Assembly: GCF_006385135.1 (NCBI RefSeq) | Contig: NZ_CP041025.1 | Location: 2,573,501 to 2,637,500, forward strand | Reading direction: 5' to 3' | Origin: Paremcibacter congregatus | Lineage (GTDB): Bacteria > Pseudomonadota > Alphaproteobacteria > Sphingomonadales > Emcibacteraceae | DNA: 64,000 bases | Shown here: positions 1 through 64,000 of the stretch, in pieces | Layout of the letters: the number at the start of each line of letters is the position of its first letter | How positions within the stretch are numbered: the first letter of the stretch is position 1 | Notes under the pieces: model-generated | The model's input: the letters and a program-made list of their open reading frames with translations, nothing else | Told to the model about the DNA's origin: nothing | The model's database searches: none | Translations under genes and position numbers: made by a program

Positions 1-683
1 AAACTCAAACACTCTACCTGAACCCGGCCTTCCGTGACGGCGACTTCAACACCATGATCCCGCCGATGCACCGCAAACTTCGTCCCCAGCACGGTAATCA
101 CCTCGTTGCCGGTATAAATTTTGAAAGGTCTTTTTTCGTCGCGGGACACTTCAAAGAAAGCCTCTCCGCGCTCTAGAATAATGATCCGCTCCCCCGCGGT
201 CATATCTGCGTCAAGCCGGGTATCCGAATTCAGGTTAATCCGTGACCCGTCAGACAAAGGCACAAGCTGTTGCCCGCCTCGGGCTGTCTGATATACGGTC
301 ATGGCAGGTTCTGCCAAATAATAATTCATGCTGATCAGGCTGAAAATAATCAGGATAGAGGCCGCAAGAGCACCCCAGGCCTTGCTGTGACCAACACGGC
401 TCCACAGCGGAAGCACCTCGGCCAGGCTTTCATTGGCCGGCATTGCCGACTGCAGACGCCCTGTCCGTTTCCATACAGACAGCAAACGCAGAAGCGCCAC
501 GCGATGCCCCACGGATGCCTTCAACCAGAGATCAAACTCCGGATCCTGGGCGGCGTAAGCCTCCAGATCAACAGTTACCCCCTTACCGTTATGGGTCTTG
601 TCCAGTTTCGCGAGCCATGTGGCGGCTTCCCGTTCGATCTCTTCGGCTGAGGGAAGAAATGCGCCACCTGATAATTGTGTCAC
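1..683 (-). CDS. FecR-family anti-sigma factor, 3' end beyond left edge
   Basis: About 227 codons are visible; the C-terminus is outside the window. The GTG start at 683 overlaps the TGA of the sigma gene (GTGA), indicating translational coupling. After a cytoplasmic N-terminal part comes one hydrophobic segment (around residues 82-101, AWGALAASILIIFSLISM), then a periplasmic FecR domain with the typical features SDGSRINLNSDT, GEAFFEVSRDE, VLGTKFAVHRR and VAVTEGRVQVE. Known role of the family: an inner-membrane protein that holds or activates its cognate ECF sigma factor in response to a TonB receptor. The receptor partner is presumably outside the window to the left. The family assignment is firm; the signal is unknown. 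Confidence 0.9.
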   Translation of the reverse strand, partial: MTQLSGGAFLPSAEEIEREAATWLAKLDKTHNGKGVTVDLEAYAAQDPEFDLWLKASVGHRVALLRLLSVWKRTGRLQSAMPANESLAEVLPLWSRVGHSKAWGALAASILIIFSLISMNYYLAEPAMTVYQTARGGQQLVPLSDGSRINLNSDTRLDADMTAGERIIILERGEAFFEVSRDEKRPFKIYTGNEVITVLGTKFAVHRRDHGVEVAVTEGRVQVECLS

Positions 684-1270
684 GTCTTATTCTCCTTATG
701 AGCAGCATAGCCGCCCTTGGCATCACATTTAGATGCCGCAATTTCTGAAATATGTTGCAGCGCATTTGACAGGCGCTGAATGCCTCTTTGTATATGCGAT
801 TCAACTGCCGCCTCTGAAATATTCAGGCGCTTTGCCGTCTCTCGCTGCGAATATCCATATACCCGTCTCATTTCTATCACCCGTTGACATTTTGAAGACA
901 GGGTTTCCATTGCCGCCTGCAGCAGAATCAGTTCCTGCCGGGCCGAGAACTGTCCTTCCGGCCCCACACCATCATTGGGAACATTCAGACTTTCTACATC
1001 CATCACACTGTCAATCCGCACCACTTGCGCCCGCCGCGCCAGATCGCACATCAAATTGCGTGCTGTACTGAAGATAAATGCCTTGATCTGCTGCGGCCTC
1101 TCCTGACGGGCGGCCGTATAAACTCTGGTCAGGACTTCCTGACATAAGTCTTTGACCTCAGAAGGATTCTCCCGCCAGTTACGATATAGATACCTCAAAA
1201 GCGCCGGTTCATGGGGCAACACAGCATTCAGGAACCAGTCGTCGAGTGTCTCTTCATTTTTATGTTTCAT
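680..1270 (-). CDS. ECF RNA polymerase sigma factor, FecI-like
   Basis: 196 aa, the usual ECF size. Region 2 lies near residues 25-90 (VKDLCQEVLTRVYTAAR, AFIFSTARNLMCD). Region 4 lies near 118-170 (LSSKCQRVIEMRRVYGYSQRE followed by a helix-turn-helix ending in AAVESHIQRGIQRL). It directly precedes and overlaps a FecR gene by 4 bases, the standard FecI-FecR arrangement for cell-surface signalling that switches on a TonB receptor operon. The ATG at 1270 has only a weak Shine-Dalgarno match upstream. The C-terminal tail (about 25 residues, rich in Lys, Ala and Glu) is not conserved in the family. Target promoters are unknown. Confidence 0.92.
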   Translation of the reverse strand: MKHKNEETLDDWFLNAVLPHEPALLRYLYRNWRENPSEVKDLCQEVLTRVYTAARQERPQQIKAFIFSTARNLMCDLARRAQVVRIDSVMDVESLNVPNDGVGPEGQFSARQELILLQAAMETLSSKCQRVIEMRRVYGYSQRETAKRLNISEAAVESHIQRGIQRLSNALQHISEIAASKCDAKGGYAAHKENKT

Positions 1271-1490
1271 GAGTGCTTTTTATCGCCTCTCTACACCTAT
1301 GGGAACGCCACGCAGATATTCCCTTACCCACCCTACGACGAACGGAACGCGATTATCCATCATTTTATTTTAACAAAGCTCCTTCAGCAAACGGCCAGTC
1401 GCTCAATCCGTGACATTGAAAAACAGGTGGCTATCTTTCGGTTGAAAAAAAACTTATAATAAATCCGCAACGTATAAATTATGGTAAATT

Positions 1491-2195
1491 TTGGTGCATT
1501 TTAGAGTCTTATATCTCCTTGCTCTGCTGCTGTTCATCTCCACCGGCCCTGTTTCGGCCGGAGAAAATGTCTGGACCGAGAAGAAACTGGGACAGATTAT
1601 CCTGAAGGCCGATCGCGCCGCCCAACATAACAAATGGTCCCGCGCCATACGGTACGGCGAACAGATGCTCACCGCCAGCCGCACCCTTGATGTGGAAAAC
1701 AATTACCGCTACATCAGCTTACTTAAAAACCTCAACAGATATTACGACAAGGCCGGTCGCATAACCGAGGCTGCCGATCGGATCAAGACCGGCTATATGC
1801 TGTCAAAACGTCACCTTGGCCTATCCCATCCGACAAGCCTCACCAGCCGAAACCTCTATTATAAACTATTGATTTCTCTTGAGAACTACGAAGATTCCAT
1901 TCCTTTGATTCAGGAAAATATCGCCGTATCGCAAGCCGAACCGCCTGATCCTTTCAGGGCATTGTTTTATACGGAACAGCTCGCGCTGCTTTATAGTCTG
2001 ACCCATCGTTATGAAGAAGAGGAAGCCACGTTGATCCGCTTGCTTGACCTGAATAAAAAAATCCTGGGCGACAAAGCATCGGAAGACCACAAAATCATCC
2101 TGTCACTCGCCCAGAATTACTGCCGACAAAAAAAACTCAATGACTTTAAAGAACTGATCACCACACATCAGCTGAAGTTTTATTGCAAATGGTAA
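1491..2195 (+). CDS. exported helical-repeat (TPR-like) protein of unknown role
   Basis: 234 aa. The N-terminus is a clear signal peptide (LYLLALLLFISTGPVSAGE, cleavage near residue 24). The mature part is all-helical with repeat-like segments: a KADRAAQHNKWSRAIRYGEQ stretch, then helices around YISLLKNLNRYYDKAGR and LLISLENYEDSIPLIQENI. This is a pattern of tetratricopeptide repeats, with the HLGLSHPTS spacing often seen in Kinesin-light-chain-type TPRs. The start is TTG at 1491 or GTG at 1494; neither has a strong ribosome site. It stands alone, divergent from the sigma factor and convergent with the autotransporter. A scaffold or binding role is likely for such repeats, but no partner can be named. 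Confidence 0.7.
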   Translation: MVHFRVLYLLALLLFISTGPVSAGENVWTEKKLGQIILKADRAAQHNKWSRAIRYGEQMLTASRTLDVENNYRYISLLKNLNRYYDKAGRITEAADRIKTGYMLSKRHLGLSHPTSLTSRNLYYKLLISLENYEDSIPLIQENIAVSQAEPPDPFRALFYTEQLALLYSLTHRYEEEEATLIRLLDLNKKILGDKASEDHKIILSLAQNYCRQKKLNDFKELITTHQLKFYCKW

Positions 2196-2223
2196 GGCCT
2201 TTGCCTACTCCGGGGGCATGGCT

Positions 2224-2250
2224 CCTCACCCTGTTCACAACAGGATGAGG
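2224..2250. other. imperfect inverted repeat between convergent genes
   Basis: Arms CCTCA-c-CCTGTT and AACAGG-a-TGAGG, separated by a 3-4 base loop, lie between the 3' ends of the TPR-like gene and the autotransporter. There is no T-run on either side, so a classical terminator is not proven. It may act as a bidirectional 3' hairpin. Confidence 0.35.
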
Positions 2251-2309
2251 ACATGACATCCAGGACAAGTTCTTTTCTGCGTAAACCTGCCCCCCTTAAC
2301 TCTGCCGGA

Positions 2310-5300
2310 TTAAAATGGCAGCGCCAATTTCATCAGCCCGCTGTTTGTCGTAACATGACCAGCAACAGTACGATTATATTGCAACCGCAATGAAAGGTTT
2401 TCCGTCAACGTTAAATCAATCCCCGTGCGCGCCACCCAGGAATCCTGACCAAGCCCCATCGAAACCGTGATCGGGTCGATACCATCAGGCGCAGCAGCCA
2501 ATCCGGCAAGAACCGTCGAATTTCCATCCGTCAGGTAATGCTTCAAGGCAATACTGGCAAACAACCGCATGTTCAGATCTTCGCTTAATTTGAATTCTGC
2601 GCCGACTTCAAACCCTGGGCTTACCCACAGGTCGGTTTCCGTATGACCAGGAAGAACCAGACTGATTGCGCCGGCCCCGGCTTCCTGAGCCGCATCCGTC
2701 TTGACATGACTGACACCCGCCTCAAGAATAGGGCGTCCATAGACATTTTCAGGTTTTCCCTCAATATCATAGGACAGACGCAGCTGCCCGCCCATGATCT
2801 TCATATGCCGCTCGACAGAAGTATAAAAGCTTTCGACCAAATGCCCGCGACGACTGGTATCCGTATTATTCCACCCATAGGACGCCGCCAGCGCCACCTT
2901 GGTTGGCCCACTGCGGTATTTGACGGACATCCCCACTTGCTTTGTCATACCTCTGGACTGCCAGGCCCCGGCATAACCATTTGACTCATGATCCTGCCGC
3001 GACAGAGCGACCCCTGCAGACCAGTCGTTTGCAAATGTCTTCTGCACGCCCAGGCTGAACCGGTTACCGCTGCTGGTAGAGCTTTTGTAATCGTCAAAAC
3101 TTGCCCGGGTTGTCTGATAGCTGTCGCCCTGCAGCCAGATACAGCTGCCTTCCCGGGTAAACCGGTGCACTCCGCCAGCCTGGCGGCAACTCATCATGGC
3201 CTGTGCAAAGTCCTGTTGACTGACAACCATTTCAACCTGATGTTCACCATAGAAGTCAGGCGACATTTGAGAAATTGCCTGGCGGTAAGTCGCCTCGTCC
3301 GGAATGTAAAGCAATGTCGATATGACACTCGCGAGCTCAGGACTGCTTCCGGCATTCTGCAGCCTATTAATATATTCACCTACCGCACTCAGATTATCTC
3401 CCGTCCCGTTCACAGCGAAGTCAACCTCATAGCCCAGCATGGCTTCTGTTTCCCCCCGATAGAACAAGTCGTAGGTGATGACTTGAGACGATGTGGTTGT
3501 CAAGAAAAGGCCACTATCGGTCACCCCTTCTTCCCCGGAATAGAGCACCTTACTGAACTCACCGGCCCGCACAGCCTGCGGGTTAAGCAGACTGACAACA
3601 ACTTCCCCATTCAGGTCAGCCGTGCCGCTCGCACGGATCTGATCTATATTATCCGACACAAAATCAAGTTCGGATAGCATGACACCAGTACTGCTCTGGA
3701 CGAAACTTCCCGTCAGGTCAGTGCGTTGGGCCAGTTGCATATCACCCGGGGTCATAAGCCCCTCATTCGTCACAACACTTGCCGAATTGCCAACGGAAAG
3801 TGTTGTCCCCGGCACGAATGTCGCGCCCTCGTGGTTGATAAACTGATTAACCCCTTGCCCCAGATCGAATTGTCCATAGAACAGATTGCGGTTATCGACC
3901 AGATCATTGCCCTCTGTCGCCAGAACGCCCATGCCGTCAAGTCCGTCCAGCGTCATGACAGACCCCAGATTATCAAAATGGTTATTGTCCCCGCCGGATA
4001 ACCACAGGCCAACGCCCCCGGTCCCCGCCATAATCCATTTATCCGCGCTCAGGGTGACCGTGATATCACCTTGACCGTCCTGACCTTCTGATTGGGCAAA
4101 CACCGCGACACCCCGATCCCCTTCGGCAGCGACGCTGTCCTTCAGTGTCAGCATAATATCACCGGAACGCCCGGCGCCGCCAGCGCTGCCCATATGGATG
4201 CGGTCGACTATACCGCCGCCGCCGCCCAGACTCTGCGCCAGAATACCAAAAGAATCAGCCCCTTGGGTAACCACAGTACCCGTCTGGGTAAAGCTGATAT
4301 CACCCCCGTCGCCGCTGTTGTCGGCGCTTAAGGAAAGCGTGACATTTTCTGCCGCCAAATCCGTAAAGACCGCGCCGCCGCCACCGCCAATGGATTGCAG
4401 GACCACCCCATGCGCCAAATCGCCGGTGGTCAGAATGCTGCCGTCGTTCTGTAAGCTGATCACACCGCCCTGACCAGTATTCCCGGCGGTCCCCCCCAGT
4501 GTAATCGCAACGCTATCAAGGCCGGTCAGGCGAACATCGCCGCCACCGCCACCCAGGCTTTGAATGATCATCCCCTGGGAACGATCCCCCTGGGTTTCCG
4601 TATTACCGGTAAAGGCCAGATCAATCACACCACCGTCATTCCCGAAACTCGCCGATGCCCCCAGGGACAAGGTCGCCGTCGCACTGCCCTGTTCGACCGC
4701 CGCCGGCGTTTTTATCCCCGCAGCCAATGTCCGCTGAGTGTAAGAGGCCGTCTGAACAGATGTTCCGCTAGCTTCGGCTTGGGGTTCGGCTTGGGCTTCT
4801 GTAACCGGGACGGTATTGATGTCGATCCGCAGAAGACCACCGCCCCCCCCAATGGACTGAACCGAGGTGCCGGCAGAGGTTTTTCCCTGTGTTCCCACAT
4901 CCCCTGTACGGGTCAGAACCACATCACCCCCATCGCTGTTGGTGCTTTCCGCCCCGCCCAGCGCAGTCTCCAGATCAATCCGGGCTTCCTCATTCACTGT
5001 CATGTCTATGGTGCTGACGCCACCGCCACCGCCAACGGACTGGGTCAGGGAGGCAATCGAATTTTCCGCCGCCGTTACCAGATCACCGACATGGCTGGCC
5101 TCAATCAGCGACGCGCCCTGATCTTCCGCAAATGTCGTACCCAGTTCGATAACACTGGTGATCGCGCCTTTTACTTTATCGACAATACCGCCGTTATCCG
5201 GCAACTCGACACTATCCTCTCCGAACGCCGCCGCTGTCTCGCTGACATCAAGGTAGAGATTTACCTCGCCACCCCCGCCATTAATGCTTTGCGAGAATTG

Positions 5301-8300
5301 CGCCACGCTATTACGACCGAGAACAGTGATATCGCCTTCCGTATTGATGGTGACCGTCCCGGCTGTCCCCTCGCTCCCGTCTTTACTGCCGAGCAACATG
5401 GGCAAGAAGTAATCAGCCGCCATCCATACAGGACTTGAAACCGAGAAGCCTGACGTGCCACCGCCGCCACCAACGCTTTGGGCGAAGATTCCATAAGTAT
5501 CGTCCCCGCGCACAATAATGGAACCAGTATGATTAACCACAACATCACCACTATCGGCCCCGTCGCCGCCAAAGCCACCCACGGCAATATTCATCAACGA
5601 TTTCTTCAGATCTTCCTTTGGATTGGCCAGCAAGTCAGGGGATAACGCCATCGTCAGTCGACCATTTCCGCCGCCGCCGCCGACGGACTGGGCAAAAATC
5701 CCATAGGATCCGTTACCGATCGTTTCAATGGCGCCACTGTTGTTGACGGTGACATTACCAGATATATTGCCATCGCCCCCGAACCCGCCGATCGACATGC
5801 TGCTGAGATTGTTGCTGGTGCTTGTGCTCCCGTTCACCATATTTCCGGACATGGTCAGGCCTGAATCGCCCCCGCCACCGCCAATGCTCTGGGCGATGAT
5901 CCCGTGGGAAATATGACCGGTGGTAATGATAGATCCGGTATTATTCACCGTAACCAGACCGGAAGTTCCGCCTGTTCCCCCGCTGCCGCCAAGGGTGAAA
6001 GCCACAGCATTTGTCGTGGTATCACCGGCATTTCTGGCCGTATTATTCGTCGCTATGGAACTTCCCTTACCGCCGCCGCCGCCAATGCTCATGGCGTAGA
6101 TGCCATGAGAGCGATTGCCATTGGTAATGATAGCCGCGGCTGCACCACCACTGTCTCTCAGATTTGAAACCGTTACAGCTCCGCCAGTACCACCCTGTCC
6201 GCCGGTGCCACCGACACCGATAGAGATTTTATTCCCCGCGCCTTTTGCAGAAGATGAGTTCGTGATGACCTGCTTGGCATTGCCCCCGCCGCCGCCAATG
6301 GATTGCGCCAGAATACCAACGGAGTCATCCTTGTCCGTCCCGATGCCACCTGTATTGGTAACCGTTACCGCATCAGCCGTCGCCCCGACGCCGCCATCGC
6401 CACCAACAGAGATTAACATGACTGTGGATTTGGTTGCATCCTGATTGTACAGCGTATTGATCACCATGCCACCATTGCCACCGCCGCCGCCAAGACTTTG
6501 CGCCAGAACGCCATGCGCCCCCTCACCGTCAGTAATGACAACGCCGGAATTTTCCACATCAACCAGACCACTGGCGGCACCGGTGCCCCCGCTGCCCCCC
6601 ACGGCGATCAGAATGCTGGAGCCTTCTTTCGTCTGTACTCCGCCGGACTTTACCATGCCGCCATTACCGCCGCCGCCACCGACGCTCTGCGCCAGAATGC
6701 CCATGGCGTTGGCGCCATATGTCCTTACATTGGCGGAACTGTTCAGGTCGACATTCCCTCCGGTTCCCCCTTCGCCGCCGCTCCCGCCAAGGGACAAGGC
6801 CGCTTTGGACGATTTAAATACCGTGCCCGAGGCACTGCCGCCATTGCCGCCGCCGCCGCCGACGCTTTGCGCGAAAATAGCATGCGCATCTCTGCCATCC
6901 GTGCTGACCCAGCCGGACGCATTCAACATCACATTACCGGCAGTTCCCCCCATTCCGCCTTCAAGACCGATGGCTACAGAAGCTCCGCGAATGGCTGTTT
7001 CTGTGGATTTCGGGGCAGAAACGCTCACAGATGTCGAAGAGCTGTTGCCGCCGCCGTTCCCGACAGATTGCGCCAAAAGACCGTAGGAAGTGTCCCCATG
7101 GGTCATCACACTGCCAGCCGAGGTGAGACTGACATCCGCCCCGGTGCCGCCGATGCCCCCCTCGCGGCCAATCTTTACGTTCAGCTTGCCGCCCGAGGAA
7201 AAGCCTGTCGCCATATCATAACCTACATTTCCGCCGCCGCCGCCAATGGACTGCGCCAGAATGCCGTATGAATTATTGCTATGGGTTTCAATCGCTCCCT
7301 CATGATCCACCGTGACTTCGCCCCCATTGCCCCCATCTCCCGGAGAGCCCCCCAAAGCCACATTCAGTCCCTTGTTACGGGAATCTTCGTCAATATAGGT
7401 CACTGCGATATTAAAGGATGCATTGCCCCCGCCGCCGCCAATGGACTGCGCCAGAATACCGTGGCTGTCTTTTTCATTCGTGACAACATCACCGATATTC
7501 GCCACTTCAGTCACACCGCCGTGTCCCGGATCCCCCCCGGAACCGCCAATGGCCAGCTGCACTGCATAGGCGCTGCTGCCTGTTTCTGTGTCACCCGCAT
7601 CTTCTGAATCACTGGAGGACTTGCCCTCCAGCTCATCCAGAACGCTGTTATAACTGGTCAGAACGCTATCATCCACGCCGGTATGTTCCGGCGTACTGCG
7701 CCCACTGCTGCCACCGCTGCCTGAACCGCCAGATCCCCCTGAACCGCTGCCTTTCGCCAGGCTGACTCCGACGATGAAATTCATCCCTGCATCGCCGCCG
7801 CCGCCGCCAATACTGCTGGCCTCAATCCCGTAAGCCCCCTGTCCTGTCGTGCTGATGGTGCCGGCCGCCGCGCCAGTCTCGCCCCGATTGACATTCACAT
7901 CACCTGCATGACCGCCGCCGCCGCCAAAGCCGCCGATGCCCATACTGACCAAAGAACTGTCTTTGGCGATATTTCCCGACACATTCATCCCGCCGCTGCC
8001 ACCGCCGCCGCCCAGACTCTGGGCAAAAATTCCCCGGGCCTGGTCCCCGGTTGTTGTGATATGCCCCGTCGAATCCACGGCGACATTACCCGCATTGGCC
8101 CCGTCCCCGGCGAAACCGCCGATCCCGGCCACGATAGAAATATCTTTCTGGTCAGCGGGGTTTGGATTGCTGGAATTGCTGACGCTGCCGGACACATTCA
8201 AGGCACCGTTTCCACCCCCTCCGGCGATGGAAGAGGCATGAATTCCGTGCGACCATTCCCCTTCAGTCTGAAGAAGACCAGTCTGGCTGACCGACACATC

Positions 8301-11300
8301 ACGACTGATGTTGCCCGCCCCGCCAAAGCCACCAACGCCCATGGTAACAGTCGGAATTTTTGAGTCTTTCGCTACTGAAATGGTGCCACTGATGTTCAGG
8401 CCGCCTTCGCCGCCGCCTCCGCCACGGGATTCCGCGAAAATCGCCGACGCCCGGTCACCGTTGGTCACAATTGTGGTATTGGCCAAAACCGTCACGTCTT
8501 CGCCAGTTCCGGCCTCTCCACCAAAACCGCCGACGCCGAAAATAAGTGGCGCATCCGAGACGATCCCGCCACTGACATTGATCGCGCCATTGCCGCCACC
8601 ACCGCCGGCGCTCTGGGCGAAAATGCCGGTACTGTAATCACCCCCGGTCATGATACTGTTGTCTCCGGTGACGGCCACGCCGACCGCGCCAGCGTTACCG
8701 CCGCCGCCGCCAAAGCCGCCCACACCGATCACCAACGCATGACCATCGCCGTCGCTTGAAGCAAACGACAACCCCGCACTGACATTGATACCGCCATCTC
8801 CGCCGCCGCCGCCAAGGCTCTGGGCATAGATACCCTTGGCCCCTGTTGCCGTTTCTCCTTTGATAGCAGGATCATAGGTCGAATTGGTGGCAATGGTTCC
8901 GTCATAGGTCACCGACACCGCATCCGCATCACCACCAGTGCCGCCAAAACCGCCCACTCCGATGGCCGCAGAACCGCCGGTGCCTTTATTGGTGATATTC
9001 AGAGAGCCCGACACATTCGTTCCCCCGGCACCGCCGCCACCACCAACGCTTTGCGCCAGAATACCGTGCGATCCGTCCTGTTCCGTGACAACAGCGCCCG
9101 TCACATTGGTTGTAACCGTGCTGGCATGACCGCCGCCGCCGCCAAAGCCGCCCACACCGATGCCGATGGCCGCGCCATCTTCTCCCGTAATATTAACCGC
9201 TCCCGCAATATTTGTGCCGCCGGTTCCTCCGGCGCCGCCAATACTCTGCGCCACAATCGCCGAAGAATTCAGACCGGTGGTGCCAATAAGTGTATGCGCC
9301 GCAGTTGTCGCGACAGTGCTGATGACTGTACCGCCATCGCCCCCTGCTCCCCCAAAACCGCCGACACCAACGCCAAGAGCGCCGCCATTTTTCTTGCTGA
9401 TGCTCATGGCCAGTGCAACAGACAGCCCCCCGGCCCCGCCGCCGCCGCCGATGGATTGGGTATGGATGCCCAGAGAGTTATCTCCTCTAGTGACAACACC
9501 GCCCGTAACATTGCTGCTGGCGGCACTGCCGTCACCGCCGCCGCCGCCAAAGCCGCCTACGCCAACCGCGACCGCGCCACTGTTTTCTTTCGCTCCGCTA
9601 AGGCTGCCGGCAATTGTCGTGCCGCCACTGCCGCCGCCGCCGCCCAAACTCTGGGTGAGGATGCCTGTTGAATAGCCCTGCAATGTCTGTACAAACCCCG
9701 TGACATTGTTCGATGCGCTGGCAGACAAGCCGCCATCACCACCGGAGCCGCCAACCCCGATTGCCAATGCGCCGCTACCGGTTTTTGCCGCTGACACGGC
9801 CGCCGAAACCACCAGACCGCCGCTGCCGCCACCGCCGCCAATGGACTGCGCCGTGACACCTGTCGCGCCAAGACCGTCAGTATAAACGTCCCCGAGCAGC
9901 GTACTGGCCACCACATCAGCATCGCCGCCACTGCCGCCGGAGCCCCCAACCCCGACACTAACCGCGCCGCCACCGGTACCGGACATATTCACCGCCGCGC
10001 TGACCGTCAAGCCACCGGCGCCGCCGCCGCCGCCGACGCTTTGCGCCAGAATGCCTCTTGCTTGATCTCCGGCCGTCTGAATTGTTCCAACCACCGTATT
10101 GTCAACCACACCAGCACGACCGCCGCCACCGCCAGATCCGCCAACACCAACCGCAGCCCCGCCGCTGCCTTTACCTGCACCGGTTATCGTCGCCGCCACT
10201 GTCATACCGCCAGCGCCGCCGCCGCCGCCGATGGATTGCGCCGTAACGCCTGTCGCGCCCGCCCCTGCTGTAGACATCAAACCTTCAAAACGGTTGGTTA
10301 CCGTGGCCGCATCACCACCGTCACCGCCGGACCCGCCAACGCCAACACTCGCCCCACCACTACCGGTTCCTCCAACAGCAATAATGCCGGAAATGGCCAT
10401 GCCCCCGGTGCCGCCGCCGCCGCCGACGCTTTGCGCCAGAATACCGCGCGCATCATCACCCAATGTGGTGATATCCCCGATAACCGTATTCATAACCGTG
10501 TTGGCCGCGCCGCCGCCGCCGCCGGAGCCCCCCATGCCAAAGGATGCCCCGCCTGAGCCGGTACCGGCCCCGGCAAAGGTTCCCGCCACTGTAAGGCCGC
10601 CGTTACCGCCCCCGCCGCCAATGGATTGCGCCACCACGGCCGTTGCGTTGTCGCCCCCCGTAACCACCCCGCCGGTAACTTGAGAGGTTACCGCGCCGGA
10701 CAGGCCGCCGCCACCGCCGCTGCCGCCAATACCAACGCTCGCCGCGCCACTGCCGGTGCCGGCAATCGAAATTACTCCGGAAACGGACATCCCGCCGTTA
10801 CCCCCACCACCACCGATGGACTGCACCAGAACACCTGTTGAATTTCCCCCGATTGTGGTCACATTCCCGGTGATAGCGGAGTCAACCGTACTGGACAGAC
10901 CACCGTCACCACCACTGCCGCCGATGCCGACTGTCGCACTACCGCTGCCCGTGCCTGCGCCGGAGAAACCGGCCGTCACATTAAAGCCGCCATTACCGCC
11001 ACCGCCGCCAATGCTTTGGGCAACGACACCTGCGGAATCATCTCCTTCCGTCAAGACATCATTATCCACATCGACCGTCACCGCAGCCGCCGTACCGCCG
11101 CTGCCACCGCTGCCGCCAAGGCCAACACTGGCCGTGCCGGATCCGGTGCCCGCTCCTGTGGCGTCCGCCGTGACATTAAAGCCGCCATTGCCGCCGCCAC
11201 CGCCCACACTTTGCGCGAGAATGGCCGTCGACATATGGCCTTTTGTCACCACATTGCCCGTTGATGTCAAATCAACGGTATCCGCCGCCCCGGCACCGCC

Positions 11301-14300
11301 CCCGGCGCCGCCAAGACTGACGCTGGCGCCCCCACTGCCGGTGCCTGCGCCGGTGATTGTACTGGTGATATTAAAACCGCCATTACCGCCGCCGCCGCCG
11401 ATGCTTTGGGCAACGAAACCACTTGAACGGTCCTGTTCTGTATAAATGGTTCCCGCAGAAGAGGCGATGACCTTGCCGGCCACGCCGCCGCCAGATCCGT
11501 TGCCGCCGAGTCCGATAGACACGGCGCCACTGCCGGTGCCTGCCGCGGAAACTGTTGACGAAATATTGTAGCCGCCATTACCGCCGCCACCGCCGACGGA
11601 CTGTGCCAGAATACCCGTCGAATCTGTGCCATAGGTCCAGATATTTGAGGTCACGTCAGCAAAGACTTCCTTGCCGATGCCGCCCCCGGCGCCGTCCCCG
11701 CCAATACCGACAGATACGCCGCCACTGCCCGTACCGCCACCGTAAACACCAGCAACAATACTGTAACCGCCATTACCGCCGCCGCCGCCAATGGATTGCG
11801 CCACAATCGCCCCGGAATTATTTCCGCGGGTGATCACCTGTCCTGCCGCTGTCAAAGTCACGGCCCGGTCGATGGCGGCGTTACCGCCGTCCCCCGCAAC
11901 ACCCCCGTCACCGCCCAGTCCGACAGAAACACCACCAGCCCCAGCGGCCCCGACAGCCAGTGAGGCAGAAATAGCCCCGCCGCCGTTACCGCCGCCGCCG
12001 CCAACGCTTTGGGCCAGAATACCGATTGAATTGTCATCCTTGGTTTCCAGAAGCCCGGTATAGCTGGCAGTTACCACATCACCGTCGCCGCCTACCCCGC
12101 CACGCCCGCCCAGGCTGATGGCCACCGCGCCCGCACCGGAACTCCCCGCTGCGCCCGCTGAAATCGACAGGCCGCCATTACCGCCGCCGCCGCCGATACT
12201 CTGCGCAATCACACCACCAGACGACACGCCGCTGGTGGTTACATTATTGCTGACATTCAATGTGACTGCGGCGCCGTCACCACCGGAACCGCCTGTGCCC
12301 CCAAGGCCGACCTCGATGGCGCCACTGGCAACACCACCACCAGCCAATGCGCCGGAAACATTCATCCCGCCGTTGCCGCCACCGCCGCCGATGCTTTGCG
12401 CCAAAATACCGTTCGCCTGATCTCCCAGTGTCAATACGTCACCGGTCGAAGTTGCATTCACTGTTCCCGCATTACCGGCCCCGCCACCGGCGCCCCCCAG
12501 CCCGATGCTGATACCGGCACTGCCCATGCCACCTGCCGCTGCGGTGCCAGATACATTGAACCCCCCATTACCACCACCGCCACCGATGGACTGCGCAACG
12601 AAGCCTGATGAGCCCTGACCTTCAGTGCTGATCGTGCCACTGGACGTGGCCACCACCGCGCCGCCAAGCCCCCCGGCAGCGCCCGCCCCACCGAGCCCGA
12701 TACTGATCGCCCCGCCAACACCGCCAGATCCGACCAAAGCCCCGGAGATATTATAACCACCGTTGCCGCCGCCGCCGCCGACAGATTGCGCCAACAAGCC
12801 CGTGGAGTTCTCGTCAAAGGTAAAGATATTCGACGATATGGTCGCCTGAACGCCTTTGCCGTCGCCACCGCCCGCACCATCGCCGCCAATGCCGATGCTG
12901 ACCCCCGCACCGCTCGCGCTGGACAGACTTCCGCTGGCCGAAATACTATAACCGCCATTGCCGCCGCCACCGCCAATGCTTTGGGCAACAACACCAGCAG
13001 AATTCGCCCCCCGGGTGACAACCTGACCAGCCGCCGTCAACGTGACCGCCTGATCAACGCCCACACGTCCGCCGTGCCCGGCTTTACCGCCACTGCCGCC
13101 AAGTCCGACGGAAACCGCCGCAGATGCAGCGCCGGAACCAGATAGAGAGGCCGTGACAGAGCCGCCGCCGTTGCCGCCGCCACCGCCGACGGATTGCGCC
13201 ATCAAACCGATGGCGTTATCTCCTTTGGTTTCCAAGAAACCATTATAATCCGCAGTCACCAGATCGCCCTGACCGCCTTTGCCGCCCGTGCCGCCGACCC
13301 CGACGGAAACCGCCAGCCCCCCCGCACCGCCGATTGCACCGGATGGCGCAACGGACAAGCCGCCCGTTCCGCCGCCGCCGCCGATGGCCTGGACAATAAC
13401 CCCACCGGACCCGTCACCGTCGGAGATAACATCCGCCGTGATATCGGCCCGGGCTTCGCCGGCATCGCCACCGTCGCCGCCACTGCCGCCAATCCCCACG
13501 GAAATCGCACCGCTTGCCGCACCGCCGCCGGAGGCAGATGCCGCAACGGTCATCCCTCCGTTCCCGCCGCCGCCGCCAATGGACTGGATTACAATCGCAT
13601 GGGACTGATCGCCTTGTGTTTCAACAGCGCCGTTTAACGTGACATCGGTCAGGCCGCCAACGCCACCATTGCCGCCACTGCCACCAACCCCCACGGCGAT
13701 GGCCCCACTGCCTACCGCCCCGATACTGGCCACCGCTGAAATGGCCGTGCCGCCATTGCCGCCGCCACCGCCAACACTCTGCGCAACAAACCCTGAAGAC
13801 AGATTACCCTTGGTCAAAATATCGGTGGTGACATTAGACGTCACCGTTCCGCCAAGGCCTCCTGTGCCGCCACTGCCCCCGACGGAGACGCCAACAGCAC
13901 CGCCGCCAACCCCCACCTGAGCCGATACAGAAACTGTCGCACCACCATTACCACCGCCGCCGCCAACAGATTGCAGAATGATTCCTGCCGCATTCTCGCC
14001 CGATGTGGTAACTTTGCTGTCCCCATTCAGAATGACATCGCCGCCCAGACCGCCCGCGCCGCCTGTGCCGCCAACCGCCACTGAAACAGAGGCAAATGTG
14101 CCCAACGTCGCCTGAACCGCGCCGCCGCCGTTGCCGCCACCACCGCCGACGCTTTGTGCCAGAATACCCGTCGCCCGATCTCCCCCTGTCAGGATATTGG
14201 ATGGCAGTATATTGCCGCCGAGATCAAATTCATTCAACGTCATTGTCACTTGACCGCCATTGCCGCCGCGACTGCCACTGCCGCCAATCGCAACACCGCC

Positions 14301-17069
14301 AAAAAGCGATCCGGAATTGGCGCTGCCACCGTTGCCGCCCCCGCCGCCAACGGCCTGGGCAAAGACACCGAAGGCGTCATCGCCGCCAGTTGTGATAATG
14401 CCGCCGTGCGTGACCCTGACTTCGCCGGCATTGCCGCCTGTACCACCGCTGCCGCCAATGGTCAGAAACGCGCCGCCGCTGCTGCCGCCGGAACCGCCCC
14501 CGCCGCCGACGGACTGGGCAAAAATACCGCTTGATTTGTCACCATCTGTATTGATACTTCCCGTGTTGGTGACGGTCACAATGCCTGAATTACTGGCAAC
14601 CCCGCCGGAGCCACCCAAGGCGACCATGCCGCCGCTGCTGCCCCCAGAACCGCCGCCGCCACCGATGCTTTGCGCAAAAATGCCCCGGGCCAGCGCCCCG
14701 TCTGTTGATAAGGCGCCATGGTTGGTGACGGTCACCGCCCCACCGCTGCCACCGCCGGAGCCACTGCCCCCCAGGGACACCAAGCCACCAGATGACGCGC
14801 CGGACCCGCCGCCGCCACCAATGCTTTGCGCAAAAATTGCATCCGCACCCATTTCCAGAGTGGTCACATTGGCTGAACTGTTATTGGTGACCGTAACCGC
14901 CCCTGCATTACTGCCGGTACTGCCGCCGCCGCCAAGAGAAAACAGTCCCCCGGACCCGCCCCCTGCGCCGCCGCCGCCAGCGATACTTTGTGCAAAGATT
15001 CCGCGCGAATCCACCCCGTCCGTGAAGAGAGCGCCATTATTGGTAATCGTGACCGTACCGGCTGTGCCGCCGCTACTGCCTGATCCGCCAAGAGAGACAA
15101 GCCCGCCTGATGCGCCGCCGACGCCGCCGCCGCCGCCGATGCTCTGACCGAAGATGCCATGACTGAATGTTCCCTGGGTATAAATCACCCCACTCGTTTG
15201 ATTGGTGATATTGACTGCCCCGCCCGCGCCGCCGGAAGAGCCGCTACCGCCGAGAGATACCAGACCTCCACTGCCGCCGGCCGAACCGCCGCCACCGCCG
15301 ATGCTTTGGCCAAAGATGCCGTAAGCGTACCCCCCTTCTGTATTGATAATGGCGCCACTATTAATGGTCACATTGGAGCCATAGGCCCCAGGCCCGCCAG
15401 AGCCGCCCATGGTGACCAGACCACCCGTGGCGGAAGAACTGCCGCCGCCGCCGCCAATGCTTTGCCCGAAGATCCCCACGGATCCCGTCCCCAATGTATT
15501 AATCTGGCTGCCATTGTTGGCTGTGACCGTCACGGTACCGGCATAATTTCCCGACCCGGCCGAAGCCCCAAAAGACACGATTCCTCCGGCGCTACCACTG
15601 TCCCCGCCACTGCCACCGATGGACTGGGCCATAATCCCGATAGCATAATTATTATCTGTTTGGATAAAGCCGTTGGACTGCATCGTCACCGAGACATTTC
15701 CAGCGTGCCCCCCTGTTGTGGAGCCGCCCCCAAAACCGACAATCCCACCGGCATCACCACCATCACCGCCCGTACCGCCAATGGATTGCGCCAGAATGCC
15801 ATGCGAGCCGATACCGCGCGTATGAATAACCCCGTCATTGGTCACGAAAACGTTGCCGCCGGTGCCCCCGGCCGCACCACTGCCGCCGGTGCCCACGATT
15901 CCCCATCCGCTACCGCCATCTCCGCCGGCGCCCCCAACGCTCAACGCATAAATGCCATGGGAATTATTGCCCGTGGTATTGATGGTGCCCGAGTTGGTGA
16001 CATTAACAGTTCTCCCTTTTCGGGCGTTTCCCCCGTCACCACTGGGGGCAAAAATAAACCCAGAGCCGCCTTCGCCGCCTTTACCACTGCGGCTGACAGA
16101 GGTAATACCGTTCGAATGATTTCCCGATGTGGTTACGTCTACTTTATTATTCAGCGTTACATTGCCGCCATTGCCGCCGTCGCCCCCGCGATAGGCCGGA
16201 ATATTGCCGTATGAGTCGCCCCCGTCACCGCCATCGCCGCCGTAACTGCTGACTTCTATGCCGGCTTTGTTATTGCTCACGGTGGAAATAGAGCCATGCC
16301 CGGCCGACACGGTTCGATTAACCGTAGGTCCGTCGGCGCCGTCTGTTCCGGCCGACCCCGATTTGGCGATATCAAGGCATCCCCCACCCAGCCAGGAGGG
16401 CGCACAAATGCGAACACCGTAAGCGTTACTACCGCCCTTGCCGTCCGCGCCGACTGAAACTTCCGGGATTGCCCCTGAATTGGTCGTCGGCGGTATGAAT
16501 TCACCATCTCCGGGCGCCCCTTCAACCCCATCAGGCACCGTATTATACGCCCCGCTTTCATCCACCACCACTGTGCGTGTGGTTGGCGGCACCGCAGGGT
16601 CCGCCCCGATATCTGTTGTCAAATTGACATCAACAGACTCAACCAATCCGGTGCCGGCATTGACAGTAACGGACACAATCTCATAGACATCTGTATCTAG
16701 CGGATCTGTCGAATACAACTGATCCCCAATCGTGGTCTGAGTCATCAGCAGCTCACCTGTCTCAACCACCACATAAGTGACCGTGCCATTCTTATCCAAA
16801 ACCAGGTCAATTACCTTGACCTCTGCCCCGGACACAGGATGGGTAACAATATCATCCACTATTGTACCCGGTGTTGCGGCGGCAAAAGCCAAGGCCACAC
16901 CGATATAACCGCTGGATGCAACCGCCGACGCACTAGGAAATACCATCAAAGGCAGGGAGAGACAACTTGTGAGAAGGAGAGATTTATAAGCAGGGAAGTA
17001 GTCTTTCTTCTTGTTCTTACCATTATGCTTAATCACTAAAGCTTTACGACCAGACAGACCCTCAAACAT
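2310..17069 (-). CDS. giant Gly-rich repeat autotransporter adhesin (about 4,919 aa)
   Basis: A type Va autotransporter. The ATG at 17069 is preferred because an AAGGA-type ribosome site precedes it; an upstream in-frame start at 17153 is also possible. The N-terminus has an extended basic signal sequence with its hydrophobic core at residues 30-48. The passenger (roughly residues 315-4335) is built of about 60 units of 60-70 aa. Each ends in a motif of the form G(I/V)xAQS(I/V)GGGGGxGG, followed by a VSVGxGGSGGxGG strand-turn segment. A Ser/Gly/Asp/Glu-rich insert lies around nt 7580-7750. The C-terminal 280 residues are a 12-strand autotransporter beta-barrel starting near GSCIWLQGDSYQTT and ending in the outer-membrane signature Leu-Pro-Phe. 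It is expected to be displayed on the cell surface as a very long beta-helix acting in adhesion or aggregation. The long open frames on the opposite strand are Pro/Ala-rich shadows of the GGC/GGN repeats. Confidence 0.93.
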   Translation of the reverse strand: MFEGLSGRKALVIKHNGKNKKKDYFPAYKSLLLTSCLSLPLMVFPSASAVASSGYIGVALAFAAATPGTIVDDIVTHPVSGAEVKVIDLVLDKNGTVTYVVVETGELLMTQTTIGDQLYSTDPLDTDVYEIVSVTVNAGTGLVESVDVNLTTDIGADPAVPPTTRTVVVDESGAYNTVPDGVEGAPGDGEFIPPTTNSGAIPEVSVGADGKGGSNAYGVRICAPSWLGGGCLDIAKSGSAGTDGADGPTVNRTVSAGHGSISTVSNNKAGIEVSSYGGDGGDGGDSYGNIPAYRGGDGGNGGNVTLNNKVDVTTSGNHSNGITSVSRSGKGGEGGSGFIFAPSGDGGNARKGRTVNVTNSGTINTTGNNSHGIYALSVGGAGGDGGSGWGIVGTGGSGAAGGTGGNVFVTNDGVIHTRGIGSHGILAQSIGGTGGDGGDAGGIVGFGGGSTTGGHAGNVSVTMQSNGFIQTDNNYAIGIMAQSIGGSGGDSGSAGGIVSFGASAGSGNYAGTVTVTANNGSQINTLGTGSVGIFGQSIGGGGGSSSATGGLVTMGGSGGPGAYGSNVTINSGAIINTEGGYAYGIFGQSIGGGGGSAGGSGGLVSLGGSGSSGGAGGAVNITNQTSGVIYTQGTFSHGIFGQSIGGGGGVGGASGGLVSLGGSGSSGGTAGTVTITNNGALFTDGVDSRGIFAQSIAGGGGAGGGSGGLFSLGGGGSTGSNAGAVTVTNNSSANVTTLEMGADAIFAQSIGGGGGSGASSGGLVSLGGSGSGGGSGGAVTVTNHGALSTDGALARGIFAQSIGGGGGSGGSSGGMVALGGSGGVASNSGIVTVTNTGSINTDGDKSSGIFAQSVGGGGGSGGSSGGAFLTIGGSGGTGGNAGEVRVTHGGIITTGGDDAFGVFAQAVGGGGGNGGSANSGSLFGGVAIGGSGSRGGNGGQVTMTLNEFDLGGNILPSNILTGGDRATGILAQSVGGGGGNGGGAVQATLGTFASVSVAVGGTGGAGGLGGDVILNGDSKVTTSGENAAGIILQSVGGGGGNGGATVSVSAQVGVGGGAVGVSVGGSGGTGGLGGTVTSNVTTDILTKGNLSSGFVAQSVGGGGGNGGTAISAVASIGAVGSGAIAVGVGGSGGNGGVGGLTDVTLNGAVETQGDQSHAIVIQSIGGGGGNGGMTVAASASGGGAASGAISVGIGGSGGDGGDAGEARADITADVISDGDGSGGVIVQAIGGGGGTGGLSVAPSGAIGGAGGLAVSVGVGGTGGKGGQGDLVTADYNGFLETKGDNAIGLMAQSVGGGGGNGGGSVTASLSGSGAASAAVSVGLGGSGGKAGHGGRVGVDQAVTLTAAGQVVTRGANSAGVVAQSIGGGGGNGGYSISASGSLSSASGAGVSIGIGGDGAGGGDGKGVQATISSNIFTFDENSTGLLAQSVGGGGGNGGYNISGALVGSGGVGGAISIGLGGAGAAGGLGGAVVATSSGTISTEGQGSSGFVAQSIGGGGGNGGFNVSGTAAAGGMGSAGISIGLGGAGGGAGNAGTVNATSTGDVLTLGDQANGILAQSIGGGGGNGGMNVSGALAGGGVASGAIEVGLGGTGGSGGDGAAVTLNVSNNVTTSGVSSGGVIAQSIGGGGGNGGLSISAGAAGSSGAGAVAISLGGRGGVGGDGDVVTASYTGLLETKDDNSIGILAQSVGGGGGNGGGAISASLAVGAAGAGGVSVGLGGDGGVAGDGGNAAIDRAVTLTAAGQVITRGNNSGAIVAQSIGGGGGNGGYSIVAGVYGGGTGSGGVSVGIGGDGAGGGIGKEVFADVTSNIWTYGTDSTGILAQSVGGGGGNGGYNISSTVSAAGTGSGAVSIGLGGNGSGGGVAGKVIASSAGTIYTEQDRSSGFVAQSIGGGGGNGGFNITSTITGAGTGSGGASVSLGGAGGGAGAADTVDLTSTGNVVTKGHMSTAILAQSVGGGGGNGGFNVTADATGAGTGSGTASVGLGGSGGSGGTAAAVTVDVDNDVLTEGDDSAGVVAQSIGGGGGNGGFNVTAGFSGAGTGSGSATVGIGGSGGDGGLSSTVDSAITGNVTTIGGNSTGVLVQSIGGGGGNGGMSVSGVISIAGTGSGAASVGIGGSGGGGGLSGAVTSQVTGGVVTGGDNATAVVAQSIGGGGGNGGLTVAGTFAGAGTGSGGASFGMGGSGGGGGAANTVMNTVIGDITTLGDDARGILAQSVGGGGGTGGMAISGIIAVGGTGSGGASVGVGGSGGDGGDAATVTNRFEGLMSTAGAGATGVTAQSIGGGGGAGGMTVAATITGAGKGSGGAAVGVGGSGGGGGRAGVVDNTVVGTIQTAGDQARGILAQSVGGGGGAGGLTVSAAVNMSGTGGGAVSVGVGGSGGSGGDADVVASTLLGDVYTDGLGATGVTAQSIGGGGGSGGLVVSAAVSAAKTGSGALAIGVGGSGGDGGLSASASNNVTGFVQTLQGYSTGILTQSLGGGGGSGGTTIAGSLSGAKENSGAVAVGVGGFGGGGGDGSAASSNVTGGVVTRGDNSLGIHTQSIGGGGGAGGLSVALAMSISKKNGGALGVGVGGFGGAGGDGGTVISTVATTAAHTLIGTTGLNSSAIVAQSIGGAGGTGGTNIAGAVNITGEDGAAIGIGVGGFGGGGGHASTVTTNVTGAVVTEQDGSHGILAQSVGGGGGAGGTNVSGSLNITNKGTGGSAAIGVGGFGGTGGDADAVSVTYDGTIATNSTYDPAIKGETATGAKGIYAQSLGGGGGDGGINVSAGLSFASSDGDGHALVIGVGGFGGGGGNAGAVGVAVTGDNSIMTGGDYSTGIFAQSAGGGGGNGAINVSGGIVSDAPLIFGVGGFGGEAGTGEDVTVLANTTIVTNGDRASAIFAESRGGGGGEGGLNISGTISVAKDSKIPTVTMGVGGFGGAGNISRDVSVSQTGLLQTEGEWSHGIHASSIAGGGGNGALNVSGSVSNSSNPNPADQKDISIVAGIGGFAGDGANAGNVAVDSTGHITTTGDQARGIFAQSLGGGGGSGGMNVSGNIAKDSSLVSMGIGGFGGGGGHAGDVNVNRGETGAAAGTISTTGQGAYGIEASSIGGGGGDAGMNFIVGVSLAKGSGSGGSGGSGSGGSSGRSTPEHTGVDDSVLTSYNSVLDELEGKSSSDSEDAGDTETGSSAYAVQLAIGGSGGDPGHGGVTEVANIGDVVTNEKDSHGILAQSIGGGGGNASFNIAVTYIDEDSRNKGLNVALGGSPGDGGNGGEVTVDHEGAIETHSNNSYGILAQSIGGGGGNVGYDMATGFSSGGKLNVKIGREGGIGGTGADVSLTSAGSVMTHGDTSYGLLAQSVGNGGGNSSSTSVSVSAPKSTETAIRGASVAIGLEGGMGGTAGNVMLNASGWVSTDGRDAHAIFAQSVGGGGGNGGSASGTVFKSSKAALSLGGSGGEGGTGGNVDLNSSANVRTYGANAMGILAQSVGGGGGNGGMVKSGGVQTKEGSSILIAVGGSGGTGAASGLVDVENSGVVITDGEGAHGVLAQSLGGGGGNGGMVINTLYNQDATKSTVMLISVGGDGGVGATADAVTVTNTGGIGTDKDDSVGILAQSIGGGGGNAKQVITNSSSAKGAGNKISIGVGGTGGQGGTGGAVTVSNLRDSGGAAAAIITNGNRSHGIYAMSIGGGGGKGSSIATNNTARNAGDTTTNAVAFTLGGSGGTGGTSGLVTVNNTGSIITTGHISHGIIAQSIGGGGGDSGLTMSGNMVNGSTSTSNNLSSMSIGGFGGDGNISGNVTVNNSGAIETIGNGSYGIFAQSVGGGGGNGRLTMALSPDLLANPKEDLKKSLMNIAVGGFGGDGADSGDVVVNHTGSIIVRGDDTYGIFAQSVGGGGGTSGFSVSSPVWMAADYFLPMLLGSKDGSEGTAGTVTINTEGDITVLGRNSVAQFSQSINGGGGEVNLYLDVSETAAAFGEDSVELPDNGGIVDKVKGAITSVIELGTTFAEDQGASLIEASHVGDLVTAAENSIASLTQSVGGGGGVSTIDMTVNEEARIDLETALGGAESTNSDGGDVVLTRTGDVGTQGKTSAGTSVQSIGGGGGLLRIDINTVPVTEAQAEPQAEASGTSVQTASYTQRTLAAGIKTPAAVEQGSATATLSLGASASFGNDGGVIDLAFTGNTETQGDRSQGMIIQSLGGGGGDVRLTGLDSVAITLGGTAGNTGQGGVISLQNDGSILTTGDLAHGVVLQSIGGGGGAVFTDLAAENVTLSLSADNSGDGGDISFTQTGTVVTQGADSFGILAQSLGGGGGIVDRIHMGSAGGAGRSGDIMLTLKDSVAAEGDRGVAVFAQSEGQDGQGDITVTLSADKWIMAGTGGVGLWLSGGDNNHFDNLGSVMTLDGLDGMGVLATEGNDLVDNRNLFYGQFDLGQGVNQFINHEGATFVPGTTLSVGNSASVVTNEGLMTPGDMQLAQRTDLTGSFVQSSTGVMLSELDFVSDNIDQIRASGTADLNGEVVVSLLNPQAVRAGEFSKVLYSGEEGVTDSGLFLTTTSSQVITYDLFYRGETEAMLGYEVDFAVNGTGDNLSAVGEYINRLQNAGSSPELASVISTLLYIPDEATYRQAISQMSPDFYGEHQVEMVVSQQDFAQAMMSCRQAGGVHRFTREGSCIWLQGDSYQTTRASFDDYKSSTSSGNRFSLGVQKTFANDWSAGVALSRQDHESNGYAGAWQSRGMTKQVGMSVKYRSGPTKVALAASYGWNNTDTSRRGHLVESFYTSVERHMKIMGGQLRLSYDIEGKPENVYGRPILEAGVSHVKTDAAQEAGAGAISLVLPGHTETDLWVSPGFEVGAEFKLSEDLNMRLFASIALKHYLTDGNSTVLAGLAAAPDGIDPITVSMGLGQDSWVARTGIDLTLTENLSLRLQYNRTVAGHVTTNSGLMKLALPF
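4070..16130 (-). repeat. about 60 tandem degenerate Gly-rich passenger repeats
   Basis: I counted about 60 copies of the AQS(I/V/L)GGGGG core, at intervals of mostly 60-70 codons. The first units (ALSVGGAGG, AQSIGGTGG) and the last (AQSEGQDGQG) are degenerate; those in the middle are nearly uniform. At DNA level each core shows as a run of ccgccgccgcc on the + strand. Confidence 0.9.
10880..13260 (-). repeat. two tandem 1,185-bp higher-order blocks inside the passenger
   Basis: The unit containing LETKGDNAIG (nt about 13,227) recurs as LETKDDNSIG at nt about 12,042. The unit containing VTLTAAGQVVTRG (nt about 13,015) recurs as VTLTAAGQVITRG at nt about 11,830. Both pairs are offset by exactly 1,185 bp (395 codons, six units), and the following units keep the same order (NGGYSI, NGGYNI, SSGFVAQ, ILAQ). 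This indicates duplication of a six-unit block. Block ends are approximate. Confidence 0.7.
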
Positions 17070-17255
17070 AACTATTTCCTTCAGGTCGCCTCTGACCATG
17101 TTTCCAATTTTTAAGCTAATAAATAGAGAAGAACCCCTTACTCCCCCATACATATATCAAAATTACGCCGACCCTCGTTTACAGGATTCTACAACCTGAA
17201 ACCTTCATCAACAGCCGAATCCAATCGTTTCAATATGCATTTAAATTATAAAAAT

Positions 17256-17309
17256 ATTTAATATAACAATGGGTTAGATGTCAATGCTTTATTTTAACCT
17301 TTTGTTAAC
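17256..17309 (-). promoter_or_regulatory. CtrA-like box next to likely autotransporter promoter
   Basis: On the + strand TTAA at 17294-17297, seven bases, then TTAACC from 17305 match the alphaproteobacterial CtrA consensus TTAA-N7-TTAAC. Ten bases further along the minus strand lies TTGACA (17284-17279). A 17-base spacer separates it from TTAAAT (17261-17256, 4 of 6 to the -10 consensus). The autotransporter ATG is about 190 bases downstream. Confidence 0.5.
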
Positions 17310-17728
17310 CTTTGGTCGAAAACAGACCGGTATTTTCAGACAGACACCCGTATCACACGATCGCTTCCTTGCCTTCCAGTCGCAGGCTAAGTAATTTCAA
17401 AATAAGACTATTTCAATAGCCCACCTTTTGTTCACAAACGAAGTAACGCCCACAAATACAGCCCCTGTTGACACCACGGAGGCTGCAGTCACTGTCAAAA
17501 CGCAAATGCCGGGTCACCTTCACAACCATTATCCCTAACCAGCCAGATGATTTGCAGTTCCCCGGCAAAAAAAGAACAAATAATCATACATGTCTATACA
17601 ACCATAATCATCCAGTTTTTTGATCATATATGTTACAAAAAATATAATATTTGGCTAATTATTCCAACATATGTCACCTTATTGGTATTTTCATCTTTTT
17701 CAGAATATTTTGTTGTTAAAATAATTAT

Positions 17729-17758
17729 TTGACAATTACATTTTTATTCACATACAGT
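17729..17758 (+). promoter_or_regulatory. sigma70-like promoter of the metal locus
   Basis: TTGACA at 17729-17734, an 18-base spacer, then TACAGT at 17753-17758 (4 of 6 matches). It lies about 40 bases upstream of the start of the Met/Cys-rich protein gene in an AT-rich stretch. Confidence 0.4.
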
Positions 17759-17797
17759 ATCGACATTCACAGACACTGACGGTTTTAGGAATCTCAC

Positions 17798-18220
17798 ATG
17801 TCACAGAAATTATTCAGAGGAATACTTGGAGCATTCATCGCTTGCTCTCTGGCGTTCACCAGCATAGCTGGTGCCTGCCCGACCATGAATAATATGTCAA
17901 TGTCAGAGATGCCGTCAATGAATGCGTCAGGCGCGGATCATTCCTGTGAGATAATGAACCTGCAAACATCAAGCCCTTTCCGTAATCCGGACACAGAATG
18001 TTGTAATTTCTCGGCCATGATGCCGTGCGAAGCAACTGATGTTCTGGTCAATGCGGTCGGCAACAAAGTCATGGTCGACTGGGCCTTGACCGAGACGGAA
18101 ACAAGTCCTGTCACAGTCTACCCGGATGTGCGGCGGGTCAATGAGCCCCGTCTGTTCTACCCGTCATATATTTTAAAATCCCGGATCATTTACCTACAAA
18201 CCTCCCGTTTGAGAATTTGA
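17798..18220 (+). CDS. secreted Met/Cys-rich small protein, probable metal binding
   Basis: 140 aa with a signal peptide (LGAFIACSLAFTSIAGACP). The first 50 mature residues carry a Met cluster (MNNMSMSEMPSM) followed by DHSCEIM, then CCNFSAMMPCE. This combination of thioether, thiol and His ligands is typical of periplasmic Cu(I)-binding proteins. The C-terminal half is basic and aromatic and not recognised. It is the first gene before a TonB receptor, a PepSY reductase, a MerR regulator and a Cu+ ATPase, so a role as periplasmic copper chelator or chaperone (CopL-like) is inferred, not shown. No named domain is recognised. Confidence 0.7.
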   Translation: MSQKLFRGILGAFIACSLAFTSIAGACPTMNNMSMSEMPSMNASGADHSCEIMNLQTSSPFRNPDTECCNFSAMMPCEATDVLVNAVGNKVMVDWALTETETSPVTVYPDVRRVNEPRLFYPSYILKSRIIYLQTSRLRI

Positions 18221-18396
18221 TAATTCCGAACAGCCGTCGCTTGGTTTTACGTGGCGGCAGAACAACTTCCAATTTTTTCCAAAGCTTTTGAACCTCGCCA
18301 CTGCTATATGGCGTACCTCACCTTTCTGTGGCCAATGTCGCCGGAACGGCTTTCTGGTTTAAATCTCGAAATTACTCATATGAGGAGGAATCCAAC

Positions 18397-21102
18397 ATGA
18401 CACATAATCTAAAAAAGGTCCTGTTACTCGCAACTTCAATCAGCAGCTATGCCCTGATCAACACCCCTGCTTACACCTTTGCCGCAGATGAAAATGACGC
18501 AGCCCCGTCAGATACATTTGAAGAAGTGGTCGTTACCGGATCACGGATCAAACGGAAAGACCTGACAAGTGTCGGTCCCGTCAGCGTAGTGACACAGCAA
18601 ATGATCCGCAATACTGGCATTACCAGTATGGAAACACTCTTGCAACGTCTGCCCTCATCCGCAGGTTTTGGCGGTAATCAGACTGCCGCCTACTGGGTCA
18701 GCAACGGATGGGGAACTCCGCAGGTCAATCTACGCGGACTCGGCGTCAACCGCACTCTGGTCCTGTTAAATGGCCGACGGCTGGTTAACGGCGGCACCGG
18801 CGCCAACAGCTCTGTCGACCTCTCAATGATCCCTATGGCTATCGTCAAACAGGTTGAGGTTCTCAAGGACGGCGCGTCGGCCATTTACGGCGCAGATGCG
18901 GTTGCCGGGGTGGTAAATATCATTACCGACACCGATTTCAACGGCCTTGAAGCCAGCGCCAAATTTGGCATGACCGGCAAAGGAGACGGAGAAGAATATC
19001 TGATGGACCTGACTTGGGGCACCTCCAGTGACCAAGGCAGCCTCGTGGCCAGTTTAAGTTATCAGGATAATAAACCATCCCCCTTGGCCGACAGGGTGCC
19101 TTGCCCGCTGGCCTCAGACAGCGAGACCCAGTGTAACGGAAGCTCCAGCACTGCCGGCGGCCGGGCCGTTTATATTGACGGCGTGGGTGACCTCGTCCGG
19201 ATCAACTTCAATAATGAACCGGGTGGCAAGAGCTGGGCGCCGTATGACAGATCGATTCATGGCTATAATTACAATGTGAATTTCAATGCTGTTAATCCTA
19301 TCAAACGTCTGTCTTTCAGCAGTTTCGGACATTATAATTTAACCGATGATGTCCGTTTGTTCGGTGAAATGATGTATACGAACCGCCGTTCAACGCAACC
19401 TGCTTCCCCAAATGCGGTTACCCAGTTCACGCTGGCCGCAGACCATCCGACGAACCCGACAGGCGAAGACCTTCTCGTAGAAAGCCGCCGTTTGGTGGAA
19501 CTTGGCGAACGTGTCTTCCTGCAGGAAGTCAATACCTTCCGGATTGTTGCCGGTGTTGAAGGAAGCCTTTCTGATTCCTGGTCATGGGATGTGGCCCTGA
19601 ACTGGGGACGCAACACCGGAATGGATACAATTACAAATGTAGTCAATCTGGAACGGTTCAATGAAACCATAGATCCCAATGTTTGTGGTACAAATGGCAT
19701 CCCGTGCGGTGATTATCTCGGGGTTGGAAATGTCAGTCAGGCCGTTCTGGACTACCTGCCCTTTGACATGACAGACACCGGTGGAAATGAACAGTTAAGC
19801 CTGACGGCCAATATTTCAGGTGATGTTTTTGAACTTCCCGCCGGGAAAGTGGGATTTGCCGCTGGGGTCGAATATCGGGAAGATAAAGGCTGGCGTCAAC
19901 CGGATTCCCTGAAAGTGCTCGGCATCGCCAACAGCAACGCAGAAGACCCTATTTCCGGCAAAACAAAAGCCAAGGAAGCCTATGCCGAATTAAGTATCCC
20001 GGTACTGGCAGAGGTTGCTTTCGCAAAAAATCTCGACCTGAACCTGGCCCTTCGGTTTTCCGACTATGATACCTTCTCTTCGGACACCAACTACAAGATC
20101 GGGGTAAACTGGCAGGTGGTCGAAGGCTTCAAACTACGGGGCACCTACTCCACAGCCTTCCGCGTTCCCAACGTTCCCGAATTGTTTGGTGGGGTCTCGG
20201 AAGGCAATCTGACAACCACTGATCCCTGCAGCGGCTGGAGCAGCCTTGATGCCGGCAGCAACATCTATAAGAACTGCCAGGCCGCGGGTGTACCCGTTGG
20301 ATACACACAACTTGGCAACACCATCCTGACTGACAGAGGCGGCAATCCGAACCTGGAACCGGAAGATGCCCGTTCCCTGACTTTCGGGGCTGTATGGCAA
20401 CCTGGCTTTGCCGAAGGCCTGTCCGTGACGGTGGATTATTTCGATGTCAAGATAACAGACGCCATCACCGAACCTTCCGGGTCTGTCAAGCTGGCGCAAT
20501 GTTATGAGTCCGACAATCTGACCCATGATTTCTGCACCCCTGTTCATCATACCCGCAACGCCGTCACCGGCGAGGTGAATTATCTTTCCGCGCAGAAAAC
20601 CAATGCGGGCTCAGAACGCCTCAAAGGGATTGATGTCGGGGTGGTTTATAATTTCAACGCCATGGAATTAAACCACACGCTTGATTTCCAGGTCAGCTAC
20701 CTTGATACGTTTGAAAGAACAGCATTCGAAGGGGATGTGCCAATGGTCCTGAACGGATTTATTGGGGCCGGATTTGGGGGATACCCCAAGTGGCGGGCCA
20801 ACACCAGCTTCAACACATCCGCTGAAAACTGGTCGGCAACCTATTCGGTGCAATATATTGGCGCCGGGGATGACTTCTTCGCCACAGATGGCATCGGGTC
20901 CCATATGGGGGCTGTCATGTATCATAACGTACAGGGCACCTATAACATTATGGAGAACCTTGTCCTGTCCGCCGGCATCGACAATCTTTGGGACAAAAAA
21001 GCCCCCCGGGTCGCAAGCTGGACAGACGGAAATACAGACACCATGACCTACGACCTGGCTGGACGGCGCGGTTATATTCGTCTGACATACCGGATGCAGT
21101 AA
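18397..21102 (+). CDS. TonB-dependent outer-membrane receptor
   Basis: 901 aa. The ATG at 18397 is chosen because GAGGAGG lies 8 bases upstream; the frame is open further 5'. Signal peptide 1-32, then EEVVVTGSRIKRKD, the start of the plug domain (residues about 45-165, with VNLRGLGVNRTLVLLNGRR and KDGASAIYGADAVAGVVNI). A 22-strand barrel follows, with several Cys pairs in extracellular loops. The family imports metal chelates, vitamins or oligomers using TonB energy. The substrate cannot be read from sequence, but the gene sits between a Met/Cys-rich secreted protein and a PepSY-reductase, which points to a metal complex. Its last residues (LTYRMQ) lack the usual terminal Phe. Confidence 0.92.
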   Translation: MTHNLKKVLLLATSISSYALINTPAYTFAADENDAAPSDTFEEVVVTGSRIKRKDLTSVGPVSVVTQQMIRNTGITSMETLLQRLPSSAGFGGNQTAAYWVSNGWGTPQVNLRGLGVNRTLVLLNGRRLVNGGTGANSSVDLSMIPMAIVKQVEVLKDGASAIYGADAVAGVVNIITDTDFNGLEASAKFGMTGKGDGEEYLMDLTWGTSSDQGSLVASLSYQDNKPSPLADRVPCPLASDSETQCNGSSSTAGGRAVYIDGVGDLVRINFNNEPGGKSWAPYDRSIHGYNYNVNFNAVNPIKRLSFSSFGHYNLTDDVRLFGEMMYTNRRSTQPASPNAVTQFTLAADHPTNPTGEDLLVESRRLVELGERVFLQEVNTFRIVAGVEGSLSDSWSWDVALNWGRNTGMDTITNVVNLERFNETIDPNVCGTNGIPCGDYLGVGNVSQAVLDYLPFDMTDTGGNEQLSLTANISGDVFELPAGKVGFAAGVEYREDKGWRQPDSLKVLGIANSNAEDPISGKTKAKEAYAELSIPVLAEVAFAKNLDLNLALRFSDYDTFSSDTNYKIGVNWQVVEGFKLRGTYSTAFRVPNVPELFGGVSEGNLTTTDPCSGWSSLDAGSNIYKNCQAAGVPVGYTQLGNTILTDRGGNPNLEPEDARSLTFGAVWQPGFAEGLSVTVDYFDVKITDAITEPSGSVKLAQCYESDNLTHDFCTPVHHTRNAVTGEVNYLSAQKTNAGSERLKGIDVGVVYNFNAMELNHTLDFQVSYLDTFERTAFEGDVPMVLNGFIGAGFGGYPKWRANTSFNTSAENWSATYSVQYIGAGDDFFATDGIGSHMGAVMYHNVQGTYNIMENLVLSAGIDNLWDKKAPRVASWTDGNTDTMTYDLAGRRGYIRLTYRMQ

Positions 21103-21124
21103 GCTCCGAATGAAATAGCTATTA

Positions 21125-21154
21125 ACCGGGCTGTGGCATATGCTGCAGCCCGGT
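21125..21154 (+). other. intercistronic hairpin
   Basis: ACCGGGCTG at 21125-21133 pairs perfectly with CAGCCCGGT at 21146-21154 (9-bp GC-rich stem). It lies between the TonB receptor stop and the PepSY-reductase start. No T-run follows, so it is more likely an mRNA processing or stability element, or a weak attenuator, than a terminator. Confidence 0.5.
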
Positions 21155-21210
21155 CACAATCAAAAAAACAAATAAACAATTTCAAAATATTTAGTGTGAG
21201 GACAAGGCAA

Positions 21211-23691
21211 ATGAAAGCATCCTTTTTATCCCGAAAATGGCATAAGTGGCTCTTTTTGGTTATCGGCGTGCAAATGTGCCTGTGGGCTATAAGCGGCTTT
21301 TATATGGTAACCATGTCGATTGACTACATCCACGGCGACCATCTGGTACAAGAAAAGGCTCCGCCCCCTTTACACCTCACCACCTATACATACCCCGTGA
21401 ACCAGGTCATGTCGGCATATCCCGAAGCAACAAGAATCGAAACAGGAAACCTGTTTGAAACGCCGGTGTATAAAGTCCATACCCCGAACGGCATACAGAT
21501 GATCAACGCCCGAAATGGCATAAGCCTGTCTCCCCTGGCGCGATCACAAGTCAAACTTCTGGCAGAAAATCTATACACTGGCAACGGCGCCCTCGCCTCA
21601 CTTGAATTGTTAAGCGATAATCCCCCTTCCGAAGTCCAAACCAGACCGTTGCCTTTATGGCGGGCCAATTTCGATGACCTCTGGTCTCCCAGTTTGTATA
21701 TTTCTCCCGCCACAGGCGAGCTCATCACAAAAAGACATGATTTCTGGCGCGCCTTTGATTTCCTCTGGATGTTACATATCATGGATTATGAAACCAGATC
21801 AGATGTCAATAACTGGCTTCTGCGGATTTCCGCCACCATCATTACCCTGTCAACACTAACCGGCATATGGCTGTTATTCTATAGCTTCCGCCGCACCAAA
21901 GGACAATCGGCATCAGCTAATTCCGGTGGCCGTTTCTTTCGCGCATTGCATAAATGGCTCGGTTTGTTCATTGGCTTGCAAGTCACCATCTGGGCTGTCA
22001 GCGGGCTGACCATGTCGATCCTCGATCACGATATGGTCCAAGGTCACGATATGTCCCGCCATGCGTCTCTCGCCTCGCTTGGAAGTGATCAATCTGTCAA
22101 AACACTCTCAGATCTCCCGCCACAGAATGGCGTCATGAAGGTCGCCCTGTGGCGTTTGCAAGACCAGCTGGTTTATGAAATCACCCGGCAGGAAGGTGCC
22201 CGGCTCTATGATGCCCGTTCGGCAACACCCCTGACCATCACTGCAGAATTGAGTCAAACCATCGCAGCCTCAGATTATGCTGGCCCCGGCGCCCTGCTTT
22301 CCGCCGTTCCGGTTAATATGCCAACCTCTGATACGCCACGGCTGTCTGGCCCGGCGTGGAAGATTGATTTCGATGACGGCCGCGGAACCGCCCTTTATAT
22401 CTCACGCGAAACCGGCCAGATAACAGGCCGTGTGAACGCCGCCACACGCCTGTTCAATGTCGCCTTGATGCTTCACTTCATGGATTATCCCGGAAATAAT
22501 CATTTTAACAGCCCGTGGATCATTTTTACAGGATTCGCGACCCTCTGGCTGGCGCTCAGTGGCATGATCCTTATTTTTCAGTCCTTTACAAAGGCGGAAT
22601 TCAAAGCCGCATTCCGTAAAATTACCGCACCGGGAACCACTCGCACCCTTACGGTTCTTGACAGCGCCGGTGGTCTGGACAATCAAATCACGTCCCCCTA
22701 CGGCGGGACAATTTATGACACCCTTGCAAAGGCTGAAATAATATTGCCTTCTCATTGCGGCGGTGGGGGCACTTGCGGTCTGTGTCGGGTTCAATACGCA
22801 GATCTGCCCCCCGTAGCGGTCGAAGCAGACCGGCACCATTTCACCCAACATGAACTTGATCAAGGCTACCGTCTCTCCTGTCAACATCGGCTTGCAAAAG
22901 ACACCGCCATTTGCCTGCCAGAAGACGTTCTCACAAAAACGCCCTTCACAGCCGAAGTAACCGCAAACCGTAAACTCACCCCAACCATTCATGAAATCAA
23001 AATGAAACTCCGTACTTCAGAAGCCTTTTCTTATGATCCGGGAAGTTACATGCTGGTCGATATTCCCGGAACCGATGCTGCGCCCCTGAAACGGGCCTAC
23101 TCATTGGCCACTCCTCCTCAAGACGCTGAAGAAATCGTTTTCAATATTCGACGCATACCGGCGCCGACCGATCAGTCTGAACTCCCCGCGGGCGTTGGTT
23201 CTCACTATATGTGTGACCTGCAGGCTGGAGACAGCGTGACCTTGTCCGGCCCCTTTGGCCATTTCAAAGCCCAGGACAGCGACAACGAAATGATATTCAT
23301 TGGTGGCGGCGCCGGCATGGCCCCGCTTCGGGCCATCATTCGTGACCAGTTATTACATAAACGCACAAAACGCAAAATCAGCTTCTGGTATGGCGTCAGA
23401 AACACCACCGATATTTTTTATCAGGAAGAGTTCGCCCAGTTGGAACAACAACATGCCAACATGACTTTCCAAATCGGCTTGTCAGATCCTGTCCCGCAGG
23501 ACAACTGGCAAGGCTTGTCGGGGTATATTCACGAAATTACCATGGAAAACTACCTGGCTGATCATCCTGATCTGACCAAAGTGGAATTCTACCTGTGCGG
23601 CCCACCCGCCATGTTGAAAGCCACCCGGATTATGCTGAAACAACTTGGCATTGACGAGAGTAAAATAGCGTTTGATGATTTTGGTATTTGA
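21211..23691 (+). CDS. PepSY membrane protein fused to NqrF-like 2Fe-2S/FAD/NADH reductase
   Basis: 826 aa; the ATG at 21211 follows AGGACAAGG. The N-terminal half has two PepSY_TM-type repeats with membrane segments near 12-35, 200-225, 250-270 and 432-455 (WLFLVIGVQMCLWAISGFY; WLGLFIGLQVTIWAVSGLT). Then comes a plant-type ferredoxin domain with Cys516, Cys522, Cys525 and Cys557 (CX5CX2CX31C). It is followed by an FAD/NAD module with RAYS (Arg628), GVGSHYMCDL, FIGGGAGMAPLR, SFWYGVRN, YLCGPP and a C-terminal FDDFG, all very like subunit F of the Na+-NQR. Inferred role: NADH-driven reduction of a metal complex in or across the inner membrane after TonB-dependent import. It is probably co-transcribed with the receptor (108-base gap with a hairpin). 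Whether the substrate is copper or iron is open. Confidence 0.88.
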   Translation: MKASFLSRKWHKWLFLVIGVQMCLWAISGFYMVTMSIDYIHGDHLVQEKAPPPLHLTTYTYPVNQVMSAYPEATRIETGNLFETPVYKVHTPNGIQMINARNGISLSPLARSQVKLLAENLYTGNGALASLELLSDNPPSEVQTRPLPLWRANFDDLWSPSLYISPATGELITKRHDFWRAFDFLWMLHIMDYETRSDVNNWLLRISATIITLSTLTGIWLLFYSFRRTKGQSASANSGGRFFRALHKWLGLFIGLQVTIWAVSGLTMSILDHDMVQGHDMSRHASLASLGSDQSVKTLSDLPPQNGVMKVALWRLQDQLVYEITRQEGARLYDARSATPLTITAELSQTIAASDYAGPGALLSAVPVNMPTSDTPRLSGPAWKIDFDDGRGTALYISRETGQITGRVNAATRLFNVALMLHFMDYPGNNHFNSPWIIFTGFATLWLALSGMILIFQSFTKAEFKAAFRKITAPGTTRTLTVLDSAGGLDNQITSPYGGTIYDTLAKAEIILPSHCGGGGTCGLCRVQYADLPPVAVEADRHHFTQHELDQGYRLSCQHRLAKDTAICLPEDVLTKTPFTAEVTANRKLTPTIHEIKMKLRTSEAFSYDPGSYMLVDIPGTDAAPLKRAYSLATPPQDAEEIVFNIRRIPAPTDQSELPAGVGSHYMCDLQAGDSVTLSGPFGHFKAQDSDNEMIFIGGGAGMAPLRAIIRDQLLHKRTKRKISFWYGVRNTTDIFYQEEFAQLEQQHANMTFQIGLSDPVPQDNWQGLSGYIHEITMENYLADHPDLTKVEFYLCGPPAMLKATRIMLKQLGIDESKIAFDDFGI

Positions 23692-23708
23692 CAAAAACAA
23701 AAAACCAT

Positions 23709-23740
23709 TTGACCTTACAGTTAACTACAAGGTGTAACAT
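23709..23740 (+). promoter_or_regulatory. MerR-family promoter and operator
   Basis: TTGACC (-35, 23709-23714) and TAACAT (-10, 23735-23740) are separated by 20 bases, the over-long spacer typical of MerR-activated promoters. Between them is a dyad, 23712-23733: ACCTT, two bases, AGTTAACT, two bases, AAGGT, with both arms and core perfectly symmetric. It lies 60-70 bases upstream of the merR gene, suggesting autoregulation and control of the downstream ATPase. Confidence 0.8.
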
Positions 23741-23795
23741 GTGACCGAATCATAAACAGACAATATCCCAAGTCACCATAACGGGGCACAGGGGA

Positions 23796-24221
23796 ATGGA
23801 GAATATGGTAATGGACATGACAATCGGACAACTTGCCTCCGAGACCGGAACAAGCCCGGAAACCATCCGCTATTATGAACGCAGCGGCTATTTGCCAACG
23901 CCCCACCGGCGAACGTCAGGCTACCGCGTTTATCAACGGGAAACCGTCAATCGTCTCCGGTTCATTAAGGAAGCCAAAAAACTTGGCTTTACCTTGAATG
24001 AAGTGCGTGAGCTTTTTGCGCTCACCGACGACCCGGATACAAATTGCGCGACCGTCAATCAAAAAGCCCGTCACAAAATTACAGAAATAGAGGCCAAAAT
24101 CACGACATTGCAACAGATGAAAAAGAACCTGAAGGTTCTGGCAACCATCTGTCCCGATGATGAACAGCCCCTCAGCGAATGCAGCATCATTAATCATCTG
24201 TATGAACATACAGAAGACTAA
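23796..24221 (+). CDS. MerR-family metal-responsive regulator
   Basis: 141 aa from the first ATG; starts at 23805 or 23811 fit the GGAG ribosome site better and would lose 3-5 residues. A winged helix-turn-helix (TIGQLASETGTSPETIRYYERSG) is followed by a long dimerisation helix and a metal-binding loop. Cysteines are Cys84, Cys119 and Cys129. Cys84 occupies the place of Ser77 in CueR and Cys79 in ZntR, so the ligand set resembles MerR, PbrR or ZntR more than CueR. The operator just upstream and the Cu+ ATPase 103 bases downstream make it the obvious local regulator. Family call firm; metal uncertain (Cu+ by context, a divalent metal by ligands). Confidence 0.9.
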   Translation: MENMVMDMTIGQLASETGTSPETIRYYERSGYLPTPHRRTSGYRVYQRETVNRLRFIKEAKKLGFTLNEVRELFALTDDPDTNCATVNQKARHKITEIEAKITTLQQMKKNLKVLATICPDDEQPLSECSIINHLYEHTED

Positions 24222-24324
24222 GGCCTGCTTGTTCCTGCTCTTTCCTTCATTTTAACGAGGGAAAACAGTGATATTTTCATGTTAGAATAACAATCCGCAA
24301 AAGCGAATTTAAGGACCAGAAAAC

Positions 24325-26658
24325 ATGTGTGAGACCCATTCCCCGAAAGAATCACATTCCTCTCCTCAAACGGTGAAAGATCCGGTTTGCGGCATGGATG
24401 TGACCATCTCCACCGCGCGTCATATGACCACCCACGACCATCAAGAATATTACTTCTGTTCCGCCCGGTGTGAAGAGAAATTCACGAATGACCCGACCGA
24501 TTACCTCAACGAAAGACCTCCGGCGGAAGAGATGCCCGCCGGCACCCAATATACCTGTCCGATGCACCCTGAAATCATCAGAGACGAGCCCGGCGATTGC
24601 CCGAAATGCGGCATGGCGCTGGAACCTATGGGGATCCCGACAGGAGACGAAGGCCCCAATCCGGAACTGGTTGACTTCACCCGACGCTTCTGGATCGGGC
24701 TTGCCTTATCCCTGCCGATTTTCATTCTGGAAATGGGCGGGCACATCAGCGCAAACTTTAAAACGCTTATTGATGATCACCTCTCCGTCATGCTGCAGTT
24801 TCTGCTCGCCACGCCGGTCATGGTATGGGTTGCGGCCCCGGTTTTTGGGCGCGGCTGGAAATCCATCAAGACCATAAACCCCAATATGTGGACCCTGATC
24901 AGCATCGGCACCGGTATTGCCTACCTCTACAGCCTGTTTGCTTTCTTTGCCCCGGACATCTTTCCGGATGCCATTAAAACAGAAAGCGGTCTGGTGCCGG
25001 TTTATTTCGAGGCTGCGGCGGTGATCATCGTCCTGGTTCTTCTCGGCCAGGTTCTGGAACTGCGGGCCCGGGAAAAAACAGGCGGCGCCATTCGGGCTCT
25101 GCTTGACCTTGCCCCCAAGGTGGCGTTGCGGCTCAACGAAGATGGTTCAGAAGAAGAAATTCTTTTGGACCAGCTTGCGAAGGGCGATACCGTTCGCGTC
25201 CGTCCCGGCGAAAAAGTACCGGTGGATGGTGTTATACTGGAAGGCCATTCCTCCATTGATGAATCCATGCTCACCGGTGAAGCCGTTCCGGTTGAAAAAA
25301 ATGCCGACGACAAGGTCACCGGCGCAACGCTGAACGGCACCGGTAGTTTTGTCATGCGCGCCGAACGGGTCGGATCTGAAACCATGCTGTCCCAGATCGT
25401 CGCCATGGTCGCCGAAGCCCAGAGAAGCCGCGCCCCGATCCAGAAATACGCCGACCTCATCGCCGGCTGGTTTGTACCTGCGGTTCTTTTCATTTCTGCC
25501 CTGGCCTTTACCGTCTGGTATTATTTTGGTCCGCAACCTTCTCTGAGTTATGGATTGATCGCCGCCGTTTCTGTTCTGATTATCGCCTGCCCCTGTGCTG
25601 TCGGTCTCGCCACCCCCATGTCAATCATGGTCGGAACAGGACGCGGCGCGCAGTCTGGCATCCTGATTAAAAATGCCGAGGCCCTGGAAGTCTTTGCCAA
25701 GGTAGACACCCTTATTGTTGATAAAACAGGCACCCTGACCGTAGGAAAACCCATCGTAACCGATATCATTCCAATGCAGGACTTTACGGAAAATGATATT
25801 CTGACCTATGCCGCCAGCCTGGAAAGAGGCAGCGAACACCCCCTGGCAGCCGCCATAGTCAACGGCGCCAAATCCCGAAATATATCTCTTCTCTCTGCAG
25901 AGAATTTCAACGCAGTCACCGGCAAAGGGGTTCAGGCCACAATAGACGGCAAATCCGTCGCCTTGGGCAACAGCGTCATGATGGCGACATTGGATCTTAA
26001 TACAAAAGACATCTCACAGCAGGCCAAGGCCATGCAACTTGAGGGCAAAACCGTAATGTACATAGCCCTTGATCAGACACTCGCCGGCCTGATCGCCGTA
26101 GAAGATCCCATCAAGGACACCACCAATCAGGCCCTCGACGCCCTGCATAAAGAAGGCCTGCGGATCATCATGGTAACCGGTGACAACGAAGCCACCGCAA
26201 AAGCCGTGGCCAGCCGTCTGAATATCGATGACGTGCGCGCCGACGTCCTGCCCGACGGCAAAGCCGATATTGTCAAAGAATTGCAAAAAACAGGCGCAAA
26301 GGTTGCCATGGCCGGTGACGGTGTCAACGATGCGCCAGCGCTGGCCCTCGCCGAAGTCGGCGTCGCAATGGGCACCGGCGCGGATGTCGCTTTGGAAAGT
26401 GCCGGAATCACATTGGTCAAAGGCGACTTGATGGGGATCGTCCGGGCGCGACGCCTATCGGAAGCAACCATGAGAAACATCAAGCAAAATCTTTTCCTAG
26501 CGTTTGTCTACAATACACTTGGTGTGCCCGTCGCGGCCGGTGTGCTTTACCCCGTCTTCGGCATTTTGCTTTCCCCGATCATTGCTGCCGCCGCCATGAG
26601 CCTCTCGTCCTTGTCTGTTGTCGGAAATGCGTTGCGGCTTCGAAGGGAAAAATTCTGA
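24325..26658 (+). CDS. copA: Cu+-exporting P1B-type ATPase
   Basis: 777 aa. Instead of CXXC MXCXXC-type domains the N-terminus has a YHS/TRASH-like module (CGMDV...[12 protein letters not shown], residues about 22-56). It then has a heavy-metal-binding domain (YTCPMHPEI...[10 protein letters not shown], about 75-105). Eight membrane segments follow, with the metal-site CPC at 422-424. Also present are phosphorylation Asp466 (DKTGTLT), the SEHPLA motif, and [10 protein letters not shown]. The last membrane helices carry YNTLGVP and [14 protein letters not shown], the Cu+ subgroup (P1B-1) signature. It pumps Cu+ from cytoplasm to periplasm. It follows the MerR gene on the same strand, without an obvious operator of its own, so the two may share the MerR promoter. 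Confidence 0.93.
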
Positions 26659-27255
26659 TGGCCCGGGGAGTTGCGCTATTCAATGTAAAAAAGACGCCGC
26701 TCCATTAGAAGAAGTAGTTCAAACCAGCATAATAATAGCCCCCGCTTACCCCATAAACACTGTGATTATCGGATCTGACGCCATGCTTATCATAAAGCGC
26801 CTCTCTCAAGGGCGGCCTGAAACAACGGATAAAGATAAAACGGAGAAGATTTAAATCTGCGAGATGATTATATAACGCAGGAAGATCACAGCAATTTTCC
26901 CGCCCAGGTCAGGTCCGGCCCGGGGACTTATGTACAGCCATCAAAGGAAAAAAGAACTTATGAGGGCGAAAAGCAGAGCTCTCCCCTTAGTGTTTCCCTA
27001 CAACAAAACCACCAACAACTTTTTGGTGAATATGACGCTTGCTAATAATACTTTATATACATATTATTAATATCTAATTGATAGTTTACTTAAGAAGTTC
27101 TTAAAATGTTGGTTTTCTTCATGTGGTTTTACTGTTTTAAACAAAGATCTCAGGAAAGTAGGGTTATGTACTTTAAGAAACAGGACAATTTTCTCATTTG
27201 ATATTTACGAAAAATAGAATAATTTCAGATATTTAAACCTTAGAGAGTAATTCCC
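26659..27255. other. intergenic region with a gene remnant and a TTAA-N7-TTAA motif
   Basis: No intact gene is supported. The left third contains a minus-strand remnant of an outer-membrane protein (listed separately). The right part is very AT-rich. It contains TTAA-GAAGTTC-TTAA at 27090-27104, a perfect dyad that also fits the CtrA spacing except that the final C is missing. It lies about 150 bases before the kinase gene. Confidence 0.5.
26705..26895 (-). pseudogene. 3' remnant of an outer-membrane beta-barrel gene
   Basis: Read on the minus strand, an open frame without any start codon ends in YGVSGGYYYAGLNYFF and TAA at 26705. Alternating aromatics and a terminal Phe are the hallmark of the last strand of a porin or receptor. 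The preceding residues (ALYDKHGVRSDNHS) also read like real protein. The frame opens after a stop near 26900 and has no upstream partner, so it looks like the left-over end of a deleted gene. The family cannot be fixed. Confidence 0.4.
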
Positions 27256-30252
27256 GTGCTGTTAAAAAATAATACAACAAAGAAATATGACGTGAGGCAA
27301 CTGACCGAACAGGGTAAGAGCCGGTGGAAAATTTTTCTCTTGCTGTTCCCGGTTAGTTACCTTCTTGCATTCATTATCCTGACCCTGGTCGCTGATGACC
27401 AGGCCCAACGTCAGGAAAATCGCCTGACCGTTTCCCTGGAGGCGTTAACCCTCACCCAAGCCGGTCAGGTTCAGGCCACTCTCCAGACAATTACAGATGA
27501 TCTCTTGTTTTTTGCTCAATTGCCAATGGTCAAGCGTTATTCGGATCACGATAATGACGGTGATCAACAGGCCATTGAACAAACTTTTCTTCAAGCTGCA
27601 AAACAAAAAAAATACATCGCCCAGATACGAATCATTGATGCAAAGGGCCAAGAAACAATCCGGGTTGACAGCACCTCGACCGGGCCGGTCATTTATGACC
27701 AGTCGAGACTACAGGATAAGAGTTCCCGGTATTATTTTACGGAAACCATGTCATTGTCTGAACACGGACTGTATATCTCACCGCTTGATCTCAATATGGA
27801 ATTGGGTAAGATCGAAGAACCGTGGAACCCCGTATTACGTATCGCTACCCCTCTCGTCAATGCCCGGGGTGAGACATCAGGCATAATGGTCATCAATATC
27901 TACGGCCGTATTCTTCTTGAACCCTTTCACCCCACGGACCAGACCCAGTACAATTCCTATCTGCTTAATAAATCCGGCTACTGGCTGGCCGGCGCAGAGC
28001 CTAAAAAACTGTGGTCTTTCATGTTTGACGGTGGCCACCGGTTTGGGCTTGAACACCCTGATGCCTGGACAAAAATCGCCGCCCGGACAGAGGGACATTT
28101 TGTCGGGAAAAATAATCTTTTCACCTTCCAGAGCATCACTCTCGGACATCTTCTGGAGGCCAATACAGAAGAAATCAAAATCGCCCAGGACACTGGCATC
28201 TGGAAAATTGTAAATATGCAATCCTTGGAATCCCAAGGGTTCTGGAACGACACACAACAGGCCTTCGCACTCTCTGGAATTGGCTTTATTCTGGCTCTTG
28301 TTTGCTGGGGATGGAGCGGTTATCTCACCGAACGACGCATCGCAAAGCAGGCCGGCGCAGTCTTGCGTGAAATGATTACTCACGCCGACGTCTCTGTCGC
28401 GGTTCAAAATACCGATCAATCCTACAGCTTCATCAACCAGACTTTCTCCCGGTTTATCGGAAAACCAACTGCAGATATTCTGGGACAAAAAACAGAAGAC
28501 ATTTTTCAGGCCGATTATGCAAAGAAGGAAAATGACAAATTTCAACAAGTTCTGACCAGTGAGGCGCCAATCAGGTCGGAAAGCACCCTCACGACACAGG
28601 ACGGCGAATTGGTCTTGCTCAGCACCCATTTCCCCCTGATTGATGAAAAAGGAACTGTTTACGCAATCGCCTGCATCTCGTCTGATATATCCGAACTTAA
28701 AAAAATGCAGAATGACCTCAATCAGGCGGTAGAAACGACAGAACTTGCAAACCAGGCCAAATCGTCTTTCCTTGCCAGCATGTCCCATGAACTGCGTACG
28801 CCCTTGAATGCCATTATCGGCTATAGTGAAATGTTGATTGAAGATATTGAGGATGAAGCCGATACAGACATGGGCCCCGATATCAAACGTATCTTCAAGG
28901 CCGGGAAACATCTGTTGGCGTTGGTCAATGATATCCTTGATATTTCGAAAATCGAGGCGGGCAAAATGATGCTTGATGTTTCAGACTTTAATTTTGATGC
29001 CTTGATCCTCGAAGTCGTGGAAACCGCCGGTGGACTGGCCCACAAAAATAATAATAAACTTCTTGTTGAATATCCCGACGCCCAGGCTGGCGTCATCACG
29101 ACCGACTCTCTCAAAGTCAGACAGGTTATCCTCAATTTACTGAGCAATGCCTCCAAATTCTGCAAGAACGGTACAATAAAACTGGAAATCGATAAAGTAC
29201 ACGATCAGGGAGAAGACAAACTCATGGTCAAGGTAAGTGACACCGGAATTGGCATCCCTCCCGAAAGTCTCGCCACCTTATTTGATGAATTTGTCCAGGT
29301 AAACAGTTCTATCAACCGCACCTATGGCGGAACCGGCCTCGGCCTGGCCATTAGCAAGAAATTTGTTGAGTTAATGGGTGGTTCAATTGATGTCACCAGC
29401 GAAATCAATCAAGGCACATGCTTCACCGTAATCTTGCCGACATCTCTTGAAAAAGACCCTAGAGAAGCCGTCCATCTCCCCCTGTCCCTGCCGAGTCAGA
29501 AGGGGAAAGAGCAATGCATTCTCGTGATTGATGACGACATGTCGTCCCGCGACCTCCTGACACGATATTTAACCCGCGAAGGCTTTCTTGTCACAACAGC
29601 ATCCGATGCGGTTGAGGGGATGAAGCTTGCAAAAAAACTGCGACCAGATGCCATTATCCTTGATGTAATCTTGCCAGAACTGTCAGGTTGGGAGGTAATG
29701 TCAGCCCTGAAAGAAGATGCCCAAACAAAAGATATTCCTGTCATCATGTGTACAATCGTTGATGACAAGCAAAGGGGTCTGAGCCTGGGTGCGGTCGATT
29801 ACCTGACCAAACCAATTGAACGGGAGCAACTTATTCGCTCACTACGCCGATATCTCAATATGCCGGAAAAAAGCTATATTCTCATTGTCGATGATGATGA
29901 GGATGCCTGCGAACTTGCTGTGCGTTACTCACAAGAATATGGCGCAGATACAGTCATCGCCGGGAATGGCCTGGAAGCGCTCGACCGCATTAATGAATTT
30001 GGCAGCCCGGACTTGATTTTACTGGATCTGATGATGCCGGAAATGGATGGATTTGAATTCCTGCATGAATTCAAATCCCACAAAACCAATATGGAGGTTC
30101 CCGTCATCGTGATCACAGCCAAAGATTTTTCTCAGGAAGAAAAAACATATCTGTCTCAGCAAACCCAACTCATTATTGAGAAAGGCGCAGAGAACTTGCC
30201 ACAAGTCCTCCGCTCTTTGTTGCAACAGGTTTTTTCCGCAATGAAATTCTAG
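27256..30252 (+). CDS. membrane hybrid histidine kinase with two receiver domains
   Basis: 998 aa, GTG start at 27256. Membrane helix at residues 26-45, a periplasmic sensor of about 290 residues (Cache-like, unassigned), a second helix at about 336-357, then a PAS domain (about 370-480). The kinase core has phosphoacceptor His511 (SMSHELRTPLN) and an ATP-binding domain with DTGIGIPP and GGTGLGLAIS. Two C-terminal receivers have phosphoacceptors Asp803 (IILDVILPELSG) and Asp924 (LILLDLMMPEMDG). First gene of a four-gene set on the same strand, with 14 bases to the next gene. Expected to start a phosphorelay that ends in the REC-EAL protein. Confidence 0.93.
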   Translation: MLLKNNTTKKYDVRQLTEQGKSRWKIFLLLFPVSYLLAFIILTLVADDQAQRQENRLTVSLEALTLTQAGQVQATLQTITDDLLFFAQLPMVKRYSDHDNDGDQQAIEQTFLQAAKQKKYIAQIRIIDAKGQETIRVDSTSTGPVIYDQSRLQDKSSRYYFTETMSLSEHGLYISPLDLNMELGKIEEPWNPVLRIATPLVNARGETSGIMVINIYGRILLEPFHPTDQTQYNSYLLNKSGYWLAGAEPKKLWSFMFDGGHRFGLEHPDAWTKIAARTEGHFVGKNNLFTFQSITLGHLLEANTEEIKIAQDTGIWKIVNMQSLESQGFWNDTQQAFALSGIGFILALVCWGWSGYLTERRIAKQAGAVLREMITHADVSVAVQNTDQSYSFINQTFSRFIGKPTADILGQKTEDIFQADYAKKENDKFQQVLTSEAPIRSESTLTTQDGELVLLSTHFPLIDEKGTVYAIACISSDISELKKMQNDLNQAVETTELANQAKSSFLASMSHELRTPLNAIIGYSEMLIEDIEDEADTDMGPDIKRIFKAGKHLLALVNDILDISKIEAGKMMLDVSDFNFDALILEVVETAGGLAHKNNNKLLVEYPDAQAGVITTDSLKVRQVILNLLSNASKFCKNGTIKLEIDKVHDQGEDKLMVKVSDTGIGIPPESLATLFDEFVQVNSSINRTYGGTGLGLAISKKFVELMGGSIDVTSEINQGTCFTVILPTSLEKDPREAVHLPLSLPSQKGKEQCILVIDDDMSSRDLLTRYLTREGFLVTTASDAVEGMKLAKKLRPDAIILDVILPELSGWEVMSALKEDAQTKDIPVIMCTIVDDKQRGLSLGAVDYLTKPIEREQLIRSLRRYLNMPEKSYILIVDDDEDACELAVRYSQEYGADTVIAGNGLEALDRINEFGSPDLILLDLMMPEMDGFEFLHEFKSHKTNMEVPVIVITAKDFSQEEKTYLSQQTQLIIEKGAENLPQVLRSLLQQVFSAMKF

Positions 30253-30266
30253 ATTAGGAGAGCCAG

Positions 30267-30635
30267 ATGGCCCCACAGATCCTGCTTGTGGAAGATAACG
30301 AGATGAACCGAGACATGTTACAACGCCGGCTAAGCCGTAAAGGTTTTGACGTGGCGGTCGCCGTTGACGGGTATGATGCATTGACCGTAACCTCAAAACT
30401 GGCGCCGGACCTGATCCTGATGGATGTTGGTCTCCCGCAACTCGACGGCCTTGCAACCACCCGCCATCTCAAAAGCCAAACCTCCACACGGCATATTCCC
30501 ATCATAATGCTCACCGCAAACGCCATGGAGGAAGACCGTAAATCGGCCTTCGCCGCCGGCTGCAACGATTTCGAGACAAAACCCATTAACTTTGCCCGGC
30601 TGCTTGAAAAAATCAGTCAACATCTGGGCCGTTAG
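30267..30635 (+). CDS. single-domain response regulator, DivK/CheY-like
   Basis: 122 aa, a bare receiver: acidic pair Glu9-Asp10, phosphoacceptor Asp53 (LILMDVGLP), Thr83 (MLTANAM), Lys105 (ETKPIN). The AGGAGAG ribosome site is well placed. It has no output domain, so it should act as a shuttle or allosteric regulator of the two flanking hybrid kinases, as DivK does in alphaproteobacteria. It lies 14 bases after the first kinase and about 10 before the second. Confidence 0.93.
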   Translation: MAPQILLVEDNEMNRDMLQRRLSRKGFDVAVAVDGYDALTVTSKLAPDLILMDVGLPQLDGLATTRHLKSQTSTRHIPIIMLTANAMEEDRKSAFAAGCNDFETKPINFARLLEKISQHLGR

Positions 30636-30645
30636 GATCAAAAAT

Positions 30646-33060
30646 ATGGACGCGCAGACAGGTCATATCCTTGTAGTTGATGACAACCCTGACAACACTG
30701 ACCTTCTCGTCAAACGCCTGAAACGACGCGGATATACGGCGGACTATGTGGCGAGTGGGCCAGAAGCCATCGAAAAACTTGATCAAGCCGCCTATGATGC
30801 GGTGTTGCTTGATTATATGATGCCCGGCATGGATGGCATGGAAACGCTGCAGTATATCCGGCAAACCCGGCACCCCAACCAAATGCCTGTCATCATGGTC
30901 ACCGCAAAAAACGACACACAGTCCATTGTCCAGTCGCTTCAGGCTGGCGCAAATGATTACATCCACAAACCCATTGAATTTCAAATTCTCTTTGCCCGCC
31001 TCGCCAATCAGGTGGCGCTCAAAAAGGCGGAAGAACGCCTGGAACATATCAATGAAGAACTTGAAGAACAGGTCAGAAAACGTACGTCCGCGCTGATGGC
31101 GACAAATGAAAGCCTGCTCGCGGAAAAAATCCGGCGTAATGAAGCTGAACTCCTTATGCGCGAAAGCCAACACCAGTTCCGCGAAGCCTTTTTAAAAGCC
31201 GGACACGGCATTGCGCTGTTAAATTTTGACAGCAGCTTTAAACTGGTCAACACAGCCTTTTGCCGGATGCTGGGCTATGATGAAACCTCCTTGAGCCATC
31301 TCACGATCAAGGACCTGACACATAATGACGACTGGCAAGATGAAGCCCCGCAATTCACATCTCTGGCTAAAGGCCGCATTTCAAATTACGAAGTAAAAAA
31401 ACGCATGTATCCGTCTGAGCGGGAAGAAATATTTGTGCGGGAGAATATATCGCTGATCCTGGACCAACATGGCAAACCCCGTCATGCCGTTGCACAATTC
31501 ATTGATGTTACGGAAACCCACAAAGCCAGAGAAACAATAGAAGAAAAACAGGCCTACCTTCAGGCTATCCTCAATAGTGCGGCTGACGCCATTATTGCCA
31601 CTGATGGGGACGGTCTCATCTTGACCTTTAATCAGGCGGCTGAAATTTTATTCGGCTTCCAGGAAAAAGAAATGCTTAACCGCGACATCACCGGCCTGTT
31701 GCGGGAAAACCAAACAGATTTGGGGGGAAACGTCCATACCATCCCGCAGGATTCCTGCCTGCTAAGCAGAGGCGCCCGTGATGTCACCGGCCTGAAGAAA
31801 ACCGGCGAACATTTCACCGCCAGCCTGTCCGTGGGTCAATTTGGGTCACAAGACAAAAGAGGCATGATCTACGTCATCCGCGACATTTCAGAACGCATGG
31901 ACCTGGAACATAAACTCCGTCATGCCGCCAAGATGGAAGCTGTTGGGCGGCTCACTGGTGGGGTCGCACATGATTTCAACAATTTATTGACGGTCATTAT
32001 CGGAAATCTCCAATTGCTGGAACGGTCTCTCGTTGAAAATGAAAAAGCACAAGACCGGGTCGGTAAGATCATGAAGGCTGCCAAAAGCGGCGCAGAGTTG
32101 ACAAGACGCCTCCTCACCTTCTCCCGCCAGCAGGTTCTTGAAACAACGCCACATGACGTCAACGAAGTCGTCCGGGACCTGGAACAGCTTCTCGGGCGCA
32201 CCGTCGGGGCGGACATCACGGTATCTTCCGCCGTTTCAGAGACGCCCTTTATCGGCATAACAGACAAGAACCAATTGGAAAGCGCCCTGCTTAACCTATG
32301 CGTCAATGCCCGCGACGCCATGCCGGACGGCGGCCGCATCACCGTTGAAACCAAACAGGTCCGGCTTGATGAATCCTATGCCAGCAATCATACAGAGGTA
32401 ACACCGGGTGAATATTACGAAATCGCGGTTTCCGACACAGGCAATGGCATCCCCCCTGACATCGTCGATAAAATATTTGAACCTTTCTTCACCACCAAGG
32501 CCAGTGGTCAGGGCACAGGGCTTGGGCTAAGCACCGTCTTCGGCTTTATGAAACAATCCGGAGGACATTTAGCGGTTTATAGTGAGCTCGGCTTTGGAAC
32601 AACATTTAAACTATACGTCCCCATGGCCCCTGATGCGGCAGCCTACATCGCCGAACAAGCAAAAATGTGGCAGGAAATGCCGGTTCGCCCGGCAACCATT
32701 CTGGTCGTGGAAGATGACCCTGATGTGCGGGAAGTTGCCGTTACGGTACTGCGGGAATCCGGCTTTATCGTCCGCGAGGCAAGAACGGGACCCGATGGAC
32801 TGCGAATCTTTTCCGAAGATCCCACGATCGAAGCCGTATTTTCAGACGTTGTCATGCCCGGTGGAATGCTCGGGCCCGAAATGGGGGCGAAAATGCGTGA
32901 TATTCGCCCCGACATCCCCATCATGTTTGCCTCCGGCTATGCTGAAAAGGCGCTTGAGGACAAAGGAGGGCTTCTCAGTAAATCACGCTTTATTTCCAAG
33001 CCATACAACGCAACAGAATTACCTCATATCTTAACATCACTTCTGGAGACGCACCAATGA
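30646..33060 (+). CDS. cytoplasmic REC-PAS-PAS-histidine kinase-REC hybrid
   Basis: 804 aa from the ATG at 30646 (AGGA nine bases upstream). Order: receiver with Asp56 (VLLDYMMPGMDG), coiled coil (about 125-175), PAS (about 180-295), PAS (about 305-425), kinase with His442 (GGVAHDFNN), ATP-binding domain (DTGNGIPP, GTGLGLST), and C-terminal receiver with Asp734 (AVFSDVVMPGG). No membrane segment, so it takes its signal through the N-terminal receiver and PAS domains. Its stop overlaps the start of the REC-EAL gene (ATGA), showing translational coupling. It probably links the upstream membrane kinase to the c-di-GMP output. Confidence 0.93.
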   Translation: MDAQTGHILVVDDNPDNTDLLVKRLKRRGYTADYVASGPEAIEKLDQAAYDAVLLDYMMPGMDGMETLQYIRQTRHPNQMPVIMVTAKNDTQSIVQSLQAGANDYIHKPIEFQILFARLANQVALKKAEERLEHINEELEEQVRKRTSALMATNESLLAEKIRRNEAELLMRESQHQFREAFLKAGHGIALLNFDSSFKLVNTAFCRMLGYDETSLSHLTIKDLTHNDDWQDEAPQFTSLAKGRISNYEVKKRMYPSEREEIFVRENISLILDQHGKPRHAVAQFIDVTETHKARETIEEKQAYLQAILNSAADAIIATDGDGLILTFNQAAEILFGFQEKEMLNRDITGLLRENQTDLGGNVHTIPQDSCLLSRGARDVTGLKKTGEHFTASLSVGQFGSQDKRGMIYVIRDISERMDLEHKLRHAAKMEAVGRLTGGVAHDFNNLLTVIIGNLQLLERSLVENEKAQDRVGKIMKAAKSGAELTRRLLTFSRQQVLETTPHDVNEVVRDLEQLLGRTVGADITVSSAVSETPFIGITDKNQLESALLNLCVNARDAMPDGGRITVETKQVRLDESYASNHTEVTPGEYYEIAVSDTGNGIPPDIVDKIFEPFFTTKASGQGTGLGLSTVFGFMKQSGGHLAVYSELGFGTTFKLYVPMAPDAAAYIAEQAKMWQEMPVRPATILVVEDDPDVREVAVTVLRESGFIVREARTGPDGLRIFSEDPTIEAVFSDVVMPGGMLGPEMGAKMRDIRPDIPIMFASGYAEKALEDKGGLLSKSRFISKPYNATELPHILTSLLETHQ

Positions 33061-34232
33061 CACCAATAGTACTAAACAGTCGTCCAAAATTGCTGGTAGT
33101 TGATGATGAAGTTGATGTGGCGGACTTTATTGCCGAAGTTGCAGAGGGAGTGGGCTATGAAACAATGACCGTCAATGAGGGCCAGAATTTCTTTGAGATG
33201 GTTACCAGATATCAACCGACCAGCATTATCCTCGACCTGAATTTACCAGGATACGACGGAGTTGAACTGTTACGTTATCTGGCGGAACAAAAATCTTCCG
33301 CCGCCATTTATATCGCGAGCGGTGCTGATCAACGCACCATCGCCGCCGCCCAGTCCTTGGGGAAACAATATAACCTGAATATCGTCGAAAGTTTTTCCAA
33401 GCCGGTTATGGTCGAAGAACTGGAGAAAATTCTGAGCCTTAATACAACGTCCGAAGAACGGGTTTCTACCAGTGGTATTCGAAAAGCCCTGGCGTCCCGG
33501 GAAATTCAGCCATTTTTTCAGCCGAAAGTAGACCTCAACAACGCAGATAACAAGATGATCGGCGTCGAAGCCCTGGTGCGCTGGATCACAACATCCGGAC
33601 AGATGATCTTTCCGGATGAATTTTTACCCGTCGTGGCCGCAGAAGGATTAATGCCAGAATTAACTGCCGCCGTGGTGGAACAGTCTTTTGCGGCACAAAA
33701 AATGTGGCTGGATAATGGACTGGATATTACCGTCGCCATTAATCTTGACGGATGTCTTTTATCGGACCTGCGCTTGCCCGATAAACTGGCCGATCAGGCC
33801 GCAACCCATGGCATCTCTCCTCACAGAGTAACGCTGGAAATCACCGAAACAGCCGTCATGCAGGATACGGCCGCCACCATGGATGTAGCGACACGGCTGC
33901 GTCTGAAAGGATTTAGTTTATCCATCGACGATTTCGGGACAGGGTATTCCTCTCTGATTTCTCTTTATAATCTTCCCTTCAACGAACTCAAGGTCGACAA
34001 GTCATTTGTCCTTGATATTGAGAAAAACCATGAAGCATCCGTCATTATTGAAATCCTGACATCACTTGGCAAAAAACTTAACCTCAAGGTCTGCGCCGAA
34101 GGAATCGAAAGCCGCAAGGCGCTCACGCTTGTTAAATCATGTGGCTGCGATACGGGACAGGGATTCTTGTTCAGCAAGGCAGTGGACGCCAAAACCATCC
34201 TTGCTTACGCCGAAAATGGTGGGTTCTTATAA
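33057..34232 (+). CDS. REC-EAL c-di-GMP phosphodiesterase
   Basis: 391 aa. N-terminal receiver with Asp60 (SIILDLNLPGYDG) and Lys in FSKPV; then an EAL domain (residues about 145-385). The residues known to bind Mg and c-di-GMP are present: Glu171 in EALVRW, Asn229, Glu264 in ITET, Asp291-Asp292 in DDFGTGYSSL, Lys312, Glu348 in AEGIE and Gln368. It should therefore be catalytically active and hydrolyse c-di-GMP to pGpG under phosphorylation control. There is no GGDEF domain. Last gene of the phosphorelay set. Confidence 0.93.
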   Translation: MTPIVLNSRPKLLVVDDEVDVADFIAEVAEGVGYETMTVNEGQNFFEMVTRYQPTSIILDLNLPGYDGVELLRYLAEQKSSAAIYIASGADQRTIAAAQSLGKQYNLNIVESFSKPVMVEELEKILSLNTTSEERVSTSGIRKALASREIQPFFQPKVDLNNADNKMIGVEALVRWITTSGQMIFPDEFLPVVAAEGLMPELTAAVVEQSFAAQKMWLDNGLDITVAINLDGCLLSDLRLPDKLADQAATHGISPHRVTLEITETAVMQDTAATMDVATRLRLKGFSLSIDDFGTGYSSLISLYNLPFNELKVDKSFVLDIEKNHEASVIIEILTSLGKKLNLKVCAEGIESRKALTLVKSCGCDTGQGFLFSKAVDAKTILAYAENGGFL

Positions 34233-34324
34233 GTCAAATCCCGTCAACGGTTTCCTGACCACGACCTGTATCATTCAGGGAATGCGCCGTAGTCTCATTC
34301 CACAAAAAAGCGGCAGCAGAATTT

Positions 34325-35110
34325 TCATTCTTTATCTTCAGGTTCGCCGGGAATGACTTTGCGGCCCGTGAACATTGCTGATATCAGGGTACTGCCTGAT
34401 TTAACTTCAGTGTAAATTACCGCCGCGATATGAACCACGATCAGCGCCAGAACAATGAAGAATGTCCAGTAATGGACAAGAATGAAAGGCTTTCGAAAGG
34501 CCCGCATTTCTGCAAACGCGGCCTGATCCACATTATCCTTCACATAGGCCGCAACAGTCGCCGGGTCCACACCGGGAGCAGCAACCCACTCCTGGAACAT
34601 CGCGCCAAATGGCGGAAAATAAATATCGGTCCCGGCCAGCACAATACCGGAAGTCGCCATCGCAACCAGGGCCACCATAATCGCACTGACCGCCAACCGT
34701 CCGGCGGGGGTATGCCCCAGGTAATGCTTTGGCTGTCCAGATTTCTCCGCAGCCAGTTGCCCCTTTAGCTTCTGCGTGTATCCTTTTTCGAAAGGCAATA
34801 GATTTCGCCAACCGGCGAAGCGGTTCCCGGCAAATGCCCAGCCCAATCGAATGATCAGATTGAGGACAAAAACATAACCAAAATACACATGAACCGTTTT
34901 CAAAAGTACTTTACCGTCAGTACTGAGACCAAACGCGCTACTCCACAGGATGACCGTACCAAGCACACCCAGGCCGATCACACAAATCACGTTAATCCAA
35001 TGAAAAAGCCGGACAGGTAAGTCCCAAACTTTATAACTTTTATACGTATGGTTTTCCAAGCTGCAATACTCCCCTGTAGGCGTTAATGGCGAAGGTGAAA
35101 TAACCTTCAC
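34325..35110 (-). CDS. membrane cytochrome b (b561/hydrogenase-type)
   Basis: 261 aa if started at the GTG at 35110. A TTG at 35059 has a better ribosome site (GGGGAG nine bases upstream) and starts at LENHTYKSYKVWD, right before the first conserved region. Four membrane helices carry the usual haem-ligand histidines (VRLFHWINV, TVHVYFGY, LVHYWTFF, LIVVHIAAV). The family passes electrons between quinone and periplasmic partners. It lies 184 bases downstream of a quinohemoprotein dehydrogenase on the same strand, so it may be its electron acceptor. That pairing is inference. Confidence 0.87.
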   Translation of the reverse strand: MKVISPSPLTPTGEYCSLENHTYKSYKVWDLPVRLFHWINVICVIGLGVLGTVILWSSAFGLSTDGKVLLKTVHVYFGYVFVLNLIIRLGWAFAGNRFAGWRNLLPFEKGYTQKLKGQLAAEKSGQPKHYLGHTPAGRLAVSAIMVALVAMATSGIVLAGTDIYFPPFGAMFQEWVAAPGVDPATVAAYVKDNVDQAAFAEMRAFRKPFILVHYWTFFIVLALIVVHIAAVIYTEVKSGSTLISAMFTGRKVIPGEPEDKE

Positions 35111-35294
35111 TCGATTGTTTGTCCAGGGTAAAATGAATTCACCCTAAACATGAACCCCTTACCCGGACCAATGAGGTCCTCTATAAAATATTCATTTATT
35201 CCATATCTTATAAAACGGTGTTCTTCAAGTATAGTATATACGCTGCCGGTGCGGTAATTCCTGCGCAGAAAATACCCCTTCAGAATATCTTTCT

Positions 35295-37412
35295 CTATTT
35301 CTTATTTTCTTCTGTCTGGGCATGATAGGCCTCATACGACAGTTTAATCAGATAGGCATGTATCGCCTCGACCTGCTCTTTGCTTAAAATATCTCCAAAG
35401 CCCGCCATGCCGAGCGCCTCCCGCTCTCCGCCCCAGACGATGTCCTGGAAACTGGCATGCACTTCCGGCGACATACGACGCAAATCCGGATAGCCGCCAT
35501 TGATATTCCAATGACATTCCCCGCACGCTTTAGTAAAGAGATTCTTCCCCTCCGCCAGAACCTCAGCCGATACCGTTTGACCAACAGGTGGTTTCGGCAA
35601 CGGTCCCAAAGGAGGAAGCTCTTCCGGCAACGGCACTGCAGTTCCTCCCAGCTTAAAGGCCAGAAGCCGCCCCTCGTTACCATATTTCTCCACTGCGGAA
35701 CCCACAGGGAAATACCCAAATGGTCCGCCGCCATAACCCGCCATAACCGCGATATACTGTTCCCCATCAATGGTATAGGACAGCGGAGCCGCCAGAATGC
35801 TGCTGCCCGTCTGGATCTGATGCAGCACTTTTCCCGTATCTGCCGCATAAACCACCAGAAGACCATCATCTCGCGCCTGTACCACCAGATTTCCGGCTGT
35901 CGTCAAGACCCCGCCATGAAAAATGAAATGCCCCAGTTTATGCCGCCAGGCCGGTTTGCCTTTCACAGGGTCCCAGGCCAACAGGAACCCCCCGGCTTCC
36001 TCTTCACTGACATGCCCGAGCTCGGAGGTAATGGTGCCCTCCGAAAAATGCGCCCCCTGATTGTTGATGCCTTTAATGTAAGTGAACCGTTTGCGACGTT
36101 CATAAATCGCCGGATCATTCATCGCCGGAATATATACCAGACCGGTATTCGGATTATAGGCCATGGGTTGCCAGTTATGGGCCCCGGCCGGGCTGGGCAG
36201 AATAAGTTTGCGTTCGGCATCATAATTGGCCTGTTCCAGAATCTGGGGCTTGCCCGTTTTCATATCCACATGGCTGGCCCAGGTGACCGTCGCGTATTTT
36301 TCCGCCGAGAGAAGTTCCCCCGTTTCCCGATCCAGAACATAGAAAAATCCGTTCTTCGGGGCCTGCATCAATACCTTGCGCTGCTTTCCCTTGAACTCCA
36401 GGTCTGTCAGAATAATCGGTTGGGTCGACGTATAATCCCAATTGTCCCCCGGTGTGGTCTGATAATGCCAGGCCAGGCGCCCTGTGTCCGGGTTGATCGC
36501 CAAGATGCTCGATAGAAACAGGTTATCGCCGCCGCCGGGGCTGCGCTCCGCCTGAACCCACGGGCTGCCATTACCCGTCCCCACATATAACAAATTAAGA
36601 TCCGGGTCATACACCATGGCGTCCCAGGCCGTACCGCCACCGCCGACATCCCAACGGCTGTCCGGATCCCAGGTTTTTGACGCCATCTCCAGTTCCGGAT
36701 GCTCAAAAGGTTTCTTCGGATCACCGGGCACGGTATAAAACCGCCAGGCCAATTTACCTGTGTCCAAATCAAAGGCTGAAACATAACCACGAACACCATA
36801 TTCAGCCCCGCCATTGCCGATCACCACGTTTTTCCCGGCGATCCGGGGCGCCCCGGTAATCGTGTAGGGGCGACTGCGGTCCACGAAAGTATCCGTTTGC
36901 CAGATTACGGCCCCGTTCGTAGCATTCAAGGCAAATAACCGTCCATCAAGAGAAGCCGCGTAAACCTTACCTTTCCATACAGAAAGACCCCGGGACACTA
37001 CATCACAGCAGGCATTACGCGCCCAACGTCCCGGCACTTCCGGATCAAAGGTCCATATCTCTTGTCCGGTCTTGCCGTCTATGGCGTAAACAATCCCCCA
37101 GTTGCCTGTGACATAAAGCACGCCATCGACAAAAATCGGCGTCGCTTCCAACCCGCGATGGGTGTCGGTATCATATTGCCAGGCAAATCCCAGCCGGTCG
37201 ACATTCTGATCGTTAATCAGGGTCAACGGGGAATAATGCGTTTCCCCGAAATCACGCCCGACGGTAAGCCATTCTCCCGGCTCCTGCGCAATATGGCGCA
37301 AACGTTCTGAATCAATGGCCCCTGGTGAGAGCGCAGGATTTTCCCTGTCGAAGCAAAATCCTTGCGACCATGTTCCAAAAAACAGAACCAGAAATGTGAT
37401 TAAAACCCGCAT
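35295..37412 (-). CDS. PQQ-dependent quinohemoprotein alcohol dehydrogenase (type II)
   Basis: 705 aa, typical for soluble or membrane-attached type II enzymes. Signal peptide 1-20. The eight-bladed propeller carries the adjacent-Cys disulfide Cys135-Cys136 (ARNACCDVV), GGAEYGVRG, the Ca/PQQ site region GTGNGSPW, and GDNWDYT with the likely catalytic Asp. A C-terminal cytochrome c domain has CGECH. The enzyme oxidises primary or secondary alcohols in the periplasm and feeds electrons through haem c to the respiratory chain. The start ATG has AAGGGAG upstream. A TetR gene precedes it by 146 bases, and paired palindromic repeats lie between the two. No PQQ biosynthesis gene is in the window. 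Confidence 0.93.
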   Translation of the reverse strand: MRVLITFLVLFFGTWSQGFCFDRENPALSPGAIDSERLRHIAQEPGEWLTVGRDFGETHYSPLTLINDQNVDRLGFAWQYDTDTHRGLEATPIFVDGVLYVTGNWGIVYAIDGKTGQEIWTFDPEVPGRWARNACCDVVSRGLSVWKGKVYAASLDGRLFALNATNGAVIWQTDTFVDRSRPYTITGAPRIAGKNVVIGNGGAEYGVRGYVSAFDLDTGKLAWRFYTVPGDPKKPFEHPELEMASKTWDPDSRWDVGGGGTAWDAMVYDPDLNLLYVGTGNGSPWVQAERSPGGGDNLFLSSILAINPDTGRLAWHYQTTPGDNWDYTSTQPIILTDLEFKGKQRKVLMQAPKNGFFYVLDRETGELLSAEKYATVTWASHVDMKTGKPQILEQANYDAERKLILPSPAGAHNWQPMAYNPNTGLVYIPAMNDPAIYERRKRFTYIKGINNQGAHFSEGTITSELGHVSEEEAGGFLLAWDPVKGKPAWRHKLGHFIFHGGVLTTAGNLVVQARDDGLLVVYAADTGKVLHQIQTGSSILAAPLSYTIDGEQYIAVMAGYGGGPFGYFPVGSAVEKYGNEGRLLAFKLGGTAVPLPEELPPLGPLPKPPVGQTVSAEVLAEGKNLFTKACGECHWNINGGYPDLRRMSPEVHASFQDIVWGGEREALGMAGFGDILSKEQVEAIHAYLIKLSYEAYHAQTEENKK

Positions 37413-37507
37413 CTAATGCTACTCCCTTAGTGATGTCCCGGTGTCCGGCATTTGGCTATCCAAGACAGGGCTTCGCCCGTAAAGCCGCCTTACCTGAAAC
37501 ACCTATA

Positions 37508-37540
37508 CCGTCAATGACGTACATATTTCCGTCAATGACG
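37508..37540 (-). promoter_or_regulatory. paired CCGTCAATGACG repeats, probable operator
   Basis: CCGTCAATGACG occurs at 37508-37519 and again at 37529-37540, 21 bases apart (two helical turns). Each copy contains the near-palindrome CGTCA-A-TGACG. They lie about 100 bases before the quinohemoprotein gene and just after the TetR gene, so they are candidate binding sites for that TetR or another regulator. Confidence 0.5.
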
Positions 37541-37558
37541 GCATGTGTCAAGAAAAAC

Positions 37559-38155
37559 CTATAGTCGGGGTGCTTGCGCCATCAAGAGCAACAGCCCTCT
37601 GATTTCCTGATCAAGCCCATCCCGTTCCGGCCGCGGCGGTTTATTTTCGCCGAGAAACAACATCATTCCCTCCATCATGCTGCCCATCGCCAGCGCCCGT
37701 TTGCGTCCCGCTTCCCGGTCAAGGTCCGGGTTTAATTCTGAAATCAAATCCCCGATCCGATTATAAAAAAGTTCAAACTTGGTATCAACCAGAGCCATCC
37801 ATTGCGGATCAGATTGCGCCATGCTGAAAATTTCAGTGAAGAACCGCTGATTTTCAATATCCACACTAAAATCGAATAATTGATCGATGATTTTGTTAAA
37901 CCGGCACAATGCACTATCCACCGAATGAAGAATCTCCATCAGCGGTGGTAGATATTTATCCATGCGCTCCTGAAAAACCGCTTTCAGCAGATCATTTCTC
38001 GTCGGGAAGTAATGCTGTAGCGTTTTCAAATGAATATCGCACTGCTGCGCGATACTTCGCAGCGTAAACTGCCGCACACCGTTTTCAGATATACTTACAT
38101 GGGTCGCCCGTATAATCATCCGGGTCCGGTCCGCCGCCTTGTCTAACTTTGTCAC
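37559..38155 (-). CDS. TetR-family regulator
   Basis: 198 aa. N-terminal helix-turn-helix (FTLRSIAQQCDIHLKTLQHYFPTRNDLLKAVF, residues about 30-60, recognition helix LKTLQHYF), then an all-helical ligand domain without a recognisable signature. It sits directly upstream of the quinohemoprotein dehydrogenase on the same strand and has its own 20-bp palindrome upstream. Likely a repressor of itself and of the dehydrogenase gene; the ligand is unknown. Confidence 0.88.
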   Translation of the reverse strand: MTKLDKAADRTRMIIRATHVSISENGVRQFTLRSIAQQCDIHLKTLQHYFPTRNDLLKAVFQERMDKYLPPLMEILHSVDSALCRFNKIIDQLFDFSVDIENQRFFTEIFSMAQSDPQWMALVDTKFELFYNRIGDLISELNPDLDREAGRKRALAMGSMMEGMMLFLGENKPPRPERDGLDQEIRGLLLLMAQAPRL

Positions 38156-38206
38156 TGACGATAATCTTTTCTGTTGCCTGTTATCACATTTTTCAATGTC
38201 ACTATT

Positions 38207-38226
38207 TTCAATAGCATACTATTGAA
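38207..38226 (-). promoter_or_regulatory. 20-bp palindrome upstream of the TetR gene
   Basis: TTCAATAG (38207-38214), four bases, CTATTGAA (38219-38226): perfect 8-base arms. It is 52 bases upstream of the TetR start, in the right place for an autoregulatory operator. The sequence differs from the CGTCA repeats downstream of the gene. Confidence 0.55.
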
Positions 38227-38440
38227 CCGTGATCTAACAAAGCCCCTGTTTTGATCATTTCTTCAGAAAAAACACCCCAAGGCACGGTTGCCCGCCGGAA
38301 CGGCATATAACGTCCTCATCACACGCCGCAAAACCCCGCCCCTCTTTAAAGAAAGCCGTATGACATTGAATGGCATCTCGCCTAACAGTGACTTTGGGCA
38401 TGCTGTTGTCTGTCAAACTGAAATTCGGGTTTTGGGATAG

Positions 38441-39322
38441 TCACAGTGTATCGCGATCCGCCTGCTCTTCCAATCCGGCCAGAAATGCGTTAAGGGCAGA
38501 CAACGCATCCGGTTCCGTCAGAAACGGCGCATGGCCTCTGTTGTCTACCGTTACCTGTACCATTCGGGGATGTCTTCTTTGCATTTCCTGCAACGTTGCA
38601 TCGGACAAAAGGTCAGACAGGCGGCCCCTCAGTGCAAGGGTATGAATGGGTCCCGTCGCCTCGAAAAGAGGCCAGAGATCCCAGTCACTCTTGTTTAAAA
38701 AAGACAGGGATTGGGTGACGTTAGGGTCATAAGCCGGGCAAAGACGCCCGGACGGCTCTTTCCGGTATCCCGCCTGGGCCACCCGCAACCAATCCGCCTC
38801 TGTGAAATCGGGAAAGAACGGCCCATTGATCGCTTTGGTCTGTTGCACGGCCTCATCCCAGGTATCAATACATCCCCCTTTCCCGGCATAAGACGCTATG
38901 CGCGCCACTCCTTCAGGATCGACTTCCGGACCGATATCATTCAGGACCAGACCGCAGATACGATCACGCTGCTCCAGAGCCATAAGGATCGCCATCAATC
39001 CTCCCATGGAAGTCCCTATAATCGCCACCTTATCTATATTTAAATGCGTCAGAAGGCTCCACATATCCTGAACATAGGTCATCAGGTTATAATCATCATT
39101 CGCCACAGCGTAATCGGACTTTCCCCGACCCCGCTGATCGGCAACGACAAGCCGGTAACGCCCCGACAATTGGTCGGCCAGCCCCTCAAAATCTGCTGAA
39201 TTACGGGTTAATCCATGCAAGCAAAGCAAGGTCAAAGGTGGTTCTTCCACTCGATTATAATCCCGTGCATAAAGGGTAAGACCATCACCCGACGGATAAA
39301 ATATTTCATCATACTGTTTCAT
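38441..39322 (-). CDS. alpha/beta hydrolase
   Basis: 293 aa. Oxyanion-hole region LCLHGLTRNSADFEGLA, strand VVADQRGRGKSDYA, nucleophile elbow GTSMGG (Ser), a likely acid residue around the LRGRLSDLLSD loop, and catalytic His in NRGHAPFL. This is the plan of ester, lactone or C-C bond hydrolases; no closer assignment is possible. It starts 16 bases after the TonB receptor gene stop on the same strand, so the two form an operon: uptake followed by hydrolysis. No signal peptide, so it acts in the cytoplasm. Confidence 0.9.
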   Translation of the reverse strand: MKQYDEIFYPSGDGLTLYARDYNRVEEPPLTLLCLHGLTRNSADFEGLADQLSGRYRLVVADQRGRGKSDYAVANDDYNLMTYVQDMWSLLTHLNIDKVAIIGTSMGGLMAILMALEQRDRICGLVLNDIGPEVDPEGVARIASYAGKGGCIDTWDEAVQQTKAINGPFFPDFTEADWLRVAQAGYRKEPSGRLCPAYDPNVTQSLSFLNKSDWDLWPLFEATGPIHTLALRGRLSDLLSDATLQEMQRRHPRMVQVTVDNRGHAPFLTEPDALSALNAFLAGLEEQADRDTL

Positions 39323-39338
39323 AAAAATATCCGTTATT

Positions 39339-41657
39339 TTAAAATTTCAGGCCAACAGTCAACGTTACAGTAGCCGGGTCACCATAATAACCAATCACCA
39401 CATCTTCGCCACCAAGCCCCCCCGTTTCCGCCGCGAAGTTATACCCGGCAATACGGTGTTCTTTATCAAAGATATTCTTACCATGCAGACCAATATTCCA
39501 TCTGTCTTCCGGCGAGGTAAAAGTTACCCCAAGATTCACCAGGCCATATCCCGGCGTATCCAGTTGCGAGGGGATTTCGAAGATATGGATGCTGCTGCGC
39601 CAGGCCCAGTTCCCCACCACATTCATCATCCAGTCGGCCACCTCCCGGCGGTAGGAGAAACCAACATTGCTGCTCCACTCCGGCGTATTGGAGACCACAA
39701 AATTTTCGCTGATATCCACCACTTCACCAAGGTTAGGGTCAAAAAATGCCCCCTTCGTGAAATCGGCATCAATAAAGCCCACGGTCATGGTCAGACTGAA
39801 GTCTGCCGTCACGGCCGCCACTGCCTCAAGTTCAACCCCCTTCATTTCAGACCGCCCCGCATTGATCACCTGTGACACCAGTTCCAACCCGGTATCGGTG
39901 ACACGCTGCACCGTGATTTGCTGCTCTTTATATTTATTATAAAAACCGGCCAGATTAAGCCGCAAACGACTGTCCCAAACTTCACTCTTTAGACCAATTT
40001 CAAATGCATCAACAATTTCCGGGTTATAGGGCTCGTTCGCACTCGCCAAAAGACGCTGGTTCGCCCGCATGTCGATGCCGCCGCTTTTAAATCCATTTTT
40101 GTAACTGGCATAAAGCAAAAGGTCGTCCTGAGCCTGATATTCCAGCCCCACATGGGGAGAAAAGCGGCTCCAGGCATGATCATTAACGAAATCTGAATTG
40201 GGCAGAATGAGCAAGCCCTCATCATTCATCATTTTAAGCCCAAGGAAAATGCCCTGAAAGACGTCTGCCTCTTTCTCATCGCGGGTATAACGTCCACCAA
40301 GCGTCACAGACAATTTATCGGTTACATAATACGTTCCCTGGGCATAAATCGCATAACTCCTGGTGTCAACGCAGCCGCTGTTTTCCAGGGTCAAACCGAT
40401 CGGTGGCGCAAGGCCAAGCAGCAAATTAAACTGTCCACAGGATTCCCCGTCATAATAGTACAGCCCGCTCACCGCCTTGAGCTTTTCGCCGATATAACTG
40501 AACTGCAATTCCTGGCTGAATTGATGATCTTCATAAAAACCGGCTACATCCGCGGAAGAAAGGGCCGTATTGTCAAAATCAATAACCCCATCGCTGTCCC
40601 CCGACCGATAGGCGCTGATCGATTTGGCGGTCCATTGATCGCTCATCTCCCATTCCATATGCAGTGACAGCCCTCTGGTGCGCACCTTACTGTCCACATC
40701 CGCCCCGGCGGCGGTGTCAAACACATTGTCCAGAACCGGTTCCCCCGTGATCAGACTCGGGGTCAGGCGGTGACCGCCCTTGCTGTTGGAATTATCCTGC
40801 GTAATGTCGCCACTCAACCGCATGAAGAAATTCTCCGTCGGGTGAAATTCCAGTTTCAAGCGCCCGGTGAGAAGGCTTTTATTGTAATTTTCTTGATTTT
40901 CCTGACTTAAAAAAGAACCAAATCCGTCCCGGTTCAGGGTCGCGCCGCCAAACCCGAAGAACAATTTATCCGCCACAACAGGAAGCTGGCCGGTAATCTT
41001 GGCGTCCATCTGGTTATAAGATCCATACCGGCCCTCCAGATAGAAAGACGGATCACCGCTCAAACGTTTGGTTTCATATTTAACCGCACCGCCAATGGTG
41101 TTCTTGCCGTACAAAGTCCCTTGAGGACCGCGCAATACCTCAATTCGCTCTACATCCAGCACGTCCAGCACAGCCCCTTGTGGCCGGGCAATATAAACTC
41201 CGTCAATATAAATACCGACACCGGGTTCAAAACCCCACAATGGGTCCTGCTGACCAATACCGCGAACATAGGCCGTAAGAGTGCTGTTCGTGCCCCGACT
41301 AACCTGAAGCGTGGTATTCGGCAAGCGTTGTTGAAGTTCCGTAATATCCTCAATACCCTGCCGCCCGAGTTCCGTGCCGCCAAACGAGGTGACCGCAACC
41401 GGTACTCTTTGAAGGTTTTCGGAAATCTTGCGCGCCGTTACAGTAATTTCTTCCAGCATGATCACTGACGTTTCTTCAGCCTCCCCCGCAAAGGATAGCT
41501 GTGGCATAAAGCAGAGCACAGAAGATATACTTGCCACTGCAGTGGTACAGAAAACTGATTTAAGGGACCTCTGCGCCCCCTGGTGCGCAGCGGTTATTTT
41601 TTTCCCATGGGCTTTTCTTACAACGTGATTTTTTCTTATGGCGTGATTGTTTGTCAT
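39339..41657 (-). CDS. TonB-dependent outer-membrane receptor
   Basis: 772 aa; start supported by GGGAGGTATC directly before the ATG. A basic 32-residue extension precedes the hydrophobic signal core (TTAVASISSVLCFMPQLSFAG). TonB box and plug: EEITVTARKISENLQ, VPVAVTSFGG, YVRGIGQQ, GVGIYIDGVYIARP, VEVLRGPQGTLYGKNTIGGAV. The barrel ends in TLTVGLKF with a terminal Phe. This subfamily is common for aromatic, terpenoid or steroid-type substrates in alphaproteobacteria, but the substrate here is unknown. It is divergent from a TetR gene with palindromic operators between, and followed by an alpha/beta hydrolase. Confidence 0.93.
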   Translation of the reverse strand: MTNNHAIRKNHVVRKAHGKKITAAHQGAQRSLKSVFCTTAVASISSVLCFMPQLSFAGEAEETSVIMLEEITVTARKISENLQRVPVAVTSFGGTELGRQGIEDITELQQRLPNTTLQVSRGTNSTLTAYVRGIGQQDPLWGFEPGVGIYIDGVYIARPQGAVLDVLDVERIEVLRGPQGTLYGKNTIGGAVKYETKRLSGDPSFYLEGRYGSYNQMDAKITGQLPVVADKLFFGFGGATLNRDGFGSFLSQENQENYNKSLLTGRLKLEFHPTENFFMRLSGDITQDNSNSKGGHRLTPSLITGEPVLDNVFDTAAGADVDSKVRTRGLSLHMEWEMSDQWTAKSISAYRSGDSDGVIDFDNTALSSADVAGFYEDHQFSQELQFSYIGEKLKAVSGLYYYDGESCGQFNLLLGLAPPIGLTLENSGCVDTRSYAIYAQGTYYVTDKLSVTLGGRYTRDEKEADVFQGIFLGLKMMNDEGLLILPNSDFVNDHAWSRFSPHVGLEYQAQDDLLLYASYKNGFKSGGIDMRANQRLLASANEPYNPEIVDAFEIGLKSEVWDSRLRLNLAGFYNKYKEQQITVQRVTDTGLELVSQVINAGRSEMKGVELEAVAAVTADFSLTMTVGFIDADFTKGAFFDPNLGEVVDISENFVVSNTPEWSSNVGFSYRREVADWMMNVVGNWAWRSSIHIFEIPSQLDTPGYGLVNLGVTFTSPEDRWNIGLHGKNIFDKEHRIAGYNFAAETGGLGGEDVVIGYYGDPATVTLTVGLKF

Positions 41658-41685
41658 GATACCTCCCGTGTAGTGACTTCAATAT

Positions 41686-41750
41686 TTCAACACATGATGA
41701 AAATACTCATCACTTGTTGAATTGTCAAATCATTTTCAACAATTGTTGAA
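41686..41750. promoter_or_regulatory. two TetR-type operators in the divergent region
   Basis: Site 1, 41686-41721: TTCAACAcaTGATGA, six bases, then TCATCActTGTTGAA (15-base arms, two mismatched positions). Site 2, 41735-41750: the perfect 16-bp palindrome TTCAACAATTGTTGAA. Both share the TTCAACA/TGTTGAA half-site and lie between the TonB receptor and tetR starts, so one TetR protein could control both directions. Confidence 0.75.
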
Positions 41751-41806
41751 TTTTAGGTTGCCCCTAGCGAACAAGACTTTGTATAAGGGGGAAACCAATT
41801 TTATAT

Positions 41807-42505
41807 ATGAGGCTGATTTTGACCGCGCAACAACGCAAAGCGATTCCTGAACTGACCAATGGCCCGAAACCCCGCAAGGAACTGATTCTGGATGCGGCCG
41901 AAGATTTATTCTCCAAATGGGGATATGATGGCGTCAGCCTGCGCCAGATTGCAACACTCGCTCATGTTGATGTCGCCTTGCTGAATTACCATTTCGGCAA
42001 AAAAAGAAATTTGTTTGAAGAGGTTTTCAAGCGCCGGGCCCAGATCATCCATGATATTCGGGAAGAGGCCCTTACAGATTGCCTGACCCAGGCCGAACCC
42101 GGCCTTCCGACCGTGGAACAACTGATCGCATCCCTGCTGCTGCCCCTGGCCGACATTGCCGAAAGCGACGACCCAGGTTGGCAAAATTATTGCGCGCTGG
42201 TCGCCTATGTCAATAGTTCCAGGGAATGGGGCAAGATCATGATGCCGAAATATTTTGATCCTCTGGTTCAACGCCTTATAAATGTTTTACAAGCCATTAT
42301 ACCCAACGCCCCGGAGGAGAAAATCTACTGGAGCCATGAACTGATGTCTGGCGCCGTCATGTTGGTTTTATCCCGCACGGGCCGCATTGATATCCTGTCC
42401 CAAGGCCTGTGCAAATCTTCCGAGGTGCGCACCGCGATTGAACTGATGATACCGTTCTGCGCCGCCGGCATCCAGGAAATTTGCAAAAAGAAACCTGAAG
42501 AATAA
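41807..42505 (+). CDS. TetR-family regulator, divergent to the TonB receptor
   Basis: 232 aa. Helix-turn-helix in KELILDAAEDLFSKWGYDG...VSLRQIATLAHVDVALLNYHFGKK (residues about 25-65). A C-terminal TetR_C-like domain has YCALVAYVNSSREWGK and FWSHELMSGA-type helices as seen in CerR- and YbiH-like regulators. Palindromic operators lie just upstream between it and the divergent receptor-hydrolase operon, so it probably represses both until the imported compound is sensed. The start ATG at 41807 has GGGGGAAAC upstream. Confidence 0.88.
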   Translation: MRLILTAQQRKAIPELTNGPKPRKELILDAAEDLFSKWGYDGVSLRQIATLAHVDVALLNYHFGKKRNLFEEVFKRRAQIIHDIREEALTDCLTQAEPGLPTVEQLIASLLLPLADIAESDDPGWQNYCALVAYVNSSREWGKIMMPKYFDPLVQRLINVLQAIIPNAPEEKIYWSHELMSGAVMLVLSRTGRIDILSQGLCKSSEVRTAIELMIPFCAAGIQEICKKKPEE

Positions 42506-42538
42506 CATCCGCGCCATATTATCTAAGTATGGCTCTCG

Positions 42539-43744
42539 TCAACGCCGCAGGCTGTAAAGACTGATATGACGTGTGATTAGATTGAGATCTTTTTGAAGCC
42601 GGGCGATTTCAGCTATCCGGGATGCATTTTCCAGAGTGATATTCATTGAAACGGTCTGTTTTATGGAGGCATTGTTCAATCTGTTAGTCAAAAGTGTAAT
42701 GTGGTCCCCTTTGGTCTGATGAATAATGCTCGCCAGACTTTCCGGAGCCTCCTCTCCACCATTCGTGATGCTGAAAGATGTGCCCTCCCCGGCAGTGATT
42801 GTCGCTGCCCCGTCCTGGCCGCCCCCCTGCGCCACAACGGTTGTCTCCGGACTGGCCTCTTGTGGCTCCGGCACCACCACAGCCGCATTCGACGGCGTCG
42901 GTTGCGTTGGCTTGACAGGTCCCGACCCCTCCATTCCTGCTGATGGAGCAGCCTCTACTTTGTTCTGGGAGAATGCCATATCTTGTTCCGGAGAAGAAAC
43001 TCTATCCACTACCGGTACCGGAAATGTTAGCTTGGCTTGCGCAGAATTTATCTCCTCGGCCGGAGAGGAAACCACGGGGTTGATCACAGAATCTACTGTT
43101 GCCGATCCAGTACCCGGCAAGGGAGATACACTGTCCGGTGTTACCAGTGGGTCAACATGGGAACCGTCTGCCTGAGCGACCACAGCACCCTCTCCATTTT
43201 CCTCGGGCGTCGCAGCCCCCGTCAGGGATATCTCTTTCTGCCATTCAGACTGTATGTCATTTACCGTATCCTTGGCCTGAGCCTCAATGTCCGTCGCCAT
43301 GTCCTGGGCCATGTCTTGGGCCAGGTCCTGGGCCAGGTTTTTAACCTGACTTCCGATATGCACCAGTCCTTCCTCTGAACTAAGGGAGTAATTGGTGGAC
43401 ACCTCGACAACTCCCTCAATCGTTGTTGATACGGAAACCCCAATATCAATCTCATAACCACCGATGGAAAATCCGCCTCTTTGCTTTTCGAGAGCATCAT
43501 TTTCTAATGGTTCCAGATCAGAAAAAGCATCAGATTCCCGCGAATTGTCCGCGTCCGGCTCCGCTGCAGACACCGTGTCTCCCCAATGTATTTGCTCCTG
43601 CGGGACAGTCATGATGGCTTCCGGCGAGAAGGCAACCAACGATATGGAAAGCATCAGGCGACGGGCATACCGCCACCCTATGCTGTGGTTCTGACGAAGA
43701 GAAGTGTTTTCTTCTCTTGTATGTTTAATGTCATGTGAAGCCAT
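42539..43744 (-). CDS. exported protein with double-glycine leader-like motif (Fap-locus component)
   Basis: 401 aa, last gene of the amyloid-like operon, 8 bases after the C39 peptidase gene. The N-terminal region has a basic stretch and a moderately hydrophobic segment (residues about 25-45). Residues 80-91 end in QRGG. Leu80 and Leu85 sit at -12 and -7 from the GG, as in leaders cut by C39 peptidases, while the -4 position is Gln instead of a hydrophobic residue. After GG comes FSIGGYEIDIGVSVSTTI, a beta-rich part, a QDLAQDMAQDMATD helical repeat, and a low-complexity Pro/Ser/Glu/Val linker. A C-terminal segment (THLLTNR-like ITLLTNRLNNASIKQTVSM) follows. No named domain. I infer an accessory protein processed by the neighbouring peptidase. 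Confidence 0.8.
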   Translation of the reverse strand: MASHDIKHTREENTSLRQNHSIGWRYARRLMLSISLVAFSPEAIMTVPQEQIHWGDTVSAAEPDADNSRESDAFSDLEPLENDALEKQRGGFSIGGYEIDIGVSVSTTIEGVVEVSTNYSLSSEEGLVHIGSQVKNLAQDLAQDMAQDMATDIEAQAKDTVNDIQSEWQKEISLTGAATPEENGEGAVVAQADGSHVDPLVTPDSVSPLPGTGSATVDSVINPVVSSPAEEINSAQAKLTFPVPVVDRVSSPEQDMAFSQNKVEAAPSAGMEGSGPVKPTQPTPSNAAVVVPEPQEASPETTVVAQGGGQDGAATITAGEGTSFSITNGGEEAPESLASIIHQTKGDHITLLTNRLNNASIKQTVSMNITLENASRIAEIARLQKDLNLITRHISLYSLRR

Positions 43745-43752
43745 GGCGGCAC

Positions 43753-44547
43753 CTAAAAGCTGTTAAGAGTTCCTGTCAGGTGGACTGAAAAATTCGCAAG
43801 GCTCTGACGGCTGAGGGCGCTGCCGAAAGGAGCTTTACTGCGTACTTTCCAATCCCTGTCCAGGTTAAAATGTTTCCGTCCCTGACTGATCCGGGAACGC
43901 ACGACAAAAACAATCCCATTCCAGCTGTTGAGAAAATCTTCCCGTGACCAGATCCGGACCCCCAGAGCCGGATCACCAACCAGAACTTCCTTCTCAGTTA
44001 CCCCTTTGATCAGGATAAAATGTTTATACCCATTGGTGTTAATCAGAACGATGGCCGGAACGCCAGCCTTTTCAAGCCTGTCAAGACCAACCCGAAAACC
44101 ATCCGACGCAAATCCAACACTGGCCAGATACCGCTTCATATCAAGAAGTGAAAACCCATATTGGCGAATACGGTCCTGATCACCTTCTTTAAACATTTGG
44201 GTGAAAACGTTATTTTCCGAAGTTGGGTAATCATAATGAAATGTCAGAAGGGACGCCACCGCCGCCGACCCGCAACTGAAATCATACTGTTGTTTAATCA
44301 CAGTCTGAAACCGGGCTTCTTTAAGGCTGATGACTTTAATGCGGGCCGGCCCCCCGAGCGTTGCCGGCAGATGAATGGTGCCCCCGATAACATTTGTCGG
44401 GGCCAGAATCATGGCCCACCCGACAAGGAAACCTGTCCGCCACCAGGCCGGCTTTTTCAATAGCCGCAGCAGCCGTTTAATCTCCTTGGGTAACCTTGTC
44501 ACGCGAGGTATGTACCTTGTCGCCAGATTTTGCATTATATTGCCCAT
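43753..44547 (-). CDS. C39-type cysteine peptidase, FapD-like
   Basis: 264 aa. A hydrophobic N-terminal segment (residues about 35-55) would export or anchor it. The peptidase domain has KQQYDFSCGSAAVASLL with Gln for the oxyanion hole and the catalytic Cys. Further on come GFSLLDMKRYLASVGF, His in YKHFILIKG and Asp in VGDPALG: a complete Cys-His-Asp triad. There is no ABC transporter part, unlike bacteriocin exporters. A stand-alone C39 peptidase is a component of the Pseudomonas functional-amyloid (Fap) operon. The neighbouring protein with a GG motif is the natural candidate substrate (inference). Confidence 0.88.
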   Translation of the reverse strand: MGNIMQNLATRYIPRVTRLPKEIKRLLRLLKKPAWWRTGFLVGWAMILAPTNVIGGTIHLPATLGGPARIKVISLKEARFQTVIKQQYDFSCGSAAVASLLTFHYDYPTSENNVFTQMFKEGDQDRIRQYGFSLLDMKRYLASVGFASDGFRVGLDRLEKAGVPAIVLINTNGYKHFILIKGVTEKEVLVGDPALGVRIWSREDFLNSWNGIVFVVRSRISQGRKHFNLDRDWKVRSKAPFGSALSRQSLANFSVHLTGTLNSF

Positions 44548-44639
44548 CAGTATGACACGCCGAAACCATATGTTCCAAAAGCAAGGTCCTGTTGTTCAAT
44601 GACCTTAAGTCCAAAAGCATTTTCAGCACCGCCAGGTCA

Positions 44640-45089
44640 TCACTTAACAAATATATTGATCTGCATATTGCTTTGAAAATTCACATTGTTTCCTGTGTTG
44701 AACATCATGGTATTGATGCCACCCACATCATTCAGGTTGATATCCTGGATTTTTCCGGTTTCAACATGACCGTCGACGCTATTGCCGACCAAAGACGCTG
44801 CGTTGGTGGCGAGATTAACACCGACATCACCAAAAGAAACCTCTGTACCGCCGTTATAATGCGACATTTCAACCTCTGGCAGGCTTTGCCACCCGGAAAA
44901 ATCATCCGGCTGACCCGATGTGGCCGAAGGGGCAACAGTTCCCAATGTCCCCAATGTCTTGGGGGCGTCAAGGGGAACGTCCTGGGCCCATCCAAACCCG
45001 GTTAAACTGCATATGGTGACCCCGCAGGCCAGGACCGTCATTACAGACCGCCGCACAACGGTCCTTTTTATATCAGGCATATAAGCCAT
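44640..45089 (-). CDS. small secreted protein of the amyloid-like locus
   Basis: 149 aa with a signal peptide (VMTVLACGVTICSLTGFGWAQD, cleavage near 36). The mature C-terminal half is Asn-, Gly- and Val-rich (VNLATNAASLVGNSVDG, NDVGGINTMMFNTG, NVNFQSNMQINIFVK), composition typical of amyloid or curli-like subunits and of FapE/FapB-type proteins. It shares the Asn/Gln-plus-hydrophobic C-terminal style with the Asp-rich repeat protein encoded just upstream. Function not recognised; I suggest a minor fibre subunit or nucleator. It is separated from the upstream gene by a strong hairpin. Confidence 0.72.
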   Translation of the reverse strand: MAYMPDIKRTVVRRSVMTVLACGVTICSLTGFGWAQDVPLDAPKTLGTLGTVAPSATSGQPDDFSGWQSLPEVEMSHYNGGTEVSFGDVGVNLATNAASLVGNSVDGHVETGKIQDINLNDVGGINTMMFNTGNNVNFQSNMQINIFVK

Positions 45090-45126
45090 TTTCTGAACCC
45101 CGTTCTAGGTTGCTCCGGAAAGGATG

Positions 45127-45155
45127 TCATACCAGCGGCCGTGCCGCTGGTATGA
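45127..45155 (-). other. 13-bp-stem hairpin between fibre-like genes
   Basis: TCATACCAGCGGC (45127-45139) pairs perfectly with GCCGCTGGTATGA (45143-45155) across a 3-base loop. No T-run follows on the minus strand, so it is not a classical terminator. It may stabilise the upstream mRNA, raising the level of the repeat protein over downstream genes. Confidence 0.65.
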
Positions 45156-45196
45156 CCTGATTTACTGAAGTACCAACAGTCCTAATGGCGCAACCG

Positions 45197-46123
45197 TTAG
45201 TTTGTTGTGCTGCTGCCCATATCCACTTTAGCACTGATGGACACGTTGTTGGTTTGCGATGCAATGCCTGTATTCTGGTTTATCTGTGTGATGCCCCGTG
45301 CATTTGACAGGCTGGTTTCGGAAATGTCCCCTGTGGTCATTGTAACCGAAGCGCGACGGGCTGTATCATAAACCATGTAATTGCCGGACACTGAACTGTA
45401 CAGCGTATTCTGGTTCACCGCGACATCACCCATGGTGAGGTCATAGTCCAACCCATCATCATCGCTGTTGTCCGTATTGGTGATGACTTTGCTCTTATCA
45501 ATGGTGCCGTCATTATCGATACCATCGTCATCGCTGTTATCGTCAGTTGTATGGGTTTTTGTGTAGGTTTTTGTATAGCTACTGTCGATGGTGCCATCAT
45601 TGTCAATGCCATCGTCATCGCTGTTATCATCAGTATTCCCAATGTTTACCGGTGCATCAACATCAATGCCGTCATCATCGCTATTGTCATCAGTATTGCC
45701 AATATTTACCGGCGCATCAACATCGACGCCGTCATCGTCGCTGTTATCGTCAGTTGTATAGGTTTTTGTGTAGGTTTTTGTGTAGCTCTTGTCGATGGTG
45801 CCATCATTGTCAATGCCATCGTCATCGCTATTGTCATCAGTTGTGGATGAATTATTGGCGACATTATCCAAATCGTATTTGTCAGAATCAGATGAATTGC
45901 CACCATCACCAGATTGAGACCCCAAAGCGGACGCATTGGTGCCAGCGGACTGGCCATGTTCCACGGCGTTATTTCCCGCTGCCTGATTTTTGCCGTCGGT
46001 TGTTGCCGCCTGGGATGATTCATCCGCGTCTGCATTGAGTTCGGGTTCGGCCTGTGCAATATTTGCCAAGCCCATGATACAAGCAATGGCAGAAACGCTG
46101 CCTAAAAGTTTTAATTTGGTCAT
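45197..46123 (-). CDS. secreted Asp-rich repeat protein, candidate amyloid-like subunit
   Basis: 308 aa from the ATG at 46123 (AAGGA upstream). Signal peptide KLLGSVSAIACIMGLANIAQA. An Asn/Gln/Ser/Ala-rich segment is followed by six tandem modules built on DDNSDDDG(I/V)D. These alternate with either a KSYTKTYTKTYT spacer or a VDAPVNIGN spacer. The C-terminus (VNQNTLYSSVSGNYMVYD, GITQINQNTGIASQTNN) has the Asn/Gln-rich beta-strand style of curli and Fap subunits. The Asp clusters look able to bind Ca2+, as in thrombospondin type 3 repeats. It sits behind a sigma54-type promoter and is the best candidate for the main extracellular fibre. No database-level family was recognised. Confidence 0.78.
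   Translation of the reverse strand: MTKLKLLGSVSAIACIMGLANIAQAEPELNADADESSQAATTDGKNQAAGNNAVEHGQSAGTNASALGSQSGDGGNSSDSDKYDLDNVANNSSTTDDNSDDDGIDNDGTIDKSYTKTYTKTYTTDDNSDDDGVDVDAPVNIGNTDDNSDDDGIDVDAPVNIGNTDDNSDDDGIDNDGTIDSSYTKTYTKTHTTDDNSDDDGIDNDGTIDKSKVITNTDNSDDDGLDYDLTMGDVAVNQNTLYSSVSGNYMVYDTARRASVTMTTGDISETSLSNARGITQINQNTGIASQTNNVSISAKVDMGSSTTN
45400..45870 (-). repeat. six tandem modules with DDNSDDDG core
   Basis: Modules of 20, 24 and 29 residues in the order 29-20-20-29-24-partial, all starting with T(D)DNSDDDG. The DNA is also strongly repetitive, and the antisense frame is a shadow. Confidence 0.85.
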
Positions 46124-46220
46124 GTTATATTCCTTGTCATCGTTAAATGTATTTCGGCGCGGCAGTTGATACGGAGCCCCTCGCACGAGATGGGGCGCAG
46201 CCACCATCACTTATATAAAA

Positions 46221-46236
46221 TGCAACAACCATGCCA
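46221..46236 (-). promoter_or_regulatory. sigma54 (-24/-12) promoter
   Basis: On the minus strand TGGCATG, four bases, TTGCA: one mismatch to TGGCACG-N4-TTGCW, with the GG and GC exactly ten bases apart. It is about 98 bases upstream of the repeat-protein ATG, and a sigma54 activator is encoded 1.7 kb upstream. Confidence 0.8.
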
Positions 46237-46569
46237 AGCCCTAAAATCTCCATAATGCGTTGAAAAACATAAATAATTAATAACTTCAAAGTGATGATTC
46301 ACAGACAGAAAAGAACAGGCCTGCTGAGACGTCAGAAACTGTAACCTTTGGTTTACAGTCTTCCTTACCCGCCTTTCTTTTCTGACATTGAGCCCGCTTC
46401 TGATTGCTGGAAAAAACCCTCTGCGCTTACCTTATTTCTGGAAATAGATTAACTTCATGAAAACAATAACTTTTTCCTACATCAGTTTTTTTACATTTTC
46501 CGGCTTTCCCGGGCAGATGATCGACAGGAAATAAAAAACTGTAACGTTACGGTGACAACATGATCAGAT

Positions 46570-46597
46570 AAAAAAAAGCCGCCAGTAAACAGCGGCC
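46570..46597 (-). terminator. rho-independent terminator of the FapF-like gene
   Basis: On the minus strand GCCGC, a 9-base loop, GCGGC, then eight T. It lies 30-60 bases after the FapF-like stop, separating the regulator-FapF unit from the sigma54-driven operon. Confidence 0.7.
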
Positions 46598-46629
46598 AGA
46601 AAGAAACAAAAAACCCCCGCCTGATAAAG

Positions 46630-47958
46630 TCAGTCAAACAGCATGACGGAGAACGGCATACGCAGGGTAAATTCCACATCAGGTGAATCATCCGTCACCC
46701 CAACCCCCACATTCATACTTAACCCGGTGCGATTACCAAGTCCCATTGACATGCCTAACAGCAGAGATCCCACCTGAAAATCCCGGGAATCCGTGAGCCG
46801 TCCATTGATCTCCGTCCGGGTGCCGAAGACATAATTATGCTGATAGCCGAAACTCATGGACAATGTTTCATTAAGCGCAAAACCAACCCCTAAATTCCCG
46901 GTAATGGAGTCGCCCGGATTGATATGACCAATAAAGGTTTCCCCGCTTCTGAAATTGATGTCGCGCCCGAAGTTCCAGACATAGCCAAAGTTGGTAAAAA
47001 ACACCGCCGGATCGGTCTGGTAAATCATGGTCAGGCTGGGTTCAAGACTCCAGAAGCCAGATCCTGTGGCCAGTTCGGTTTCAAGTCCGTTTTCATCCCG
47101 GCTGACATCGAATGGCCCGGTTCCTGTCGTTGATTTGGCCCGAACATTGGCGATAAAATAAGGCCAGTTATCCTGCCCGTTGTTGATCTGATACTGAAAA
47201 CCGAATTCTATATCCCCCACCCCTTTTCCGGTAAGGTCCTGTAATGTGGTTGAATTACCATCATTTTCATTCTGTTCGCTGACAATCGTTGATTCCACCC
47301 GGTCGTCCCGGTAAATCAGCGGAACCTTGGCCGACAGATCGAGACGGTCGGTCACCCCATAGCGAAACCCGAGTTGCCCGGAGACGTAATTACGACTGGT
47401 TTCGGTCGCTTCGATCACCCCGATCAAAACCGCATCAACAAACTCAACCCCCTGAAAGAAAAAACGGTTACTGGATGTATGCGACGCCGCCAAGGTCGGC
47501 TCTATGGTCAGCTGCCCCTGTGGCGTCAGAACCCCTCCGACATCTGCGATCACAGTGATTTCCTGTGGGGACCGGGAAGTCTCGGGAGGTTTGGTCGCCA
47601 CATCCTCGCCGCCGCTTTTGTTGGCCGGCGTCGCGGACGCTTCCTGTCGATCAGACCGGCTCTCCTTGCGGATCGTCGGCGCCTTGTCCGGTTGAGGCCG
47701 CGGAGGTCTCTGCCCCGCGGTCTCCGTCTGACCGGTCAACTGGTCGAGCCGTCGTTTCTGAAGCTGCAACTCTCTTTGTTGCTGTTCCAGCAACCGCGCC
47801 TGGGCCTGTATCTGTCGCGCCTGGACCTGAAGAGTTTTTCTCAATTCCTCCAGGTCCGTCCCTTCGACTTCCTGGGCGGTACTGGTTTGCGCCAGTGGCC
47901 CGGCCATGCTGCCGGCGAGGATAAAAGCAATAGTTGTCGTGATTTTCCAGTTATGCAT
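46630..47958 (-). CDS. FapF-like outer-membrane beta-barrel exporter with N-terminal coiled coil
   Basis: 442 aa; the ATG at 47958 has GGGAGAACC upstream and overlaps the regulator gene by 8 bases. Signal peptide (TIAFILAGSMAGPLA), then a coiled coil rich in Gln, Leu and Arg (residues about 35-85, ELRKTLQVQARQIQAQARLL). A basic Pro linker follows, then a beta-barrel (about 150-442) with GVLTPQGQLTIEPTLAASH, SNRFFFQGVEFVDAVLIGVI and LSAKVPLIYRDDR. The same signal-coiled coil-barrel plan and size characterise FapF, the trimeric amyloid secretion pore. The barrel also resembles the MetA-pathway phenol family, which is an alternative. Context (C39 peptidase, repeat protein) favours FapF. Confidence 0.82.
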   Translation of the reverse strand: MHNWKITTTIAFILAGSMAGPLAQTSTAQEVEGTDLEELRKTLQVQARQIQAQARLLEQQQRELQLQKRRLDQLTGQTETAGQRPPRPQPDKAPTIRKESRSDRQEASATPANKSGGEDVATKPPETSRSPQEITVIADVGGVLTPQGQLTIEPTLAASHTSSNRFFFQGVEFVDAVLIGVIEATETSRNYVSGQLGFRYGVTDRLDLSAKVPLIYRDDRVESTIVSEQNENDGNSTTLQDLTGKGVGDIEFGFQYQINNGQDNWPYFIANVRAKSTTGTGPFDVSRDENGLETELATGSGFWSLEPSLTMIYQTDPAVFFTNFGYVWNFGRDINFRSGETFIGHINPGDSITGNLGVGFALNETLSMSFGYQHNYVFGTRTEINGRLTDSRDFQVGSLLLGMSMGLGNRTGLSMNVGVGVTDDSPDVEFTLRMPFSVMLFD

Positions 47959-49477
47959 CTCGGTTCTCCCTTGGGGACACGGCTTTCCCACCATGTCGTA
48001 TTGGAATATTAAGCTTCTTGGTCAGCCGATAGAGCGAAACCCGTGAAATCTGCAGTTCATCGGCAGCCTTGGAAATATTGAAACTGTTACGCGCCAGCGA
48101 GGTGTGAATGAACCGGCGGTCGAATGCTTCTCTTGCCTCTGTCAGCGGCGTTCCTGTGCCCCTGACATCTTCCAGTGTTTCCTCAATACCCAGATCTTCC
48201 GGTTGTATAAACCGGTTCTGCGTCAGAATTACAGCCCTGCGCACCGCACTGATCAATTCCCTGACATTGCCGGGCCAGGTATATTTATTCATCAGTTCAT
48301 AAGAGGCCGTCGTAAAAATAAGGCGCGGCTTATTATAAGTTTTTTTGAATTTTTCAAGACAGCTGTCCGCCAGCAAACGAATATCTTCGCAGCGATTTCG
48401 CAATGGCGGCGCCAGCACGGAAAGGACATTCAGCCGATAATATAAATCCTCGCGAAACTGTTTTTGTTTAATGGCCTCATGCAAATTGACATTGGTCGCG
48501 GCAATAATCCGGGTTTTGATTTTGATGTTTTTCACCCCGCCCACCCGCTCGAAGCTGGACGTCTGGAGAAATCGCAGAAAACGGGTTTGCAATTCAACCG
48601 GCATATCGCCAATCTCATCAAGAAACAAGGTGCCATTATCCGCCAGTTCCACCTTGCCTATTTTGCGATTTGACGCCCCGGTAAAGGCGCCGGCTTCATG
48701 GCCAAAAAGTTCCGTTTCAATCAAAGCCGCCGGAATCGCAGCGCAATTTATTGCCATAAAGGGGCCCTTCCGAAAGGCCGATGCGCGATGAATTGTCTGG
48801 GCGATCAGTTCTTTTCCGGTTCCGCTTTCTCCCGTGACCAAAACAGGGGTACTCACCTGACTTATACGGGTAATGGTGTTGTATATTTTTTGCATGGGCC
48901 GGGATGCGCCAATAAGACCACCAAAGCCCTTAGCCGGCCGGACATTCTCAGAAGGTGAAGTCCCTCCCTCCAGCGCCACCAGCCCCTGAATATGCCCCAG
49001 ACTATGGAGAAGACGAGACCTGTCGACCGGTAAAGAATGAAAGTCATGGATCATGCCCTGTCGAACCAGATGCCCAAGCCGGTCCCGGACGATTGGCGTT
49101 CTGTCCGCCAAGGCGATCTGTCGTAAATGCGGCCATTTAGTCGCAAGTCGAGAGAGTTTTTGATCCGAATGCAGAAGATCATCGCTGTCTGATGTGGCGT
49201 ATATCAGCATGGCCACAATGGGTTTATGCTCGCGACAGGCTTTTTCCAAGTACGTATACATACTGCGGAATGTTTCATAGGCCAGAACATCATAGTGATG
49301 TTCCTGAAGCCATTTAGCCAGACCATACGTCTCTCTATCGTGACGTTTTGAAATCAGAATAAGCTGATTTGGGCACTCTTCTCCTTCCATGTCTTTTTCG
49401 CAATTCCAAGGGCCATTTTCGTTCGCCAATTGCCAGAAATCATTTTTGGTTTTAGCGCTCTTGAGATCAAGAAACAT
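47951..49477 (-). CDS. sigma54-dependent activator (VpsR/FleQ-like)
   Basis: 508 aa from the ATG at 49477 (GGAGGG upstream). N-terminal domain (about 15-150, LILISKRHDRETYGLAKWL) is receiver-like but lacks the usual phospho-Asp pattern, as in VpsR and FleQ. AAA+ domain: Walker A GESGTGKE, the sigma54-contact loop GAFTGA, Walker B TLFLDEIGD, and R-finger region. C-terminal Fis-type helix-turn-helix (ISKAADELQISRVSLYRL). It overlaps the FapF-like gene and a sigma54 promoter follows, so it most likely drives the repeat-protein operon. FleQ and VpsR respond to c-di-GMP; the same here is a guess. Confidence 0.92.
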   Translation of the reverse strand: MFLDLKSAKTKNDFWQLANENGPWNCEKDMEGEECPNQLILISKRHDRETYGLAKWLQEHHYDVLAYETFRSMYTYLEKACREHKPIVAMLIYATSDSDDLLHSDQKLSRLATKWPHLRQIALADRTPIVRDRLGHLVRQGMIHDFHSLPVDRSRLLHSLGHIQGLVALEGGTSPSENVRPAKGFGGLIGASRPMQKIYNTITRISQVSTPVLVTGESGTGKELIAQTIHRASAFRKGPFMAINCAAIPAALIETELFGHEAGAFTGASNRKIGKVELADNGTLFLDEIGDMPVELQTRFLRFLQTSSFERVGGVKNIKIKTRIIAATNVNLHEAIKQKQFREDLYYRLNVLSVLAPPLRNRCEDIRLLADSCLEKFKKTYNKPRLIFTTASYELMNKYTWPGNVRELISAVRRAVILTQNRFIQPEDLGIEETLEDVRGTGTPLTEAREAFDRRFIHTSLARNSFNISKAADELQISRVSLYRLTKKLNIPIRHGGKAVSPRENRDA

Positions 49478-50220
49478 AATATAAAACCCTCCACAGTTTT
49501 TGGGGAATATTCTCTTAAAATACCTTGGACTGGTTCGGGTCAACCATAGGGTTGATGCCTGTTTTACCCTACGAACTAAAGGATATTGACGCTATTACGC
49601 AGCGTTATTTCGCGACTCACTGACGACAGCCTTTCATACATAAGGCCATAAACTCCACCGGGTCTCTTATGCGCAACAGACATAACAAGACGTGAATACT
49701 TTTGAAGAGAGAAAATACATCGTGAAGGAATACGCCCGGCAGCGGGTTTTTCATGTCCTTCTGGTGGCTAAAGAATTGCCGCCCCCTCTGTTGATACGCA
49801 AACTTCACGCCTTAAAATACTACTCAGATAGTATCTAATTCCGTAAAAGAAAACTTCATCAACACGCCCTATCATATGTTTTTTTTGAAAATTTTTCAAT
49901 TGATTTAAAAGAAAACTCATTTCCGTTCCCCAAGATGTATTTATGCCGCCGCTCCGCAAATACAATAGCCGCGACAATTCCTGAAACGCCGGTTTTTTCC
50001 CTGCTCATCAGATATTACGCGTAACGCGTCATGCAACGCCGGTAAATGGCCAAAACAAGCGATCTCTACAAATTGACCCGGACACTCCGACAATACCCCA
50101 ACAGCGCATCTGGTGGTAATTGTAAACTGCCCCCGTTCATATGGCTCTCCAGTCAGCTGTTATTCTGACCTTCTGAAACCTTATTATCAAAAGAACTAAT
50201 GGCGCCCCTGTTGGTCTCTG
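49478..50220. other. intergenic region without supported gene
   Basis: Two short minus-strand frames (63 and 69 codons) near 49617-49977 have no protein-like features. A start-less open frame at 49941-50159 (minus) reads QFVEIACFGHLPALHDALRV, perhaps an eroded gene piece. Otherwise only the palindrome near 49540 is notable. Confidence 0.5.
49540..49555 (-). promoter_or_regulatory. palindrome upstream of the activator gene
   Basis: TCAACC, four bases, GGTTGA: perfect 6-base arms, about 63 bases before the regulator ATG. A further TAGGGT/ACCCTA inverted pair overlaps it. Possible autoregulatory site. Confidence 0.35.
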
Positions 50221-51903
50221 TTAAAAAACATAGGATACGAGGTAAAGCAGTAAAAGACTGATTGTCCAGGTTGCCGTCGTGCCAATCATCCAGGTTTTTG
50301 TCAGGATACCTTTTCTGTTAAAAAGCATATCAGACAAACCCGCAAGGCTCTCTGCCCTGTTACGGATTTTCGTCTCCCCCTTTTCATATCCGGCAACCAA
50401 AGCAAACCAGACGACATTTCCGAAACGGGACAGCAGTCGACGGTAAAGCCAATCCGCATCCAGAGTGATGGTTAGCGTCCTTTTCATCCAGGGCAGCATG
50501 ACAAAAAAGGCCAGTCCTGCGAATAATAATAACTGCAAATAATTCACCACAGTAGACGCCTTGTAGGGCTCATACGTCACCGGATAAGGTAACAGGTTAT
50601 AAAGCGGCGCGGCATAAACGCCAATCCCGATACATAGAAAGGCAAAAATGCCCATGGCGATCCGCATATTAATCGGCGGGTCTTTTGGTCGAAGACCGGA
50701 ATCCTTCTGAAAAAAGACAAACCAGGGGAATTTGATCCCCGCATGCAGGAAAACCCCGGCGGACGCCGCCGCCAACAGAAAGTAGACCACGGTCATGGCT
50801 TCATAGCCCGCCGCCGCTGAAATCATGTTTTTGGACACAAAACCAGACGTCAGCGGAAAGCTTGAAATCGCCAATGCGCCAATAATCCCGCAGGCCGCAG
50901 TAAACGGCATGGACTGAAACAATCCCCCAAGGTCGCTACAACGCCGTTTTCCGGTCTGATGCAACACAGCCCCGGCACTCATCAAAAGCAACGCCTTGTA
51001 TATGATATGACAGAACGCATGTGCCGCGACGCCATTCAGCGCCAACGGGGTGCCGATACCAATGCCAGTGACCATAAAGCCGACCTGATTGACAATCGAA
51101 TAAGCCAGGATCCGCCGCATGTCATTTTCCAGCAGCGCATAAATAATCCCGTAAAAAACCATAAACAGGCCGATATAGATTAATATGTTCGTCCCGGCAA
51201 AAGTCACCATCAAGACATAGACTGCCGTCTTGGTGGTAAAGGCGGACAGGAAAACACTGCCCGAAGGACTGGCCTCCGGATAGGAATCCGCCAGCCAGGA
51301 TGCAAAAGGCGGCGCGGCGGCATTAATCAGGATGCCCACCAGCATGAACCATCCGCCGATCCCTTCAAGGCTCACCGCGGTAAAATCGACAGAACCTGAC
51401 CGACTGATTTCCGCAATGATGCCCACCATCAGGATCACGCCCCCCATCAGATGCATCAGGATATAACGCATGCCCGCCTGACGGGCCTGGTCGGTGCCCG
51501 CGCTCCAGATCACCAGCGTAGAGCCGATCGCCATCAGTTCCCAAAAAATAAACATGGTAATCAGGTCACCGGCGAAAGTGACACCGACGGCCCCGCCGGC
51601 ATAGACAAAAGCTGCGGAAAGTTCCCTGCTGGTTGCCTGCCGCAAGGCATACATTCCGCCGACAAATGCCATCAAGGTGAAAACTGTCGCAAACAGTCGC
51701 CCAAGGGTCGTGACCTCAATAGGCACAAGCATATAATCGAGGAAAGGCACCTCAAGCCGTATGCCTTCCGGCATTGCCCATATAAAATAAAAAGTAAGGG
51801 CGGGGACACCAAGCACCAAGATGTCTCGCCCCCTTCCCTTCATAGCGGGAAGTAAAAGTCCACCAATAATCAGGATCAGGGCTGGGGGAAGAAGGTCACT
51901 CAT
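50221..51903 (-). CDS. Mrp antiporter MrpD-like subunit (third copy)
   Basis: 560 aa from the ATG at 51903, overlapping the preceding small gene by 8 bases (ATGAGTGA). It has about 14-16 membrane helices of the NADH-quinone oxidoreductase chain M/N antiporter family (MFIFWELMAIGSTLVIWSAG, FASWLADSYPEASPSGSVFLSAFTTK, LAYSIVNQVGFMVTGIG). A C-terminal extension is longer than in ordinary MrpD. Likely one of three proton or cation channel subunits of the complex. No regulatory or terminator site is seen after it. Confidence 0.88.
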   Translation of the reverse strand: MSDLLPPALILIIGGLLLPAMKGRGRDILVLGVPALTFYFIWAMPEGIRLEVPFLDYMLVPIEVTTLGRLFATVFTLMAFVGGMYALRQATSRELSAAFVYAGGAVGVTFAGDLITMFIFWELMAIGSTLVIWSAGTDQARQAGMRYILMHLMGGVILMVGIIAEISRSGSVDFTAVSLEGIGGWFMLVGILINAAAPPFASWLADSYPEASPSGSVFLSAFTTKTAVYVLMVTFAGTNILIYIGLFMVFYGIIYALLENDMRRILAYSIVNQVGFMVTGIGIGTPLALNGVAAHAFCHIIYKALLLMSAGAVLHQTGKRRCSDLGGLFQSMPFTAACGIIGALAISSFPLTSGFVSKNMISAAAGYEAMTVVYFLLAAASAGVFLHAGIKFPWFVFFQKDSGLRPKDPPINMRIAMGIFAFLCIGIGVYAAPLYNLLPYPVTYEPYKASTVVNYLQLLLFAGLAFFVMLPWMKRTLTITLDADWLYRRLLSRFGNVVWFALVAGYEKGETKIRNRAESLAGLSDMLFNRKGILTKTWMIGTTATWTISLLLLYLVSYVF

Positions 51904-52159
51904 CGTAATAATCCTCCTTTCGTTTGAGAATAAATCCCAGAAATTTAGCCCCCACGACCATCGCGACACAGGTCACAAACCCATAGATCGCCGGAAAGGC
52001 GAGCCAACCGTCAATCCCGAATTTTCCCTGGATCGGAATAAAAACCTGGGCCAGAACGGTAAGCCCTAAAACAAACCCTCCGCCAATCCAGAGCTTGCGA
52101 ATGGTCGCCGCCCGTACAAGCCAGTGTTTTTCATGATCATTCTGAGGTATATTTGTCAT
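51896..52159 (-). CDS. small two-helix membrane protein of the Mrp operon
   Basis: 87 aa; starts at the ATG at 52159, overlapping the upstream MrpD stop by 4 bases, and overlaps the next gene by 8. Two hydrophobic segments (LWIGGGFVLGLTVLAQVFI and AIYGFVTCVAMVVGAKFLGFIL) with a charged cytoplasmic end (KRKEDYYDE). No family recognised, but tight coupling says it is part of the antiporter complex or its assembly. Confidence 0.8.
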   Translation of the reverse strand: MTNIPQNDHEKHWLVRAATIRKLWIGGGFVLGLTVLAQVFIPIQGKFGIDGWLAFPAIYGFVTCVAMVVGAKFLGFILKRKEDYYDE

Positions 52160-53640
52160 AATCCGCCTTTCACAAGGGCTTCCGCCAGCGCCAACAGAGG
52201 GGCATGGACGAAAAAGATCAAAATTGTAAGCGAGGCCGTTGCCACAAGGGCCAGAACAATGGGCCAAGGGGCTTCCCCATGGTCATCTGCCTCCCCCTTC
52301 ACAACGACCGGCGGCCGGAAAAAGGCGCGATAAATAATCGGCAAAAAATACGCGGCATTCAACAGAGTACTGGCCATAATCACCATAAGCGCGAACATGC
52401 TGTCGCGATCAAGAGTCCCCATGACCAGATACCACTTGCTGATAAAACCGCTGGTCAGCGGCAGGCCGATCATCGCCAGCGCCCCGATGGCAAATGCCGT
52501 CATCGTGACCGGCATGCGGCGGCCAATTCCGTCAAGCTGACTGATTTCCGTCTTGTGGCTTGCGGTATAAATAGAACCCGCGGCAAAAAAGAGTGTGATT
52601 TTTCCCACCGCATGGGCAACGATATGCAACGCCGCCGCTATAATGCCGCCCGGCACAAACAACGCCACCGCAAGAATGACATAAGACAGCTGGCTCACCG
52701 TCGAAAAGGCCAAACGCCGTTTCAGGTTATCCTGTCTCAGGGCGATCAGGCTGGCAAGGATAATGGTAAAGCCCGCAGCATAAAGAAGCCAGGACGCACT
52801 GGCTTCCCCCGCCAAGAGATCTACCCCGAATACATAGACCACCACCTTGATGACTGTAAAAACCCCCGCTTTCACGACGGCAACAGCATGCAATAGAGCG
52901 CTCACCGGCGTCGGCGCCACCATGGCGGCGGGCAACCAGAAATGCACTGGCATCAGCGCAGCCTTCCCGATGCCAATCATATAGAGCAACAAAAGAATGC
53001 CGACCGCTCCACCGGATACGGCCCCTGCCAGAATACCCCCTGGCACGAACGCCATGGTCCCGGTGGCCGTCCAGGTCCAAATGATGGCCGGCAACAGAAA
53101 GGCAACCGAAGTTGTCAGCAGTATCCCGATATAAATCCGTCCACCGGCCTTCGCCTTGGCATCCCCCTTGTGGGTCACCAACGGGTATGTCGACAGGGTC
53201 AGTGCTTCATAAAAGAAGAACAGGGTCAACAGATTGCCTGCCAGGGCAATCCCCATCACACTGGCGATGGCAATGGCGAAACAAATATAGAATCTGGTCT
53301 GGTGTTTTTCATTATTGCCCCGCATATAGCCGATGGAATAAAGGCTGTTAATAACCCAGAGTGTCGAGGCCACCAGCGCGAATATCATACCCAGAGGTTC
53401 TAGCGACAGGGAAAACCCTATCCCCTCAACCATTTCAGGAGGAATAAATTCAATGGTCTCTCCCGCAAGAACAACAGGCAGCAGAAACCAGATCACGGCG
53501 GCCAGAACCAGCGATGTGCCGAGCGTCACTGCCTCGCGAAGATTGGGAATACGCCCACAAATCGCCACACCAATCCCCCCCAGTAATGGTACAAGAATGG
53601 CGAGAACAAGCGGATTCACAAAATATTCATCCATTGTCAT
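52156..53640 (-). CDS. mrpD: Mrp antiporter MrpD-like subunit (second copy)
   Basis: 494 aa, about 14 membrane helices, Proton_antipo_M family. Key conserved regions: FFFYEALTLSTYPLVTH with the buried Glu on helix 5, KAALMPVHFWLPAAMVAPTPVSALLHAV with Lys and His, and AFSTVSQLSYVILAVALF. Overlaps its neighbours by 4 bases at both ends. Confidence 0.92.
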   Translation of the reverse strand: MTMDEYFVNPLVLAILVPLLGGIGVAICGRIPNLREAVTLGTSLVLAAVIWFLLPVVLAGETIEFIPPEMVEGIGFSLSLEPLGMIFALVASTLWVINSLYSIGYMRGNNEKHQTRFYICFAIAIASVMGIALAGNLLTLFFFYEALTLSTYPLVTHKGDAKAKAGGRIYIGILLTTSVAFLLPAIIWTWTATGTMAFVPGGILAGAVSGGAVGILLLLYMIGIGKAALMPVHFWLPAAMVAPTPVSALLHAVAVVKAGVFTVIKVVVYVFGVDLLAGEASASWLLYAAGFTIILASLIALRQDNLKRRLAFSTVSQLSYVILAVALFVPGGIIAAALHIVAHAVGKITLFFAAGSIYTASHKTEISQLDGIGRRMPVTMTAFAIGALAMIGLPLTSGFISKWYLVMGTLDRDSMFALMVIMASTLLNAAYFLPIIYRAFFRPPVVVKGEADDHGEAPWPIVLALVATASLTILIFFVHAPLLALAEALVKGGL

Positions 53641-55130
53641 AACAACTTACCTAAAATCAACTGTTCGGCGGATTGTGTGGCCAGCCCCAGCGGCAGGCTG
53701 GGATCTATACCGAAGTAAATATTGGCCAGCGCCATCCCCCAGGTCGGCACCAACAGGGAAAGCGGGGCTTCCTTGACCGGGGCGACACCTTCTGTCCTCG
53801 GTCGGAAATAGGCCACTTCGATGATCCGCCAAATGTAAATAACCGCAATCAAAGAACCGACCAGGAAAAGAATGGTGAGGAAAATCCCCAGCGCCCCTTG
53901 TTCCAACAACCCTTTAACCAGATAGAGCTTGCTGATAAAGCCGGCGGTAAACGGTACGCCAATCAGGCTCATCCCCCCGACGACAAAAGCGGCCATGGTC
54001 CAGGGCATATCCCGGCCACACCCGGCAAGACGATTAATTTTACAGGTGCGATACCGGAAATAAAGACATCCCACCGCCATAAACAGCACTGCCTTGGCCA
54101 GCCCGTGATTAAACAGATGCAATATGCCGCCGGTCAGGCCCGTAGTGGTCAAAAGCGCCACACCCAGCAGAATATAACCAATCTGCCCCACCGAAGAATA
54201 GGCCAGGACACGCTTGATATTTCCCTGATAGACAGCCGCGATTGCCCCGACAAAGATGGCGAGAATGCTCAACGGAATCATAAAGCTGGAGAATTGAATA
54301 TCATGATGATCCAGATTGGGCTGGAACACGATAAATTCAAAGCGCAACAGGACATAAATGGATATTTTAGTTGATGTCGCCGCCAGCAGCGCGGAAACCG
54401 CATGAGGTGCAAAAGTATAGGCGTTCGGCAGCCACAGATGCAGCGGGAACATGGCAAACTTCAGAGCAAGGCCAAGGGTGATAAAGCCGGCCGCCGCCAG
54501 AACAGGGCGTGAAAAGTCGGCATCCGGCAACCGGGCGGAAATATCATATAAATTCAGCGTTCCCGTCACCATGTAAAGCAGACCGACGCCGATCAGGAAG
54601 AAAGTGGCGCCGATAGACCCCATAATGAGATACTTGTAAGAGGCAACAAGAGCCCGCCTGTCCTTGCCACAAGACACAAGAATATAACTGGCGAGAGAGG
54701 AAATTTCCAGGAAGACAAACATGTTAAAGGCATCGCCGGTAATGGCGATCCCCAACAGACCCGCCACACACAACAGCCAGGCCGCGTAAAACATCGGCGC
54801 CCGCCAGGCCTCGATTTCCTGCTGGATACTGAGGCGTGCAAAACTGATCACCACCGCGTTAACGGCAGTCACCAGCAGCAACATCAACGCATTGAGCGCA
54901 TCAATTCTGAATTCAATTCCCCAAGGGGCAGACCAGCCTCCCATGGCATAGGAGAAAACGCCATGATCACTGACCTGGATAAACATGGCAATGGAAATTG
55001 CCAGACAGAACCAGCTGGTCAGCGTGGCAATGGCCCAGGCGGTCGACCGCCAGGTCAAGAGCGCACAGATCGGGGCCACCGCCAACGGCAAGGCCACCTG
55101 CAATGCAGGAAGGTGAGCAGCTAAAGTCAC
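53637..55130 (-). CDS. mrpD: Mrp antiporter MrpD subunit (first copy)
   Basis: 497 aa. About 14 membrane helices; conserved FVFLEISSLASYILVSCG with the transport Glu, LALKFAMFPLHLWLPNAYTFAPHAVSALLAATSTK with Lys and His, and LAYSSVGQIGYILLG. Start GTG overlaps the TGA of mrpC. Na+(or K+)/H+ exchange driven by the proton gradient, in the inner membrane. Confidence 0.93.
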   Translation of the reverse strand: MTLAAHLPALQVALPLAVAPICALLTWRSTAWAIATLTSWFCLAISIAMFIQVSDHGVFSYAMGGWSAPWGIEFRIDALNALMLLLVTAVNAVVISFARLSIQQEIEAWRAPMFYAAWLLCVAGLLGIAITGDAFNMFVFLEISSLASYILVSCGKDRRALVASYKYLIMGSIGATFFLIGVGLLYMVTGTLNLYDISARLPDADFSRPVLAAAGFITLGLALKFAMFPLHLWLPNAYTFAPHAVSALLAATSTKISIYVLLRFEFIVFQPNLDHHDIQFSSFMIPLSILAIFVGAIAAVYQGNIKRVLAYSSVGQIGYILLGVALLTTTGLTGGILHLFNHGLAKAVLFMAVGCLYFRYRTCKINRLAGCGRDMPWTMAAFVVGGMSLIGVPFTAGFISKLYLVKGLLEQGALGIFLTILFLVGSLIAVIYIWRIIEVAYFRPRTEGVAPVKEAPLSLLVPTWGMALANIYFGIDPSLPLGLATQSAEQLILGKLL

Positions 55131-55513
55131 GAAGTCGTCTCCTTCTCGCGGGAGTCTTTTTGTCGGATTTCATCCTCCTCTACGGTGCCATATTCCTCTT
55201 TTATCCGGACCACCATGGCCAGCGCCAGCGCCGTTGTCGATATACCGACAACAATGGCGGTCAGGATCAGAACCTGTGGCAGAGGGTTTGAAAAAATCAC
55301 ATCATCAGGCAGACCTGGAACAATGATCGGGGCCGTACCGCCCTCCACCTTGCCCATGCTGATATACATCAGGAAAACAGCCGCCTGAAAAATACTGAGA
55401 CCGATCACTTTCTTGATCAGGTTTGTCCGGGCGACAATGGCAAAGAATCCGAGCATCAGCAGAATTACAAATACCCAATAATTAAACAGACCGAGCACAT
55501 CCATATCACTCAT
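55127..55513 (-). CDS. mrpC: Mrp antiporter MrpC subunit (NuoK-like)
   Basis: 128 aa from the ATG at 55513, which overlaps the mrpB stop (ATGAGTGA). Three helices of NuoK type: NYWVFVILLMLGFFAIVA, LIKKVIGLSIFQAAVFLMYI and LPQVLILTAIVVGISTTALALAM (the last with the family's conserved pattern), then a charged tail. Confidence 0.93.
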   Translation of the reverse strand: MSDMDVLGLFNYWVFVILLMLGFFAIVARTNLIKKVIGLSIFQAAVFLMYISMGKVEGGTAPIIVPGLPDDVIFSNPLPQVLILTAIVVGISTTALALAMVVRIKEEYGTVEEDEIRQKDSREKETTS

Positions 55514-56504
55514 TCCCTCTTCCGGAGAAGCCATAGAAAATTGTCACCAAAGCCGCCGCCACGGTCATCCCCACCCCGGCTTCGATCAACAAAATCCCGA
55601 GATGTTGCCCCGCCACCGGCGTTGCTCCCAACACCGCGTAATCAAGAAAATTCGCCCCCAGGAACAAAGTTGCAAAACCGACGCCGGCATAAAGCAGAAG
55701 ACCGGCAGACATTAGAATCTTCATCACACGGGCCGACAATACTGCCTTTGCCATTTCGTCCCCCTGCATGATGGCATACAGCATAACCGCTGACGCAAAT
55801 ATCGCCCCGGCCTGGAAACCGCCGCCCGGGCCGAAGTCCCCGTGAAACTGCACATACAAAGCGAACAGCATAATAAACGGGATCAAAAGCTTGGAAACAA
55901 CTCTGGGCACCATATGATGCTTAATGGTGATGGCCTTGCGCGGTTTTTTCCCCGCCGCCGCCGATTTTCTACGACGTCCTCCAAGAAGCAGCGCCACCCC
56001 CGTGGCAGCCGTAAAGACCACAGCCACCTCGCCCAGCGTATCAACGCCCCGATAACTGGCCAGAATAGCCGTTACGAAATTGGGCACTCCAACCTCTTCC
56101 ATGCTTTCATTGAGGTATCTTTCGGAAACATGACCATGAACCGGCGCTTCCGGATCACCAAGCGCAGGCTTGTCCAAGGTCGCATACAGAAGGATCAGAC
56201 CGGTAAATATGATCGCGATCCCGGCCAAGGGCCGATCAGAACTGTTCTCGGATTCCCTGTCGGTGGTCAATGCCAGTGTACTCAACATCAACACGGTGGA
56301 AATCCCGGCCCCCACTGCGGCCTCCGTCAAGGCCACATCCGCCGCATCCAGCAAGAAGAAGGATGCCGCAATCAGCAGGGAGAAAATACCCAACAGCATT
56401 ACAGCGGCAAAAAGATTACGAGTCAGAATGATCCCCGTGGCAACAATGACAAGCAGCACCAGTATAGTGACACCAATAATATCAAGAAAAAGCAGGTTTT
56501 CCAT
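55506..56504 (-). CDS. mrpB: fused MbhD/MbhE-MrpB subunit
   Basis: 332 aa, about nine helices. Residues 1-80: MbhD-like region (LLDAADVALTEAAVGAGIST), equivalent to the C-terminal part of MrpA. Residues 90-175: MbhE-like region (VPNFVTAILASYRGVDTLGEVAVVF). Residues 190-332: MnhB/MrpB domain (HGDFGPGGGFQAGAIFAS). The fusion supplies the part of MrpA that lies beyond its antiporter core. Start overlaps the mrpG stop by one base. Confidence 0.92.
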   Translation of the reverse strand: MENLLFLDIIGVTILVLLVIVATGIILTRNLFAAVMLLGIFSLLIAASFFLLDAADVALTEAAVGAGISTVLMLSTLALTTDRESENSSDRPLAGIAIIFTGLILLYATLDKPALGDPEAPVHGHVSERYLNESMEEVGVPNFVTAILASYRGVDTLGEVAVVFTAATGVALLLGGRRRKSAAAGKKPRKAITIKHHMVPRVVSKLLIPFIMLFALYVQFHGDFGPGGGFQAGAIFASAVMLYAIMQGDEMAKAVLSARVMKILMSAGLLLYAGVGFATLFLGANFLDYAVLGATPVAGQHLGILLIEAGVGMTVAAALVTIFYGFSGRGNE

Positions 56505-56830
56505 TACGCCTCCTCCCTCTTCTGTTTTCTTTTTGCCTGCGGCTCCACCCCGGCCAACAAGGCGGCATTGGCCAGCGCATAAGCCGCGGTTGGCCCCGTA
56601 AACAGAAGAAAGAACAACATAATGACAAGCTTTACTGTAACGAGCGTAAGCCCCCCCTGGAACATCAGACCGACCAGGATCAGAATCGCGCCAAGGGATT
56701 CCGTCAGGCTAGAAGCATGCATACGGGTATATAAATCAGGCATTCTCAGGAAGCCGATCCCCCCGGCAAAAACAAAGAATCCTCCGGACAATAAAAATAT
56801 CCAGGACATAATATCGGTCAGCACTGTCAT
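56504..56830 (-). CDS. mrpG: Mrp antiporter MrpG subunit
   Basis: 108 aa, three helices, with the family pattern GGFFVFAGGIGFLRMPDLYTRMHASSLTESLGAIL near the N-terminus. Overlaps mrpF by 4 bases. Confidence 0.93.
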   Translation of the reverse strand: MTVLTDIMSWIFLLSGGFFVFAGGIGFLRMPDLYTRMHASSLTESLGAILILVGLMFQGGLTLVTVKLVIMLFFLLFTGPTAAYALANAALLAGVEPQAKRKQKREEA

Positions 56831-57120
56831 GTATTTTCCTCCTCGGCGCCAGCCTGTTCAGCAGCCTGAAGCACGGTGCGTTTTTGAAAATACTGCAGAA
56901 CCGCAAGTGTGCTGATAAAATTGATCAGAGCGTACAGCAGGGCAAGGTCAAGAAAATCGGTGCGCCCGAACATAAAGGCGACAACGGCAAGCAACAGCAC
57001 TGTCTTGGTACCGAACATATTTACCGCCAGCACCCGGTCATAAATGCTGGGCCCCAAAAGCGCCCGCAGAATCGCAAGTGACATGGTAACGACGATGGCA
57101 GCAACAACCGCAAGATACAT
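56827..57120 (-). CDS. mrpF: Mrp antiporter MrpF subunit
   Basis: 97 aa, three helices. Conserved RALLGPSIYDRVLAVNMFGTK and FLDLALLYALINFISTLAVLQYF. Two bases after mrpE; overlaps mrpG. Confidence 0.93.
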   Translation of the reverse strand: MYLAVVAAIVVTMSLAILRALLGPSIYDRVLAVNMFGTKTVLLLAVVAFMFGRTDFLDLALLYALINFISTLAVLQYFQKRTVLQAAEQAGAEEENT

Positions 57121-57122
57121 GG

Positions 57123-57632
57123 CTACTCCCCCCTTTTCTGATCAGATACGGGTCCGGAAACCCCTTCCATAACCCGAGCCGCCCGGCGGTTCATTTCACC
57201 GGCCGCAACTTCATCGGCCGCTTCTTCGGTCAACGCGTGCACCAGCACATGACCTTCATAGAGGTCAAGCGACAGTGTACCCGGCGTCAAAATAATGGAA
57301 TTGGCGAATAAAACCTGTCCCAGATCACTGGACTGAAGAACAGGCACCTTGATCACTGTCGGGCTGATTTTCATATCCCTCGACAACACGATACGAACCA
57401 CCTGAAGGTTTGATTTGAAAATCTCGACAATAAGCCAGGCCCAGTAAAAAAAGATGGACCCCGCGAGTTGAATCGGCACGCCTTCCTCATCAATGGCTGC
57501 CATCCGGCGGTTGACGATCAGAACGATCACGACGGACAGGACCCCCAACCCCAGAAGCAAGGGTGAGAAATGTCCAGACCAGAGAACCCAGGTTACCCCC
57601 AGCGCCAGGGCCAAACTGACTAGGCGCAACAT
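57123..57632 (-). CDS. mrpE: Mrp antiporter MrpE subunit
   Basis: 169 aa, first gene of the antiporter operon, GGAGGTAAGGGT before the ATG. Membrane helices in the first 60 residues, then the MrpE signature FYWAWLIVEIFKSNLQVVRIVL, KISPTVIKVP, and NSIILTPGTLSLDL. No promoter was identified in the 45-base gap to the upstream gene, so it may be read through from there. Confidence 0.92.
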   Translation of the reverse strand: MLRLVSLALALGVTWVLWSGHFSPLLLGLGVLSVVIVLIVNRRMAAIDEEGVPIQLAGSIFFYWAWLIVEIFKSNLQVVRIVLSRDMKISPTVIKVPVLQSSDLGQVLFANSIILTPGTLSLDLYEGHVLVHALTEEAADEVAAGEMNRRAARVMEGVSGPVSDQKRGE

Positions 57633-57677
57633 ACCCTTACCTCCATTTTACGGCACTTCACAAACATTCCCGCGCGA

Positions 57678-58145
57678 TTATTCTTCATTGCACGGAAAAT
57701 TTTCAAGCAACGCATTAAAAAGGATTTTGTTATCGGGCAACGGCGTATCGCCTTCGTGTTCATCAAGGTAGCGCACCACTTTGCGTACAACCACATCCGG
57801 GGAAATATCATTGGCGATGCAGAACCCCCGATGCAAGGCAGGATCAATATATTTCAATCTGCTGCCGACCCGGGTGCGGATGGCGCGATCGGAGAAGCTC
57901 TCGCCGGTTGGGGAACGCTTTTTATCGATCTTGCTGTCCACCTCCCGGCGCAAAGCGTGAATGCCGGACAGATAGCCTTGAATGAAGGATTCACACAATA
58001 CACCCGCCCGCCCCTCCGGGGCTTTCAGATAACTCGCACATTGAGATCTCAAATCAAGTTCATCCAGCCAGTCCATTCCCTGGGAGGGGCTCGAAAACAA
58101 GGCTGTACACCCAAATACAATAGCGACTACGCCGGATCTTTTCAT
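57678..58145 (-). CDS. exported Rap1a/Tai-like small protein
   Basis: 155 aa from the ATG at 58145 (GGGAGAGAAG upstream). Signal peptide (VVAIVFGCTALFSSPSQG). The mature domain has four Cys in Rap1a/Tai-family positions: RSQCASYL, VLCESFIQGYLSGI, GFCIANDISPDVVVRKVVRYL and LLENFPCNEE. Known members include periplasmic immunity proteins against type VI amidase effectors, but many are not linked to type VI systems, and no effector is in the window. Role open. Confidence 0.78.
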   Translation of the reverse strand: MKRSGVVAIVFGCTALFSSPSQGMDWLDELDLRSQCASYLKAPEGRAGVLCESFIQGYLSGIHALRREVDSKIDKKRSPTGESFSDRAIRTRVGSRLKYIDPALHRGFCIANDISPDVVVRKVVRYLDEHEGDTPLPDNKILFNALLENFPCNEE

Positions 58146-58243
58146 ACTTCTCTCCCGCACCAAAGGTGCTGTGCAAAATAAATTTTCAGATCGCTAAAGC
58201 GACCCTTTCAATTCATTTACGCCTGAGAAGTATTTCTAATCCC

Positions 58244-59032
58244 TCAAAACTTTAATAAATCTTTTTTTTGTAGTTTTTCGAGAAATTGGGAGTGGGTCAA
58301 ATCCATATAATCTGCGATGTTACGCACCTTTTCATCGGACATGGGAGAAACGATGGCATATCTTGAAAAAGCGTGTTGCCAGTAGGCCACGGATACATTC
58401 GGGCGATGCAAAATGCGCAATGGCAACTCTTCCTCCTTGTTATCATGCAGCAGAAAATAGGACAGACTTTCGTTGTGGGCGCCGCGATAAGTGACCTGCA
58501 AAACCAGCCCCTCATAACTGGGCACCAGACGCGCGCCAGAAGGGGCCAGACCAAATTCGGTCAGATCCGGAAGTTCTGCCGGCTCGCCTATACGGGAAAA
58601 CAAGCTCTGAACGGCTTCAGTTGAAAGCGGGCGGGTCTCGCGAGGCTCCATTGATGTCAGATTATGGGCAACCGCTATTTCATCCGTAAACCAGGGACCA
58701 TTATATATTTCCTGATAAACATCATGTCCGACCCAGCCCGACGCCGTCATGACCATGGCCAGAACGGCGGCGTAATGCCACTGGGTGAACCGTTTTCGTT
58801 TCAGTTTCCGGGCAAGCTGATCTTCCAGCCTCTTGACCGTTGCCGAAGGCTGTAATCCGGTTTCCATATCCACGAATTTGCGGATATTTCTCTTGTCTAC
58901 CAGATATTTCTGCACTTCTGATGCAACCACCTTGTTTTCCAGAAGATATTCTTCTACCCGGTTCATGGCCTCTTCATCAAGAAGACCATCTACATAGCTA
59001 TGCAATTCCACTTCCAATGGACGATCCGTCAT
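58244..59032 (-). CDS. membrane anti-sigma factor
   Basis: 262 aa; GAGGTGAGAT precedes the ATG, 3 bases after the sigma gene. Cytoplasmic residues 1-85 with the anti-sigma pattern LHSYVDGLLDEEAMNRVEEYL but no zinc Cys/His set. One helix (about 86-105, YAAVLAMVMTASGWVGH) and a periplasmic domain (YFLLHDNKEEELPLR, YWQHAFSRYAIVSPM) of the kind found in this RskA-like group. It should hold the ECF sigma factor at the membrane. Confidence 0.88.
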   Translation of the reverse strand: MTDRPLEVELHSYVDGLLDEEAMNRVEEYLLENKVVASEVQKYLVDKRNIRKFVDMETGLQPSATVKRLEDQLARKLKRKRFTQWHYAAVLAMVMTASGWVGHDVYQEIYNGPWFTDEIAVAHNLTSMEPRETRPLSTEAVQSLFSRIGEPAELPDLTEFGLAPSGARLVPSYEGLVLQVTYRGAHNESLSYFLLHDNKEEELPLRILHRPNVSVAYWQHAFSRYAIVSPMSDEKVRNIADYMDLTHSQFLEKLQKKDLLKF

Positions 59033-59035
59033 ATC

Positions 59036-59542
59036 TCACCTCACAACCTTAAATCGGCTCTCCTCTTTTCCACTCATCATTTTCCGCAGGGCATCCCGCC
59101 CACGGGCCAAGCGTGACATTAACGTCCCCACAGGCACGTCCAGAATGCCTGCGGCTTCCTCATAGGACATGTCTTCCAGGGCAATCAAACTCAGGGCCGC
59201 CTGCTGATCAGGGGTCAGCCGCGCCATCATCCTTACAGTATGTCTGGCTTCGACATTTTGTTCCTGCTGTGTCTGAACCTCCCCGTCCTGTTCCGAGAGG
59301 CCATCAAGAAAGGCGGCAGCTCTGGTTCGGCGGGCGAGTTTTCTTTTGCTGGAAATAAAAGTATTATGCAGAATAGCAAACAGCCAGACCCTGAGATTTT
59401 TCTCGGGTTTGTAGGTATGGGCTGCCGATATCGCCTTTACGAGCGTTTCCTGCACCAAATCATCAGCATCATGATGATTTCGACACAAAACATAGGCATA
59501 TCTTTGCAAGCCTTCTATATGATTTGACAGTTCATTAAGCAT
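59036..59542 (-). CDS. ECF sigma factor
   Basis: 168 aa; GGAGAAG before the ATG. Region 2: CRNHHDADDLVQETLVKAISA and VWLFAILHNTFIS; region 4: LTPDQQAALSLIALEDMSYEEAAGILDVPVGTLMSRLARGR. Paired with the anti-sigma gene that follows it. Different from the FecI-like factor at the left end: no FecR partner and no receptor directly adjoining in the same unit. Target genes unknown. Confidence 0.92.
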   Translation of the reverse strand: MLNELSNHIEGLQRYAYVLCRNHHDADDLVQETLVKAISAAHTYKPEKNLRVWLFAILHNTFISSKRKLARRTRAAAFLDGLSEQDGEVQTQQEQNVEARHTVRMMARLTPDQQAALSLIALEDMSYEEAAGILDVPVGTLMSRLARGRDALRKMMSGKEESRFKVVR

Positions 59543-59646
59543 TACTTCTCCACCAGCTTATAGAGAGTATACGCCCAGACACCAATAATAGTCCAAAAAG
59601 ATTTGAAACCTATGCCTGCTTTCTCCAAAATGCGCCATTTTGAGAC

Positions 59647-59683
59647 AAAAAAAGGCCAGGGCTTATGACATAAACCCTGGCCT
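59647..59683 (-). terminator. rho-independent terminator of the TonB receptor
   Basis: On the minus strand AGGCCAGGG pairs with CCCTGGCCT, with three further pairs above a mismatch, followed by seven T (59653-59647). Located 20-56 bases after the receptor stop. Confidence 0.92.
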
Positions 59684-59702
59684 GAGAATATTTTATATTA
59701 AT

Positions 59703-62501
59703 TTAGAAAACCTGTTTAGCGCTGACATACAAGACGCGGCCGCGCACGTCATGTGTAGTAGAATCGTAACCAGGACGATTGCCTTCACCAAGGGTCGGAG
59801 GATCCAAATCAAAAACGTTGTTCGCCCCGATACTGAGTTCGGTAGCGCTGCCGTTCTCATACTCATACAGGAAGCTATAACGCAAATCGACAGCCGTATA
59901 TGACCCGACCCGATCTTCCAGGTCGCCACTGGTCTGGTCGTTGTTATAGCTGCTGATATGACGGACGGAGACGTTGGCGCTATGATTGTCCAGAACCCAG
60001 CCAAGACGGAAATTGGACCGCCATTTTGGCATGGCTTTAAAGGCGTTGCGGTTGTTGAAATTTCCCGCCCCCCGAATGATTTCGGCGCCGTCAACGGTTT
60101 CAACATCGAACTTGTTCACATAACTGGTCGCGACACCAAAAGTCAGGTGGCCGGTATTGCCAGTATCAATGCCGTAGTTCAGGTTGAAATCAAGACCATT
60201 GGTTTTAACCGAGCCGGTATTGATGAAACTCAGTTGAACCTGCCGAACGTTACCTTCTGCCGTACGGGTCACTCGGGAATCGAAGTTTGGCGTGCCGCCA
60301 TCCGATACCCCGGCGCATTCGTCACTGACCAACGTCTGCGCATTGGCATCCTGAGCGATCAAGTCGGAATAATTGAAGTTCCAGACATCAACGGAAATAC
60401 TCATGCCGTCAAGCGGTTCAACGACAACCCCAACATTGACACTGTTGGCCGATGTTGGTTTCAGGCTGTCACTGCCGGACGTCCGGATCGCCACATTGTT
60501 GGTAACTCCGGTATCGGTACAGACCAGACTACCGCCAATGAGAGATACGGGATCATCAAGAAAGGCGACGCCATTGGCTTCACCGGTTTGTAAAGTGCTC
60601 GGCGCCTGGAAGGCCGTACCGAAAGAGGCACGGAAGGCAATCGCATCGGTTGCCTGCCAACGGGCGGCAATTTTAGGGTCCGTGGTGGCGCCTACAGTTC
60701 CGCCATAACTTTCGTGGCGGACTGCCGCCTGAATTTCCAATGTATCCGTCACAGGAACGATGGTTTCGGCAAAAGCCGCATAAACATTGGTGGTTCCCGC
60801 CTGAGCCGAATCTCCGTCGCGGCTGTTGGCTAGGCCTTTGGCGACCAAACTGTCGGGTTCATATTTATATTCTTCATGGCGATATTGTCCGCCGAGCGCC
60901 ACACCGACAGGACCAGCCTCCATTTCGGCTATCGTGCCACTGATAACGGCTTCCGCCACCTGCTGTTCTGTCCGAGTGAAACTCCGAGATTTATGAGTGA
61001 AGTCCTCATAATCTTCAATTGTATTACCCGCAACGGAAACCCCGTCTTTCGGCGAAATCAGTGTCGGGTTGGCTTTAGATGTTCCGAACGGATTGAAGCG
61101 ACCTTCGAGAATAGCCGTGTTGAGCGCCAGAGCGTTGGAGCCGATATCACTGAGGAAATTACGGGTCGACAGAGCATAGACATAAGATGTGCTTAGGTTC
61201 CAGTCATCATTGATATCCCAGTCCACGCCCAATGCGCCTCGGTAATAGTCGAGGGTATAATGGTTTTGGTTGGGCAACCCGCTCGGGGAATCGCCATTGG
61301 TGTCATCCCCGAACGGGCGACATTGGCAAGCCAGGTCAACTGCAACGTCAGTATCCGGGTCCCAATTTGCCGGGTCAACATAGATCAGGCCGGTGCCCGC
61401 GTCATTTGCCTTGAAAAAATTGAACGGGTGATCGGCGGGAATATAGATATTCAAATTTGAGACCAAGCCATTGCGGAACAAGGGAGACGAACTGACCCGC
61501 GCCACCTCATTGTGAGAAAAACTCACTTCCGAGAAAAATGTCACGTCTTCTGTAATATCATATTCAAATTCGGAGAAGGCCTGATAACGGGTTTCATCCG
61601 GAATAATAGAAACCTGATCTGCGAAACTATGACGACAGGTGCTGCCTTTGAGAATACCGCCTGCGGCTTCACAATCTGGGTCGGTTAAGGCGGTCCCGCT
61701 GGCATTAATGACACCATTAATATCGGTGATGGCTCGCTTATAGGTCCCGGGGGAACCTGTGGAGGAAATCAGTTTTGACTGGGTCAGGTCACCATTGCCG
61801 TGTATGCGTTCCACCAGCCAGTCAAAATCCGTTCTGAAGTTCTGGGTCTGATTATAGACAGTGGCGTACAGGTTTAGGCTCGCCCGGTCGGTTTTCAGGC
61901 CGGAGGCCAGATTAATCTCGAAGGAGGAATTGCTGGCGTCCTGATAACGGCCGGAAAGTTCCAGACCTTCGAAGCCCTTGCGGGTAATGATGTTAGCCAC
62001 ACCGGCAACCGCCTGTGAACCATAGGTCGCGGAGGCGCCATCGGTCTGGAAGTCGATCCGTTCGATCATCGCCAGAGGCAATTGGTTGACATCAAAAAAC
62101 TGATTACCGAAAGCATCCGCCACGGTGGCAATGCCGCCACGACGGCCGTTGATCAAGGTCAGCGTCGATCCGGTACCAAGACCGCGAATGTTAAACTGTG
62201 AAGTCCCGGTAAGGGATCCCGTTTCATTGGTAAAGCGCGACCCTGAGTTAATGGTCAGATTGTTGGCCACATCGATCATATTCTGCGCGCCCATGGCGCT
62301 TAATTTTTCTTTGTCGAAAACCTGGATCGGCGATTTCCCGTCATAGCCGGATCGTTTGATATAGGATCCGGTTACCACCACCTCATCGATGGTCATCGGC
62401 GCGGTATTGTCCTGTGCTACGGCGTTCAGCCCCGCGGTGGGCAAGGCCAAAAACAGTATGGACATGGCGGTCGTTTTGTGTAAATTCAGCTTTAATGACA
62501 T
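59703..62501 (-). CDS. TonB-dependent outer-membrane receptor
   Basis: 932 aa; GGGAGACG before the ATG. Signal peptide (AMSILFLALPTAGLNAVAQ), then DEVVVTGSYIKR, plug domain with FNIRGLGTGSTLTLINGRR and TDGASATYGSQAVAGVANII, and a large barrel ending in YVSAKQVF. It belongs to the same SxIKR-type group as the receptor in the metal locus. It follows a CocE-type hydrolase gene on the same strand (175-base gap), suggesting uptake of an ester or peptide-like compound that is then cleaved. Substrate unknown. Confidence 0.93.
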   Translation of the reverse strand: MSLKLNLHKTTAMSILFLALPTAGLNAVAQDNTAPMTIDEVVVTGSYIKRSGYDGKSPIQVFDKEKLSAMGAQNMIDVANNLTINSGSRFTNETGSLTGTSQFNIRGLGTGSTLTLINGRRGGIATVADAFGNQFFDVNQLPLAMIERIDFQTDGASATYGSQAVAGVANIITRKGFEGLELSGRYQDASNSSFEINLASGLKTDRASLNLYATVYNQTQNFRTDFDWLVERIHGNGDLTQSKLISSTGSPGTYKRAITDINGVINASGTALTDPDCEAAGGILKGSTCRHSFADQVSIIPDETRYQAFSEFEYDITEDVTFFSEVSFSHNEVARVSSSPLFRNGLVSNLNIYIPADHPFNFFKANDAGTGLIYVDPANWDPDTDVAVDLACQCRPFGDDTNGDSPSGLPNQNHYTLDYYRGALGVDWDINDDWNLSTSYVYALSTRNFLSDIGSNALALNTAILEGRFNPFGTSKANPTLISPKDGVSVAGNTIEDYEDFTHKSRSFTRTEQQVAEAVISGTIAEMEAGPVGVALGGQYRHEEYKYEPDSLVAKGLANSRDGDSAQAGTTNVYAAFAETIVPVTDTLEIQAAVRHESYGGTVGATTDPKIAARWQATDAIAFRASFGTAFQAPSTLQTGEANGVAFLDDPVSLIGGSLVCTDTGVTNNVAIRTSGSDSLKPTSANSVNVGVVVEPLDGMSISVDVWNFNYSDLIAQDANAQTLVSDECAGVSDGGTPNFDSRVTRTAEGNVRQVQLSFINTGSVKTNGLDFNLNYGIDTGNTGHLTFGVATSYVNKFDVETVDGAEIIRGAGNFNNRNAFKAMPKWRSNFRLGWVLDNHSANVSVRHISSYNNDQTSGDLEDRVGSYTAVDLRYSFLYEYENGSATELSIGANNVFDLDPPTLGEGNRPGYDSTTHDVRGRVLYVSAKQVF

Positions 62502-62676
62502 TTAACGTCTCCCTTTTCATTGTATTGCTCAAATTCTGAAAATTCCTCAGAACCTAATTTATTAGGTGAATGGTATGTAGAATGGAATGTCTTGTCGAAT
62601 ACATAAATATTAGAAAACCATAACCATAAGTTATACCTATGTTCGTCTTCGACATTCCCGTATTCAAATACCTGTT

Positions 62677-64000
62677 TCATTTACGGCTCATCTGTGAAAG
62701 ACAGATGTGTGAAGGGTGTTCCGGGCCGAAATGAACCCGGTTCCTCGCGGTTGTATATATGGAATTATGGCTTTCTCCTGTGTTAGCGTTAAGGTCGTAA
62801 TGGGGGAAATTACTACTCGATATATCAAGCCGGACACGATGACCTTTTTTGAACAGGTTACTGGTCGCGAAGGCTTCGATGGTGATCTCGTAAATTTCAT
62901 CGGCGATGCACAGTACTTCCCGGTCCCAGCCCGCGCGATACCGCAGGCGGAAGATGCCATCAGTAATATTCAGCGCATAGCCTTCCGGGTAATCCGCCGA
63001 GACGGGGTACTGGTCGATAAGCTTGATGGTGAAATCCGTGTCTTTGCAATTACTTGATACCCAGAGGGTCGCAGTTACGGGGCCTGTAATCTCCAGGTCC
63101 TCCTCCAGAGGCATCGTCTCGAAGGACAGGATGTCTGTTCTGTCCGCCGCCGCGCCCTGGTCGTACCCCCCACCTTCCATGACCGGCGCGCCGGAGGTAA
63201 TTGCCCCCCCCTTCGTTGGAACAGGATTATGGGGGTCATAGTCAAAACCATGACAAGCCGCCGCATCGCGATAAGACGTCGGGGCCAGGGACATATCCGG
63301 CGAAAGGTAGAGAGAAAGCGGGATGGCAGACTTTGGCGGCCACTGATCCGTTGTTTTCCATACTCCCCCGTGATCCAGACGTCCTTCTTTGATCGGTTTT
63401 CCTGTACCACCGCCCATGCGGAAATAGGTAACTTCCGCTGGAAAAGGGTCTGACATCTGGTCCTTGAGAGCAGCATCAAACCAGTCCCGACGCAGGGTGG
63501 CGTAGCTCGCACTGATATTGCCATCCAGAATCGATCCCGACCCGAAATCCACATCCCCCGCATAGGTCACCGACCTGTCACCATGCGTCCAGGGTCCCAT
63601 CACAAGCCTGACCGGGGCCTGATGACGTTCTCGCAAGGCCTGATAATTGGTCAGACAGGTGGCGACATAGGGGTCGTACCAACTGCCGATAATCGCCACG
63701 GGCACATCCGGGAATTGATCATAATGATCAAGCGCGGACAGGCCAGGCCGCCGCCATGTCTCGTCATACAGACCGCGCTCCCACATATCAAAAAGGTAAT
63801 TTTCATACTCCGGCGCAAGAGAGAGAGGAGAGTCGCCCCGCGACCAGGGCATTCGACTGAACCAGGCGGAGATATTTATTTTTTCCAGAGCGGCTTTGAG
63901 ATCCGGGTCATTTTGAACCGCCCGACTGCGTAAAGCGTGACGGTAGGCCCATGTCGCCTGTTTTAGTTCAAAAGCGCCACCCTGCCGGATGCCACTGTGA
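62677..64000 (-). CDS. CocE/NonD-family alpha/beta hydrolase, 5' end beyond right edge
   Basis: About 441 codons visible; the frame stays open to the window edge (HSGIRQGGAFELKQATWAYRH), so the ATG at 63852 is internal. The part seen includes VAIIGSWYDPY with the likely catalytic Asp and VMGPWTHGDRS with the His. A C-terminal jelly-roll domain follows (ITGPVTATLWVSSN, DTDFTIKLIDQYP, GHRVRLDISSSNFP), as in cocaine esterase and X-Pro dipeptidyl-peptidases. The nucleophile Ser is outside the window. Probable substrate: an ester or acyl-amino compound imported by the adjoining receptor. Confidence 0.9.
   Translation of the reverse strand, partial: HSGIRQGGAFELKQATWAYRHALRSRAVQNDPDLKAALEKINISAWFSRMPWSRGDSPLSLAPEYENYLFDMWERGLYDETWRRPGLSALDHYDQFPDVPVAIIGSWYDPYVATCLTNYQALRERHQAPVRLVMGPWTHGDRSVTYAGDVDFGSGSILDGNISASYATLRRDWFDAALKDQMSDPFPAEVTYFRMGGGTGKPIKEGRLDHGGVWKTTDQWPPKSAIPLSLYLSPDMSLAPTSYRDAAACHGFDYDPHNPVPTKGGAITSGAPVMEGGGYDQGAAADRTDILSFETMPLEEDLEITGPVTATLWVSSNCKDTDFTIKLIDQYPVSADYPEGYALNITDGIFRLRYRAGWDREVLCIADEIYEITIEAFATSNLFKKGHRVRLDISSSNFPHYDLNANTGESHNSIYTTARNRVHFGPEHPSHICLSQMSRK

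Follow-up and report, generated by a model that had tools for sequence, protein, structure and literature searches.

None of the components considered here is new by itself: type Va autotransporters, passengers of giant size and bundles of polyglycine-II helices have all been described. The largest autotransporter of a 2012 survey, BigE (10,429 aa), is related to BrkA and carries an eight-fold replicated passenger domain (PMC3419190). The GGX repeats of PE_PGRS proteins have been proposed to form two-layer polyglycine-II sandwiches on the bacterial surface, with up to 54 helices in Wag22 (PMC10216338), and the springtail antifreeze protein 7jjv is built of nine helices, of which the four even-numbered ones form one face (PMC10235112). 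Searches of a literature that included few subscription papers and no preprints yielded no earlier description of a beta-helix and polyglycine-II combined in one coil, or of the repeat reported here. The word autotransporter was absent from the polyproline-II and PGRS papers checked for it, and in PMC5895577 polyglycine occurs in the titles of two cited references.

The window analysed here comprises 64,000 nucleotides of the Paremcibacter congregatus genome (GCF_006385135.1, NZ_CP041025.1, positions 2,573,501 to 2,637,500). It includes a very large gene for a glycine-rich repetitive protein, and the reading preferred in this work, with a probability of about 0.6, is that this protein is a type Va autotransporter displaying a rigid, stubby composite rod.

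The gene and its conserved ends

The gene occupies positions 2310..17069 on the minus strand, where ORF translation from 17069 to 2310 runs through 4,919 codons in a single frame before the stop. The original prediction of a single intact 14.8-kb gene of about 4,900 residues was therefore correct, coordinates included, though it left the strand unstated. The uninterrupted frame that it described was also confirmed, as the gene's own frame holds the terminal stop only. Each of the other five frames contains 54 to 227 stops, with a longest stop-free run of 367 codons, and the plus strand of 2310-17069 is crowded with stops in the frame shown. An ATG-started minus-strand frame of 4,947 codons (17153..2310) is open throughout as well. 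From start-site analysis the ATG at 17069 is the likelier start codon, because AAGGA is found seven bases upstream of it and no such sequence precedes the in-frame ATG at 17153.

The genome assembly is a single contig of 4,189,011 bases. The longest exact repeat inside the gene measures 33 nt, Tandem Repeats Finder reported only two short rows in the gene DNA, and ungapped DNA repeat copies are 60-76% identical to their reference copy at a listing cut-off of 60%. An assembly artefact by collapse or expansion is unlikely given the divergence of the DNA repeats, the shortness of the exact repeat, the single contig and the existence of a 5,133-aa relative that is colinear unit by unit (see below). 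GC content is 55-66% across 4-17 kb of the window. The third-position GC of the gene, 0.60 (0.57 without Gly codons), falls within the range of 14 other window genes (0.52-0.62) and the GC excess is due to Gly codons, so that composition gives no support for a recent horizontal acquisition.

The protein contains 26.7% Gly. Its C-terminal 563 residues matched the autotransporter beta-barrel family PF03797 (Pfam; E 1.4e-25, 91 bits against a cut-off of 26, profile positions 2-255 of 255), which is encoded at 2373..3137 on the minus strand, and the C-terminus, LMKLALPF, ends in the aromatic residue Phe. Passenger and barrel lie on one polypeptide, since they share the 4,919-codon frame. By its barrel, single polypeptide and terminal Phe the protein is classed as a type Va autotransporter, for which surface export is predicted. 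The barrel was detected with the C-terminal piece only; a scan of the whole 4,947-aa protein returned no Pfam and no NCBIfam family, and NCBIfam gave no match for five pieces (the C-terminus, two repeat stretches, the N-terminal 455 aa and a late repeat stretch).

At the opposite end, a likely signal peptide region (MFEG…SASA, 16923..17069, minus strand) was picked out by eye in the translated sequence, which shows SASA and a run of hydrophobic residues. It is followed by an N-terminal head (15852..16871, minus strand), partly Gly-rich and 40-58% identical to five relatives in the alignment. No Pfam family (E 0.01 or better, N-terminal 455 residues) or NCBIfam family was found in the head. The head profile matched six of 397 genomes of the phylum, the own genome included, at full length in two (the own genome and G725) and in the remaining four over the Gly-rich second half of the head only. 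Five Cys residues are present in the protein. One, at position 36, belongs to the likely signal peptide; the head pair, residues 222 and 231 (16377..16406, minus strand), is invariant in six alignment rows and likely forms a disulfide; a second pair, residues 4628 and 4643, lies just before the barrel (3141..3188, minus strand) and is invariant in five rows.

No conserved partner gene was found among the flanking ORFs tested in NORP123, HTCC2148 and S010_25, or beside the gene in the Martelella and Roseibium relatives. The ORFs tested were an amidohydrolase in NORP123, dnaX and an HlyD/AcrB-type pair in HTCC2148, and a hybrid histidine kinase, a tRNA methyltransferase and a citrate-type transporter in S010_25. 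None of these types adjoins the gene in the window, where hybrid kinases occur about 10 kb away. A histidine kinase/LytTR pair adjoins the gene in the Martelella and Roseibium relatives, and the window has no such pair. Divergently from the autotransporter gene, the plus strand at 17800-26658 encodes a small Met-rich secreted protein (identified by eye), a TonB receptor, a PepSY/flavin reductase and a heavy-metal P-type ATPase with HMBD and YHS domains, which together are taken to be a copper locus. On the minus strand, positions 3-1270 contain an ECF sigma factor gene followed, at the window edge, by another that is presumably FecR-like. Further away (50221-56504, minus strand) an AT skew of 0.17-0.32 extends over what seems to be an Mrp-type antiporter cluster of three Proton_antipo_M genes and one MnhB/MbhD gene. 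The skew is probably due to the codon bias of hydrophobic membrane proteins.

Repeat units and their conservation in relatives

The passenger had been described as about 60 AQS(I/V)GGGGG units. This number holds for a relaxed pattern, which has 61 sites defining 60 units, and not for the exact motif AQS[IV]GGGGG, which occurs 31 times; xQS[IVL]GGGGG occurs 47 times. Judged from motif spacing, the first units are 52-54 aa long, most of the middle ones are 65 aa to the residue, and the later ones are irregular. All three parts are on the minus strand: nine 52-54-aa units at 14361..15791 (motif sites 1-9), the transition and central array of mostly 65-aa units at 9057..14360 (sites 10-36) and the irregular units at 4098..9056 (sites 37-60). 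Units 15-20 and 21-26 (11022..13394, minus strand) retain the trace of a six-unit block duplication, in that five of units 15-20 have their best match six units further on, while unit 19 is slightly nearer to unit 29 than to unit 25.

The protein contains 107 GGX segments, compared with a mean of 21.1 and a maximum of 30 in 20 shuffled sequences, and the other autotransporter of the same genome (1,994 aa, L009 2651-8635) contains none. Exactly two segments are present in 41 of the 60 units, three in 4, one in 8 and none in 7; the GGX count is zero throughout units 55-60 (4098..5294, minus strand), which are membrane-proximal. Among 119 units of exactly 65 aa, a set from which the near-duplicate Aestuariivirga was excluded, Gly occupies positions 5, 6, 8 and 9 in 98-100% and position 7 in 93%, and positions 34-41 follow the pattern GGX GGX GG.

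Relatives are scattered. A 630-aa C-terminal piece was found in 4 of 60 genomes of related taxa, the own genome included; two of these matches were from the same genus (53-56% identity) and one from the same order (28%). In a class-level survey the barrel matched at E 1e-10 or better in 31 of 387 genomes, again counting the own genome, and exceeded 200 bits in three only. Scanning genome contigs brought the confirmed loci to 17. They include, under the depositors' taxon labels, HTCC2148 (a marine gamma proteobacterium isolate), S010_25 (a MAG labelled Gammaproteobacteria), Rhizobiales, Methylophilaceae and a Nitrospinaceae MAG. G075 (4,088 aa, 16.8% Gly, two motif sites) was left out of membership. 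Searches with tblastn gave 74 plasmid records, all below 60% identity. So patchy a distribution would be compatible with horizontal transfer.

Complete member frames measure 1,997 to 7,035 aa from stop to stop, so that the window protein is large and, beside the 7,035-aa relative and BigE, no length record. At five MAG loci (L013, L014, L016, L021 and L025) the contig edge falls inside the gene, and the lengths of such relatives are lower bounds; surveys of such genomes would for the same reason undercount giant autotransporters. Two genomes encode Gly-rich relatives of 5,659 and 5,674 aa (L030 and L031) that end in SLRYRW and differ in unit rhythm, with recurring spacings of 128/118/50/103; they may form a subfamily of their own in which an entire block is the repeating element. 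One Rhizobiaceae-group genome, YR2-508 (G448; L022, L041 and L042), encodes three relatives of 3,810, 2,627 and 2,412 aa.

Unit order was compared by aligning the window units to the units of eight relatives, against 100 shuffles of unit order for each; stretches of G393, G273 and G193 (C4), being without a Gly-rich frame, had been dropped. S010_25 (5,133 aa, 63 units) proved colinear with the 60 window units, with a score of 77.4 and a shuffle maximum of 14.6. The two proteins pair 55 units in order, S010_25 having four extra units after unit 27, and only window unit 31 and the late units 43, 55, 57 and 60 are unpaired. Unit order scored above all shuffles in seven of the eight relatives: S010_25, HTCC2148, NORP123 (partial), SZUA-309a, YR2-508a, Rhizobiales Y(2018) and, barely, G157 (-4.8 versus a maximum of -6.9). 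Martelella scored -11.2, below its best shuffle (null mean -12.6, maximum -9.9). The most distant members thus have the unit type in common and not its order.

Window and S010_25 units were compared for the 41 of the 55 pairs up to unit 42; the pairing was taken from that same alignment and is favoured by it. With this bias, the orthologue resembled a unit more closely than did its next neighbour in the same protein in 37 of 41 pairs, and in 25 of 41 it also surpassed the most similar unit found anywhere along the window protein. For orthologous units, with 2,562 codons compared, dN was 0.30 and dS 3.6, the latter near saturation. The low dN beside a near-saturated dS, together with the unit-by-unit colinearity, indicates at the level of sequence that single units are held by selection and that the array is not simply being homogenised. 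Selection for function had been deduced from the absence of frameshifts in so repetitive a gene; the conclusion is borne out by these data, and the argument itself is weak, the DNA being not very repetitive. Conservation of this kind argues against treating surface repeats as arrays that expand freely.

A predicted composite coil

Two different stretches, covering 687 of the 4,919 residues, were modelled with AlphaFold2 from different alignments. The first, five 65-aa units (9852..10826, minus strand; 20-sequence alignment), gave pLDDT 90.6 and pTM 0.82, its five models ranging from 82.8 to 90.6. The second, the transition from 52-aa to 65-aa units (13590..14675, minus strand; 5-sequence alignment), gave pLDDT 91.2 and pTM 0.82, with two of five models high and three at 58-60. 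A further alignment of overlapping stretches (A2) was dropped, as it aligned the overlaps only, and A3 was unused.

In VIA-align the springtail antifreeze chain 7jjv_B was the first match of both models, with Z 13.6 and 1.7 A over 125 of 126 residues for the five-unit model (model residues 31-307) and Z 14.0 and 1.6 A over 125 residues for the transition model (2-251); these values are only just above the Z of about 13 under which a match may reflect an arrangement common to repeats. Next came a SufB-SufC-SufD complex chain (Z 8.7) and Vag8 (7.8) for the five-unit model, and for the transition model the autotransporter beta-helix passengers Vag8 (12.5), Fap2 (10.8) and pertactin (10.7). Foldseek gave no match of either model at E 0.001. 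It placed 7jjv_A and 7jjv_B at ranks 1 and 2 for the transition model (E 0.026 and 0.06) and 7jjv at rank 10 for the five-unit model, where the match was weak (E 0.6, probability 0.03). A viral structure library yielded weak matches only (best E 0.0015, probability 0.05), and the repeats had no relatives among the sequences of solved structures, the best being a phage fibre at E 0.3. A fold missing from these lists was not counted as excluded. AlphaFold2 may have learned the bundle from the older snow flea structure (2pne, 2008).

The alignment ranges suggest how much of the fold one unit supplies. The nine helices of 7jjv span about 4.3 units in each model, which corresponds to one helix per layer per unit. 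Six units span 165-residue stretches of Vag8 and Fap2, so that each unit corresponds to about 27 residues, as many as one rung takes. For the transition model, whose mean unit is 60 residues, about 29 residues per unit align to the bundle and about 26 to Vag8. From these ranges one 52-65-aa unit looks like one wide coil consisting of a beta-helix rung and two polyglycine-II helices. The description of a Gly-rich beta-helix autotransporter was right about the class of protein, and a beta-helical component is indeed predicted. It overlooked the polyglycine-II helices, the conserved head and its Cys pair, the membrane-proximal units free of GGX segments and the existence of longer relatives.

A classical narrow beta-helix, as that description implies, in which about 20-30 residues make a rung, two or three rungs a unit and the whole a filament of about 60-100 nm, would agree with the type Va barrel, with the beta-helix matches of the transition model at Z 10.7-12.5 and with the usual beta-helical nature of passengers of this class (PMC5895577). 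It is nevertheless unlikely, since known beta-helices align at about one rung per unit in both models and the Gly segments superpose on the polyproline-II bundle, not on rungs. Gly-rich stretches are often flexible, and the weak Foldseek scores would also suit a beta-helix with flexible loops whose Gly content is maintained because it eases transit of the barrel; the bundle would then be a prediction artefact. This explanation was judged quite improbable: pLDDT is above 90 in most 10-residue blocks of the five-unit model, with the minimum at the tip of the extra strand pair of the 65-aa units, whose connection has the lowest confidence, and loops would have no need of Gly in 98-100% of 119 units at fixed positions.

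As an antifreeze protein is the best match of both models, the polyglycine-II face might also bind ice as in springtails, which would make the protein an ice-binding surface adhesin. A common fold shows no function, however, and the ice-binding face of the springtail protein is Ala-rich (PMC10235112), whereas at the second-helix X positions of 22 window units Ala occurs in 3, 1 and 2, the commonest residues being Ser, Gly and Asp. Ice binding is thus regarded as very remote.

In the preferred reading, the composite rod, each 52-65-aa unit would be a single solenoid coil of one beta-helix rung and two polyglycine-II (polyproline-II) helices, one per layer, and the 65-aa version would add about 13 residues as the extra strand pair. 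In the stack of coils a beta-helix would be joined along its length to an unbroken polyglycine-II bundle of two layers. The usual coil rise is 0.48 nm. If every unit forms one coil and each further coil adds about that much, some 60 coils would give a rod about 30 nm long. A very long surface filament, as had been expected from the length of the gene, is therefore not what the models suggest; at one coil per 52-65 residues, instead of one per 20-30 or so, residues would go into coil width and not into reach, and the rod would perhaps have half to a third of the length of a classical beta-helix with the same number of residues. Export would proceed with the C-terminal part first and folding would start from the units without GGX segments; the part of a passenger that emerges first forms a stable core (PMC5895577), and the membrane-proximal units 55-60, being the first to emerge, may be a plain beta-helix. 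The rod would hold the head at a distance from the cell, and its likeliest role, suggested by the class of protein, would be in adhesion or contact within biofilms.

A bolder extension is that the composite coil is a new solenoid architecture and that two rods may zip face to face via backbone hydrogen bonds. The layer of GGGGG helices may be a middle layer, because even the X position within these helices is occupied by Gly in 93-98% of units; the zipping would require that the layer be covered by another molecule. The extension is considered quite improbable. If true, it would mean cell-cell adhesion by backbone-only contacts in place of side-chain recognition, and a thicker polyglycine-II stack.

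If the composite rod is correct, the reach of such proteins beyond the cell could not safely be read from the length of their genes, and type V secretion could fold polyglycine-II layers outside the cell without ATP. The 52-65-aa repeat would offer a short unit for testing a rare fold.

Relation to known systems

With the type Va autotransporters pertactin and Vag8 the window protein shares the C-terminal PF03797 barrel, the terminal Phe and the beta-helix match of its transition model; it differs from them by a far longer passenger and by a predicted 52-65-residue coil with two built-in polyglycine-II helices. BigE resembles it in having a giant passenger grown through internal repetition, and AoaA of Azorhizobium (PMC9289746) in being an alphaproteobacterial autotransporter, both being likened by description only.

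On the polyglycine side, springtail antifreeze proteins (7jjv, 2pne) have the same two layers of Gly-rich polyproline-II helices, but are small animal proteins made of the bundle alone, with neither beta-helix nor barrel, and there is no evidence of common ancestry. The adhesin of the phage S16 tail fibre (PMC8409303) has a polyglycine-II domain with runs of 6-7 Gly in its central helices, comparable to the GGGGG runs here, and differs in being a phage protein with ten helices in three layers at the fibre tip. The PE_PGRS proteins of mycobacteria are set apart by their PE domain, for which a Pfam scan of the first 455 residues of the window protein gave no match at E 0.01 or better, and by another export route, the window protein combining some 107 GGX segments with a predicted beta-helix and a type V barrel. 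Should the models hold, the polyglycine-II segments would number about 107, roughly double the 54 helices of Wag22, and scattered giant autotransporters would exceed in number of polyglycine-II helices any bundle named in the literature examined.
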